Positions 1-41,599 of a DNA stretch of 41,599 nt are shown here, piece by piece (position 1 is the first letter of the stretch; the number at the start of each line of letters is the position of its first letter). This DNA comes from a virus. Location: IMG/VR virus record IMGVR_UViG_3300006737_000063, positions 1-41,599 of that record; one strand, 5' to 3'. The notes beneath the pieces were generated by a model. It was not told the DNA's origin and did not search any database. It worked only from the letters and a program-made list of their open reading frames with translations. Position numbers and translations under genes: made by a program.

Positions 1-1
1 T

Positions 2-1525
2 GAAGCAGTAGCCGATGTAATCGGGGTGACATTGGGACCAGCAAGAAACTCTGTTATTATTGACAGGCCGGATGATTTACCACCATTGGTTATTAACGAT
101 GGCGTCACAATTGCTCGGAACATTTCTCTATCAAAAGAAGAAATGGTTGGGGCAAAACTTCTAATTGAGGTTTGTAAAAGAGCGCAAGAAAGGTCCGGCG
201 ATGGAACTACTTCTGCTTCGGTCTTGGCTAATGCTCTAATCAAGGAAGGAATGAAACTTATTGAACTGGGATATAACCCAACGCTGATTAGAAGCGAGTT
301 CACTAAGTTGATGAAGACTCTAGAGTCCGAAATCTCGCTCAATGCATCGGAAATTACCCTTGACAATATCTACGCTATCTCTTTGATTAGTGCTAACAAC
401 GACGAAGAGATGGCCCAAAACATTACTAAAATCATTCGTTCTATTGGGATGGATGGTGTTATTACTGTTGAACCCTCCCATACAGGAAAGGACGAAATAG
501 AAATTGTAAAGGGCTTTGAATCCTCGGCTGGCTATATTCACAAGGTCTTAGTACGGGTGAATGGGAAAGAGAGGCGAATGGAAAACCCACTTGTATTAGT
601 TAGCGACCAAGAGGTAAAGGATTTTGAAGAGATTCTACCTGTATTGGAATTAGCAAAGGAGAATAAACGTCCACTACTACTAGTGCTTAAATCTATTAGC
701 CCTATCGCTCTAAATCAGTTTGTAGTTAATAGCATGAATGGTTCAATTGATGCTTCTATTGCTAAGGCAGAAGATATTTCCGTTTGGACTGGGCTTAAGT
801 TAGGAGACTTGGCTACATTCCTAGATTGTCATTACTTTATTACTGCCTTAGACGAGGATATTCGCCACGCCCAACTTGAACATTTGGGTGAATGTGAATC
901 GTTAGTCATTAACTCCTCAAGCACATTATTTATTGGGGAACCTACCAACCCAAAAAGGGTTGCTAAACGGTGTGAGCAAATTGTTGAAGACGCAGGAATG
1001 GCTGAAACAGAATTCCATAAGAAAAAGAACTTGGCTAGAATGGGTAAGTTAAATGGAATGGCAGGGCTTATCAAAATCCACGGAGAGTCGGAACAAGAAA
1101 TCCACAACAAAAAGGATAGACTAGATGATTCACTAAACGCTGTTCGTTCGGCAATACAAACAGGCTACACATGGGGTTCGGGTTTGGCTCTATTGAAATA
1201 TTATGATATTGACAATAATGCCAGCATTGAAACAGATATTCGTATTGGGTTTAGAAATGCGTTGTTTGCTGTTTTCAATACCTTGTATAAAAACTGTGTT
1301 GGGGAAGAAACTTCTCTTGAGAATGTAATGCACAATCTTTCTCAAGAATACGCCTATGATGGAATCCGAGATGAATGGTATTTACATGCCCCCGAATACA
1401 GGGTAATTGACCCCGCAGGGGTTGTGTGTTCCTCGCTACGAAGTGCCGTATCGGTAGCGGGTTATGTGCTAACGGCTAAAAGATTGATTATGAGGGAACG
1501 ACATGAATTGGACAGAAGAATTTAG
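2..1525 (+). CDS. groEL: Group I (GroEL-like) chaperonin, 5'-truncated by window
   Basis: An ATP-driven protein-folding chaperonin that would form a ring oligomer in the host cytoplasm. The reading frame is open from base 2, so the true start lies upstream; the GTG at 26 falls inside the conserved VTLGP motif and is not a start. Visible GroEL signatures are VTLGP, INDGVTIAR, the ATP-site GDGTT, an apical domain beginning GYIHK, the KxRxDDxLNAxRxA stretch that holds the catalytic Asp, GSGLALL, and a C-terminus with SVAGYVLTAK. These follow bacterial GroEL rather than the archaeal thermosome (group II), which is odd beside the archaeal replication genes. The GroEL sequence VKAPGFGDRR is not conserved. 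No GroES is seen. The 3' end overlaps the RFC gene by 23 bases. Confidence 0.93.
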   Translation, partial: EAVADVIGVTLGPARNSVIIDRPDDLPPLVINDGVTIARNISLSKEEMVGAKLLIEVCKRAQERSGDGTTSASVLANALIKEGMKLIELGYNPTLIRSEFTKLMKTLESEISLNASEITLDNIYAISLISANNDEEMAQNITKIIRSIGMDGVITVEPSHTGKDEIEIVKGFESSAGYIHKVLVRVNGKERRMENPLVLVSDQEVKDFEEILPVLELAKENKRPLLLVLKSISPIALNQFVVNSMNGSIDASIAKAEDISVWTGLKLGDLATFLDCHYFITALDEDIRHAQLEHLGECESLVINSSSTLFIGEPTNPKRVAKRCEQIVEDAGMAETEFHKKKNLARMGKLNGMAGLIKIHGESEQEIHNKKDRLDDSLNAVRSAIQTGYTWGSGLALLKYYDIDNNASIETDIRIGFRNALFAVFNTLYKNCVGEETSLENVMHNLSQEYAYDGIRDEWYLHAPEYRVIDPAGVVCSSLRSAVSVAGYVLTAKRLIMRERHELDRRI

Positions 1526-2435
1526 ACCAACGAAAATTAATGATATTATAGGACAACATAAATTTGTAGAAGATGCAAGGACTTGGGTAAAGAGAAATAA
1601 AATGCCCAACCTATTGCTACATGGCCCTCCGGGGACGGGTAAAACAACCGCTAGCATTGTAATGGCTAGGGAGTTCTTGGGTGACGATTTTAAGACTAAC
1701 TTTCTTGAAATCAATGCCAGTCAAGACCGCAAACTTGAGACCGTTAGACAAACAATTTACAACTTTCTAACGAGTAGTTCAATCAGCGGCCAAGTCATGA
1801 AGTTTGTTCTATTGGATGAAATTGACGGTATGACTAGAGATGCTCAACGAGCGTTAAAACGTACTATGGAAAGGTCAGTAAATACGACCTTCGTTATTAC
1901 ATGCAACGACTCTTACGGTGTAGATGATGCCCTCAAGTCAAGGTGTGCAAACTACCTATTTCAACCCCTACCCGAAGAGGTGCAGGTTGAAAGACTTACA
2001 ACAATCTTAGTGGGTTTACATAATTTGGTAGAGGTTGAAGAATCGCACCTAAATTTGGTGCAAAAAATTGTTGAAAATTGTAGCGGTGATTTTCGTCGTG
2101 CAATTAACGAAGTGCAAGCGTGTATTTTTTCCGATGCGAAAGTAGACGAATTTATAAACGCAACCACAAAACATTATGAAAATGCCTTGACTCGACTATT
2201 GGCAGGAAACTCGTCCGGTATGGAGTATTTGAGTGGCCTAGTTAGGAAGGGACAAAGTGTGAAGGATATATGTAATAAACTCCTACAATCTGTTATGAAT
2301 ATGGATTTGGATGACAGCACAAAGTTTATGTGCATAGCAACGGTAGGAGAAATGGAATGGAGAAGCCGAAGTGTCTCACCCAAGGTGTTGATTGCTTGGT
2401 TCTGTTCCCAGATTATGAAAAACAAAAGGAAGTGA
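1503..2435 (+). CDS. rfcS: Replication factor C small subunit (clamp loader AAA+ ATPase)
   Basis: Loads the PCNA ring onto primed DNA using ATP. The 310 residues match the usual archaeal RfcS length (about 320). Motifs in order: RFC box WTEEFRPTKINDIIGQ (3-18), Walker A GPPGTGKTT (41-49), Walker B LLDEID (103-108), and the SRC arginine-finger motif (146-148), followed by the C-terminal collar helices. The ATG lies inside the end of the chaperonin gene, suggesting translational coupling. No RFC large subunit is visible in the window, so the complex would need a host large subunit or a gene elsewhere in the virus. The partner PCNA is encoded 2.7 kb downstream. Confidence 0.95.
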   Translation: MNWTEEFRPTKINDIIGQHKFVEDARTWVKRNKMPNLLLHGPPGTGKTTASIVMAREFLGDDFKTNFLEINASQDRKLETVRQTIYNFLTSSSISGQVMKFVLLDEIDGMTRDAQRALKRTMERSVNTTFVITCNDSYGVDDALKSRCANYLFQPLPEEVQVERLTTILVGLHNLVEVEESHLNLVQKIVENCSGDFRRAINEVQACIFSDAKVDEFINATTKHYENALTRLLAGNSSGMEYLSGLVRKGQSVKDICNKLLQSVMNMDLDDSTKFMCIATVGEMEWRSRSVSPKVLIAWFCSQIMKNKRK

Positions 2436-2441
2436 AAAAAA

Positions 2442-3683
2442 ATGCTAGAAAGAATTGAGAAAGAATTGAATGGTCTTGCGAAGAGACTGAACATTGAAGT
2501 TGAAGAAATGACACAGAAATACAACGATTTAGCCGGAAGTAGCGGTTTGGATTTGGACGATGAACGACAACAACTCATGGCTATGTCCATGACTCGCCAG
2601 TATGTGCGAAGCCGTCTTTCATCTGCTCGCTCATCCAACAATAATACCTTCGGTGAAATGGTTAGTGGGTTTTTCGTCGGGATTGAACCTGTACGAGACA
2701 TCATGGAATATAAGCGGAGAACTATGCTTTCCCGCTATAATGGTGATTCCTCACAAACCCTTTCGGATGAATTGGTTGCTGAGATTGTTCTTGAAGACGG
2801 AGAGTTCCAAAAGACGCAAGTTAAGAACGGTGAGTGGGAAACGAAGGTTATTCCTAACATTCCCGATGCCGCTATTGAAATTAACGAAGGAACGTGGATT
2901 GTTCCTCTTGATGCAGTTAAGACTTGGCAATCCGGCGACACCAACAAAAACTATGGTCGCCCCCTACCAAAAGAACAACATCAAGTGCGAGCGCATTTTG
3001 TCGGACAGAAGGAAGGCGGAGAAACACAACTTTGGGTTGTTCAGTTGAAGAACGAAATGGCTAAGAATTTCAAGGCTGATTGTTTCCGAATGGTTACATT
3101 TTATGGACTACCTAATGATGAGCGAAACGCTATCTACGGTATTCGTGGAAAAACCCTTGAAACACTTAACTACATTGATGTCTTGGACGAAGATGACCCA
3201 CGATGGATTGATACCTCCTCTTATAATTACGAGAATGCTTTGGTTGAAAACATGGGCGAATTTGTCACGGACCTTTATGATTTAGAGGACTATCACCAAG
3301 AAATTCAAACCCAACAGGGATTGAAAATTGTTGTCACGGACGGTATCGTCACGAGCATGAATCTCAAGGTGAATGAAAGAACGGGCAACCGTGTTATTTG
3401 GATTGAACCTTTGGATGCAAACTATGGCTTTGATGATGAGGATATGCCCGAGTCAACTCCAATTTGGGTTCCATCCCATGTTGATTTGAACTTCGGTGTC
3501 GGGTCGGATATTGTCGTCATTGGACGAACTAACCAAACACAAAAGAAGGACGAGTCCGGTATTCCCATTGATGGAGAATACAACCCTGTTTCAATCAACC
3601 TTTACGGTATCAATGTCCGTTTGGGAACTGGTCTTGAAGAAAAGGTTGAAACCGCAGACGGCGATTCGCTAAGTTATTGGTGA
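2442..3683 (+). CDS. Candidate OB-fold single-stranded DNA-binding protein
   Basis: 413 residues, no family recognised with certainty. The N-terminal 60 or so residues look helical. Two later stretches look like OB-fold beta barrels: about residues 150-250, and about 300-400, where GIVTSMNLKVNERTGNRVIW, PIWVPSHVDLNFGVGSDIVV and INLYGINVR resemble strands of archaeal RPA-type domains. The C-terminus is acidic and ends in SLSYW. It starts six bases after rfcS and precedes the RecA-like ATPase and PCNA, and no other SSB is seen among the replication genes. The SSB role is inferred from that context plus the weak OB pattern. Its stop codon overlaps the GGTGA ribosome binding site of the next small gene. 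Confidence 0.5.
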   Translation: MLERIEKELNGLAKRLNIEVEEMTQKYNDLAGSSGLDLDDERQQLMAMSMTRQYVRSRLSSARSSNNNTFGEMVSGFFVGIEPVRDIMEYKRRTMLSRYNGDSSQTLSDELVAEIVLEDGEFQKTQVKNGEWETKVIPNIPDAAIEINEGTWIVPLDAVKTWQSGDTNKNYGRPLPKEQHQVRAHFVGQKEGGETQLWVVQLKNEMAKNFKADCFRMVTFYGLPNDERNAIYGIRGKTLETLNYIDVLDEDDPRWIDTSSYNYENALVENMGEFVTDLYDLEDYHQEIQTQQGLKIVVTDGIVTSMNLKVNERTGNRVIWIEPLDANYGFDDEDMPESTPIWVPSHVDLNFGVGSDIVVIGRTNQTQKKDESGIPIDGEYNPVSINLYGINVRLGTGLEEKVETADGDSLSYW

Positions 3684-3688
3684 TTCAA

Positions 3689-3841
3689 ATGGAGTGGAAA
3701 CAAATTGGACTTTACAGTAGCCTAGTTTCAATTGTTGGTAGTATTGGTATTTATGCCTTGCACGACCAACAGTTGGGTATTTTTGTGGGGCTTTGGGCTT
3801 CGGCTCTTTTGCTCCTTACGGAGAGACTAGATGAACTGTGA
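3689..3841 (+). CDS. 50-residue two-segment membrane peptide
   Basis: A short reading frame preceded by GGTGA five bases upstream of its ATG; the site overlaps the stop codon of the preceding gene. The product begins MEWKQIGLYSS and has two hydrophobic segments, about residues 7-24 and 29-43, joined by a short polar turn HDQQ, with an acidic tail ERLDEL. It is probably an inner-membrane peptide. Size and hairpin topology are compatible with a small holin-like or superinfection-exclusion protein, but nothing in the sequence decides this. It is the last gene before a 109-base non-coding gap. Confidence 0.6.
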   Translation: MEWKQIGLYSSLVSIVGSIGIYALHDQQLGIFVGLWASALLLLTERLDEL

Positions 3842-3847
3842 ACTTAT

Positions 3848-3881
3848 GATATTGTCGGCATAGAGATACAGCGACAGTATC
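3848..3881 (+). other. Intergenic 10-bp hairpin with 14-base loop
   Basis: GATATTGTCG (3848-3857) pairs with CGACAGTATC (3872-3881) in ten continuous pairs, one of them G-T, around a 14-base loop. It lies in the only non-coding gap over 70 bases (3842-3950) inside the plus-strand block. No T-run follows, so a simple intrinsic terminator is unlikely. The rest of the gap has a shorter possible pairing, TATGT (about 3890) with ACATA (about 3910), and the ribosome binding site TAGGAGA for the next gene. Could be an mRNA processing or stability element, or part of an origin. Confidence 0.45.
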
Positions 3882-3950
3882 AGCCGTGTATATGTGGCGG
3901 TTGAATGACATACGAATGGGTGCGAAGCCTATAAACTAGGAGAAATAAAA

Positions 3951-4142
3951 ATGATTATACGAATGAACGAAATTTTATTGGATATGGATGAGGTAGAAAG
4001 CATTGAATGGCGACACCAAGACGAAGACATGTATAGTGTTCGCTTCCATATGAGGCAAAGCGGGAAGATGTTCACCCGCATTGTCCATGAAAACCAATTA
4101 CAACAATTAAAAGAACAATTTAAAGGAGATGAAGAAGAATGA
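3951..4142 (+). CDS. Hypothetical 63-residue acidic protein
   Basis: Unrecognised. Starts after a good ribosome binding site (TAGGAGA, seven bases upstream of the ATG) and overlaps the RecA-like gene by four bases (ATGA), so it belongs to the same transcript. The product begins MIIRMNEILLDMDEV and ends in KGDEEE. Alternating hydrophobic residues in the middle (YSVRFHMRQ, MFTRIVHE) suggest a small beta sheet followed by a helix. Position just ahead of a recombination ATPase and PCNA suggests a replication or early role, by context only. Confidence 0.7.
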   Translation: MIIRMNEILLDMDEVESIEWRHQDEDMYSVRFHMRQSGKMFTRIVHENQLQQLKEQFKGDEEE

Positions 4143-5047
4143 GTTTAAAAACAGGAAAAGCAAGCAACAGTATTTTGAAGAAAGTAAAAGAAGAAGACCA
4201 GCAAGGGGCCTTTGCTAAGGCAAAAGCACGAGCGTTTCAACAACGCCGAAACCTATTAGCCCAAGAATCAGCACATATGATTTGTGGGATTTCGGGCGAC
4301 CCCGGAACTGGTAAAACTGGTCTTGCTTTAGATTGCAGAACAGATGAAGAAAGAAAAACACATTGGGTATTTGTGCTAGATTTTGATGAAGGTGCGGAAC
4401 CCACTTGGAGGCAACATTGGTCTTCGGATGATAAAGTGTTTATCTATAATCCCCATGTCTATAAGGACGACATGACAATTGATTATTTGGCTACGGCTGA
4501 CATGGCCCGTTTCTTTATTGGAATGGTCAAGGAAGCAATTGAAACACAGAAAATTTCTTTTGATGAAGAAGAAATTGAAGTGAAGGCAGTTAAGGCAATT
4601 GTGTTTGACGGACTAGATACTTGGCTTGATACCACAAATATGATTGCTCGTCTTAACCACATTAAAGGTAATGACCCCCGACAGGCTGATAAGGTAAAAA
4701 TGGTCCCTACACAATGGTTTGCTAGGACCCAAGAATACCAGCGTTTGTTTAAGGCGGCGTGTCAATTAGAATGCCACAAATTTTTCATCACGCACATGAA
4801 AGAAGTGCATGATGGATTTGAGGTTGTAGGTCAAAGGCCGGATTGGGAAAAGTCCACTACTGCTAAACTCTATCAGCATGTAGTGACTTACCGAGAAGAA
4901 AGAAACGGTAAAACGAGTCTTTATGCAAAGGTTACAAAATCTAAGACGAATGCTAAAAACGAGGGTCAATCCTTCTTGCTCTTTGAGAATGCAAAGGGCA
5001 AAGTCTCTTGGAATGGCCTTGAAGCCATCAAAGATAATACACTTTGA
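4139..5047 (+). CDS. RecA-fold ATPase (Sak4/AAA_24-like recombination protein)
   Basis: A P-loop ATPase of the RecA superfamily, most like phage Sak4-type single-strand annealing or recombination ATPases. Walker A GDPGTGKT is at 53-60 and Walker B AIVFDGLD at about 153-160. A helical N-terminus rich in K, A and Q precedes the core. At 302 residues it is close to phage Sak4-like proteins and shorter than full RadA, and no N-terminal helix-hairpin-helix is seen. It would handle ssDNA together with the candidate SSB encoded upstream. It starts at an ATGA overlap and has a GGAGATGA ribosome binding site. RadA is the main alternative. Confidence 0.75.
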   Translation: MSLKTGKASNSILKKVKEEDQQGAFAKAKARAFQQRRNLLAQESAHMICGISGDPGTGKTGLALDCRTDEERKTHWVFVLDFDEGAEPTWRQHWSSDDKVFIYNPHVYKDDMTIDYLATADMARFFIGMVKEAIETQKISFDEEEIEVKAVKAIVFDGLDTWLDTTNMIARLNHIKGNDPRQADKVKMVPTQWFARTQEYQRLFKAACQLECHKFFITHMKEVHDGFEVVGQRPDWEKSTTAKLYQHVVTYREERNGKTSLYAKVTKSKTNAKNEGQSFLLFENAKGKVSWNGLEAIKDNTL

Positions 5048-5115
5048 GTTTAACTTAACGTGTATGGTGTGATATTATGAAAAGAATTTATGAAAAAAAA
5101 ACGGTGGTGAAACAC

Positions 5116-5889
5116 ATGAAATTTACAACAAATGGAAAAAGATTGAAAGAAATGATTAACTTGTGTTTGCTTAAGGGCAAATACAATCAAGGACTTAATA
5201 ACACAAAAGGACAGATGGGTAATTGTGTAAAAATTACCAGCGAGTCGAACACTATTTTAGTAGAAAATGGTGATGCCTCAACATATGTTCGTGTATCTAA
5301 AAGGACTAGAGAAGAACAAAGTGGAGGTAGTTTTCACGCATTTGTAAATGCGGACACTCTATCAAAGTATTTAGTTGACGAAGAAAGCGCATTTGATTTT
5401 AGCGGGGGAAATGTCAAGGTACTTACTGGTAATTCGGTAGTGGAAATTCCAACTATTGAAAGACATGAATATGCTCATGTTATCTCTAGGTTTTCCTCTT
5501 CAATGCAGAAAGAATTTGAAGAGTCCCCTAGTTTTTCTGCTACGGAAAAATTGGTTTTAGGAACTAGAGTTTGTCTTGACTTGGATGATTTTGTCGGTGC
5601 CTTTGATATGGCAGAAAAGGTCGGAAGTAGTATCTTCACGATTAACGCTAATAGTAAAAACAATACCTTTACTGTCTCTTCGGATAAAATGACAGAATCA
5701 CTATCAACTTCGGTTAGTCCAATTGAGACTATTACTAGAGATGCAATCGTTAGTTTTTCTTTGCCAGTTTCTAAGGCTCTACAATATTCTAGCGACGACC
5801 AATTGGTTATTTTCTACGACGATGAAAAGCCTGTGGTTTTCTGCACTAACGATGTTGTTATTATGCGTGCGCCAAGAATGGAGGCTTAA
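5116..5889 (+). CDS. pcn: PCNA sliding clamp
   Basis: Ring-forming processivity clamp that tethers PolB and other enzymes to DNA. The chosen ATG gives 257 residues, typical for PCNA, and has GGTGGTGA seven bases upstream; an in-frame ATG at 5077 would add 13 Lys-rich residues and lacks a binding site. The end, VVIMRAPRMEA, matches the conserved C-terminus of archaeal PCNA (APRIE type). The interdomain part around LVLGTRVCLDLDDFVGAFDM fits the start of the second clamp domain. The gap before it (5048-5115) is A-rich and shows no clear promoter. PolB in the same block ends in a PIP box that would dock here. Confidence 0.88.
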   Translation: MKFTTNGKRLKEMINLCLLKGKYNQGLNNTKGQMGNCVKITSESNTILVENGDASTYVRVSKRTREEQSGGSFHAFVNADTLSKYLVDEESAFDFSGGNVKVLTGNSVVEIPTIERHEYAHVISRFSSSMQKEFEESPSFSATEKLVLGTRVCLDLDDFVGAFDMAEKVGSSIFTINANSKNNTFTVSSDKMTESLSTSVSPIETITRDAIVSFSLPVSKALQYSSDDQLVIFYDDEKPVVFCTNDVVIMRAPRMEA

Positions 5890-5891
5890 AC

Positions 5892-6101
5892 GTGGAAAGA
5901 GAACTACTACTAACCATACTATCAACCATGAGGACACAACTTCACGACACACTAATGCATAACCTAAACGAGAGGAACACAACACTAGAACAGTTTCTCA
6001 AAATGTACGGAGAGAGCAATAGTGGGGTTATTCTGTATTTGATTGGGCAAGTGAGACTACTTGATACAATTTTAAACATGAACTCGGAGGAAGAAGAATG
6101 A
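5892..6101 (+). CDS. Hypothetical 69-residue helical protein (GTG start)
   Basis: Unrecognised. GTG start, supported by GGAGG seven bases upstream inside the end of the PCNA gene. The product is predicted to be nearly all helical (MRTQLHDTLMHNLNERN, then YLIGQVRLLDTILNMN) with an acidic end SEEEE. It overlaps the following gene by four bases. The spacing and overlaps make it a real gene of the replication operon. Two amphipathic helices could make it a small dimer or an adaptor; no function can be read from the sequence. Confidence 0.7.
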   Translation: MERELLLTILSTMRTQLHDTLMHNLNERNTTLEQFLKMYGESNSGVILYLIGQVRLLDTILNMNSEEEE

Positions 6102-6295
6102 GTATGTTAAAGGTTGCTATTTGGTTTGCTGATGACATCCAAGGGTATAACCGAGATGAAATCAAAGAACTATGTGAGTTTGCAGGACATGATGATGTAA
6201 TTACTTTTTTAGAAGAAGTTCATCGTCATTATTCTATGGATTTAGCAAGCAAAATTGTGTGGGCGAAAGAAGACCAAGAGGGGAGAGAAGGATGA
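6098..6295 (+). CDS. Hypothetical 65-residue protein
   Basis: Unrecognised. Starts at an ATGA overlap with the gene before it, with GGAGG as ribosome binding site, and overlaps the MazG-like gene by four bases. The product (MSMLKVAIWFADDIQGYNRD and on) has a short hydrophobic start followed by acidic helices; IKELCEFAGHDDVITFLEEV could form a small helical bundle. Its role is unknown. Confidence 0.68.
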   Translation: MSMLKVAIWFADDIQGYNRDEIKELCEFAGHDDVITFLEEVHRHYSMDLASKIVWAKEDQEGREG

Positions 6296-6537
6296 GCAAA
6301 CATGAAGACGAAGTGTGCAAGAAAATTCAACAACGAGCAGAAGTTGGCAAAAATAAATACGGAACAACAATGGAACGTGAAGACCTTTCAGTTCATGATT
6401 GGTTGGTTCACCTGCAAGAAGAATTGATGGACGCCGCCGTATATGTTCAGCGACTAATGGAGGAATTTAAAGACATTGAACTTGCCGTGAAATACGGAAG
6501 AGACTTCGCACAAATGATGAGGGATTTAAATGATTGA
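6292..6537 (+). CDS. MazG-like nucleotide pyrophosphohydrolase candidate
   Basis: 81 residues from the ATG at 6292, which overlaps the preceding stop (ATGA) and has GGAGAGAAGG upstream; a longer frame from 6259 would lie inside the neighbour. The pattern R-x(5)-KYG-T-x(3)-REDL and W-L-V-H-L-Q-E-E-L-M-D-A-A-V-Y fits small phage all-alpha NTP pyrophosphatases (MazG/DUF550 type), where the EExxD residues bind magnesium. Such enzymes clear non-canonical or excess dNTPs and would suit a replication operon. The motif match is by eye and only one EExxD is plain, so the enzymatic call is moderate. Confidence 0.5.
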   Translation: MSKHEDEVCKKIQQRAEVGKNKYGTTMEREDLSVHDWLVHLQEELMDAAVYVQRLMEEFKDIELAVKYGRDFAQMMRDLND

Positions 6538-6742
6538 AGGTCCTAAATTTAAAATAAACCTCCTAGTGAGGGGCGGGTGGTATTGGAAAGATACTTCCGC
6601 TAAAGAACTAAAGCAACATTTAGTTCATTATATACAAAACCACATGCAGTATGAACTGCGAGAAAACGACATTGAGATTGAAATACTGAGTGATAAAGAT
6701 GATGATAAACACGATTCAACAGAACAAGCAACACAGGATTAA
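6530..6742 (+). CDS. Hypothetical 70-residue protein overlapping polB
   Basis: Unrecognised. Starts eight bases before the end of the MazG-like gene and its last 44 bases overlap the start of PolB in another frame. The product begins MIEGPKFKINLLVRGGWYWK, has one amphipathic helix (ELKQHLVHYIQNHMQYEL) and a very acidic, low-complexity tail (SDKDDDKHDSTEQ). The alternating pattern beta-helix-beta suggests a small alpha/beta domain. Overlap implies translational coupling with PolB; function unknown. Confidence 0.65.
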   Translation: MIEGPKFKINLLVRGGWYWKDTSAKELKQHLVHYIQNHMQYELRENDIEIEILSDKDDDKHDSTEQATQD

Positions 6743-9140
6743 GTTAAGATTCCGTGATGATAATAACGAGCGAGTGGAAAAAACACATGATTGCCGACCC
6801 TATTTTTATTTAACGATTAATACTAAAATTGGAAATAGCATTTACGTAAGAGGTAGAAGAATCTCCTTTATAAGGGAAAACACCAAGCAAAGAAACTTGG
6901 AGGGCATCCCTCTTTTGAAGTATTACTACGAGAACCCCTACGACAGATACAATATCATGCAGGAAATCCACAAAACAGAAAGAACCTATCAAGGTGATGT
7001 GGATGCGGCTCGTCTTTGGTGTATTGATTCAGGTTATGAGATTCCCGAATACAATCTCCGTAAGTGGTATTTTGATATTGAAACACAAGTGGGCGGAGAA
7101 CATCATGGTAAAATTACGGTGCTGAGTATTTATGATAACTACACACAGAAGGCTACTGTAATGACTTGGTTTCCAACAGGTGAACCGGATAACAGTATTC
7201 TACATCAAGAATGGCTTGAGATTTACGACAATGAAACTGATATGCTTTACGCATTTATTCGTTTAATGCAAGAGCAAGACCCCGACATGATTATCGGTTG
7301 GTATTTGCTAGGTTTTGACATACCGAAGGTTATCTCTCGTATGTGTGAATTGAATATCAATCCTACTCTTATGTCTCCTTACGGAGAAATCAAGAATGTT
7401 TCAAGGCGTTATGCTGGTGGAGAACCTGTTGGTTGGAATCTCAAAGTAGAAAACTACCACAATAGTGGTCAACCAATTAAGGGTCGCTTGACCTTTTGCT
7501 TGATGGATAGATTCGAGCGTTTGTGGACTGATTCACAAATGGGAACTCTACCCTCACTAAAGTTGGACGACTGTTCTAAATTGGTTCTTGAAAATGATGG
7601 TAAGGTTGTTTCCGCTAAGTTTCAAGACAATGAGTTTTATGAAAGGGCTTGGCTTGAAGACACGAACACTTATTTGGAATACGCACGGATAGATGTAAAG
7701 TTGTGTGTGGATATTGATGAAAAACTCAATGTTAGTGAAAATCAATTGGCTCTACAACGGCTAATTGGGTGTCCATTTGAAAACACTTATCACAATTCAC
7801 AGATGGCTGGTGTGTATTTTATGAAGAAGGCTGATTGGATTCCTCCTACTGGACTTAAAGGTTCAAAGGAGAAGTTTGAAGCGGCTTTCGTGATGGACCC
7901 CGATGAAGAAAACACATATGGTCAACATGAGAATGTGGCTATTTTTGACTTCAAATCTCTATACCCATCAATGATGGCTTCAATGAATATCTCATGGGAA
8001 ACTAAGACCACTAGCGGTTATCCCGTTTGGTGGGAAACCCCCAAGAATTTGAAGCCCTATGACGGCAAACCAAATATCCATTTCAACAATGAGGGTGAAG
8101 GTGTGTTGCCTCAAGCGGTTAAGGAACTGATGGTAATGCGAGATTCTTACAAAAAACTACGCTCACAAGCGACCACGGAAGAAGAGTATCAAAAATGGGA
8201 TTCAGCACAAATGGCTACTAAGCGAGTTGTAAACGCATTCTACGGTATTCTAGCAAAGGACGGCTACGGTTGGGGAGACATGGACATGGCTAAATCAATT
8301 ACGGCTTCTGCTCGTAGGGCTATGAGAATGACGGCTTTCTACGCTCAAGGTCTGGGCTACGAAGTTATCTATGGACACACGGATTCAGTTTTTATCAAAG
8401 TCGCAGATGTTGATGATGCACTAGAATTGCGTGAGAAACTAAACGACTATATTTCAAAGCGAGTTTTCCGTGAGCCAGTTGAGTTAGAATTTGAGAAGTT
8501 TGCTTCTAAGTTTTTTCTCTCCAAGAAAAAGAACCGATATTGTGGTTGGCTTTCATGGAAAGACGGAGCCTATCTAGACGAGGATAAATTCTTCGTGATG
8601 GGTTTTGAAATGAAGAAGAGTAATGAAACCCCCGTAGCGAAAGAGTTTCAAGAAAACCTTTTAAGGAAAGTCTCCCTGTTTGAAGGTAAGAAGGAAATAG
8701 TGGCCTACTGCAACGACTGGTATAGTGATATTGTGCAAGGAAAGGTGAACATCAATAGACTAGTGAAGAGAAGCCGCCTACGGAAACCCCTCGCTGATTA
8801 CAAAATGGTGGCGGGAGGAACCGCAGGAATTTTGTATTACAACCAACAGCGTTTAGGAAGCAAAATCGCCAAGGGCGACTCATACTACTACTACAAAATG
8901 AACAATATCAACTTGAGCGAAAAATGCTACATTTGGAAGGGAGAGTCTAAATCAGCAGAATACTTGGCGTTTAGAAGTGTGAATGAAATGAATTTAACAG
9001 ATACATATAGTCCCGATTGGGAGTTCATTGCCGAGGCTGAAATAATCAAAAAGTCTGCCCTAGTCTTTGAAAGCATGGGTTGGCCGCTCTCCCTATATAG
9101 GAAGGACATTAATCAAAGAGGATTAGAGGAATGGTGGTAA
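6699..9140 (+). CDS. polB: Family B DNA polymerase with 3'-5' exonuclease
   Basis: Replicative polymerase, about 813 residues. The start is uncertain: GTG 6690, ATG 6699 and ATG 6702 are in frame, and GAGTGA at 6688-6693 favours 6699. Exonuclease motifs: FDIET (about 125), GFDIP (about 206) and YARID (about 330). Polymerase motifs: A, DFKSLYPS (about 418); B, KRVVNAFYG (about 508); C, YGHTDS (about 558). Motif C has His where many family members have the first Asp, but the second, metal-binding Asp is kept. In exo II the usual Asn is Tyr while the catalytic Asp is kept. The protein ends QRGLEEWW, a canonical PIP box for PCNA. Confidence 0.96.
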   Translation: MMINTIQQNKQHRIKLRFRDDNNERVEKTHDCRPYFYLTINTKIGNSIYVRGRRISFIRENTKQRNLEGIPLLKYYYENPYDRYNIMQEIHKTERTYQGDVDAARLWCIDSGYEIPEYNLRKWYFDIETQVGGEHHGKITVLSIYDNYTQKATVMTWFPTGEPDNSILHQEWLEIYDNETDMLYAFIRLMQEQDPDMIIGWYLLGFDIPKVISRMCELNINPTLMSPYGEIKNVSRRYAGGEPVGWNLKVENYHNSGQPIKGRLTFCLMDRFERLWTDSQMGTLPSLKLDDCSKLVLENDGKVVSAKFQDNEFYERAWLEDTNTYLEYARIDVKLCVDIDEKLNVSENQLALQRLIGCPFENTYHNSQMAGVYFMKKADWIPPTGLKGSKEKFEAAFVMDPDEENTYGQHENVAIFDFKSLYPSMMASMNISWETKTTSGYPVWWETPKNLKPYDGKPNIHFNNEGEGVLPQAVKELMVMRDSYKKLRSQATTEEEYQKWDSAQMATKRVVNAFYGILAKDGYGWGDMDMAKSITASARRAMRMTAFYAQGLGYEVIYGHTDSVFIKVADVDDALELREKLNDYISKRVFREPVELEFEKFASKFFLSKKKNRYCGWLSWKDGAYLDEDKFFVMGFEMKKSNETPVAKEFQENLLRKVSLFEGKKEIVAYCNDWYSDIVQGKVNINRLVKRSRLRKPLADYKMVAGGTAGILYYNQQRLGSKIAKGDSYYYYKMNNINLSEKCYIWKGESKSAEYLAFRSVNEMNLTDTYSPDWEFIAEAEIIKKSALVFESMGWPLSLYRKDINQRGLEEWW

Positions 9141-9141
9141 A

Positions 9142-9618
9142 ATGGGAAAGAAAAGTGGAACATACGTTAAAAGTATGAAACAACTACATGAAAGAATTAA
9201 TAACAAAAAGAAAGAAATAGAAAACCTAGAACAAGACCTTCTAGTAATTTACAAGAAGGAAAAGAAATTTTGGGTCAAAGAAAAAACTTGCACCATTTGT
9301 GGGTGTGAAGAAGAAAAGACGGAATGGCATCACATCATTTCACAGCATAGATGTAGAGAACTCGGAAAGGAGTATCTAATCTATTCTAGAAGTAATGTGA
9401 TAGAAGTATGTAAACCATGCCACGACGAAACTACTGCCTCCCTTCGTAGGAAGGTAATGGAAACACCGTCAAAATCAGTTAAAAATGTTGACGGCCCGCC
9501 TACCGGCAAACAACTGGAATACATACGAAAACTTGGCGGTGAGACCAAAATATATGAAGGTATCACTAGACAAGAGGCATCAAGCCTAATTGATATATTA
9601 AAGGAGAAATCAGCATGA
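9142..9618 (+). CDS. HNH-domain protein with coiled-coil N-terminus
   Basis: 158 residues in three parts. Residues 1-45 are a Lys/Glu-rich coiled coil. Residues 50-95 are an HNH nuclease-type zinc domain with CTIC (50-53), EWHH (61-64), N85 and CKPCH (90-94), so the two Cys pairs bind zinc and the His/Asn residues form the active site. Residues 120-155 (PTGKQLEYIRKLGG, then TRQEASSLIDIL) resemble a small helical DNA-binding tail seen at the end of some phage proteins. It sits between PolB and the Cas4-like nuclease with one base of spacing to polB. It could be a free-standing homing enzyme or a replication/recombination nuclease; its tight fit in the operon favours the second. Confidence 0.75.
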   Translation: MGKKSGTYVKSMKQLHERINNKKKEIENLEQDLLVIYKKEKKFWVKEKTCTICGCEEEKTEWHHIISQHRCRELGKEYLIYSRSNVIEVCKPCHDETTASLRRKVMETPSKSVKNVDGPPTGKQLEYIRKLGGETKIYEGITRQEASSLIDILKEKSA

Positions 9619-10511
9619 ATAATTACGTAGAAGAATGGACAGAAAGAGATTTAGAAAATGGGTTCACATACCAATGGAACCCCGACGACGATAATAGCCC
9701 AATGTTAAAAATGACCAAATCGTCACTTGGTTCTTACGGGTTTTGTCGTGCTTCTTATGTTATGGGATATGACCCCTTCGGTGAAGGTAAAATCAAAGGC
9801 CCAGCAACAGAAGCCATGATTCGTGGAAACACAGTTCACGATGCACAGGAAGAATTTTGGAAGTGTGTTGATACCGAGGAAATGATGAATCATATTGATG
9901 ACCCCAATAAATTGGTTAAGTCGTTCGTGAAACTCTATCCCGAAACTGATGATGATACTACCCTTTCCATCTATAAAGGAATGGCTTCATGGTCGGCTGA
10001 AAGGTTTATTGATTGTGTCAAGGACGGAACAGTTGAGTTCTTTAAGCCTGTTGGGAATGAAATTAGGCTAAACGCCAAGTATGAATTGAACGGGCTAGTA
10101 ATTCACCTCCAAGGAATTGTTGACCGGTTGTTCATTCACGAAGGAACCTATGTACCTCTTGAATTAAAGACTGGTGTTTGGAAGGACAGCAAGGCTACAC
10201 ATATGAGAAAGGAAATGGCCTTTTACAAAATATTGTTTGATAACGCTACTGATGAAGACAAAATCGCCGCAGGTCTTGACCCCTCTATGGAGTTCGGATA
10301 TTGGGGCTGGTTCTTCCCTGCTAGCAATTACATTTACCTTGAACCCGTTAAGGCCCGAACTGAGCAATCGGTTCAAAATGCCATGCAAAAAGTAGTAGAC
10401 TCCTACATACTTAAGGAGTTTCCGTTTGACGACTTTTATAAGAAGTGCAGACATTGTGGACTTTATTCGGTGTGTGAAAAAGGGGAAGGAGGGATAAGTT
10501 ATGACTGGTGA
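9615..10511 (+). CDS. Cas4/RecB-family PD-(D/E)XK nuclease with Fe-S cysteines
   Basis: 298 residues. Nuclease motifs are GNTVHDAQEEF (His75), GIVDR (Asp170) and PLELKTG (Glu183, Lys185). Four cysteines fit the Cas4 iron-sulfur site: Cys44 near the N-terminus and Cys278, Cys281 and Cys287 at the C-terminus (CRHCGLYSVC). Cas4-like enzymes trim DNA ends; in viruses they are common without any CRISPR locus and are thought to work in replication-linked recombination. It starts by a four-base overlap with the HNH gene after a GGAGA site, and ends in ISYDW. No CRISPR repeats are present in the window. Confidence 0.88.
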   Translation: MNNYVEEWTERDLENGFTYQWNPDDDNSPMLKMTKSSLGSYGFCRASYVMGYDPFGEGKIKGPATEAMIRGNTVHDAQEEFWKCVDTEEMMNHIDDPNKLVKSFVKLYPETDDDTTLSIYKGMASWSAERFIDCVKDGTVEFFKPVGNEIRLNAKYELNGLVIHLQGIVDRLFIHEGTYVPLELKTGVWKDSKATHMRKEMAFYKILFDNATDEDKIAAGLDPSMEFGYWGWFFPASNYIYLEPVKARTEQSVQNAMQKVVDSYILKEFPFDDFYKKCRHCGLYSVCEKGEGGISYDW

Positions 10512-10884
10512 AGACCAAAGAGAAATTGTAGAAAATGTAAAAAACGATTTAGTTAAAAAGGTGCTAGAGTTTGGGTGGACTGTTAAGGACATTTACCACA
10601 TAGAAAAAACATTAGAAGGTATAATTCAAAGAGAGGACTATACACTTGATGTTATGGTTAATTTTGCGAATGATAAACTTATAAAGCAAATTGAGGATGA
10701 TTTCTACCTCTTTCACATTGAGCATCTAACAGAATTAATTGTGGGTGATTTAGATTCAGCCAAGATTGAAATGAATATTAAGCCGGTTGTCCTTCCGGTG
10801 AAAAATAAGAAGGAGAAGGTTAAAACCCTTCCCTCTAAAGACGAACTGCTAGAGCAGATTAAAAAGGACACAAAACAAGTATGA
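10501..10884 (+). CDS. Hypothetical 127-residue helical protein
   Basis: Unrecognised. The ATG overlaps the end of the Cas4-like gene by 11 bases and follows a strong GGAGGG site. The product is mostly charged helix for the first 95 residues (VKNDLVKKVLEFGW, HIEKTLEGII, FHIEHLTELIVGDLDSA), then has a Lys/Pro-rich linker and a final helix. It directly precedes the primase gene by nine bases, so a primase or nuclease partner is conceivable. Nothing in the sequence identifies it. Confidence 0.7.
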   Translation: MTGEDQREIVENVKNDLVKKVLEFGWTVKDIYHIEKTLEGIIQREDYTLDVMVNFANDKLIKQIEDDFYLFHIEHLTELIVGDLDSAKIEMNIKPVVLPVKNKKEKVKTLPSKDELLEQIKKDTKQV

Positions 10885-10893
10885 GGTGAAAAC

Positions 10894-11931
10894 ATGTATT
10901 TTCCGAGAGAAATGTGGGCAGGAAGCCCATTTATGAACGCAAGACAACCTAAGAGAGAAGTCGTTGAAAATGAAGAACAGTTCCTAGAATTCGTAAATGA
11001 TTACAACGGGAAAATGAATGTCTATACTTCTGTATACAATTACGATGAATTTTCAGTCAATCGTGGTTTAGAACATTCAGTAGCAATTGATAGAATTTTC
11101 TTAGATATTGATGCTCATGGGAATGATTCTTTAGAAGAGGCTTATGAAAACCTAAAGGACTTACATTCATGGTTAATTAATAGGAATCTAAAACATCGTA
11201 TGGCCTTTAGTGGGCGAGGATTTTACATCTTCGTGTATGGAAAAAGGACCTCCGACTTGAGAAGAGTTAAGGCATTTTTCAATATATGTCATGATGTGAT
11301 TAATAGGTCGAGGCTTTTAGACCATAGGGTTATCAATACCACCCGCCTACGAAGAGTTCAAAACACATACCACATGGGGGCAAAACGGTTCTCCATTCCT
11401 TTGAAACAGTCCGACTTAAAGCACGATTTGGGGTTCATACTTGACATGAGCAAGAAACAAAGAAAGGGTAAGAACTCCTACTATGGAGAACATTTGCTTG
11501 ATTGGCCCGAAGTAAAGGAAATTGAGAGTGCTGGTATTGAGATAGAGGGTGTAGAAAGCCCCGCTACCTTGCCAGTTATCCCATGCTTGGCTTCAGCCAA
11601 CTTGGTTCAAAATCCCCTACACGAGGCTAGGTACTTACTGGTTCAATGGTATAACGAAATTATTTCCGACATGGTTTTAATTGAACGGGGTATTGAAGGA
11701 AATCCAAGAGACTTACAGGGAGAGGTATTGACCGACATTAAAAACATCATCTGTGCTGAGATTGAACAAATCGCTAGCGACGACGATGTTTGGATTGATT
11801 ACAACCCCACTACGACTAGAAAGTTTGTGAACTATGTCGTGAATAAGAGGTTTATGTCGGCTTCGTGTGCAACCCTAATTGACAAAGGAATGTGTGTTGG
11901 AAAATGTTGGAGGTATGGCGATGATAATTGA
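10894..11931 (+). CDS. Primase: AEP catalytic domain fused to PriL-like Fe-S domain
   Basis: Makes primers for DNA synthesis. The N-terminal half is an archaeo-eukaryotic primase (PriS type): metal-binding FLDIDAHG (69-76, Asp71 and Asp73), SGRGFYIFV (106-114) and the nucleotide-binding RLRRVQNTYH (151-160). The C-terminal part resembles the PriL iron-sulfur domain: IPCLASANL (Cys231) with NPLHEARYLLVQW, then SCATLIDKGMCVGKC (Cys325, Cys334, Cys338), giving the four-Cys set in the right order. Archaea normally carry these on two proteins of more than 300 residues each; here both fit in 345. The motif II residue usually His is Tyr111. A GAGGTGA site precedes the ATG. Confidence 0.85.
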   Translation: MYFPREMWAGSPFMNARQPKREVVENEEQFLEFVNDYNGKMNVYTSVYNYDEFSVNRGLEHSVAIDRIFLDIDAHGNDSLEEAYENLKDLHSWLINRNLKHRMAFSGRGFYIFVYGKRTSDLRRVKAFFNICHDVINRSRLLDHRVINTTRLRRVQNTYHMGAKRFSIPLKQSDLKHDLGFILDMSKKQRKGKNSYYGEHLLDWPEVKEIESAGIEIEGVESPATLPVIPCLASANLVQNPLHEARYLLVQWYNEIISDMVLIERGIEGNPRDLQGEVLTDIKNIICAEIEQIASDDDVWIDYNPTTTRKFVNYVVNKRFMSASCATLIDKGMCVGKCWRYGDDN

Positions 11932-12586
11932 TAGTAGAGAAAGTTCCGTTTTATGTGCAAATGTAGAATATTTTGCTGGAATGGCTAGAGTCCCAGTAGA
12001 AAGAATGTTTATTGAAGTAGGCGATTACGTCGGAAATGAAATTTGCATTGAGGCAAAATCAGTAAATGACTTCTACTACTCCGTTAAGGCGAAGCGAATG
12101 TTTAACCAAATTAGCAACATGGAGGATAACTACACTAAGACTATTGTTTTAATTCATGGAAAGGCGTCCGAACTAGCAAAACACCTAACCAATGTAGAAA
12201 AAAGAATCATAGATAAGATGAAAAGACGAATGGTTGGGGCTATGTCAGCAATTACTTTAAACACTAATACTAAAGTCGTTTGGATTCCTAGTACAAAGGA
12301 CGCTGCTGAGTTTATTGTTGCCTGTTTTTTCAATAAAGACAAAGAAGTGGACTTAAGTAAAATGCTACACAAGAAAAAACGAACAGATGATGTTAGAATT
12401 GACGTTTTAACACAAATCAAAGGCATTACAACAGAAAAAGCGAAATTATTGCTTAAAGCCTACGGGTCAATAGCAAAAATCGCAGAAAGTGATGTAAAAT
12501 CACTAACAAAAATAGAAAAAATAGGAAAAATAACCGCTTCAAACATAAAAGAAGCACTAACCGACGAAAAGGAGGTATCATATTGA
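11921..12586 (+). CDS. ERCC4-type (XPF/Mus81/Hef-like) nuclease with HhH2 tail
   Basis: Structure-specific endonuclease for forked or branched DNA. The ATG at 11921 has GGAGGT six bases upstream; the ATG at 11915 abuts the site and the frame further up (11879) lies in the primase gene. The 221-residue product opens with IIDSRES (Asp4, Arg6, Glu7), followed by VGDY (Asp35) and IEAKSVND (Glu44, Lys46, Asp50), the ERCC4 active site with Ala in place of the middle Arg of ERKxxxD. Residues about 155-215 form two helix-hairpin-helix motifs (QIKGITTEKAKLLLKAYGS, IEKIGKITASNIKEAL) that bind DNA and dimerise. No helicase domain, so it is like the nuclease half of Hef. It overlaps the primase gene by 11 bases. 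Confidence 0.9.
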   Translation: MIIDSRESSVLCANVEYFAGMARVPVERMFIEVGDYVGNEICIEAKSVNDFYYSVKAKRMFNQISNMEDNYTKTIVLIHGKASELAKHLTNVEKRIIDKMKRRMVGAMSAITLNTNTKVVWIPSTKDAAEFIVACFFNKDKEVDLSKMLHKKKRTDDVRIDVLTQIKGITTEKAKLLLKAYGSIAKIAESDVKSLTKIEKIGKITASNIKEALTDEKEVSY

Positions 12587-14142
12587 CAGATATAGAAGAA
12601 TTAGACGAATGGGCGTATTATGACGCAATTAATGAACTTACAAAGGAAGCAATTGAAGCAGTAGAACTAAGAGAAGTAGTTTCTTTGCCAAAAATTGTTT
12701 TAGATTGGGCAAATGCTGTTAAGGAGTATTCAATGTATAACGAATACCCAGCGCAGATGTCCTTTTTTGTTATTCTAGGGCAGATTTTAAAGAACGATGT
12801 TAGAATTAGGGCCGCTGGTGCGCCTTTAGACCCAAGGATTCACTTTTGTTGGATTCAAACGGCTAGAAGCGGTAAGACTACTATGTGGGATTTTCTTTCC
12901 GATGCTTGGGGAAAAATATTTGACCTAGTAAACAAGTTCCCTAACACAGCAGAATATGAAAGGATTTGGGAGAGACAACAGGGAGTAAGGGAAGGAGAAA
13001 GGGCATTTACAATTCACAATCCGGACGCTTTTACAGACCAAGCCCTGTTAGGAACTAAAAAACTAAATCAACCCAATCCCGACTACAACCGAGCGGAAGC
13101 GGCTCAAGCCGCCCAAAACAACGAAGTTTATGACATTCCCGCTGAAATTACTATTGAAAGGTACGGTGCGCTTCATGGGTCAGGAATAATTGCGTTTGAT
13201 GAATTTGAACATTCGGGTATTTTTAAAGAATCAAAGCATAAACAAGACGTCGTGATGATGTTTCAAAAGTTTATGAACAAATTAGAATCCGATACCCACC
13301 TAATTAAGAAGCGATTGACTGAATGGGAAACCGATTTCGTTGTTGATTGTCAACGTTCCTTATGGGCAACTACCCTGCCCCCACAAGGTATTGAAATGGT
13401 TATTCTTACAAAGGGTGTTTTCCAACGAATGTGGCTTTACATTAGGGACATTCCTGATTCATTGAAAGACCGCATGGAAGACATGTATTTGCAGAAACTT
13501 TACGGGGACCATGACGATAGCGCAAGAAAGAAAATACCCGGTGAGATGGCGGAGAGACTCTACGACATTTACGTTTGGGTCCAAGAAAGACTAAAAGAAG
13601 TAGATGGGAATAAAATTAACGTCTGTCCTCTTTCAAAGGACGCACATAATCGTATCATCATTGAAGTCAAAAGAATGAGAACCTATACCAACGGGTTTCA
13701 AGGTGTAATGAAAGACGCACTAGATTCGTTTAGAATGAATCTAATCAACAATATTACAATCGCTTCAACGCTTTGTGCTATTGCTGAGAAGTCTCCGGTT
13801 GTCACAGCAAAACATGTAGACATGGGTATGACGCTATCTACAAAATCATACGATTCAATTACTGAATGGTTTAGTGGTAGATTGAAGAATCGAAGAGGAA
13901 ATTTAAAGGAAGGCGTTAAGGAAGGACAAATCACTAACATTTACGACGCTTGTATAAAAAAGGCCACTTCAACCCTAAGCAAGGAAGGTTGGATTTCAAA
14001 GACTATCCTAATCAAGTCTTACATGGAAGCCACTAAAAAAGCGAGAGCAACATTTTATAGATTATGGAATAGTACAGACCATCTGTTTGAGGAGAAAACA
14101 ATTAACCGCAAGGTGTATATCAGGAGGTCTAAAGATGAATAG
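12583..14142 (+). CDS. P-loop ATPase, candidate replicative helicase
   Basis: 519 residues, TTG start after AAAGGAGGT. A nucleotide-binding core is visible: Walker A TARSGKTT (93-100) and Walker B GIIAFDEFEH (201-210). KGVFQRMWLYIRDIPD at about 286-301 could hold an arginine finger or sensor. The N-terminal 85 residues and the C-terminal 200 are mainly helical; the end (about 465-515) looks like a winged helix (SKTILIKSYMEATKKARATF). This layout resembles DUF3987-type and other phage replicative helicase ATPases more than MCM, but I cannot place the family. The helicase role is inferred because no other helicase is seen in an otherwise rich replication set. Confidence 0.55.
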   Translation: MTDIEELDEWAYYDAINELTKEAIEAVELREVVSLPKIVLDWANAVKEYSMYNEYPAQMSFFVILGQILKNDVRIRAAGAPLDPRIHFCWIQTARSGKTTMWDFLSDAWGKIFDLVNKFPNTAEYERIWERQQGVREGERAFTIHNPDAFTDQALLGTKKLNQPNPDYNRAEAAQAAQNNEVYDIPAEITIERYGALHGSGIIAFDEFEHSGIFKESKHKQDVVMMFQKFMNKLESDTHLIKKRLTEWETDFVVDCQRSLWATTLPPQGIEMVILTKGVFQRMWLYIRDIPDSLKDRMEDMYLQKLYGDHDDSARKKIPGEMAERLYDIYVWVQERLKEVDGNKINVCPLSKDAHNRIIIEVKRMRTYTNGFQGVMKDALDSFRMNLINNITIASTLCAIAEKSPVVTAKHVDMGMTLSTKSYDSITEWFSGRLKNRRGNLKEGVKEGQITNIYDACIKKATSTLSKEGWISKTILIKSYMEATKKARATFYRLWNSTDHLFEEKTINRKVYIRRSKDE

Positions 14143-14320
14143 GGATAGGGTTATGGCTATTAGGTCTTACTTTGACAATGAATGGATTACTAAAGAAGAT
14201 GTAGTGGATATTTTAATGACCTTTATAAGCAAGGAACATTTAAATAGTCTTGCTAATTTAATATCAAGTGGATATTCCTTAGAAGAAATAAAGGACATAG
14301 AGGTGTATAAAAATGAATAA
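14135..14320 (+). CDS. Hypothetical 61-residue protein
   Basis: Unrecognised. The ATG at 14135 lies inside the end of the ATPase gene and has GGAGGT six bases upstream, which fixes this start over an in-frame ATG at 14087. The product, starting MNRDRVMAIRSYFDNEW, is short and mostly helical and acidic (KEDVVDILMTFIS, LANLISSGYSLEEIKDIEV). It overlaps the exonuclease gene by eight bases. A small regulator or partner of the flanking enzymes is possible. Confidence 0.7.
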   Translation: MNRDRVMAIRSYFDNEWITKEDVVDILMTFISKEHLNSLANLISSGYSLEEIKDIEVYKNE

Positions 14321-14909
14321 CGTAATGGCAATAGACATAGAAACAGGAAATAGTGCGGCAGATATCGGAGGTTGGGGAAATACCCACATGTGGGATATCA
14401 CCTGCGTTACAACATGGGATGGTAAAGAAGCGAGGGCTTATGTAGACAAACCTATGAGCATTGACGGAGTATTGGTTAAGTCTCTTAGGAGTTTAAAGTA
14501 CGACCTAGACCAACACTTTGACGAGGGAGGGGTTTTATTAGGACACAACATTATTAGTTTTGACCTACCAGCCCTTCGTGATTCAATGGATATTTTTATA
14601 GCAAAAAAGTTTATTGATAATAAAGAGACACGGTGTATTGATACTAGTAGGATTATGAATAAACATTCAAGCGGATTTCATGTTTCGCTAGATAACTTAG
14701 CAAAGTGTAATTTAGGGACGCAGAAATCAGCAAATGGATTAACTGCGGTTAAGTGGTGGTCGGAAGGTCGCTATGAAGATGTAGTAAAATATTGTGTTTT
14801 AGACTCCCAAATTTCTTATGATGTTTGGGTAAAGGGGCGTGTTGAAAAACAAATTGAGTATTATAACGAGGATGAAAATAATTTCATCAAGGTAGATATT
14901 GAGTGGTGA
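14313..14909 (+). CDS. DnaQ/RNase H-fold 3'-5' exonuclease (DEDDy type)
   Basis: 198 residues. Exo I is AIDIETG (Asp8, Glu10), exo II LGHNIISFDLPAL (Asn79, Asp84), and exo III KYCVLDSQISYD (Tyr160, Asp164), the Tyr marking the DEDDy subgroup that includes polymerase proofreading domains. LDNLAKCNLG before exo III also fits this family. PolB already carries its own exonuclease, so this enzyme may act in recombination, repair, or breakdown of host DNA or RNA. It has a GAGGTG site and is the last plus-strand gene, directly ahead of the terminator. Confidence 0.85.
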   Translation: MNNVMAIDIETGNSAADIGGWGNTHMWDITCVTTWDGKEARAYVDKPMSIDGVLVKSLRSLKYDLDQHFDEGGVLLGHNIISFDLPALRDSMDIFIAKKFIDNKETRCIDTSRIMNKHSSGFHVSLDNLAKCNLGTQKSANGLTAVKWWSEGRYEDVVKYCVLDSQISYDVWVKGRVEKQIEYYNEDENNFIKVDIEW

Positions 14910-14916
14910 ATTAATT

Positions 14917-14955
14917 GGGTCGGGGTTCCTCTTCGGAGGTCCTCGGCCCTTTTTT
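14917..14955 (+). terminator. Hairpin with UUCG loop and T-run closing the plus-strand operon
   Basis: GGGTCGGGG (14917-14925) pairs with CCTCGGCCC (14941-14949), and CCTC pairs with GGAG around a TTCG tetraloop; a small TT/T mismatch separates the two stems. Six T follow (14950-14955). It starts eight bases after the last plus-strand stop and sits where the two opposing blocks of genes meet. The form is that of an intrinsic terminator; archaeal polymerase mainly needs the T-run, and the stem may protect the 3' end. Confidence 0.75.
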
Positions 14956-15015
14956 CACGCCTTTCTTACAGACCGATTTTTAACATAAAATCGTTATTTC
15001 TTTAGTCTATAAAAA

Positions 15016-15435
15016 CTATTCCTTCTTCTTGAAAATTGCCTTACCTTCTTTTACAAGGTCAATCTTAGCGCGACGTTCTTCTGCATCCATCATATGCTTG
15101 TGTTTTTGAGCGTTAAGAGCCATTTCTCTATCCAAAGCGGCCCTTTGCTCCATAACACGTTGTTGGGATTCCATAATAGACGGGTGAAGTTCTGTTTCAG
15201 TTTGTTGTTCTTGCTTCCAAAGTTCAAGCATTGTTGCAAATGCTGGTTGGGCAGTTCCTCCAATGATTGCGATAAGGGCAATAAACCCTTCAATGTTTTC
15301 AAGAACAACGTCCGGCTTAATTATTCCCATAGCGACTACTGCACCCGAAGCGGCCAACCACAAATAAACTGCTGGTAGAGCCGTCCATTTAATCATCCTG
15401 TCATTTACGCTGTCTTTATCTCCACTTTTACCCAT
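15016..15435 (-). CDS. Two-segment membrane protein with coiled-coil tail, holin candidate
   Basis: 139 residues. Hydrophobic segments at about 17-40 (TALPAVYLWLAASGAVVAMG) and 47-70 (IEGFIALIAIIGGTAQPAFA) are followed by a long charged helix (about 75-139) ending KAIFKKKE. The shape, and the place at the far end of the late gene block next to another membrane protein, fit a holin or other exit factor. Archaea lack peptidoglycan and I see no lysin, so membrane disruption alone would have to suffice. A structural or scaffold role at the membrane is also possible. Confidence 0.55.
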   Translation of the reverse strand: MGKSGDKDSVNDRMIKWTALPAVYLWLAASGAVVAMGIIKPDVVLENIEGFIALIAIIGGTAQPAFATMLELWKQEQQTETELHPSIMESQQRVMEQRAALDREMALNAQKHKHMMDAEERRAKIDLVKEGKAIFKKKE

Positions 15436-15699
15436 TTAATCCAACCCCGTTCCTATTCTATAATCTGTGTAGTGTTTTTTGTTTTCATCGTAGTCCTTCA
15501 TTTTTTCGTGATGCCAACCCATTAGGTAGTTATGAAGTCTAGTACCGGCGGTGTCAGCAAACATTCCTAGTTTTTTAAAAATTGCATTTCTAACTTCCCT
15601 AATCGCGATTTTCCCCTCTACCGATTCCATGTATCTATCAATTTCTTTTCTTGTTCTAGCATTAGGAATAAGATGTTTTTTTAAAATAGTGAACCACAT
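15436..15699 (-). CDS. Small protein with W-x-x-ILK N-terminal tag
   Basis: 87 residues, beginning MWFTILKKHLIPN. These first residues match the tag shared by the small genes at 32212-36429, 16 kb away on the same strand. The rest is mainly helical and charged (RTRKEIDRYMESVEGKIAIREV, MGWHHEKMKDYDENKK) with no family I recognise. It sits between two membrane-protein genes, directly abutting the one at 15016-15435. If the tag is a virion or head-targeting signal, this protein is likely part of the particle rather than of an exit system. Confidence 0.75.
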   Translation of the reverse strand: MWFTILKKHLIPNARTRKEIDRYMESVEGKIAIREVRNAIFKKLGMFADTAGTRLHNYLMGWHHEKMKDYDENKKHYTDYRIGTGLD

Positions 15700-15700
15700 T

Positions 15701-15916
15701 TCACATCACCTGTATTCCTGTAAATGCAGCAATTAAAAATACCACTACTCCGCCCAAAACCCTCTTGATTAGATTCATATCGCTTTCAATATGAGTTAAA
15801 TGATTGTTTTTAATCACGGAAACATCCTGTTTAATTTCTGTCACCTCACCAACAAGCCAATTTAATTTTCCCTCGGTGTTTCTTGAGAGGACTTCATCAA
15901 TATCGCTCGTTGACAT
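15701..15916 (-). CDS. Small coiled-coil protein with C-terminal membrane anchor (XhlA-like)
   Basis: 71 residues. The first 45 form a heptad-rich helix (LNWLVGEVTEIKQDVSVIKN) and the last 20 a single membrane segment (VLGGVVVFLIAAFTGIQVM). This is the layout of phage XhlA/haemolysin-type proteins that work with holins. The ribosome binding site TAGGTGGA lies just upstream of the ATG, and a TATA-like element is found further upstream. With the 15016-15435 protein it forms a likely membrane or exit pair; the assignment is by shape, not by sequence family. Confidence 0.6.
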   Translation of the reverse strand: MSTSDIDEVLSRNTEGKLNWLVGEVTEIKQDVSVIKNNHLTHIESDMNLIKRVLGGVVVFLIAAFTGIQVM

Positions 15917-15948
15917 GATTCCACCTAGTTATTCAGTCTTCAAATGAC

Positions 15949-15958
15949 TATTTAAATG
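15949..15958 (-). promoter_or_regulatory. Possible archaeal TATA box upstream of the membrane-protein cluster
   Basis: On the minus strand the gap before the 15701-15916 gene contains ATTTAAATAG about 32 bases ahead of the start codon, leaving room for a leader with the TAGGTGGA ribosome site. The 58-base gap (15917-15974) is one of the few in the late block. No BRE-like purine run is obvious just upstream. A separate late promoter here is plausible but unproven. Confidence 0.3.
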
Positions 15959-15974
15959 TTTCATTACTATTAAA

Positions 15975-16841
15975 TCAAGAATAAAGAGCAACCTTCGTTT
16001 GACCCGTAGGGTGGTCAGTATGAATACTACAAACAAATAATTTACTACCATCCGAGTTCCAATCAAATCCAGCAATCCAAGCATTTTCAGTTGCAGTATA
16101 TAAACCAAGATTGGGACCGATGTTAAGACTTGAAGTAAATGATTTAGTAGACAAGTCCCAAGGAGTTGATAATGCATATTCAGCAACCTTTGGGGTGGTG
16201 TTTACTCTATAAGATACAAATACCTTTGTCCCATCGGGTTTAAATCTAATTGCTGTATGTTGAGTAATGGTATCTCCATCATCATCGGCTCCCCCTAATG
16301 TAGCACTAGTGGTGCTTCCAACAGAAGTAATATCCCAATTGGTGTTTAAATTTAATAATGTAACACCTGTGCTTGTAACAACATAAGCAATACTACCATC
16401 ATCCTTCATAGCAATACCTTGGGCCGAACCTAAAGCGTTGCTTCTTGTTTGAGTTGCGGGGGTAGAAGTTCCAATGTTATACGCAGGGACAAGAGTATAG
16501 CGAATCAATGGAGGTGAACCTTGCCTTACAACATACAGGTAGTTTCCATTTTGACCAAAACAGTTTCCTCTTGGGCTTTTATTATTTTCGGAAATTTCGT
16601 CTACTACTGGTGCAAAAACAGGTAAGGTAGAATCGTCAAAAGCATAGGCTTTTAGTTTTTCACCGGAACCCGGTTCAGTAGTTAAAATCATCTGCGTTGG
16701 AGAGTTCATTAGTTCAACAAGTGCTTCTGTACCGTGGTTTGCTACTGAATTAAAAGACAATTCCGAAAGAGTATAACTTGTGTCCACAGCATTTGCTTTT
16801 TGTTCGGCACAAGCACCAGCAATAGCAAGATACAAAATCAT
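15975..16841 (-). CDS. Beta-propeller-like virion protein with hydrophobic N-terminus
   Basis: 288 residues from the ATG at 16841, which overlaps the previous stop (ATGA) and follows a G-rich site; an in-frame ATG at 16880 would lie inside the neighbour. Repeats of the type LGSAQGIAMKDDGSIAYVVT, HTAIRFKPDGTKVFVSY and IAGFDWNSDGSKLFVCS are blades of a YVTN/WD-like beta-propeller. Such domains at the tail end of the genome usually bind host surface sugars or proteins. The first 18 residues (MILYLAIAGACAEQKANA) look like a short signal peptide or membrane anchor, unusual for a tail protein. Confidence 0.7.
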   Translation of the reverse strand: MILYLAIAGACAEQKANAVDTSYTLSELSFNSVANHGTEALVELMNSPTQMILTTEPGSGEKLKAYAFDDSTLPVFAPVVDEISENNKSPRGNCFGQNGNYLYVVRQGSPPLIRYTLVPAYNIGTSTPATQTRSNALGSAQGIAMKDDGSIAYVVTSTGVTLLNLNTNWDITSVGSTTSATLGGADDDGDTITQHTAIRFKPDGTKVFVSYRVNTTPKVAEYALSTPWDLSTKSFTSSLNIGPNLGLYTATENAWIAGFDWNSDGSKLFVCSIHTDHPTGQTKVALYS

Positions 16842-18487
16842 GCCCCCAAAACAACATAATCGGTTCCAGTTGAAATACAAGTGACCCCATTACGAGCCGC
16901 TACTGCAATATCAGTTTGTGCGCCATTCATGTTATCTCCGGCACTACTACCCGCACCTGTTCGCAATGTAAAACCATTACCGTCGTTATTGATAATAGTG
17001 AAATGGACACCTATACCTTGGTTGTCGGGGATTGTGATAACAATACTACTTCCAGTAACGAAGATATATCTTCCTGCGTGAGTGGCTTCGGATAAAGTAG
17101 TAGAAGCGGTTAATGTAACTACTGGTAGTCTAGTAGAACTAAAAGTATGCCCAGTATCAACCGTTACATCACCGTCAAGAATAATAGTTCCCGCCCCGTT
17201 AGGTTCAATTTCAATATCACCATCGGAAGCAGAAACAATTTTATTTCCGTTTACATCCAAACTACCGCCCAGTTGAGGTGTGGTATCTTCTAAAACAGAA
17301 GTAATGCCCCCGCTTGTATCAAGTTCAGTAATATACCAAGTAGCGGTAGGAACACCTGCTGAGTCTAATAAATATTGAAGCCTTATTGTTTCAAGGCTTT
17401 CTAAAGTAATGGTGTCGGGAGCCGTATGTCTTTGGTCTTTACCAAAAGCAATGGCTCCTTCAAAGGCGGCTGAATGCGTAATTGCGATAGGATTTGCGTC
17501 TATGTTTTTAATTGTAATAACCTGCCCATTAGACCCTACCACTAAAGCAGCATTAGCGTTAATGTAATAATGACTAAATAATGGTGGCGAACCTGTTGTC
17601 AAATCAGTTAGACCAACGGCTGGCACAGGAACATTATAGTGTCTATATCCGTCGTTTTGAATACCAATAGCAGTAGTAGCACCACGGCCTGTTACTGTTT
17701 GTAGTGTGTCTGCCTCAGCAGTTAAATATGTGCTTGTATCAACAGTATAAGTTTCAACTCCACCTCTTTTTATAAACCCATTACTTGAAGGAATATCTGT
17801 GTGCATAATTGCACCTGCGGCATTTACATTTGTAGCATCAGTAGCATCTGCTCCGTCTTCTACGTTAAGTAGGGTTAGTACATTAGCCTTAGTTAGTTCT
17901 TGAATAACAGAACCGGCTCCATTATCGTTGCCCAATAGAACGTTATTTGCAGCCACGTTTTGAACCTTAGCATAAGTAACTGCATCATTAGCAATTTTAG
18001 CCGTAGCCACTTCATCATCATCTAAAACGTCTTTGTTATATTCGCTCATCAATAATTGAACTTCGTGTGTTGCATCAGCCGCCGCATTAGCCCCTAATTT
18101 GATAATGGCAACGGGAACATCTTCTTTAGCAATATCGGGAACTTTGATTGTGGCATCGGGACTAGTAATTTTAGCAATAGCCAAGGCGTTAGCGGATTGG
18201 TCAATATAAACTAAATCGTATCTTTCAAAATTTATACCACTATTGGTTACAATCGTTACTGTATTAGTTGCACTCATCGTGTATTTAGTTCCCAAGGAGC
18301 GATAAACTACTGTCCCTGCAAGAGTAAATACTGCTCCCGATTGGGTAAACGTTCCACTACTAACAACCCTTGAACCCGAAGCGGTATTAAAAAGTGTTTT
18401 AAATAATCCACTATGAACTTTATCTGTCCCGTCTACTAATCCACCTGTTCCATTAAAAGTTGTAATTTTACCTTGATTTGCTGTCAT
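16838..18487 (-). CDS. Tail fibre-like protein
   Basis: 549 residues, rich in Ala, Thr, Asn and Asp with few Cys. An N-terminal domain (1-150) of beta type with FERYDLVYIDQS and VPVAIIKLGANAAA is typical of phage fibre/baseplate attachment regions. A helical linker follows (KIANDAVTYAKVQ), then repeats including LEDTTPQLGGSLDVNGNKIV, a motif found in many marine phage fibres, and a C-terminal beta domain (ITIPDNQGIGVHFTIINNDG). Probably a trimeric host-binding fibre. It follows the 18487-18831 gene with a one-base stop/start overlap, and its start ATG is well spaced. Confidence 0.75.
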   Translation of the reverse strand: MTANQGKITTFNGTGGLVDGTDKVHSGLFKTLFNTASGSRVVSSGTFTQSGAVFTLAGTVVYRSLGTKYTMSATNTVTIVTNSGINFERYDLVYIDQSANALAIAKITSPDATIKVPDIAKEDVPVAIIKLGANAAADATHEVQLLMSEYNKDVLDDDEVATAKIANDAVTYAKVQNVAANNVLLGNDNGAGSVIQELTKANVLTLLNVEDGADATDATNVNAAGAIMHTDIPSSNGFIKRGGVETYTVDTSTYLTAEADTLQTVTGRGATTAIGIQNDGYRHYNVPVPAVGLTDLTTGSPPLFSHYYINANAALVVGSNGQVITIKNIDANPIAITHSAAFEGAIAFGKDQRHTAPDTITLESLETIRLQYLLDSAGVPTATWYITELDTSGGITSVLEDTTPQLGGSLDVNGNKIVSASDGDIEIEPNGAGTIILDGDVTVDTGHTFSSTRLPVVTLTASTTLSEATHAGRYIFVTGSSIVITIPDNQGIGVHFTIINNDGNGFTLRTGAGSSAGDNMNGAQTDIAVAARNGVTCISTGTDYVVLGA

Positions 18488-18831
18488 TAATCTACCTCCA
18501 CCGTAATTATAAATTCGATATCATCCGTTGAAACTAGTGGTCCTATACCGTCATAGTTTACTCGTAGGAGCATATTTCCTCCACTACTTGCATCAAAAAT
18601 ACCCACCTCTTTAATTGTGTGTCCAATGTGTGTTGAACCCGCTACGCTAAATTTCCAATCAACACTAGATTCTCCACTATCAACCGGAGTGACGCTAAAT
18701 CTACTACCGATAGGAGAATCTAAACTACTAGCATTTGGATTAGTGCTATCTCCACCTGTTCCTATTTCGGCATAAATAAAGGTGTCTTTTACATGCGTTC
18801 TAATATCTGCTCTACCTTCCCTTGTAATCAT
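18487..18831 (-). CDS. Small tail-tip or fibre-base protein
   Basis: 114 residues. The core AEIGTGGDSTNPNASSLDSP followed by GHTIKEVGIFDASSGGNMLL resembles the N-terminal part of phage tail-collar or fibre-base proteins, which carry an early G-x-G-x-T-x-L stretch and an IxEVGIFD strand. It lies between the giant tail-tip gene, which it overlaps by four bases, and the fibre gene, so a role as adaptor for the fibre is likely. It is short for a full fibre. Confidence 0.6.
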   Translation of the reverse strand: MITREGRADIRTHVKDTFIYAEIGTGGDSTNPNASSLDSPIGSRFSVTPVDSGESSVDWKFSVAGSTHIGHTIKEVGIFDASSGGNMLLRVNYDGIGPLVSTDDIEFIITVEVD

Positions 18832-21800
18832 GGTTTCATCACCGTGCTAAATCCTATTGTTGTTCCAAATCCTAATATTGTGGAGGTTTCATTTGCATTT
18901 GTAATCGTGGCCTTAACGAATTTAATTCTAGTTTTTTGTAATCCTATACTAGGGCTTGAGTAGGACTTATACACCTGTTTATTTCTCCCTTGAAGGTTTC
19001 TAGTCTCCCCTAATAACAACGATAGTGTCGTTGCTAAATCCTTGTTATACTGACCTAATAAAAGTTTTGTAGGCAGGCCCGACTTTCTATGCACTTCAAT
19101 GACAAGATACTCACCACGGAAAACGCCCTCTCTTTCAAACTTCAATTCAACAATTTGTCCCGGATTAATATAGGGAACATCGGAACCCACATCAATTTCA
19201 ATGGCATTTGATAGGGACGAGAACGCTCTTAGCGTTTTTATTGCTCTCTCATCTGCTTGGGTTTGAGAGGTAATAGAAAAGTCGTAGATTTCTTTAATAC
19301 GCTCCGTTCCATCATTTTGAATTTCTGTGTGATTTTTTGAGATACCCCTAACATTGTCCCCGATTACAACAACAGAATTAAATTTATCATAAATACTTAC
19401 ATCTCTTTTGAAGGAAGAAATGTTATATTCATTAGTTTCCTCATCAAACAAAATGCTTCTGTAATTTTTATCTGTTTCGTTAGAAACGATTTTAATGTCT
19501 TCACCGTCAACGATTAACTTTAAGTCCTTATAGTCCAATACGCTATTTATCGCACTAAAAGAATCCTGTCCGTCAAAGTTTGAACCTATGTAGTATTTAC
19601 TATGTTCGCTAGTGCCAAAGTCTTGTGATTTATTATAGGTCAGCCCAATGGAGGAAATAATGTCGTCTGCAATTTCTTCTGCTTCCGTTAGGACTTCAAA
19701 CGGCAAAACTATTTTTGTGTAATCAACCTCTCTTTCAATTTTACCGATAATACTAATATTGACGATTTCTCCAATAGAGACCGAGCCGTTGTAGTTTTTC
19801 ATGCTGTTAAATCTCAAAACGTTGGTAGCAGTTGAACTAGTTATTTTTTCCTGCAAGACATCTAAAGAATGCTTTCCCTTTGCTTTACCATCAGTTAAGC
19901 ACACGCTATAACTAGAAGCCGTTGGGAATGGAGGACTAGAAATATTTTCCCTGTGAACTAAATATCCGGAACCAGCCCCATCGGGGTCAGCAACTACAAA
20001 CATCCCCTTGACCATAGGGGTATTTGAAAGGAAAGTTAATTCGTCTACATCTAGTGTGGTAGCCAACCAGTCTCGTTCTACTTCTGTTTTATCGTAAAAA
20101 AGTCCGGTTTCCGGATTAATTACATTTGTAGAATTATACTCGTAGAGAGGGTAGTCAAGTTTAGAGGATAGAGTAGTTCTAGTGCAAACGGTTAAGACTT
20201 CAAACTTATCATCGGCATTGATGTCAGCATCCACATAATTGTCAAGAGAGAGATAATGACGAATTACACCTGCGGCCCCATTTTTAGATATTTGGTGGTT
20301 AACTATGTAGTGCAGTTTATTGGTTCTAGTATTTATTAAATATTTACCTGCTAGGCTACCAATGTAGTGAATCCAATGCTGGTTGTTCCCGGCTAAAGTA
20401 GCGGTTCTTATCCAATCGTAATCAAAGTCAATATACAAATACCCGTAGGCTGTGTATCTACCCGATGTATCTAAATTAGCCACCTTGTTAACATTCGATT
20501 TATCTAAATCAATGATAGGGGTAAATAATAATTCTGCAACATCACTTTCCAGCCCGGTGTCCTTTGATGGACTACCGGTAAAAGAAGTAGTGTCCCCAAA
20601 ATATCTATCTGCGGTTTGTAAGAAACCCGAATTGCTGAAAGTAATTGTTGTCCCGTAGTTATTATGAGAAGTAATGTCTTTAAGTTTCATATTGAATATT
20701 CTACTGCTCGTAGATTGGTTGGAAGTAGAAGCACCCCCATTTTTAATCACTAGCACCCCCATACCCACATAAATATCGTCTATTAAAGTAGTGTCCGAAC
20801 CAGTAAAGCCGTGCCTATCAGTTAATAACCGACTTCCACCAGCCATTGTAAATGCCCTATTTAATGAAGTGTTTTTTATAGTGGCGGTTCTTGTTGTAGC
20901 GTCGTTTGCGAGAGTCGCACTACCTGTAGTTCTAATTGTTAAAGAAGAAGTTGTTTTGGAAATAATAGTGTAGGTGGTGTTGTATGCGGCGGTAGTGTGG
21001 CCTTCAATAACTAGAGTATTTCCTACTTCATAGTGGGTTAAATCAGGAGCAACGCTACCGGTGCCAAGAGTCCCTACACCTAAGGTAATCTGTGAAAGTG
21101 GGCTATGTGTTGAATTATCTACGCCCGAAAAGGTGGCGTCAATTGAACTAATATACCCAGTAGCACCAAATGTGGTAGCGGCAGATGGTAAGTCGCTATG
21201 TTTAACAAATAATTCGTCTGTATAAACAGTTGCATTATTTAAACTAAGAGTTTGAATTGTAGAAGTAATGTCGTGAATATTTGGATTGTGTAGGCCAGCA
21301 CTTCCGTTAGGTGAGTTGCCCGTTGGGAAAATATAGTCCTCTCCTGTTAGCACAACATTCGTTGAAAGAGGAGTTCCTATGTTCTCGGTGAGTCCATCAT
21401 ACGGCACTCTAATATCCTGTTCGGTGATATAAATTTCGCCCGAATAACCATCCACCAAACAATTAGAAACCAATGTTAAAGCAGTAGTGGTCTTACTATT
21501 AATTGTTCCCAAGAATCTACTCTTACCCGTATCGTCGTCAGCGGGATTGGTGAATATATAACGATTGTAATAAACACCCGAAGTTCCGCTATAAACCCAT
21601 AGACCTTCGGAATTATCCACCGCTATTGTTTTAGTAGAAGAACTAGTAGCGGAGGTAGTATGACATGGATAAACTGATATGCCCCCGTTAGGAATAGAAT
21701 TGATAACTGGGCTGGGGGCCTCTATTGTTTCAAAAATAGTGGTTCTAGTTTTATAGGATTCAAAATCAACCTCGTTAAAAAGAGAATCAACAGTCATTGT

Positions 21801-24800
21801 TCTTAGTCTTAGCAAGTTCATTCTTTTGGGGTTTGTTCCCGTAGCAGCCTCAATGGGGAAAAATTGATAGTCGGTTTCTCTTGAACCTAAAAGTTTAGTC
21901 GTCCCGTCATAAGTATCGTGGAATAGAATATCACTAGAAGAGGGGGATTTATATTTAACCATTAAAAAGTAATCTGTTAGGTCCCTGTTAATGGTTTGAT
22001 TAAATGGGTTATCTAGTCTCTTTTTAGAATCGGGCATAATATCCCCCGCACTAAATAAAAATGTATTGTTAATTATTGGGTCGTATTGCTCTAAGAATTT
22101 TTTGGAGGTGTTAGCAAAACCCGTTCCTTCGGGCCATAATCTAGGTCCTATATGTTCTAATTTATTATCAAAGTCGGCAGGGTAGTAAATAATATCGTGT
22201 CCTGTGCTTCCTAAAGCGGGCAAATATCCCTTGCGTTCAACGGGGAGTTCCCTTAGGTTTTCAGCCAACGTTGCTAATAATTTTCCTTCGTAGTAGTCTT
22301 TGTCCACTACTCCCGTTCCTGTGAGTCTAAAAACAGAACCGTAAAAACTGTAAGCGGAGGGGTTGTTAAAATATAACCTACCAATACTACCCTTACCCAA
22401 TGAGTAGGTTTGAAATGGGTTAATCTTTTTGATGTTAGTGGGAGATAAGTAATTCAATCTAAAAATAGGGGAACCAAATCTCATAGAGTAGTTAACCGAA
22501 ACTGTTCCGGAACCGAATCTATCATCAATCATAATTTCTTTGTAAGGGGCGGGAGCATATCTCATTGTTGAATCAGTTCCACCGTCAGCCCCTAAGTTAT
22601 TTACAGAATTAAGTAAGTTTAAAAAGCCTCCTGTGGTAAGCCCGTTTGAGTTTATTAAGTAGAGACCCAATGATTCATCATAGAATTGTTCTCCTAATAC
22701 ATTGTCGTTAGCATCTATTCTTCCTAAAACAATAGGAGAAACAAAACCTAATTCTACATCAACTAAACCGCTTTCCTCATTCACCGTGTTAGATAGTAAT
22801 TCCATTGAGGTAATCCCATTCATTAGGTTAGTTTCGCTTTGAAACCCTATCGGGGAATCCTTTCTTGAGTCCGACGAACCTTGAGTAATTAACAAGTTAT
22901 CTATCTCTATTCCGTCGCCGTTAATTGTTGATAATAAAGAAGTGTCCTCAGCACCGGCATTTGTCAATGCTTTACCCCTGCTTAAAAACCTATATCCCTT
23001 GTCAAGACTTCCGTATAGCGAGGTTGCTGAGGTATTTTTCAAAGAAATATCGGAAGACTTACCAGCAATTAAAAAGTTCTTACCAACATAAACGTCTCCC
23101 GAATAACTTCCAAGACCGGAACCATGATAGTCCGGATGAGCGTCTATGAATAAGTCGCTTAACAAATCAATACTAGTATAGGAGCCAGCAGGATTAGCCC
23201 CCGCTACAACACCAACAGGAACATATTTACTTCCTATGTTTAAATAAATAACATCTCCGTAATTTAAATCCACCGAGGAATTTCCGCTGACTCTTAACTT
23301 GTAGTCCGAACTTTTATTTGTGTCCGGACTACTACTGATACTGTTAAATTGTAGATTCGTGTCCACGAAGGAACCTGTTATATTATCCACATACGGAGAA
23401 ATAGTAGAATAAACATAATCGGTTGTGTATTTGTAATTCTTATCTACCGGTGAGGAAAGTAATTTACCTATGTCGTCCCTACCGGAAATAATCAAATAGT
23501 GTGCGCCCATTTCTATTTTCTTTTCAATGGTTTCTATTCTACCCTCGTAAATAATTTTATCAACAACTAATAAGCCCTTCATAGAAGACGTTAAATCTGT
23601 TGTTGCGTAGTAAGAAGAAGTAGGACTTGACTCAAACTCCACATAGCCATTAACTTTATCTCCCCGACTTACAGATAGTGTAAATAAATTAGCGATGTTA
23701 TATTCTACCCCGTTAACATCTGCCTCGCTATTTGTGAGAGTATCGCCGTTTCTTTTCAATGTTCCCGATTCAATAACCGTGTCTATATCGTGAGTAGTGA
23801 TAAAATTACTAACAACAGGGGACCACTCCTTTCTAGTAGCGGTAGCATTAGTCATTGAGGCAACCGTTGTGGAGCCTTCATATAATGCGCTAGTGGTCGC
23901 CCTTCTGTTTGCCACGGTAATTACTTGTGAACCACTTGACGCACCAGTAATAGCGGAAGGTAAGTAGTAGTAAGAACCGATGATAATTTGTTCATACTTT
24001 GACGTAGAAGAATTAAACAAAAGAACATTAAGGTCTTGACCATCCAATAACCCACTTACTTCAATTTTATCCGAATCCGTATGATTGTTGTATACTCCGT
24101 ATAGAGAGGAGTTAGGAAAATAAGAAATGTTTTGTCGCCTAATTGCGTTTTTTACCTTTACTCTTTCGTTGTGGCTTATTTTCTTGTCCATAAATTTGCC
24201 CACATCGGAAAACTTACTTTCAAAAATATTACCTCGATTCGTAACGGTCTTAGATGTTTTGATGTTTAATGCGTTGGGGATGGATTGATTATTATTTGGG
24301 CTATCAATAAACCCAATGTAAGTGGTGTGTCCACTATCGGAATAGGTTAGATTTCTAGAAGAGTCCCCCCAATTACCATCATTAAAAACATATGTGGCTC
24401 CCTGCGATGATTCCGAATGTCTTTGTCTTGGATGAGAAGCACCTATTCCAAGCGGGGAGGGAGCCTGTAAATTATCGTTATTTTTATTGTTATCTACTAT
24501 GGTAGCATGAAGGGTATAAAAACTCTTATCTAAAATATAGTCGTTTGTGAGGGGCGCGGTTTTAAATGTAGTATTAGAAGTTTTAGGTGTGTCAGACCCC
24601 GAAGTTAATTTCTTGATAACCGTATATTTTTCGTTGGGTTCAAGTTTATCCTCATCCCCTGTAAAGTAAAAGGTGGGCCGACTCACGTTAACATACTTAT
24701 CGTGTCTTTCTTCTGCGGTAGAAGTATCGTTTTTTAATCCATACCCGATAGCAACTAAACTACTAGAAGAACTACCAGTAAATATTTTTACTTGTGTACC

Positions 24801-25250
24801 CACGGGAACATTTTCTTTTAGTTTTGGTTCAAAATCAATGTTATAGAAATGCCCGTCATATTGAGTCTGCTCTGTAATTTTAGCAAAGTGGTGCTTGTAA
24901 ATACTATCAGAGTAGATTAAAATGTAAGTATTCGCCCCTAGACTAATACCCGAAGAACTTCCCGTATCAAGCAATACCCTATAACCGGGAGTTTCTTGTT
25001 GATTTGTTTCTGTTAGGGTGGGGGTAGAGGTTCCACCAAAAGACGCTGAGGTAAAATCTCCCTCGTAGATTTCATAAAAAGATAAATTATCAGCAGTAGA
25101 ATAATTAGGTGTTTCTGTTATAATGGTGGGGTTAGTAGAAGCAGATAAAGCATATGTTCCTGCGGCTGGAATAGCAGGAGTAGAAACTTTACCTCCCGAT
25201 AAAGAGACAGTAATTCCCTCGTTCAAAACATATAAATCGTTATCAGCCAT
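18828..25250 (-). CDS. Giant tail-tip / baseplate hub protein, 2140 residues
   Basis: The largest gene of the window. Most of it is beta-rich, Ser/Thr/Asn/Gly-rich and low in Cys, as in tail-tip and receptor-binding proteins. The last 300 or so residues look like a tail hub (gpD/gp44-type) domain: EEIADDIISSIGL, then FDGQDSFSAINSVLDYKDLK, FNSVVVIGDN, an alpha helix ERAIKTLRAFSSLSNA and DVGSDVPYINPGQIVELKF. The hub part is thus C-terminal and a long, probably outward-facing region precedes it. Short segments in the middle (VYYNRYIFTNPADD, TTAYNTTYTIISKTTSSLTI) look like Ig-like or beta-sandwich modules. It starts with an eight-base overlap with the LamG gene. Confidence 0.75.
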   Translation of the reverse strand: MADNDLYVLNEGITVSLSGGKVSTPAIPAAGTYALSASTNPTIITETPNYSTADNLSFYEIYEGDFTSASFGGTSTPTLTETNQQETPGYRVLLDTGSSSGISLGANTYILIYSDSIYKHHFAKITEQTQYDGHFYNIDFEPKLKENVPVGTQVKIFTGSSSSSLVAIGYGLKNDTSTAEERHDKYVNVSRPTFYFTGDEDKLEPNEKYTVIKKLTSGSDTPKTSNTTFKTAPLTNDYILDKSFYTLHATIVDNNKNNDNLQAPSPLGIGASHPRQRHSESSQGATYVFNDGNWGDSSRNLTYSDSGHTTYIGFIDSPNNNQSIPNALNIKTSKTVTNRGNIFESKFSDVGKFMDKKISHNERVKVKNAIRRQNISYFPNSSLYGVYNNHTDSDKIEVSGLLDGQDLNVLLFNSSTSKYEQIIIGSYYYLPSAITGASSGSQVITVANRRATTSALYEGSTTVASMTNATATRKEWSPVVSNFITTHDIDTVIESGTLKRNGDTLTNSEADVNGVEYNIANLFTLSVSRGDKVNGYVEFESSPTSSYYATTDLTSSMKGLLVVDKIIYEGRIETIEKKIEMGAHYLIISGRDDIGKLLSSPVDKNYKYTTDYVYSTISPYVDNITGSFVDTNLQFNSISSSPDTNKSSDYKLRVSGNSSVDLNYGDVIYLNIGSKYVPVGVVAGANPAGSYTSIDLLSDLFIDAHPDYHGSGLGSYSGDVYVGKNFLIAGKSSDISLKNTSATSLYGSLDKGYRFLSRGKALTNAGAEDTSLLSTINGDGIEIDNLLITQGSSDSRKDSPIGFQSETNLMNGITSMELLSNTVNEESGLVDVELGFVSPIVLGRIDANDNVLGEQFYDESLGLYLINSNGLTTGGFLNLLNSVNNLGADGGTDSTMRYAPAPYKEIMIDDRFGSGTVSVNYSMRFGSPIFRLNYLSPTNIKKINPFQTYSLGKGSIGRLYFNNPSAYSFYGSVFRLTGTGVVDKDYYEGKLLATLAENLRELPVERKGYLPALGSTGHDIIYYPADFDNKLEHIGPRLWPEGTGFANTSKKFLEQYDPIINNTFLFSAGDIMPDSKKRLDNPFNQTINRDLTDYFLMVKYKSPSSSDILFHDTYDGTTKLLGSRETDYQFFPIEAATGTNPKRMNLLRLRTMTVDSLFNEVDFESYKTRTTIFETIEAPSPVINSIPNGGISVYPCHTTSATSSSTKTIAVDNSEGLWVYSGTSGVYYNRYIFTNPADDDTGKSRFLGTINSKTTTALTLVSNCLVDGYSGEIYITEQDIRVPYDGLTENIGTPLSTNVVLTGEDYIFPTGNSPNGSAGLHNPNIHDITSTIQTLSLNNATVYTDELFVKHSDLPSAATTFGATGYISSIDATFSGVDNSTHSPLSQITLGVGTLGTGSVAPDLTHYEVGNTLVIEGHTTAAYNTTYTIISKTTSSLTIRTTGSATLANDATTRTATIKNTSLNRAFTMAGGSRLLTDRHGFTGSDTTLIDDIYVGMGVLVIKNGGASTSNQSTSSRIFNMKLKDITSHNNYGTTITFSNSGFLQTADRYFGDTTSFTGSPSKDTGLESDVAELLFTPIIDLDKSNVNKVANLDTSGRYTAYGYLYIDFDYDWIRTATLAGNNQHWIHYIGSLAGKYLINTRTNKLHYIVNHQISKNGAAGVIRHYLSLDNYVDADINADDKFEVLTVCTRTTLSSKLDYPLYEYNSTNVINPETGLFYDKTEVERDWLATTLDVDELTFLSNTPMVKGMFVVADPDGAGSGYLVHRENISSPPFPTASSYSVCLTDGKAKGKHSLDVLQEKITSSTATNVLRFNSMKNYNGSVSIGEIVNISIIGKIEREVDYTKIVLPFEVLTEAEEIADDIISSIGLTYNKSQDFGTSEHSKYYIGSNFDGQDSFSAINSVLDYKDLKLIVDGEDIKIVSNETDKNYRSILFDEETNEYNISSFKRDVSIYDKFNSVVVIGDNVRGISKNHTEIQNDGTERIKEIYDFSITSQTQADERAIKTLRAFSSLSNAIEIDVGSDVPYINPGQIVELKFEREGVFRGEYLVIEVHRKSGLPTKLLLGQYNKDLATTLSLLLGETRNLQGRNKQVYKSYSSPSIGLQKTRIKFVKATITNANETSTILGFGTTIGFSTVMKP

Positions 25251-26289
25251 TTAGGTTAGCCTCCTCAAAGTCATAATACAGTAAAACATCTCCAAAGAAA
25301 GGAGACAATGTTTCTGTTGAACCGATAGAATCCTTGTAGCGATTTAAGAAAACTAACTCGTGAAGTTCTCCCATAAATTGACTCTTTCTCCTAACAGCGT
25401 ATGACGCACCATCGGATTGCTGACCGATGTTAATATCCGAACCAGCCATACTAAAACTTCCTCCTGTACCGTGAACCCCACTAGCAACTAAATTACCCTC
25501 ATAAAAAATATTCATCCTACCGCCAGCGGCGTTGTATGAAACTGCTATGTGGTGGGCTTTATCCAAATAGAGTGCGTCTTTGTTCAAATCAAACCATAAG
25601 CCCCCCGATTCGGTGGGGATATTTGTGAAGTCATTAAAAACGATTGCACCATCAGGGCTAGGTGATAAAATATTAGACACCGTTCCAACTAAATTTCCAG
25701 CCTCGTTATAAACCGTTTGCCCAATAAAGAAAAGTTGTTCATGTCCAGCCGTTACTGTAACAAAATCTGTCGCCCCCACGGTCACGCCCTTAACAGTCGC
25801 ACCTGAATTTTTGAAAGTAGGGGTGTGTTTATCATATCTGTAATTGGTTGGGTCTAGTGAAGAGTCATCAATAATTGTAGAAGAAATAACAGTAGGGGAA
25901 GTGATTGTAGTAGTAGTGGAACCAATAGTTAAGTAGAACTTAATTGCGTATTCAGCCGGTTGGTTCTTTGTTGTGGTGGAGGTATTTTCCAAAACAACCT
26001 TAACATTGGCGTTGTAAAATAAAACCATTTCTACATCTAATCGGCTAGCATCGGCTAAATAATCTAATCCCTTTGCTCCCTGCCCAAGAGACTTAATAGT
26101 CCCATTATATGTCGTAGCAGAATTACCGTTCACATCATATGGGGTAGCAATAACCTCAAAAGTAAAACTCCCGGAGTGTCCAAAAATACCAACCTGTTGT
26201 TGAGCCGACGAAGAATAAGGAACCTGCAAATACCCATCACAATTCGCAGGGAACTGCAAAGACTTCCTATCCTTTGAAAATAGTCTCAT
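25243..26289 (-). CDS. Distal tail protein with LamG/concanavalin A-like domain
   Basis: 348 residues after a GAGGTGA site. Strands SFTFEVIATP near the N-terminus, and HHIAVSYNAAGGRMNIFYEG, INIGQ and FMGELHELVFLNRYKD near the C-terminus, are the jelly-roll pattern of LamG-type lectins, split by an inserted beta region (about 130-230). It may bind host surface sugars or build the tail tip. The gene lies between the 26299-27012 tail protein and the giant tip gene. Confidence 0.65.
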   Translation of the reverse strand: MRLFSKDRKSLQFPANCDGYLQVPYSSSAQQQVGIFGHSGSFTFEVIATPYDVNGNSATTYNGTIKSLGQGAKGLDYLADASRLDVEMVLFYNANVKVVLENTSTTTKNQPAEYAIKFYLTIGSTTTTITSPTVISSTIIDDSSLDPTNYRYDKHTPTFKNSGATVKGVTVGATDFVTVTAGHEQLFFIGQTVYNEAGNLVGTVSNILSPSPDGAIVFNDFTNIPTESGGLWFDLNKDALYLDKAHHIAVSYNAAGGRMNIFYEGNLVASGVHGTGGSFSMAGSDINIGQQSDGASYAVRRKSQFMGELHELVFLNRYKDSIGSTETLSPFFGDVLLYYDFEEANLNG

Positions 26290-26298
26290 GTTTTCACC

Positions 26299-27012
26299 TC
26301 AAGTTAACGAAACATTGAATGCTTCTTGGAATTGAATATTACAAGTCACTCCACCACCTACTTCAAAACTGGTGCTAAAGTTATCAATATATCCATCTAT
26401 TCCGTCAATAGAATGGAGACTACTGGTTGAAGTAGGGGAGGGAAAGTTTTTACCTCCCACGGTATTAGTTTTATCATTTTCTCTAGACCCCCAAGTAAAG
26501 GGAACAAGGGGAAGTTGGTCATGCGGGGTAGTTTCATCCACCCCTGCGTGATAAGAATAATCATTCCCTACGCGTGATGGGTATAGAATAACCAAGCGAC
26601 TAATGTTTTGGTCGGGTTGTGCAAAAGAACCATCAACGGAGGAATGTAATAATTGAGCAATTTCAAAAGCGGTCATGGCTACATTGATAACTGCTCCGTC
26701 GTCGTATCTCTTTGAAATAAATTGGTCGTGAATAACACAATTGTTTAAATTAACGGATTTAGTAGCAATACCCATATCAATAGCAAAACTTCTTGCCTGA
26801 CCGGTTGCAATACCCGAAAAAGGGATGGGGATAGCACTAAGACGTTTATTGGTATTTATACTAATTCCTGTGCAACGAATCATAATCCTATTAGTGATAG
26901 CGGCATCCCCACTTTTATTTCCACTAGCGAACTCTAAAAACACCGTGCTATCTATGCCGTGTCCTGCTGAACCCACATTTCCTAAAACACCTGCCGTTGA
27001 AAAATTACTCAT
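26299..27012 (-). CDS. Distal tail-type protein
   Basis: 237 residues directly after the tape measure gene, where distal tail proteins normally are. The sequence is beta-rich with Gly/Ser, opening MSNFSTAGVLGNVGSAGHGI and ending in ITCNIQ-like strands (GGGVTCNIQFQEAFNVSL). I do not recognise a specific family. Position argues for a ring at the tail end that joins tube and tip. Confidence 0.55.
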   Translation of the reverse strand: MSNFSTAGVLGNVGSAGHGIDSTVFLEFASGNKSGDAAITNRIMIRCTGISINTNKRLSAIPIPFSGIATGQARSFAIDMGIATKSVNLNNCVIHDQFISKRYDDGAVINVAMTAFEIAQLLHSSVDGSFAQPDQNISRLVILYPSRVGNDYSYHAGVDETTPHDQLPLVPFTWGSRENDKTNTVGGKNFPSPTSTSSLHSIDGIDGYIDNFSTSFEVGGGVTCNIQFQEAFNVSLT

Positions 27013-27016
27013 CTAA

Positions 27017-28861
27017 TCACACCCTATATCCTGCGTTGTTGTATCGGTTCATTTCTAAATTGATTTTCTGTCCGATTTTTCTTGCTATGTCGTCAAGTTC
27101 CGAATCGGAAGCACCGACCCGTCCATTAACGGAGACATTAATTGTGTTGCCCATTCCTCTAGTTTGTGAGTTGTTGAATACTGCTGAACCTGCTGGAAGA
27201 TTGACTAATTCGGGGCCTCTTTCTCCTACAAGGAACATTCCTCCTTGATTAACAGTTCCACCACTAGCGAGTCCATCAATCCCTTCAATAGCACCCCTAC
27301 CTAAATAGTGCGCTCCTGTTCCTACGGCTAAACCAACACCCGCACCAATAAGTGCGCCCAATGGACCACCAACAGACCCAGCCGCCCCGAATTTAGCACC
27401 TAAACTAATACCAGCAATTAAACCAGCACCCGGAATAAGTTTAGTTGCTGTGGACGCTCCTTCTTTAATTGCCGTAATAACCCCCGCAACGGCGGCTACA
27501 ACTATATTAGTGGCCGTCATAACAGCACCTATCGCCAATAAAATAGCCCCCGATACTATGGAACCCAAAAACCCTACTAAAATTTGGACAAGTCCTTTAC
27601 CTATTCTTTCTATTCCTGCATATACTTCCCCACCATCGCCGGAAAATAACCCAATTAAAATATCCAACACGCCTGCTACTACATTAAAAATACCAGTAAA
27701 AATTAAAACAACCATACTAAAGTAAAACCCTAATATTTTTTGGAAGTTTTCGTTATTTAAAAATGCCCCCATTCTTTCAATAAAGCCGGATTGATGTAAA
27801 ATAAATACTAAAAGCCCAATCATACCAATTGCAAGTCCAACTTGCCCCAACAACGGTAAAACTAATAATGCTATTTTACCAATTATTTGTATGTTCTTTT
27901 TAATAATTGTAAAAATAGCGAGGTTCTTAATTAACTCCAACAGTTTTTGACTCGGAAGAAATAATTTTTTGATTGTCCCCCTAGGGTCGCTATTAAGCCT
28001 TTTAAAGAAAGACTCGGTAGGAGTTTCTTCTAAACTATATACGCCGCCTCCACCAGTTCCTCCGACTCTTCGTGCAGTAATGCCCATTTCGCCCAATTCT
28101 TCAGTTAGAACCTTTGTCATTAGGCCCATATCCCTCATTCTTGACTGTGCCTTTTCTTTATCTTCTCCCTCTAATTCGGGGATTATTGTATCTAAGTCTT
28201 TAATCTCTTCACTAATATTTAGAAGTTGGATTATTCTAGATTCCTTTTCAGGGTCTCCAAAAAAACCAGTTTTGAACCTATCACCCAAAACACGCTTAGA
28301 ATTGTCGGATAAATTAGCCCTAGACTTATCTAAGTCTACTAAACTTCTTTCTAGCCTTAGTTGTTCTTTTATACCAAAAAGGGCATCTTTTCTATTTTGC
28401 TTTAAATAGTCGGAAAAACCCATTTCTCTAATTCTAAGTTTATTAACTGTATCTTGGGAGGAGATAGTTTTTGCTAGAAGTTGGTTTGAACTAGACTGAA
28501 TTTTCTCTATGTGTTTGTATGAAGTTAAAAATGTATTAAGAAGTTGTCCATTTTCTTTCGCAAATTTATTTTGTTCCTCAAGGGCCTTCATTCTGTCTCT
28601 TTCAATATTAGTCATTGTTTTGGCAACAAGTGTTATGCTTTTAAGTCTGTTTTGAAATTCATAAAGAGCGCGATTGCCGGAAAAAAATCTAATGAAAACA
28701 GACCAAATAGAACCTTGTTTTGTTCCGATAGTAGAAAGTTTTGACAATGACTCAACCAAAGTCCCAGCATATCTATCGGAATTTGCTAATTGAAAGGATA
28801 AATCCGACATGGATTTAGAATACGCTTCTAGCGTTTCTTTAACCCTGTCCATATCAGCCAT
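27017..28861 (-). CDS. Tail tape measure protein
   Basis: 614 residues. Long coiled-coil N-terminal half (MADMDRVKETLEAYSKSMSD and on), several hydrophobic segments in the middle (about 320-540) including GAILLAIGAVMTATNIVVAA and a Gly-rich stretch, and a C-terminal GERGPELVNLPAGSAVFN, a signature often found at the end of tape measures. It sets tail length and is probably ejected at infection. By the usual rule of about 0.15 nm per residue, the tail would be about 90 nm. It follows the frameshifted tail chaperone gene with an eight-base overlap to the extended frame. Confidence 0.88.
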   Translation of the reverse strand: MADMDRVKETLEAYSKSMSDLSFQLANSDRYAGTLVESLSKLSTIGTKQGSIWSVFIRFFSGNRALYEFQNRLKSITLVAKTMTNIERDRMKALEEQNKFAKENGQLLNTFLTSYKHIEKIQSSSNQLLAKTISSQDTVNKLRIREMGFSDYLKQNRKDALFGIKEQLRLERSLVDLDKSRANLSDNSKRVLGDRFKTGFFGDPEKESRIIQLLNISEEIKDLDTIIPELEGEDKEKAQSRMRDMGLMTKVLTEELGEMGITARRVGGTGGGGVYSLEETPTESFFKRLNSDPRGTIKKLFLPSQKLLELIKNLAIFTIIKKNIQIIGKIALLVLPLLGQVGLAIGMIGLLVFILHQSGFIERMGAFLNNENFQKILGFYFSMVVLIFTGIFNVVAGVLDILIGLFSGDGGEVYAGIERIGKGLVQILVGFLGSIVSGAILLAIGAVMTATNIVVAAVAGVITAIKEGASTATKLIPGAGLIAGISLGAKFGAAGSVGGPLGALIGAGVGLAVGTGAHYLGRGAIEGIDGLASGGTVNQGGMFLVGERGPELVNLPAGSAVFNNSQTRGMGNTINVSVNGRVGASDSELDDIARKIGQKINLEMNRYNNAGYRV

Positions 28862-29419
28862 TAGATTTCACCTTCTCCATTTGTTTTGCTTCTTCTTCTT
28901 TTTGAATACTGTAAATAAGAAGTAAGTCCTTCACCAAAGAATAAGGCATTTGATATGCCTCGGCGGGACTGATATTAAGTTCCTTTGTCAGGATATATAA
29001 ACTTATCCTTGAACCGATAATCGAATTATCGCATTTTCCTGTTTGTAATGCTTTTAAATATTCTCTTTTAAATCCTCGTCCCCCGCATAACTAAAGGGGT
29101 CGGGAAGAATTTCCTTGAGTTGATTGCCCACATACGGGTTAAGTCGCAGGACCTCAATTGTTGTAAGGGAGGGTTCAGTCTTCTCAACGAAGGCCTCCCA
29201 CAGATACCTAAACAGGGTGTCCATCTCAAGGGAAATATCATTGGTGCGAGAGTTCAAATTAATGAGTTTGGCTTGAGCCTTTTCTAATTGAAGGAATGTC
29301 GGTTCCTTAATCCACACCTTGAGGTATTCATCCGAACCGGGTGCAACCCTTACATGATGAAGGGTGGGTTCCGAGGTAGCAAATAGCGAACTTTTGTTTG
29401 AAACAGTTTTCTTATCCAT
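28854..29419 (-). CDS. Tail assembly chaperone, -1 frameshift (gpGT-like) form
   Basis: At TTTAAAA (29072-29066) the ribosome can slip back one base: GAT TTA AAA then AGA GAA TAT. The new frame is open across the whole 192-base gap to a stop at 28854-28856, which overlaps the tape measure start. It adds 70 residues, for 188 in total, including LYILTKELNISPAEAYQMPY and VKDLLLIYSIQKEEEAKQME, a short-helix domain like the T extension of lambda GT. The extension is thought to bind the tape measure. Join the frames at 29066. Confidence 0.8.
29054..29419 (-). CDS. Tail assembly chaperone, short (gpG-like) form
   Basis: 121 residues from the ATG at 29419, chosen because AGGAGA lies seven bases upstream; an in-frame GTG at 29446 has none. 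It ends EDLKENI. The product is charged and helical (TFLQLEKAQAKLINLNSRTN, MDTLFRYLWEAFVEKTEPS) with an early KVWIKEPTFLQL strand-helix unit typical of such chaperones. It is placed between the tail tube and tape measure, as lambda G is. A slippery heptamer near the end allows ribosomes to make a longer form. Confidence 0.75.
   Translation of the reverse strand: MDKKTVSNKSSLFATSEPTLHHVRVAPGSDEYLKVWIKEPTFLQLEKAQAKLINLNSRTNDISLEMDTLFRYLWEAFVEKTEPSLTTIEVLRLNPYVGNQLKEILPDPFSYAGDEDLKENI
29066..29072 (-). promoter_or_regulatory. -1 ribosomal slippery heptamer TTTAAAA
   Basis: Read on the minus strand in the chaperone frame as T TTA AAA, which fits X-XXY-YYZ. It lies 10 bases before the short-form stop codon (29054-29056). 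A second TTTAAAA occurs just downstream, but only the first is in phase to slip from the short form. No strong downstream stem was found by eye. Confidence 0.75.
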
Positions 29420-29466
29420 AGTATTATCTCCTATAATAAAACCCACTAGTTAGAGGGGTTTTAAAC

Positions 29467-31605
29467 TTATGCTTGGATTGCCCAGTAGGAAGTGAGTTTG
29501 CACTCCACTAAGGTTAGCGGTTGAATGTTAAAATCAACCGTAATGGGGCCTCGGTCATTGGAAACGGGGAATGTAGCCGTGTTTACCACGTAATCCTTGA
29601 ACTTCAAAACCAATTCTTCTCCGTTGTCCTTGGTAAATCGGAGGGTGATAACTTCATCTGCGCTGGTAGAAAGAGCCGTGGTTTTTTGGGATTGTAATTC
29701 ATCAAAGACCTTTGAATCTGTAACATGGGCGGTGAAGTTCATTTGATAGTCTCGCTGACCCGTGATATGGTTCGTGCTTTTCTTATCAAACCTTCCGATG
29801 TAGGCTTGGTCTGTAAGGTTGTTATTAATCACAAGGCCGAAGGAAGCAATTTTCAAGAAGTCCTGTCCAAAAATAGAAATAGTTCCATCCGAGAAAAAGA
29901 ACGGTTGCATTAAAGCATCATAGTCTGCGTCTGCGTCCTCAGCAAGACTTCTAGTTTGACCGGTGCGACCCCTAAAGTTAACGAAGTTTTTTACATCAGT
30001 CTTGTTGTTAGCCGTTTCATAATTCGTAGGAGCAACAAAAGTGTTCTTGTGATTTAAAGACATATTCATTGTAATTGGCCCACCGACGGCATCTGCATTA
30101 ATAGATAGAGTATTAACTGCGGAACCGGGATAAATTTTAGTATATACGTTTTCTTTAGAAGAATCAACCGCTACGGTAGAGGCTTGGTCTGCCTTTTTAA
30201 GAGAGTATTCTAATGCGAAAGTAGGAAGCGTTTGTCCGTTTTCTTCGTTAAAGGTATAAATAAAGAAATCATTATCAATATCATCTTTGTTAATTTGACG
30301 GAATTTACCGTCTGTTGTTGTAACGACAGCAGTTCCGGGCAAAGGGGGACAAATAATTGTTCCATCGGTTCTATGCAAAACATTACTACCGTCTAACTGG
30401 TCAACAGAATAAATGAACCCAGTATTCGTTCCACCAGTTAATGCAAACCTAGTTAAGTTTGAGTGTGCAACACTAGAAGACGAAGCGGCGGTATCTAAAT
30501 TGTCCCCATTCTTAGATTGAATGCTAGTAATTCTACCCAATGCGTAGTAAAGGGGCCAAAATGAGTTAGCATCAAGAGTAATTTGACCGCCTGAGGTTCT
30601 TTCAATCCCAGCATATTGATAAATATAATTTCTAGTTCCACCGGCAACCAAATTCATAGGTGTTTTTGTAACGGTGGTGTTAGGAATTTGAACGGTGGTA
30701 GTTAAACCAAGCCAAGTATCGGAAAGAAGTCTTGGGTTTCCTGTGGCGGTTGTAGCACCAGCAGTAGTAATAGATAATTCAATGGTTGAAGTGTTAGCCT
30801 CATCTAACGAATCAATCGCAGAATCGGCCCCTCCATCATCAGTTCCGGGCGTTCTAGAAACAGCCCCACCATAAACATTGGTTAAAATAAGTTTATCACC
30901 ATCTCTTCTAGCGGTAAAATCGGATAGGCTATCTCCATCCCCTTCATCTGTATCTACTAAGTTAATAGCGGAAATGGCGGCATCAATATATTCCTCAGCA
31001 GTAGTCAATTGTGCATTGGAAATATCAACTGTAATATCATATTCTGTCTGTGCCAATAAAGAAGCCGCATTAGCAAATGAACCATCGGAGGTGAAGAAAA
31101 TACCAGCATCTCTTTCAGTTCCGCCGTCGGCTTCTAAAACTCCGAAAATAATACCCACATCGTTATAATCCCCTTTTGTATCGGATTTAAATTGAACACT
31201 AAGAGCCTGTTGTGTATAAACAGTTCCAGCCGCCGTTCCCTTTGGTGCGGGAACAGGTGCGCCAAACCCTTCAATAACACCGTAATGTGCGCTAGAATCT
31301 CCTACTGCGGAATCCCCAGTAGCAATAGAAAGAGAATTATTAACAGTAATAGTGGTGGCTGCATTCCCTTGAATTAAAACTCTATCGGTGAGAGTATTTC
31401 CCGAAACAGTATAAATGTTCAAAAAGCATCCCCTGTATAAATTTGCTAAAAGTGAGAAATTACCTGTAAAGGTAGCATTGAGAGTAATTGCTCTTTGATT
31501 ATCGGATGCCGCCGCAATACTAACGAAAGGCCCCAAGTAAATATCTTTTTCGGGTATCATTGATACCGTCGCTCCGCTTCCTGTCCAAATATCTGAATTA
31601 ACCAT
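29467..31605 (-). CDS. Major tail tube protein
   Basis: 712 residues, much longer than the usual 150-400. The C-terminal 200 residues contain the tube-type segment FGLVINNNLTDQAYIGRFD, then HITGQRDYQMNFTAHVTDSK and ITLRFTKDNGEELVLKFKDY, resembling phage tail tube proteins. The middle carries an inserted domain (about 130-310) with YIDAAISAINLVDTDE and ARRDGDKLILTNVYGG, a beta-module common in phage virion proteins and likely exposed on the tail surface. It sits between the neck genes and the chaperone, fitting a tail tube. The start has a GGTGAG site. Confidence 0.65.
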   Translation of the reverse strand: MVNSDIWTGSGATVSMIPEKDIYLGPFVSIAAASDNQRAITLNATFTGNFSLLANLYRGCFLNIYTVSGNTLTDRVLIQGNAATTITVNNSLSIATGDSAVGDSSAHYGVIEGFGAPVPAPKGTAAGTVYTQQALSVQFKSDTKGDYNDVGIIFGVLEADGGTERDAGIFFTSDGSFANAASLLAQTEYDITVDISNAQLTTAEEYIDAAISAINLVDTDEGDGDSLSDFTARRDGDKLILTNVYGGAVSRTPGTDDGGADSAIDSLDEANTSTIELSITTAGATTATGNPRLLSDTWLGLTTTVQIPNTTVTKTPMNLVAGGTRNYIYQYAGIERTSGGQITLDANSFWPLYYALGRITSIQSKNGDNLDTAASSSSVAHSNLTRFALTGGTNTGFIYSVDQLDGSNVLHRTDGTIICPPLPGTAVVTTTDGKFRQINKDDIDNDFFIYTFNEENGQTLPTFALEYSLKKADQASTVAVDSSKENVYTKIYPGSAVNTLSINADAVGGPITMNMSLNHKNTFVAPTNYETANNKTDVKNFVNFRGRTGQTRSLAEDADADYDALMQPFFFSDGTISIFGQDFLKIASFGLVINNNLTDQAYIGRFDKKSTNHITGQRDYQMNFTAHVTDSKVFDELQSQKTTALSTSADEVITLRFTKDNGEELVLKFKDYVVNTATFPVSNDRGPITVDFNIQPLTLVECKLTSYWAIQA

Positions 31606-31613
31606 TTTCTCAC

Positions 31614-32210
31614 CTACAAACTAACTGAAAACCGTTTTAACATAACGCTTACTTTATATCCAAAAATCCTACTCTTTTTATCGTTCTGTTCAATCCTAGA
31701 ACCCATTTCAATGTGCTTAAAATTCTCCGTCACGGAACCGGATTGAATCCATCCCCTACGGTTATTCTCTAATATGTAGCGAACTATTTTATAAAGGTTT
31801 GCTATTCTATCTCTTCCGAAGGTATCTCCCGAGGGGGCTAATCTATTTCCATCGGACGTTCTTCTGTCGTCCTGTTTTGTTCGGATGCGAATACCCATTG
31901 AATATGTTTCGTGTCTAACGGAATAATCAACGGTTGGGTATTCTATGCTTTGAGTTTCTTCCATACAGACGATTAAATCTGCTGTATCAATAACCCCATC
32001 GGAGTTTGTATCTTGGTCTTTAGCACGAGAAATTCTAGCACGGTTTCCACCCCTACCGGGATTTGTAGTATTTCTTGTTGATGCCATAGACCGAATATCC
32101 ATAATCTGTGGACGAACCCTATGAACTGCTGGTATTTCACTACCTAAAGCAGTAATGGCGGCATTCCAATTATCCGCTAGGAGGGAAACTAGAAATGTTG
32201 TTTCATCCAT
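31614..32210 (-). CDS. Neck / tail-completion protein with dockerin-like Ca loop
   Basis: 198 residues. It opens MDETTFLVSLLADNWNAA and contains AKDQDTNSDGVIDTADL at about 76-92, matching the D-x-N-x-D-G-x-I-D-x-x-D pattern of dockerin or EF-hand calcium loops. The rest is alpha/beta (SMGIRIRTK, DRIANLYKIVRYILENNR). Position just before the tail tube gene (transcription order) fits a tail-completion or head-tail joining protein. I do not recognise the family with confidence. Confidence 0.55.
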   Translation of the reverse strand: MDETTFLVSLLADNWNAAITALGSEIPAVHRVRPQIMDIRSMASTRNTTNPGRGGNRARISRAKDQDTNSDGVIDTADLIVCMEETQSIEYPTVDYSVRHETYSMGIRIRTKQDDRRTSDGNRLAPSGDTFGRDRIANLYKIVRYILENNRRGWIQSGSVTENFKHIEMGSRIEQNDKKSRIFGYKVSVMLKRFSVSL

Positions 32211-32211
32211 T

Positions 32212-32472
32212 TTAAACTCTCCTATACATGGTAGGTTTTCCTCCCAAATTTTGGTAGTCGGGATTGCCTCTAAAGTGAGAAATAAGTTCTCTTTTTGTAG
32301 GGACGTCTCTTTGAGAGTGTTTTATTCGGTGATTTTCTACATAAAAAGAAACATCTTCTAGAATTCCCATAATGCTTCTTTCCTGTCCATCTCCCATAAC
32401 CATTTCTATGACATCCTTAGACCGCTGGCCCATTCTTTTACCCTTTAAAATATTAACCCACTCACTAGTCAT
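32212..32472 (-). CDS. Tagged small protein (SEWVNILKGKR), neck array
   Basis: 86 residues starting MTSEWVNILKGKRMG. The true start is the ATG at 32472, which overlaps the end of the preceding gene by eight bases; a longer frame from 32595 is a shadow of the neighbour and would hide the tag. The rest (ERSIMGILEDVSFYVENHR, ending in GGKPTMYRRV) is basic and mixed alpha/beta without a recognised family. Last gene of the array in transcription order. Confidence 0.75.
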   Translation of the reverse strand: MTSEWVNILKGKRMGQRSKDVIEMVMGDGQERSIMGILEDVSFYVENHRIKHSQRDVPTKRELISHFRGNPDYQNLGGKPTMYRRV

Positions 32473-32680
32473 TAAAGGCCTCCTTGATACGCTCACTAAT
32501 AACCTTTGTAAATTCTTGTTCAATAACTTGAGACATAATTTCATCGGACAAACGCTCACCAAGTAATTCCTCCGAGAGGTCTTCCATGTCCTCATTTTGT
32601 GAAATCACCCTTTGTAGAATATCGCTCATCTCTTCTTGTGTTTTAGAAAGTTTTTCAATGATTTTTCTAAACACGGTCAT
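32465..32680 (-). CDS. Small acidic coiled-coil protein, weak tag, neck array
   Basis: 71 residues, starting MTVFRKIIEKLSKTQEEM: an aromatic residue at position 4 (Phe instead of Trp) followed by a helix with IIEK, so only a relaxed version of the tag. The rest is a single long amphipathic helix rich in Glu (LSEELLGERLSDEIMSQV). It starts at an ATGA overlap with the gene before it and ends eight bases into the next. Confidence 0.7.
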   Translation of the reverse strand: MTVFRKIIEKLSKTQEEMSDILQRVISQNEDMEDLSEELLGERLSDEIMSQVIEQEFTKVISERIKEAFND

Positions 32681-33039
32681 TCCTCCTTAAAGTAGTAGGC
32701 TCCGCCCTTTTTTGAATCGTAACCAGAATTTCCTAATTTATAGGTTATCATCCTGCTAACTTGGTCAACACTTCTACTTAAAAGAGACGAAATTTGTTGA
32801 CTGGAAAAATTTTTTAATATAGGGACGGTTCTAATTTTCATTCTTATTTCCGGATTAGGCAAAAATTCCTTTTCTACTAGTTGTAATATTTCTTTGTAAG
32901 AAATTTCATTGGTTCTAGGTATAATCTCTTTTTCTACGAACTCATTAACTATGGGCCTTACTGCGGCTCTAACCAATTTAGCATTTGCTCGTGAATCGGA
33001 GCGTTTTGTTTTTCTTTTTAGAACTTGAAACCAATTCAC
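32677..33039 (-). CDS. Tagged protein with possible winged-helix C-terminus, neck array
   Basis: 120 residues, GTG start coupled to the previous stop (GTGA). It begins MNWFQVLKRKTKRSD. The middle is helical (LVRAAVRPIVNEFVEKEI), and FSSQQISSLLSRSVDQVSRM followed by GGAYYFKEE looks like a helix-turn-helix with a small wing. A DNA-contacting virion protein is possible. No family recognised. Confidence 0.72.
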   Translation of the reverse strand: MNWFQVLKRKTKRSDSRANAKLVRAAVRPIVNEFVEKEIIPRTNEISYKEILQLVEKEFLPNPEIRMKIRTVPILKNFSSQQISSLLSRSVDQVSRMITYKLGNSGYDSKKGGAYYFKEE

Positions 33040-33230
33040 TTTAATTCCTCCATGAGTTCTTCAACGGTTGTTTGTAGATTCTCTTCAACCATTTCTAACA
33101 ACATAGAAATGTCCGGTTCGGGTTTCTTCAATTCCTTAATAACTACTTCCAACACAAAAGCCATTTGTCCCAACATGATAGCCTCATCCGAGGCGTTATC
33201 AGCAGACTGTAAAGCGGCTCTCCAACTCAT
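33036..33230 (-). CDS. Small acidic helical protein, degenerate tag, neck array
   Basis: 64 residues beginning MSWRAALQSADNASD, which keeps the Trp at position 3 and the helix but not ILK. It is otherwise an acidic amphipathic helix pair (IMLGQMAFVLEVVIKELKK, LLEMVEENLQTTVEELMEEL). The ATG has GAAGTGATAAC upstream. It overlaps the next gene by four bases. Confidence 0.7.
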   Translation of the reverse strand: MSWRAALQSADNASDEAIMLGQMAFVLEVVIKELKKPEPDISMLLEMVEENLQTTVEELMEELK

Positions 33231-33234
33231 GTTA

Positions 33235-33351
33235 TCACTTCACATCGGAAATATCCGCACCACAATTACTGCACTCGTCTGCATGTACGTGGTTTTCATG
33301 CCCACAAACAGGACAAGTTTTCTTTAATTTCTTTAAAATCCATTCCCACAT
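33235..33351 (-). CDS. 38-residue tagged zinc-ribbon peptide
   Basis: A very short gene starting MWEWILKKLKKT after GGTGATAAA. Residues 13-30 read CPVCGHENHVHADECSNC, a compact zinc ribbon with Cys13, Cys16, Cys27 and Cys30. It fills exactly the space between its two neighbours (five bases to the next start) and carries the array's N-terminal tag, which makes a chance frame unlikely. It may bind nucleic acid or another tagged protein. Confidence 0.8.
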   Translation of the reverse strand: MWEWILKKLKKTCPVCGHENHVHADECSNCGADISDVK

Positions 33352-33355
33352 TTTA

Positions 33356-33721
33356 TCACCAATTGTAATTACACGCCCAATACCCAGCAGTTAATTTGTT
33401 TTTCTTCTGCTTGCAATTGTGGCGAGATTTAAAATTCTTTCTACGCTTGTTGCTTTTGTGCTGTAGGAAATCCTTGTAGCCTCTTGCTCCAAAGGACACT
33501 ATTCGGTATTTTCCATTTTGGTGAGCCAGCACTCGATATTTCTTTTTGCTACCTTTTGGCGCACGCTTGGGTTTATTCACACCGGGAAATTTTTCTCCCC
33601 GATACATAACTCCTCCTTTAACCCTTTTAATTTCTGATTTTTTTTTCTTTGCTTTAGAAACATCATCATCACAGTCGTTGCACCCACAATCACAATCCTT
33701 CTTTAAAATATCTTGCCACAT
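33356..33721 (-). CDS. Tagged Cys-rich, basic protein of a family shared with phages and giant viruses
   Basis: 121 residues. Tag MWQDILKKDC, then a Cys cluster (Cys10, 12, 14, 17), a Lys-rich linker, and a C-terminal domain KYRVLAHQNGKYRIVSFGAR, then HKSNKRRKNFKSRHNCKQKK and AGYWACNYNW. I recall this domain (HKDxKRRxxYxxRH ... GxWA) from predicted proteins of marine phages and nucleocytoplasmic large DNA viruses, function unknown. Net charge is strongly positive, suggesting DNA contact. Confidence 0.75.
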   Translation of the reverse strand: MWQDILKKDCDCGCNDCDDDVSKAKKKKSEIKRVKGGVMYRGEKFPGVNKPKRAPKGSKKKYRVLAHQNGKYRIVSFGARGYKDFLQHKSNKRRKNFKSRHNCKQKKNKLTAGYWACNYNW

Positions 33722-33723
33722 AG

Positions 33724-33966
33724 TTAATCTCTCCCTTTGTAGCGTCTAACGGTTTTACCATCTCTAATAAGTCCGCCTCCTAAAAATTTTGACTTTGGTT
33801 TTGGTTTGGTTTTTGTATTGAAGTCCCTTTCCTCCTGCTCTACGACAACATCAATGTCTTCTTCCATTTCACGAGTAAGTGGTTTACCAGCCTTAAACTT
33901 TTTACCAAAAAGCCTAGCACGAGGAATTTTTTTAGGCTCCTTGATTACGCCCCACCAATCGCTCAT
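33724..33966 (-). CDS. Tagged 80-residue basic protein
   Basis: Begins MSDWWGVIKEPKK, a version of the tag with a double Trp and VIK for ILK. The rest is charged and low in hydrophobic residues, probably disordered, with an acidic patch (MEEDIDVVVEQEERD) and a basic one (KTKPKPKSK). The end GGLIRDGKTVRRYKGRD resembles GKYIKDGKIIRRSEDE in the protein at 34236-34724. Ribosome site GGTGATAAC. Confidence 0.72.
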   Translation of the reverse strand: MSDWWGVIKEPKKIPRARLFGKKFKAGKPLTREMEEDIDVVVEQEERDFNTKTKPKPKSKFLGGGLIRDGKTVRRYKGRD

Positions 33967-34002
33967 GTTATCACCTTATTACTTTCTTCTTATTAAGTTT
34001 TT

Positions 34003-34239
34003 CTAGTTAAGAGTATAAACGGCATCTCTACCTGCCGTATAGGAGACACCCGGAACTCTTTTTAAATACCCACCAATCGCTCTCGGAATTATTTGATTTC
34101 TATACCTTTTAGATAAGCGGTCATAAATAATCCCAGCAGGTAGGTTATTTTCTTTGGATAAAATTTCTATAACCTCTCGGTTAAATGACTCTCTACTTCT
34201 TTTAGACATTCCCTTATGTAGTATATTTTCCCAACTCAT
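34003..34239 (-). CDS. Tagged winged-helix-like protein
   Basis: 78 residues. Tag MSWENILHKGM, then a domain with FNREVIEILSKENNLPAGII, YDRLSKRYRNQIIPRAIGGY and a strand pair (GVSYTAG, DAVYTLN), which fits a small winged helix. It starts at an ATGA overlap with the preceding gene. It could contact DNA inside the particle or act as a regulator; the shared tag argues for the former. Confidence 0.73.
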   Translation of the reverse strand: MSWENILHKGMSKRSRESFNREVIEILSKENNLPAGIIYDRLSKRYRNQIIPRAIGGYLKRVPGVSYTAGRDAVYTLN

Positions 34240-34724
34240 CGCTTCCCTCTCCTTCTTTTGTAAGTTTTACAAGCCGCACAAGTAGGGCGGCATCTTCTCT
34301 TTCTACCCTTGGAGGCATCTTTTCTTCCGCAGGGTTTTGGTCCGTTTTTACTCCCACAGGTTGAACAATCAATCCACCCACCTTGAGTTTTCTTTCCTTT
34401 GCCTTCCTTTCCTCCCCTACGAGAGAACCAGCCGTGGAGTCCTTCGTCTTTTTCACGCTTGAAGTTATCTCCCGACTTTTTACGTTTTTTCTTTTTGAGA
34501 AGTTGACCCCAACCCCCTTCTTGAAATTCATCCTCCGACCTACGAATAATTTTTCCATCCTTGATATACTTACCCCTGTAAGGTTTCTTTTTAGGCATCA
34601 CACCAGTTTTCTTTTTATACCCACTCAAATAGGCGGCAGTAGCAACCCGTTGGGCCGCTTCTTTGGTATCATAGGGACCTTGTTCTCCCCAATACCACTT
34701 GCCGTTCTTTTCTGTAATGGGCAT
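34236..34724 (-). CDS. Two-domain basic protein with an internal tag-like segment
   Basis: 162 residues from the ATG at 34724 (MPITEKNGKWYWGEQG); three codons upstream another ATG abuts the ribosome site AGGA, so the inner one is preferred. The N-terminal part, with GPYDTKEAAQRVATAAYLSG, resembles small phage proteins of unknown role. At about residue 70, GGWGQLLKKKKRKK looks like the array tag placed internally, followed by GLHGWFSRRGG, WIDCSTCG, GPKPCGRKD and CRPTCAACK, a Cys-containing domain I recall from marine phages and giant viruses. It looks like a fusion of two array genes. Confidence 0.72.
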   Translation of the reverse strand: MPITEKNGKWYWGEQGPYDTKEAAQRVATAAYLSGYKKKTGVMPKKKPYRGKYIKDGKIIRRSEDEFQEGGWGQLLKKKKRKKSGDNFKREKDEGLHGWFSRRGGKEGKGKKTQGGWIDCSTCGSKNGPKPCGRKDASKGRKRRCRPTCAACKTYKRRRGKR

Positions 34725-34729
34725 GATTA

Positions 34730-35329
34730 TCATTCCTGTGTTTCTCTAGCGTATTGTTCACCAAACGTTGTTTCTTCATCTATGGTTAGGGGTCTGCCCT
34801 CGGCGTTAGTAATTTCTGTAAGGGTAGGAAGTCTGTTATACATATTTTTCCACATTTTAAAGTAATCTAAAATCATTGGGCTTGTAGTTTTACCTCTTTC
34901 TCTCCGTTGATTTCGCAATTGTAGTGCAGAAGGAGGTTTAGGTGTAGTTTTTCTTTGTTCTCTTTCTTGCCTCCTTTGTTCCCTTCCTTGTCTTTCTGCT
35001 TCTATTTCTTCTTTTGGTCTGTTTGGTCTTCTTTTTTGTGCTTTGTAATCCTCAGTAGGGAGCATTGTTGTTTCTTTCCCATACTGCACTCGCATTCTCA
35101 TCACGCCATGAAATTTTTTTCTTTCTTCTGCCCACGAATTTTTTCCGTAGATTTTTAATTGATTTTCTAACTTTTGGTGTAGATTTTGCTTTTTTCTGTT
35201 AGATAAATTTTGATATTCTTCCTCCGACAATACCATAGTCTCATAATAGTCCTCAAGGGCATATTCTTTACCTGCCCTTCTCGCATCATTAAAGTTTCTA
35301 ATTTCAAATTTTAATATTTTTTTCCACAC
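34730..35329 (-). CDS. Tagged basic coiled-coil protein
   Basis: 199 residues from a GTG start (GGAGAGATAATT upstream). It begins MWKKILKFEIRNFNDARRAG. The middle is a charged coiled coil (SEEEYQNLSNRKKQNLHQKL), then a highly basic, Arg/Glu/Gln-rich low-complexity stretch (EERQ-type, about 105-145), and an alpha/beta tail (MWKNMYNRLPTLTEITNAEG). No family recognised. It follows the 34-residue basic peptide by two bases. Confidence 0.72.
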   Translation of the reverse strand: MWKKILKFEIRNFNDARRAGKEYALEDYYETMVLSEEEYQNLSNRKKQNLHQKLENQLKIYGKNSWAEERKKFHGVMRMRVQYGKETTMLPTEDYKAQKRRPNRPKEEIEAERQGREQRRQEREQRKTTPKPPSALQLRNQRRERGKTTSPMILDYFKMWKNMYNRLPTLTEITNAEGRPLTIDEETTFGEQYARETQE

Positions 35330-35331
35330 AA

Positions 35332-35436
35332 TTATCTCTCCTTTCTTTTGTAATGGGGTTTGTTCGGTCTAACTTTCTCACTCTTTTGACTTGGTTCTCC
35401 CTTCCTACGCCTAACCCGATTACGCCTCTTGACCAT
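35332..35436 (-). CDS. 34-residue Arg/Lys-rich peptide
   Basis: A short frame that starts immediately after the stop of the preceding gene (TAG-ATG) and ends two bases before the next start. The product begins MVKRRNRVRRRKGEPSQ and has 16 Lys or Arg among 34 residues, without the tag. Such protamine-like peptides bind DNA or RNA through charge. Exact fit between its neighbours supports it as a real gene; no homolog is known to me. Confidence 0.55.
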   Translation of the reverse strand: MVKRRNRVRRRKGEPSQKSEKVRPNKPHYKRKER

Positions 35437-35796
35437 CTAATCCCTGTCCGTGAAAGCCCCTCTTGCTTTAGGCAAACCTTCAAGCAAAATGTAATCACCG
35501 TTCTTATGCAGGGAAACCTTCTTCATTTCCTTGAGTTTCTTTTTGAGTTCTTTCTTTGAAAGTTTAGTAGTCTTCTCTAGTGGTTCTAAACCGGAAGCCC
35601 CTCCTTCATCTTTGAGGGTGCGAATAATAATTGCTTCAACGTCTTCTTTCTTCTCATCTCGGAGTTCGTCAAAATCCTCGGCATCAATTCTACCGTTGTT
35701 GTTAACATCTAATTCTTTCTGCCCACCGATAAGTTCCTTATCCATGTCTTCTTTTTCTGTTCCACAATGACCCTTTAAAATATCTTTCCAATTCAT
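35437..35796 (-). CDS. Tagged protein with EF-hand/dockerin-like loop
   Basis: 119 residues. Tag MNWKDILKGHC, then KELDVNNNGRIDAEDFDELR at about 28-47, a clear D-x-N-x-N-G-x-I-D-x-x-D calcium-type loop, then a long charged helix (KLSKKELKKKLKEMKK) and a strand region HKNGDYILLEG. It starts in an ATGA overlap after GGAGGG. Calcium binding would suit a virion protein in sea water; not demonstrated. Confidence 0.75.
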   Translation of the reverse strand: MNWKDILKGHCGTEKEDMDKELIGGQKELDVNNNGRIDAEDFDELRDEKKEDVEAIIIRTLKDEGGASGLEPLEKTTKLSKKELKKKLKEMKKVSLHKNGDYILLEGLPKARGAFTDRD

Positions 35797-36188
35797 TTTT
35801 TACCCTCCATTCTCATTTGATTTCCTTTTGAAGTTTTATCATCATCAATGGGACCACCAGCCGCCCAAGTATAACAAGTTCTATCCTTGTGGCATTTAAA
35901 GTGATGCATCCAACAATAACCTAAATCACCCTCTAGGGGCATACACTTTTCCATGCGTGGTGAAATATCAAACGCTACACAATTACTACAATTAGATTTT
36001 TTTGCGACCTCAACAGAAGTGTTCCAATGGTCTGCGGCTTTAACCCAATAACCCTTGTCTTCTAAATTAAGTGGTCCGTATTGGATGTGTTCTGCTTTAA
36101 TAGAAGCATCACGATTTTTAGTATTTAGTTTTAAATCCTGTGTTGCTCTCGGGCAGGCTAGTTCTTTTAAAATAATTTCCCAATTCAC
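35793..36188 (-). CDS. Tagged Cys-rich protein of a marine virus family
   Basis: 131 residues, GTG start. Tag MNWEIILKELA, then CPRATQDLKLNTKNRDASIK, HIQYGPLNLEDKGYW, KKSNCSNCVAFDISPRM and GYCWMHHFKCHKDRTCYTWA. I recall close relatives of this Cys/His-patterned domain in marine phage genomes and metagenomes, function unknown. The ordered Cys (about 8) suggest metal binding or an Fe-S site. The next gene overlaps its stop by four bases. Confidence 0.75.
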   Translation of the reverse strand: MNWEIILKELACPRATQDLKLNTKNRDASIKAEHIQYGPLNLEDKGYWVKAADHWNTSVEVAKKSNCSNCVAFDISPRMEKCMPLEGDLGYCWMHHFKCHKDRTCYTWAAGGPIDDDKTSKGNQMRMEGKK

Positions 36189-36192
36189 ATTA

Positions 36193-36429
36193 TCACTTCT
36201 TTTTTGATTTATTGCCCCAATTAGCGGCTCCTACCTTCCTACAACGAACAAGTGCGCCCGAAGCATATGCGGAAGGCCATTTTTTATACCTTGAGCGAAC
36301 CTTATAATAACAAGCGTCTTTCTTTCCGGTAGATTTACCCTTACGCCTTGTCTTTTTCTTAGCCTTTTTAGAACCCTTCTTACGACGGGCCTTACTTTTC
36401 TTTTGAATAATATCCCACCAAATGTCCAT
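36193..36429 (-). CDS. Tagged, extremely basic protein (30 of 78 residues Lys/Arg)
   Basis: Begins MDIWWDIIQKKSK, a double-Trp version of the tag, then a Lys/Arg tract (RRKKGSKKAKKKTRRKGKST) and a compact domain KDACYYKVRSRYKKWPSAYA followed by GALVRCRKVGAANWGN. That domain is, as far as I recall, widespread in marine phages and giant viruses with no known function. The charge points to nucleic acid binding, for example genome condensation in the head. First gene of the array, ten bases after the adaptor gene. Confidence 0.78.
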   Translation of the reverse strand: MDIWWDIIQKKSKARRKKGSKKAKKKTRRKGKSTGKKDACYYKVRSRYKKWPSAYASGALVRCRKVGAANWGNKSKKK

Positions 36430-36438
36430 AATATCCCC

Positions 36439-37533
36439 TCAATCGTTATCCAAGTAATAATTAATTCTTTTCTTCATCCTAAGAATTTTATCAATATCCT
36501 GCTTATAAGAATCGTATTTTGTTTTAATATCAATTCCCGTAGAGTCGTCCCCCACAAGAACATATGAATCATCACTAGCCAACAATTCGCAAGCCACGAG
36601 TTTTGTAGCCGCCTCCTCAATAATGGCGGGAACTCTATGATTACCATAGGTGTAAGTTAATTTTATAGAATGTTTGGTGTGGAGGGGGTAATCTGCCCGG
36701 AAGAAAATATCCCCCGAATCCTTAATGTCCCACCAATTTTGGTTTCTGTCGTATTGTTCCTTGTCCGTAAAACTAGAAACAGTTATTCCCGAACCAGCGG
36801 CGGTAATAGTGCAGGTTGAGCCATCCGAACCCGGCAACAAAGAAACGATTGTAATTGTCTCGTCTTCTTCAACACTCGCATAGAAAAAGTCGGAAATGTT
36901 GTAAGTATTTGAGGAGTCCTTCAATGACTTGTTAGCAGAAGCCCCCGTAAAAGAAGCAGTTAGTGTCGGTGGTTGCTCATTGATTAAATAAGCCAACTCA
37001 AGCGCAGTAGTTCTAGTTCCGAATGATTTATTGAACTTATCATCGTGTGCGTTTGTAGCGGCAAACAAATCCCAATGCAAAGACCCGGCTCCCAAAGTGA
37101 TAGATGTGATGTTAGAAAAATCCGTAATAGAAATAGAAGTGGTAGCGGAGGCCACATCTCTATATGAGGCTCCGTCCCAAAAAGCAATCCTAATTACCTT
37201 TCTAATATTCTCATGTTCTGTGCGAACCTTACCTGCGTAGTCTTCGTAAAAATAAACATATTTATCAAAAAAATCAAAGTCGTGAAACTCATTTTCAGCG
37301 AGATTTTCTCTCCAAGACTCATTAGTAAACTCATCTATGTAGTCTTCTGCCCTACGAATTAAGTCCCCGACTTCTTCTAGTGTAGGAGAAGTAGCCCCCG
37401 TTACACTAAATGAAACGAAATCAGCAACACCCAATAAGGCGGCAACCTTAACGGCTGTTGTATAAGCACCACTTCCCGCAGAATAATTAATCACGTTTAG
37501 TGTAGGGTCAGACGGAACAATAACTTTAACCAT
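36439..37533 (-). CDS. Head-tail adaptor (HK97 gp6-like) with inserted beta domain
   Basis: 364 residues. The helices LEEVGDLIRRAEDYIDEFTN near the N-terminus and IIEEAATKLVACELLASDDS near the C-terminus are typical of gp6-type connectors that sit beneath the portal. A large beta-rich region lies between them (about 110-290), including ALELAYLINEQ and ETITIVSLLPGSDGSTCTIT, a module found in other phage virion proteins. The family usually has 100-200 residues, so the insert explains the length. Confidence 0.65.
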   Translation of the reverse strand: MVKVIVPSDPTLNVINYSAGSGAYTTAVKVAALLGVADFVSFSVTGATSPTLEEVGDLIRRAEDYIDEFTNESWRENLAENEFHDFDFFDKYVYFYEDYAGKVRTEHENIRKVIRIAFWDGASYRDVASATTSISITDFSNITSITLGAGSLHWDLFAATNAHDDKFNKSFGTRTTALELAYLINEQPPTLTASFTGASANKSLKDSSNTYNISDFFYASVEEDETITIVSLLPGSDGSTCTITAAGSGITVSSFTDKEQYDRNQNWWDIKDSGDIFFRADYPLHTKHSIKLTYTYGNHRVPAIIEEAATKLVACELLASDDSYVLVGDDSTGIDIKTKYDSYKQDIDKILRMKKRINYYLDND

Positions 37534-37534
37534 T

Positions 37535-39922
37535 TTATTGCTCCCCCATAATTGCTTTTACTTTTATTAACTTTTTAAATATAGCGTTCTTGTAGTTGTC
37601 CCTGTCTTTATTAAACGCTGTTTCAAACTTACCAATGAGTTTATCACCGGTTGGTAAAAAGCCCATCTCCCCCATACGGGTTGCTCCTTGTCTTATACTA
37701 AAGTTGGTGGCCTGTGTTCCTATCTGCGGCTTAATTTGCTTTTTTCCATTAAATGAAAACTTACTAGTTAATCCGGTTTCATCATGTTCGTGTTCTATTA
37801 CCAATTTTCCTGCGTATAAAATACTAGCAGGTGTGGTGTTAACTTGGTTTTCCCCAATAGTGTTAATTGAACTATCGTTATATAAAATTGGAGACAGAAG
37901 AAGTTTAGCCAATTTTTTTCTTTGCTCTAGGCCCCTACTTCCTTCTAAATATTGGTCCCTAATAAATTCTATAAATCTACCACCTTCCGAGGATTCCATA
38001 CCAGTTAGAGAATTAAAAGTATTTTCGGTGATGTCATTTAAATCCATATCTTTAACTTTGTCTGCCTCTTCGTTTTTACCCAACTCATTTAAAACTCTTA
38101 CTAATTCTGTATTGTATGAATTGATGTTTGTACGGGGGACGGCTCTAATGGTTCTTCTAACCTTTCGGATATCTCGTGTAAAACCTTGCACCTCTTCATA
38201 TTCGTCCTCGGAAACTAGTAAGGTATCACCTTCGGGGCTTTCTCCCGGTTGTCCCACCTTCACCCTATTTAGTTGTTCTATTGCGTCCTGTAAGAGCGTT
38301 TCAATCTCCTCGCTATCTCCCCTATCAATTAAGTTATCCATCCTTTCTGTTTCACTAAGGGTAGACAAGTCGGGGAAGAAACGCTCGTCGTCGGCTACGG
38401 AATAAAGGTTTTCGTTTTCTTTAGCCTTGTCATCTAGTCCGTTAAAAAATTCAGCCAATTCGTCCATAAACCCTCCCTGTTCAAAAAAGGTTTCAATTTT
38501 TTCAAGCCCACCTTGTTCTTCAAAAGCATCTCTATCACTTATTGCATCACTAATAGAATCTATGACGGTCATATTTTGAACGCCCGCTTCGGGGTTGGGA
38601 ATAAAGTTTTTAGATTTAGAGTCTTCCTTTCTTCTAAGTTCGCTTGAACTGCCCTTAATTCCCGCAATTTCAAGAGGATTCCAATCATTGTTTTCGTAAT
38701 AGTAGTCTTTTTGAATCCCTGCCAAAAAATTCTCGAATCGTTGAATTTCTTGGGGTTCATTACGTATAAACCAATCAACGAGAACATCATCGTCAATTAG
38801 TTTAGAATATTGCCCTACTTGACCTCTTCGGTATTGTTGTCCGGCTGGTTGGTTAGGGGTGGGAGCGGTTACCATTGAATTATTAATTTGTGCATCTACT
38901 TTTGCAAAAACCGTGTTTAAAAAAGAAGCATTATATTGAACGATACTATTTAGTCTGTCCTCTAAAATTTTTTTAACCGTTCTATTTAGTTGGTTTATTA
39001 GTTTTACTTTAGGCAACCCGACTAAATAATCCGAATAATCATCTATGGACATTTCTCTAGGTTTAACCTTTTTTGGTTCATTCCCGTCCTTCGTATAATA
39101 CGGGTTATCAGCAGACCCTCTATCCCTATACCTTTTCAATAATAGTGGACCAACACCGCCGGAGTCCTGTGTAATATAACCGTCTCCCTTGGCATAAAAA
39201 CCTGCTAAAAATTCTTTTAGGGGAATATTTCTTTCTCCCTTTCCGCCGGGAAGATAGGCTTCACCGACTTCTCCCGACATAATAGTAAAACCCTCTTTTA
39301 AGGCATTGATGTAGCCACTAACAACGCTTTCTAAACCTCTTATGGTATTAGCGTCCTTGAGAACATTACGAATCGTTGTTATGTCTTTTGCCGAGGTGAT
39401 GATTTTTCCACCCTGAGGAACAGCGTCTTCTATAAATTGAATAACTAATCTATCAATATAGGAATTCCCTTTCTCCCCCCTTAGCAAACTTTCGCCTACT
39501 AATTCACCAATTAAGGCTTTATTTTCATCGCTGTCTTCCATATCCAAGGAAAAGTTATTGGCTTTACCATCCAATAACATACCTAGTGTAAAGCCCCATT
39601 CAAAATCAAATAGGGACGGAATACCTTCTTCGTATACTTCGTCATCCATTAGTCTATTTTTAATAGGTATGAACCTATCGTCTCTTAAATTTAATTCTAA
39701 TAACTCCTCAAAACCTTCGGTGTTAATAGCATCAAACCTTTCATCGGAATAACCGGTAAAATTAGAATGGTTTCTACCAAGCCATCTCGGAAACAATCTA
39801 TCAAGAGAAGAACTTGGGTCCGAATTGATGTAAGCAATAAAGGTTTCTAAAGAGAGTTTTTTAGTCCAATTGACACCCTCAGCGAAACCCTCGTATCCAC
39901 GAATGTTTGGAACTCTAGTCAT
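37535..39922 (-). CDS. Large uncharacterised head-region protein, 795 residues
   Basis: Mostly charged and helical with no family I recognise. It opens MTRVPNIRGYEGFAEGVNWT and has short runs such as SLSTLSE/ERMDNLIDRGDSEEIETLLQ and GFTRDIRKVRRTIRAVPRTN. The last 150 residues look more globular (YAGKLVIEHEHDETGLTSKF, then TRMGEMGFLPTG). Its place between small head proteins and the adaptor suggests an internal or ejected head protein, or a minor capsid protein. It lacks the array tag. Antisense frames inside it are shadows. Confidence 0.6.
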   Translation of the reverse strand: MTRVPNIRGYEGFAEGVNWTKKLSLETFIAYINSDPSSSLDRLFPRWLGRNHSNFTGYSDERFDAINTEGFEELLELNLRDDRFIPIKNRLMDDEVYEEGIPSLFDFEWGFTLGMLLDGKANNFSLDMEDSDENKALIGELVGESLLRGEKGNSYIDRLVIQFIEDAVPQGGKIITSAKDITTIRNVLKDANTIRGLESVVSGYINALKEGFTIMSGEVGEAYLPGGKGERNIPLKEFLAGFYAKGDGYITQDSGGVGPLLLKRYRDRGSADNPYYTKDGNEPKKVKPREMSIDDYSDYLVGLPKVKLINQLNRTVKKILEDRLNSIVQYNASFLNTVFAKVDAQINNSMVTAPTPNQPAGQQYRRGQVGQYSKLIDDDVLVDWFIRNEPQEIQRFENFLAGIQKDYYYENNDWNPLEIAGIKGSSSELRRKEDSKSKNFIPNPEAGVQNMTVIDSISDAISDRDAFEEQGGLEKIETFFEQGGFMDELAEFFNGLDDKAKENENLYSVADDERFFPDLSTLSETERMDNLIDRGDSEEIETLLQDAIEQLNRVKVGQPGESPEGDTLLVSEDEYEEVQGFTRDIRKVRRTIRAVPRTNINSYNTELVRVLNELGKNEEADKVKDMDLNDITENTFNSLTGMESSEGGRFIEFIRDQYLEGSRGLEQRKKLAKLLLSPILYNDSSINTIGENQVNTTPASILYAGKLVIEHEHDETGLTSKFSFNGKKQIKPQIGTQATNFSIRQGATRMGEMGFLPTGDKLIGKFETAFNKDRDNYKNAIFKKLIKVKAIMGEQ

Positions 39923-39934
39923 CCTTTAACCCCC

Positions 39935-40408
39935 TTAGTTGGTGAGGGCAAAAAGTTCAATACTTGTAAAATTACTAGCAACAATTTTAATTCCGTTGCG
40001 ACAAATAATTCCCAATCCTCTAACATCATTGCTAGTGCTTGCGCTTAGTAAAAACTTAGCAATTGGGTTTTCCGCAGAAACAAATGTCAATGCCGAGCCA
40101 GTTTTAGAACCACCCGTGGTAGAAGCACTTAATTCAAATTCAGTAGGACCCGAGATAGATTCAACTGTGGCCCCCTCCGGAATACCATCACCAAAGACCA
40201 ACATACCAGCAACCAGTCCAGCAGTTGGACCAGCAGTAATAGTAGGGTCGTTGTTATAATTAAATGGTACAATAACATCGGCATTATTGTTATCAAAAAC
40301 GCTAATGGTAGATGCTGTTCCCCCATTAAAATAAAGTATTCCGTCAAAAGTTCCACCGATAGATGATAACTGGGTGTTCGCAGTAATTTTCGTTGAATTC
40401 ATAGGCAT
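39935..40408 (-). CDS. Beta-rich head protein, decoration candidate
   Basis: 157 residues. Composition is Gly/Ser/Thr/Ala-rich and beta-like. VAGMLVFGDGIPEGATVESI followed by FELSASTTGG matches a motif common in phage head or fibre proteins (GMxVxGxGIPxGTxV). The beginning (STKITANTQLSSIGGTFDGI) and end (IKIVASNFTSIELFALTN) are also strand-like. Near the capsid gene this would suit a decoration or minor head protein. Confidence 0.55.
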   Translation of the reverse strand: MPMNSTKITANTQLSSIGGTFDGILYFNGGTASTISVFDNNNADVIVPFNYNNDPTITAGPTAGLVAGMLVFGDGIPEGATVESISGPTEFELSASTTGGSKTGSALTFVSAENPIAKFLLSASTSNDVRGLGIICRNGIKIVASNFTSIELFALTN

Positions 40409-40453
40409 AGTATTCCCTCTTAAATTAAAGCAAGGCGGACTACGTTATAAAAC

Positions 40454-40783
40454 TTACTCTTCTTCACTTTCACTTAAACAAAGTGAAAGCAGTTGAGCCT
40501 TGGTATTTCGTAGTTCAAACGAAACACCTTGTTCAGTTAAATAGGCTTGTAGTTCTCTCTTAGTCATGGAGGAGAAATCGGGTAGAGGTGCGACTTCATC
40601 AACCTCCGTTGATTCTTCTAAGGTTTCCTCAACGGGGGTTTCAGCCACCTCCTCTCCCAAAATCTCAAATCCATTTCTAATAAAAATATCTCGCAGGTCT
40701 TCCGAAACATCGTATTCGTAATTACCCAAATACGCTCTTCCAAAAATAACCTTAGTCCCGCCTGTAATATTCTTAATTCTCAT
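40454..40783 (-). CDS. Small protein with C-terminal HeH/SAP-like helix pair
   Basis: 109 residues after a perfect GAGGTGA site. An N-terminal beta part (NITGGTKVIFGRAYLGNYEY) resembles small phage head proteins; an acidic linker rich in Glu follows, and the end MTKRELQAYLTEQGVSFELR followed by NTKAQLLSLCLSE is the helix-extended loop-helix of HeH/SAP-type DNA-binding motifs, often present in phage head-tail proteins near the capsid gene. Confidence 0.6.
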   Translation of the reverse strand: MRIKNITGGTKVIFGRAYLGNYEYDVSEDLRDIFIRNGFEILGEEVAETPVEETLEESTEVDEVAPLPDFSSMTKRELQAYLTEQGVSFELRNTKAQLLSLCLSESEEE

Positions 40784-40793
40784 TTACTTCACC

Positions 40794-41381
40794 TCAAAGT
40801 TGACCAAACACTCGCAAACGAACACAGTCGCCAGTTGATGCGGCGGCTGATAATTCGGTTCCGGTTGAACCAACACGAATTTCTAGTTCTACAAATTTAG
40901 CATTAGCATATGCTCCTGCATCACTAGTTTTAACCGTGTATCTGTTTGTTCCATCTTCATGACCTGTTACGAAAACCGTAGTAATTTTCTTAAGACCAAA
41001 ATCGCTAGCCAAAAGATATTCTTCTGCCGGAGTTAGCGTAATAGCATCACCCGTTTCATTACCAGCAACAGCACTAAGGGTAATAACCGAACCTACTCCT
41101 CCCGAACCACTCAATGCGACAATCGAAACAGTAGCATCGTTGGTAGTTCCCACGGAATCAGTAATTGCGTAGGATTGACCAACAGCCAAACGGCTAAAGT
41201 CTGCGGCATCAGCAATAGTTAAAGTAAAGGTATTATCTGCGGCAACAAAGGTTCCTGTTAAAGTTAAAGTACCACGATAGGAAGTGCAATTAACTGCGGC
41301 ATCCACATAATACTCGTGTCCCATAACCTTTGGGCCGGTAAAACCTAAATGGTCTGCTAACAATGTAAATGTTGAAGTCAT
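40794..41381 (-). CDS. Beta-rich capsid-associated protein
   Basis: 195 residues following the major capsid gene by ten bases, with a GAGGTG site. Strand-rich with Thr/Ala/Gly: GTFVAADNTFTLTIADAADF, then VSIVALSGSGGVGSVITLSA and VELEIRVGSTG. It probably folds as a beta sandwich. Position right after the capsid gene fits a decoration or head-stabilising protein; family not recognised. Confidence 0.55.
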   Translation of the reverse strand: MTSTFTLLADHLGFTGPKVMGHEYYVDAAVNCTSYRGTLTLTGTFVAADNTFTLTIADAADFSRLAVGQSYAITDSVGTTNDATVSIVALSGSGGVGSVITLSAVAGNETGDAITLTPAEEYLLASDFGLKKITTVFVTGHEDGTNRYTVKTSDAGAYANAKFVELEIRVGSTGTELSAAASTGDCVRLRVFGQL

Positions 41382-41391
41382 TTAAAACACC

Positions 41392-41598
41392 TCATTGGAG
41401 GTCAAGGATTTTACCTTGTCCTCGGAAGTAGGTGCAAACAGTCTCAGCAACAGTACGGTAAAGGCCACGGTGTCCTAACTTGCCGTGTCCGAAAACATCA
41501 GCGTTAATGCCACCTTCAAAGTATTCAGTTGGCTTCAAAGTGCAAAGGAACAGATGGTCAGTATCAAGAATAAGCATATCCGAAACACCAGCACCGCC
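41392..41598 (-). CDS. Major capsid protein, C-terminal fragment
   Basis: The frame is open to the right edge, so the start is outside the window; 68 codons plus stop are visible. The visible part, including GGAGVSDMLILDTDHLF, LKPTEYFEGG, HRGLYRTVAETVCTYF and the end GQGKILDLQ, resembles the C-terminal end of HK97-fold capsid proteins of archaeal head-tailed viruses. The next genes downstream are head and connector proteins, as expected. Only the C-terminus can be judged. Confidence 0.6.
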   Translation of the reverse strand, partial: GGAGVSDMLILDTDHLFLCTLKPTEYFEGGINADVFGHGKLGHRGLYRTVAETVCTYFRGQGKILDLQ

Positions 41599-41599
41599 A

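Follow-up and report, generated by a model that had tools for sequence, protein, structure and literature searches.

A short N-terminal peptide shared by unrelated late proteins of magrovirus-like viruses is a probable capsid-targeting signal

Results

Many otherwise unrelated late proteins of a clade of marine archaeal tailed viruses begin with the same tag of 8-10 residues (aromatic-x-x-hydrophobic-hydrophobic-Lys), which is probably (about 0.7 by our estimate) an N-terminal capsid-targeting, or cargo-loading, signal. We infer that the tagged proteins are packaged in the virus head. The tag was noticed in the window, meaning the whole stretch of 41,599 nucleotides that was analysed (IMG/VR record IMGVR_UViG_3300006737_000063). 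Judged from gene organisation, the window probably derives from a magrovirus-like tailed virus of marine archaea and covers part of its genome: the replication genes for PolB, chaperonin, clamp loader and ERCC4 nuclease lie together opposite the morphogenetic module, as is characteristic of the order Magrovirales, and the same layout of replication and morphogenesis has been described for magroviruses (PMC12999244, PMC10160649). A search of the phages collection for a magrovirus record returned none, only haloviruses and methanogen viruses. Head maturation protease, portal and terminase are encoded by relatives of the window virus.

Tags, identified by a regular-expression search (M.{0,4}W..[ILVM][ILVMA][KRQHNE]), take the form M-x(0-4)-W-x-x-[IV]-[LI]-[KQH] in the window. 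Ten of about 14 genes in one late island match the pattern, and one more match lies near the lysis-like end (Table 1). All N-termini quoted in the original prediction were read where it had placed them on the minus strand; its figure of at least nine tags held, its figure of 15 small genes came down to about 14, and two of the starts it had graded as weaker, at 33230 and 32680, are indeed weak forms. Relatives of the latter protein start with MFRKIIEK (the L002 orthologue) or, in related proteins, MFKSILKK (L007) and MFRSIIRK (L010). The tagged gene starting at 15699 had been missed; a body resembling its product occurs fused in L172:5765-6286. The winged-helix-like character of gene 34003-34239 is the reading of the original prediction, and the product has no Pfam match. 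Gene 34236-34733 lacks an N-terminal tag. The early replication module, used as an internal control, contained no tagged genes.

Table 1. Tags and neighbouring features in the window. The first ten rows are the island genes whose starts match the motif pattern.
Feature	Coordinates	Strand	Gene	Remarks
Tag MDIWWDIIQK	36400..36429	-	36193-36429	body is a basic domain (YKKWPSAYASGALVRCRKVGAANWG)
Tag MNWEIILK (GTG start)	36165..36188	-	35793-36188	body with Cys, no assigned function
Tag MNWKDILK	35773..35796	-	35437-35796	weak EF-hand loop and helical C-terminal half
Tag MWKKILK (GTG start)	35309..35329	-	34730-35329	
Tag MSWENILHK	34213..34239	-	34003-34239	78 aa
Tag MSDWWGVIK	33940..33966	-	33724-33966	
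Tag MWQDILK	33701..33721	-	33356-33721	Cys-rich linker and DUF5754 domain
Tag MWEWILK	33331..33351	-	33235-33351	38 aa; one zinc ribbon, little beyond the tag
Tag MNWFQVLK (GTG start)	33016..33039	-	32677-33039	
Tag MTSEWVNILK	32443..32472	-	32212-32472	
Weak tag-like start MSWRAALQ	33207..33230	-	33036-33230	fails the motif
Weak F-type start MTVFRKIIEK	32651..32680	-	32465-32680	
Internal tag-like WGQLLK	34494..34511	-	34236-34733	between two modules
Tag MWFTILK (MWFTILKKH)	15679..15699	-	15436-15699	outside the island, adjoins lysis-like genes
Early replication module	1..14909	+		chaperonin, RFC-like ATPase, PolB, PD-(D/E)XK nuclease, ERCC4 nuclease
Conserved late gene, untagged	31614..32210	-		opposite island border
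Conserved late gene, untagged	36439..37533	-		phrog_17057 / connector-like; adjoins the island
Major capsid protein, C-terminal end (untagged family)	41392..41598	-		matches the G001 major capsid protein end

The enrichment over early genes that the original prediction called for was found. In a set of 15 related contigs, 212 of 919 late-strand genes begin with the motif, against a pooled expectation of 0.9, and none of the 418 early-strand genes does (Fisher p = 6e-39). It is likewise absent from core head, tail and packaging proteins (0/298), and a search of 257 Gb of cellular genomes with the tag as a degenerate DNA pattern met 93 matches, all single and scattered; chance is therefore excluded. 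The tag on a late DNA ligase, present in some genomes and in a divergent F-type form only, was set aside and left out of these counts. A PCNA-binding (PIP-like) motif was rejected as an identity for the tag, given the character of that motif and the untagged replication proteins.

After the search was widened from the 15 contigs to 80 further loci, the number of unrelated tagged families rose from 95 to 245, comprising 510 proteins. No similarity among the 245 bodies was detected beyond the tag, and database matches were nearly absent; Pfam and PHROG annotation of 140 family representatives gave isolated matches only. The tblastn search with the DUF5754-bearing protein 33356-33721 against the phages collection returned no homologues. 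The motif is kept in related genomes, as the original prediction required: body homologues retained the tag strictly in 193 of 245 cases, with a further 28 tag-like, and the lysine is maintained where bodies fall below 45% identity. The N-terminal logo is sharp at W, I, L and K and close to zero from about the third residue past K, so that the signal is limited to the tag. Selection on the tag acts mainly at the level of protein sequence. The peptide MSWEDILK, for instance, is written as 15 nucleotide sequences in 22 genes, and all six leucine codons are used as in controls, although the synonymous positions lean somewhat towards AT, with Ile, Lys, Asp and Asn codons differing from controls. 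It is very improbable that the common N-terminus acts at the nucleotide level (as a translation enhancer or recombination seam) or is a common-ancestry relic of gene duplication with no peptide signal. The mosaic, shuffled nature of the small late genes and the AT bias would suit such an origin, whereas the many nucleotide forms of one peptide, the control-like leucine codons, the lysine kept on diverged bodies and the dissimilarity of those bodies speak against it, as does the use of a different peptide for the same part in a sister clade.

That sister clade lacks the W-x-x-I-L-K tag and carries a second dialect, M-[TS]-A-F-[DE]-x-A-W-x-[LIV]-[LV]-K, found on 239 proteins of 126 families with a strand concordance of 267/268. 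None of the capsid-bearing loci contains both dialects, the major capsid protein tree splits the two, and the dialects thus follow capsid lineage. What had been a local observation therefore extends to a clade-wide system with two dialects. No shared N-terminal tag was seen among the late genes read of the related haloviruses HVTV-1 and HCTV-1, whose capsid proteins are homologous, or among those of methanogen viruses vir335 and vir519; the halovirus result speaks against the capsid-targeting reading. In both dialects the helical moment exceeds that of shuffled sequences and AlphaFold2 places a helix at residues 3-11, with low confidence in the tag helix; the tag of gene 35437-35796 was modelled as a helix over residues 3-11. 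The tag is accordingly predicted to form a short amphipathic helix.

Among the tagged bodies, enzyme assignments came from profile matches that were weak for most families. They included ADP-ribosyltransferase (ART)-like bodies matching DarT (E = 0.0018) and Tpt1/KptA, with no match at E <= 0.001 in an ART fold search; a GNAT-like body (Acetyltransf_1, 8e-5); HExxH metallopeptidase-like proteins; and pentapeptide repeats (2e-11). A PDB profile search with GNAT-like family A3 gave no meaningful match. Some tagged bodies thus look like host-takeover enzymes despite being encoded by late genes. The original prediction described many products as very basic, which applies to a minority (5.7% above +0.1 per residue), the mean net charge being about 0. 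The basic body of gene 36193-36429 is 80-85% identical over ~41 aa to cyanophage proteins. More broadly, the same small basic domains, up to ~85% identical, occur in cyanophage multi-domain proteins (T4-GC_110/119 class; P-SSM2, S-MbCM6, SynMITS9220M01) encoded next to packaging or neck genes; in cyanophages they are fused in one untagged protein, whereas in magroviruses they are separate tagged proteins. These homologues were rejected as carriers of a T4-like capsid-targeting sequence (CTS), since none begins with one.

Discussion

The capsid-targeting reading made in the original prediction is supported, and by analogy the tag seems to fit best with the CTS of the T4 internal proteins. In T4 (IPI-IPIII), as here, about ten N-terminal residues are common to otherwise different late proteins, the virus encodes a head maturation protease, and an injected ADP-ribosyltransferase (Alt) has apparently similar counterparts in the cargo. 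The sequences themselves differ (MKT[FY]xEF type in T4; MSWKDILK or MTAFDxAWxLLK here), and only the aromatic-xx-phi-phi spacing, visible in the IPII and IPIII start MKTYQEFIAE, agrees. Tryptophan and lysine are near-invariant here, unlike in the T4 CTS, and there are hundreds of tagged families against a handful, in viruses of archaea. The T4 parallel held for a short N-terminus common to unrelated late proteins and failed for cleavage: [LI]xE sites are not enriched behind the tag (1.3 per 100 residues at positions 9-25 versus 1.7 further in), a comparison that concerns the T4-type site and leaves room for another specificity. N-terminal signals load foreign proteins in T4 and in P1, with DarB (PMC9958956, PMC9024508). 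DarB is a large protein that is co-injected, and its N-terminus sends it into the head, as proposed here, but the authors found no common consensus among Dar proteins (PMC9024508), whereas one consensus serves many proteins per genome here. Internal head and ejection proteins of SPN3US and phiKZ-like phages carry N-terminal propeptides presumed to target the prohead (PMC5694885); these exceed 100 residues in several cases and are proteolytically removed, compared with a tag of 8-12 residues and no evidence of removal. No description of the tag was found within the searchable papers.

Under the capsid-targeting reading, the tag helix would dock late in infection on a head-assembly component, candidates being a scaffold-like region, a protease extension or the inner face of the capsid protein. 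Tagged proteins would become enclosed in the prohead ahead of DNA packaging, stay in the head and be ejected with the genome into the next cell. There, DNA-binding domains and enzymes resembling ADP-ribosyltransferases, GNATs and metallopeptidases could take effect in the new host ahead of viral gene expression. The tag alone would suffice to make a new gene a cargo gene, which would account for the mosaic, fast-turnover islands of small genes.

It is conceivable, though unlikely, that the tag docks instead on an intracellular or envelope hub late in infection (such as a viral assembly factor, a lysis complex or a patch of host membrane) and that the proteins stay unpackaged. Late-only expression, the tagged gene beside lysis-like genes and an amphipathic helix would fit such a hub, and the docking partners proposed above for packaging are only candidates; however, host-takeover-like enzymes, pentapeptide repeats and DNA-binding domains would be odd as late-only intracellular factors, and so short a tag is an unlikely membrane anchor. 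The dialects, moreover, track the capsid tree, and the cysteine content of tagged proteins (0.33%) resembles that of untagged late proteins (0.44%) rather than early ones (1.44%). Targeting within the virion to the tail or portal channel instead of the inside of the head appears less likely still. The window island does lie between connector-like and tail genes, and ejection proteins of other phages are located near the portal, but elsewhere tagged blocks adjoin terminase, portal and head genes or stand far from tail genes, and the 10-27 tagged proteins of many genomes are many for a tail lumen.

Beyond capsid targeting as such, we lean, with less assurance, towards the view that tailed viruses of marine archaea share a general loading code that differs by clade: a minimal peptide address in at least two mutually exclusive, capsid-matched dialects, by which more than 350 mostly undescribed families would enter heads and be injected, so that the tag would allow injected effectors to be detected from sequence alone. 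If so, it would to our knowledge have no forerunner among archaeal viruses as a broad protein-packaging code. The two natural dialects provide mutual controls for testing capsid targeting, and the tag might serve for loading proteins of choice into a head. These viruses are abundant in the ocean, and most of their genes have no assigned function; with the address peptide, the late genes can be divided at once into those for core parts of the particle and those for cargo that is probably injected, which gives several hundred candidates for effectors directed at archaeal hosts.

Results

In gene organisation, the two-module layout of this 41.6-kb virus record is that of the magroviruses, tailed viruses that infect marine group II archaea (PMC12999244, PMC10160649). 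The original prediction had proposed a common N-terminal tag on otherwise unrelated small late proteins; the N-termini that it quoted are real and were found in the window sequence, and two further island genes have weak forms of the tag. The pattern M.{0,4}W..[ILVM][ILVMA][KRQHNE] was matched by 10 genes of the island (the run of small late genes at 32212-36429, minus strand) and by gene 15436-15699. In gene 34236-34733 the tag-like segment is internal: an untagged first module (MPITEKNGKWYWG...) is followed by WGQLLK and then by a cyanophage-like LHxWF domain, and the same module order, with an internal SWKDIL, was observed in a fetched viral locus (L171:1917-2372). A very short, very basic ORF without the tag (MVKRRNRVRRRKGEPSQKSEKVRPNKPHYKRKER) was noticed by eye at ~35332-35436, flanked by tagged genes.

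Features of the two modules and of tagged proteins in the window
Feature	Position	Strand	Remark
Chaperonin, RFC-like ATPase, family B DNA polymerase, PD-(D/E)XK nuclease, ERCC4 nuclease	1-14.9 kb	+	
Late genes: C-terminal end of major capsid protein, then connector- and tail-like genes	41392-41598 (capsid part)	-	
Zinc ribbon			38 aa including tag
DUF5754 domain			tagged protein
Weak EF-hand			tagged protein
Basic domain	36193-36429		tagged protein

Two scans, in which the conserved island-flanking genes served as queries, yielded 50 loci, and more sequence was fetched from 14 of those contigs. Genes were called with our own script, blind to the tag, and dereplicated; where loci overlapped contigs already used, duplicates were removed by means of the last 30 residues. 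With late and early genes assigned by strand, the mid form of the motif was present at the start of 212 of the 919 genes on the late strand and of none of the 418 on the early strand (Fisher p = 6e-39), versus 0.9 matches expected from the rate of the motif core inside late proteins. This contrast was not driven by gene calling: when all possible starts were admitted for the first 52 sequences, matches numbered 187 on the plus strand and 13 on the minus strand, 11 of the latter being the window's own late genes (the fetched loci were oriented with a late gene on plus). None of 298 core late proteins (homologues of 19 proteins, including the terminase, portal, protease, capsid protein, connector and tape measure) carried the tag, which thus marks one class of late proteins, not late proteins generally. 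The related viral contigs G000-G006 and G008-G013 had 3 to 27 tagged late genes per genome. In G006 (L047, L052-L054) the polymerase gene is fragmented by frame changes and an internal stop, probably through sequencing error, and the gene calls of this contig are therefore unreliable. In one unusually large viral contig (184,733 bases; L126 and L169), which has magrovirus-like genes, 11 or more genes are tagged.

With the tag trimmed off, the first 212 tagged proteins fell into 95 families. A degenerate DNA version of M[SN]W[KE][DN]I[LF]K, used as a search pattern, detected at least 120 matching stretches among viral contigs and 93, with one match each, in cellular genomes (257 Gb); the 80 listed titles of cellular matches were spread across bacteria and a small number of archaea, with no mention of Poseidoniales. 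In 80 viral loci obtained with this pattern, a majority of them with magrovirus-like genes, 356 of 1041 called genes were tagged. The non-redundant total for this form of the tag (dialect I) was 510 proteins in 245 families. All family counts here depend on blastp at 1e-4 and will be somewhat inflated for fast-evolving proteins.

The logo of the 95 families, aligned on W, showed S/N/M/T before W, then W-[KEFQ]-[DNS]-[IV]-[LI]-K; past the tag K, information was ~0.3 bits at the first residue and near zero within three. Among 245 body homologues below 80% identity, the tag was strictly kept in 193 and tag-like in 28, the other 24 having mostly degenerate tags (MTWKDITKN, MTLWFEELKK) or probable start errors. 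Selection acts mainly on the peptide, since MSWEDILK is encoded in 22 genes by 15 nucleotide sequences and Leu codons are used as in controls (those for Ile, Lys, Asp and Asn are somewhat AT-rich). The mean helical hydrophobic moment of the tag was 0.60 versus 0.37 for shuffled sequences, and AlphaFold2 predicted, at low confidence, a helix at residues 3-11 of the window protein 35437-35796.

The W..ILK form is lacking in the related contig G007, where small late genes begin MTAFETAWNILK, MTAFDKAWDFLK and MSEAFEQAWLLLK; the capsid proteins of G007 and G001 are 43% identical. A DNA pattern for this second form (dialect II; logo [TSG]-[AP]-F-[DE]-x-A-W-x-[LIV]-[LV]-K) was found in 102 stretches, at most 5 per locus, and 239 of 887 genes of those loci, in 126 families, carried the tag. 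The majority strand of the locus held 267 of 268 dialect II tagged genes. The capsid tree placed the loci of dialect I in one clade (100/99) and those of dialect II in another (87/81); none of the capsid-gene-bearing loci had both dialects. The more distant haloviruses showed no comparable common N-terminus.

Pfam and PHROGs gave almost no matches among the tagged proteins. In a dialect II family of 15 members, the tag is closely followed by an ADP-ribosyltransferase-like motif, YHGT...I..GL, with its H and G invariant; the profile of this family matched DarT (E = 0.0018) and Tpt1/KptA, and a fold search was consistent but weak (best E = 0.03). A GNAT domain exceeded the Pfam cut-off in the tagged 538-aa protein L165:7063-8679, which combines this N-terminal domain with a C-terminal ADP-ribosyltransferase-like segment (ITEYHGTLD...GI). 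The segment also occurs in L061:18703-19137 and in L055:3751-4530, where no tag is visible in the latter. Weak GNAT matches came from the two largest families of dialect II. HExxH motifs were present in ~10 tagged proteins, one with a weak metallopeptidase match, and pentapeptide repeats in one (2e-11). The dialect II protein L059:5916-6749 (277 aa) has a glycine-rich loop resembling that of protein kinases (GEGANQVVYG) and no Pfam match. A late-operon DNA ligase between portal and protease (L073:7154-9238 and orthologues) bears a divergent F-type tag (F..[IV][AV]K) in several genomes and may be a packaged ligase. Cysteine content was similar in tagged (0.33%) and untagged late proteins (0.44%), versus 1.44% in early proteins.

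Over 41 aa, the basic domain of the window shares 80-85% identity with proteins of T4-like cyanophages (L090-L094), which implies recent exchange between archaeal and cyanobacterial viruses. In cyanophages it is fused with an LHDWF-type domain and in one case also with a YTDENPK-type domain, and the genes adjoin terminase or neck genes; in magroviruses these domains, equated by eye, are carried by separate tagged proteins (YTDENPK-type, L133:526-867; LHDWF-type, L180:3971-4237).

Discussion

Hundreds of unrelated proteins bear the tag, an N-terminal label that is separable, peptide-level, late-only and clade-specific. We interpret it as a capsid-loading signal, with a probability of roughly three in four; packaging and delivery are inferred. 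There are direct precedents for such a role: in T4, an N-terminal sequence of ~10 residues takes foreign proteins into heads (PMC9958956), and in P1 the 30 N-terminal residues of DarB suffice (PMC9024508). The tag and the N-termini of the T4 internal proteins IPII and IPIII (MKTYQEFIAE) have an aromatic-xx-phi-phi spacing in common. However, although the functions would be alike, the sequence differs from that of the T4 capsid-targeting sequence and there is no enrichment of the T4-type cleavage motif behind the tag, which is therefore not classed with that signal. The open-licence papers searched contained no experiments on these viruses.

A label that changes with the capsid lineage is what a lock-and-key fit with a head component predicts, and it is also compatible with any other lineage-specific partner. 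For the capsid-loading signal, one might guess at a docking site in the head protease region outside the protease domain. Fusion in cyanophages and a common tag in magroviruses suggest two solutions to one problem, that of bringing domains to the same place.

The main argument for loading and delivery is timing, as enzymes of a host-modifying type that are encoded among structural genes have their use chiefly in the next cell. As a precedent, the T4 head protein Alt ADP-ribosylates host RNA polymerase (PMC9958956). In magroviruses, the label would load the tagged proteins into the prohead, from which they would be delivered upon infection.
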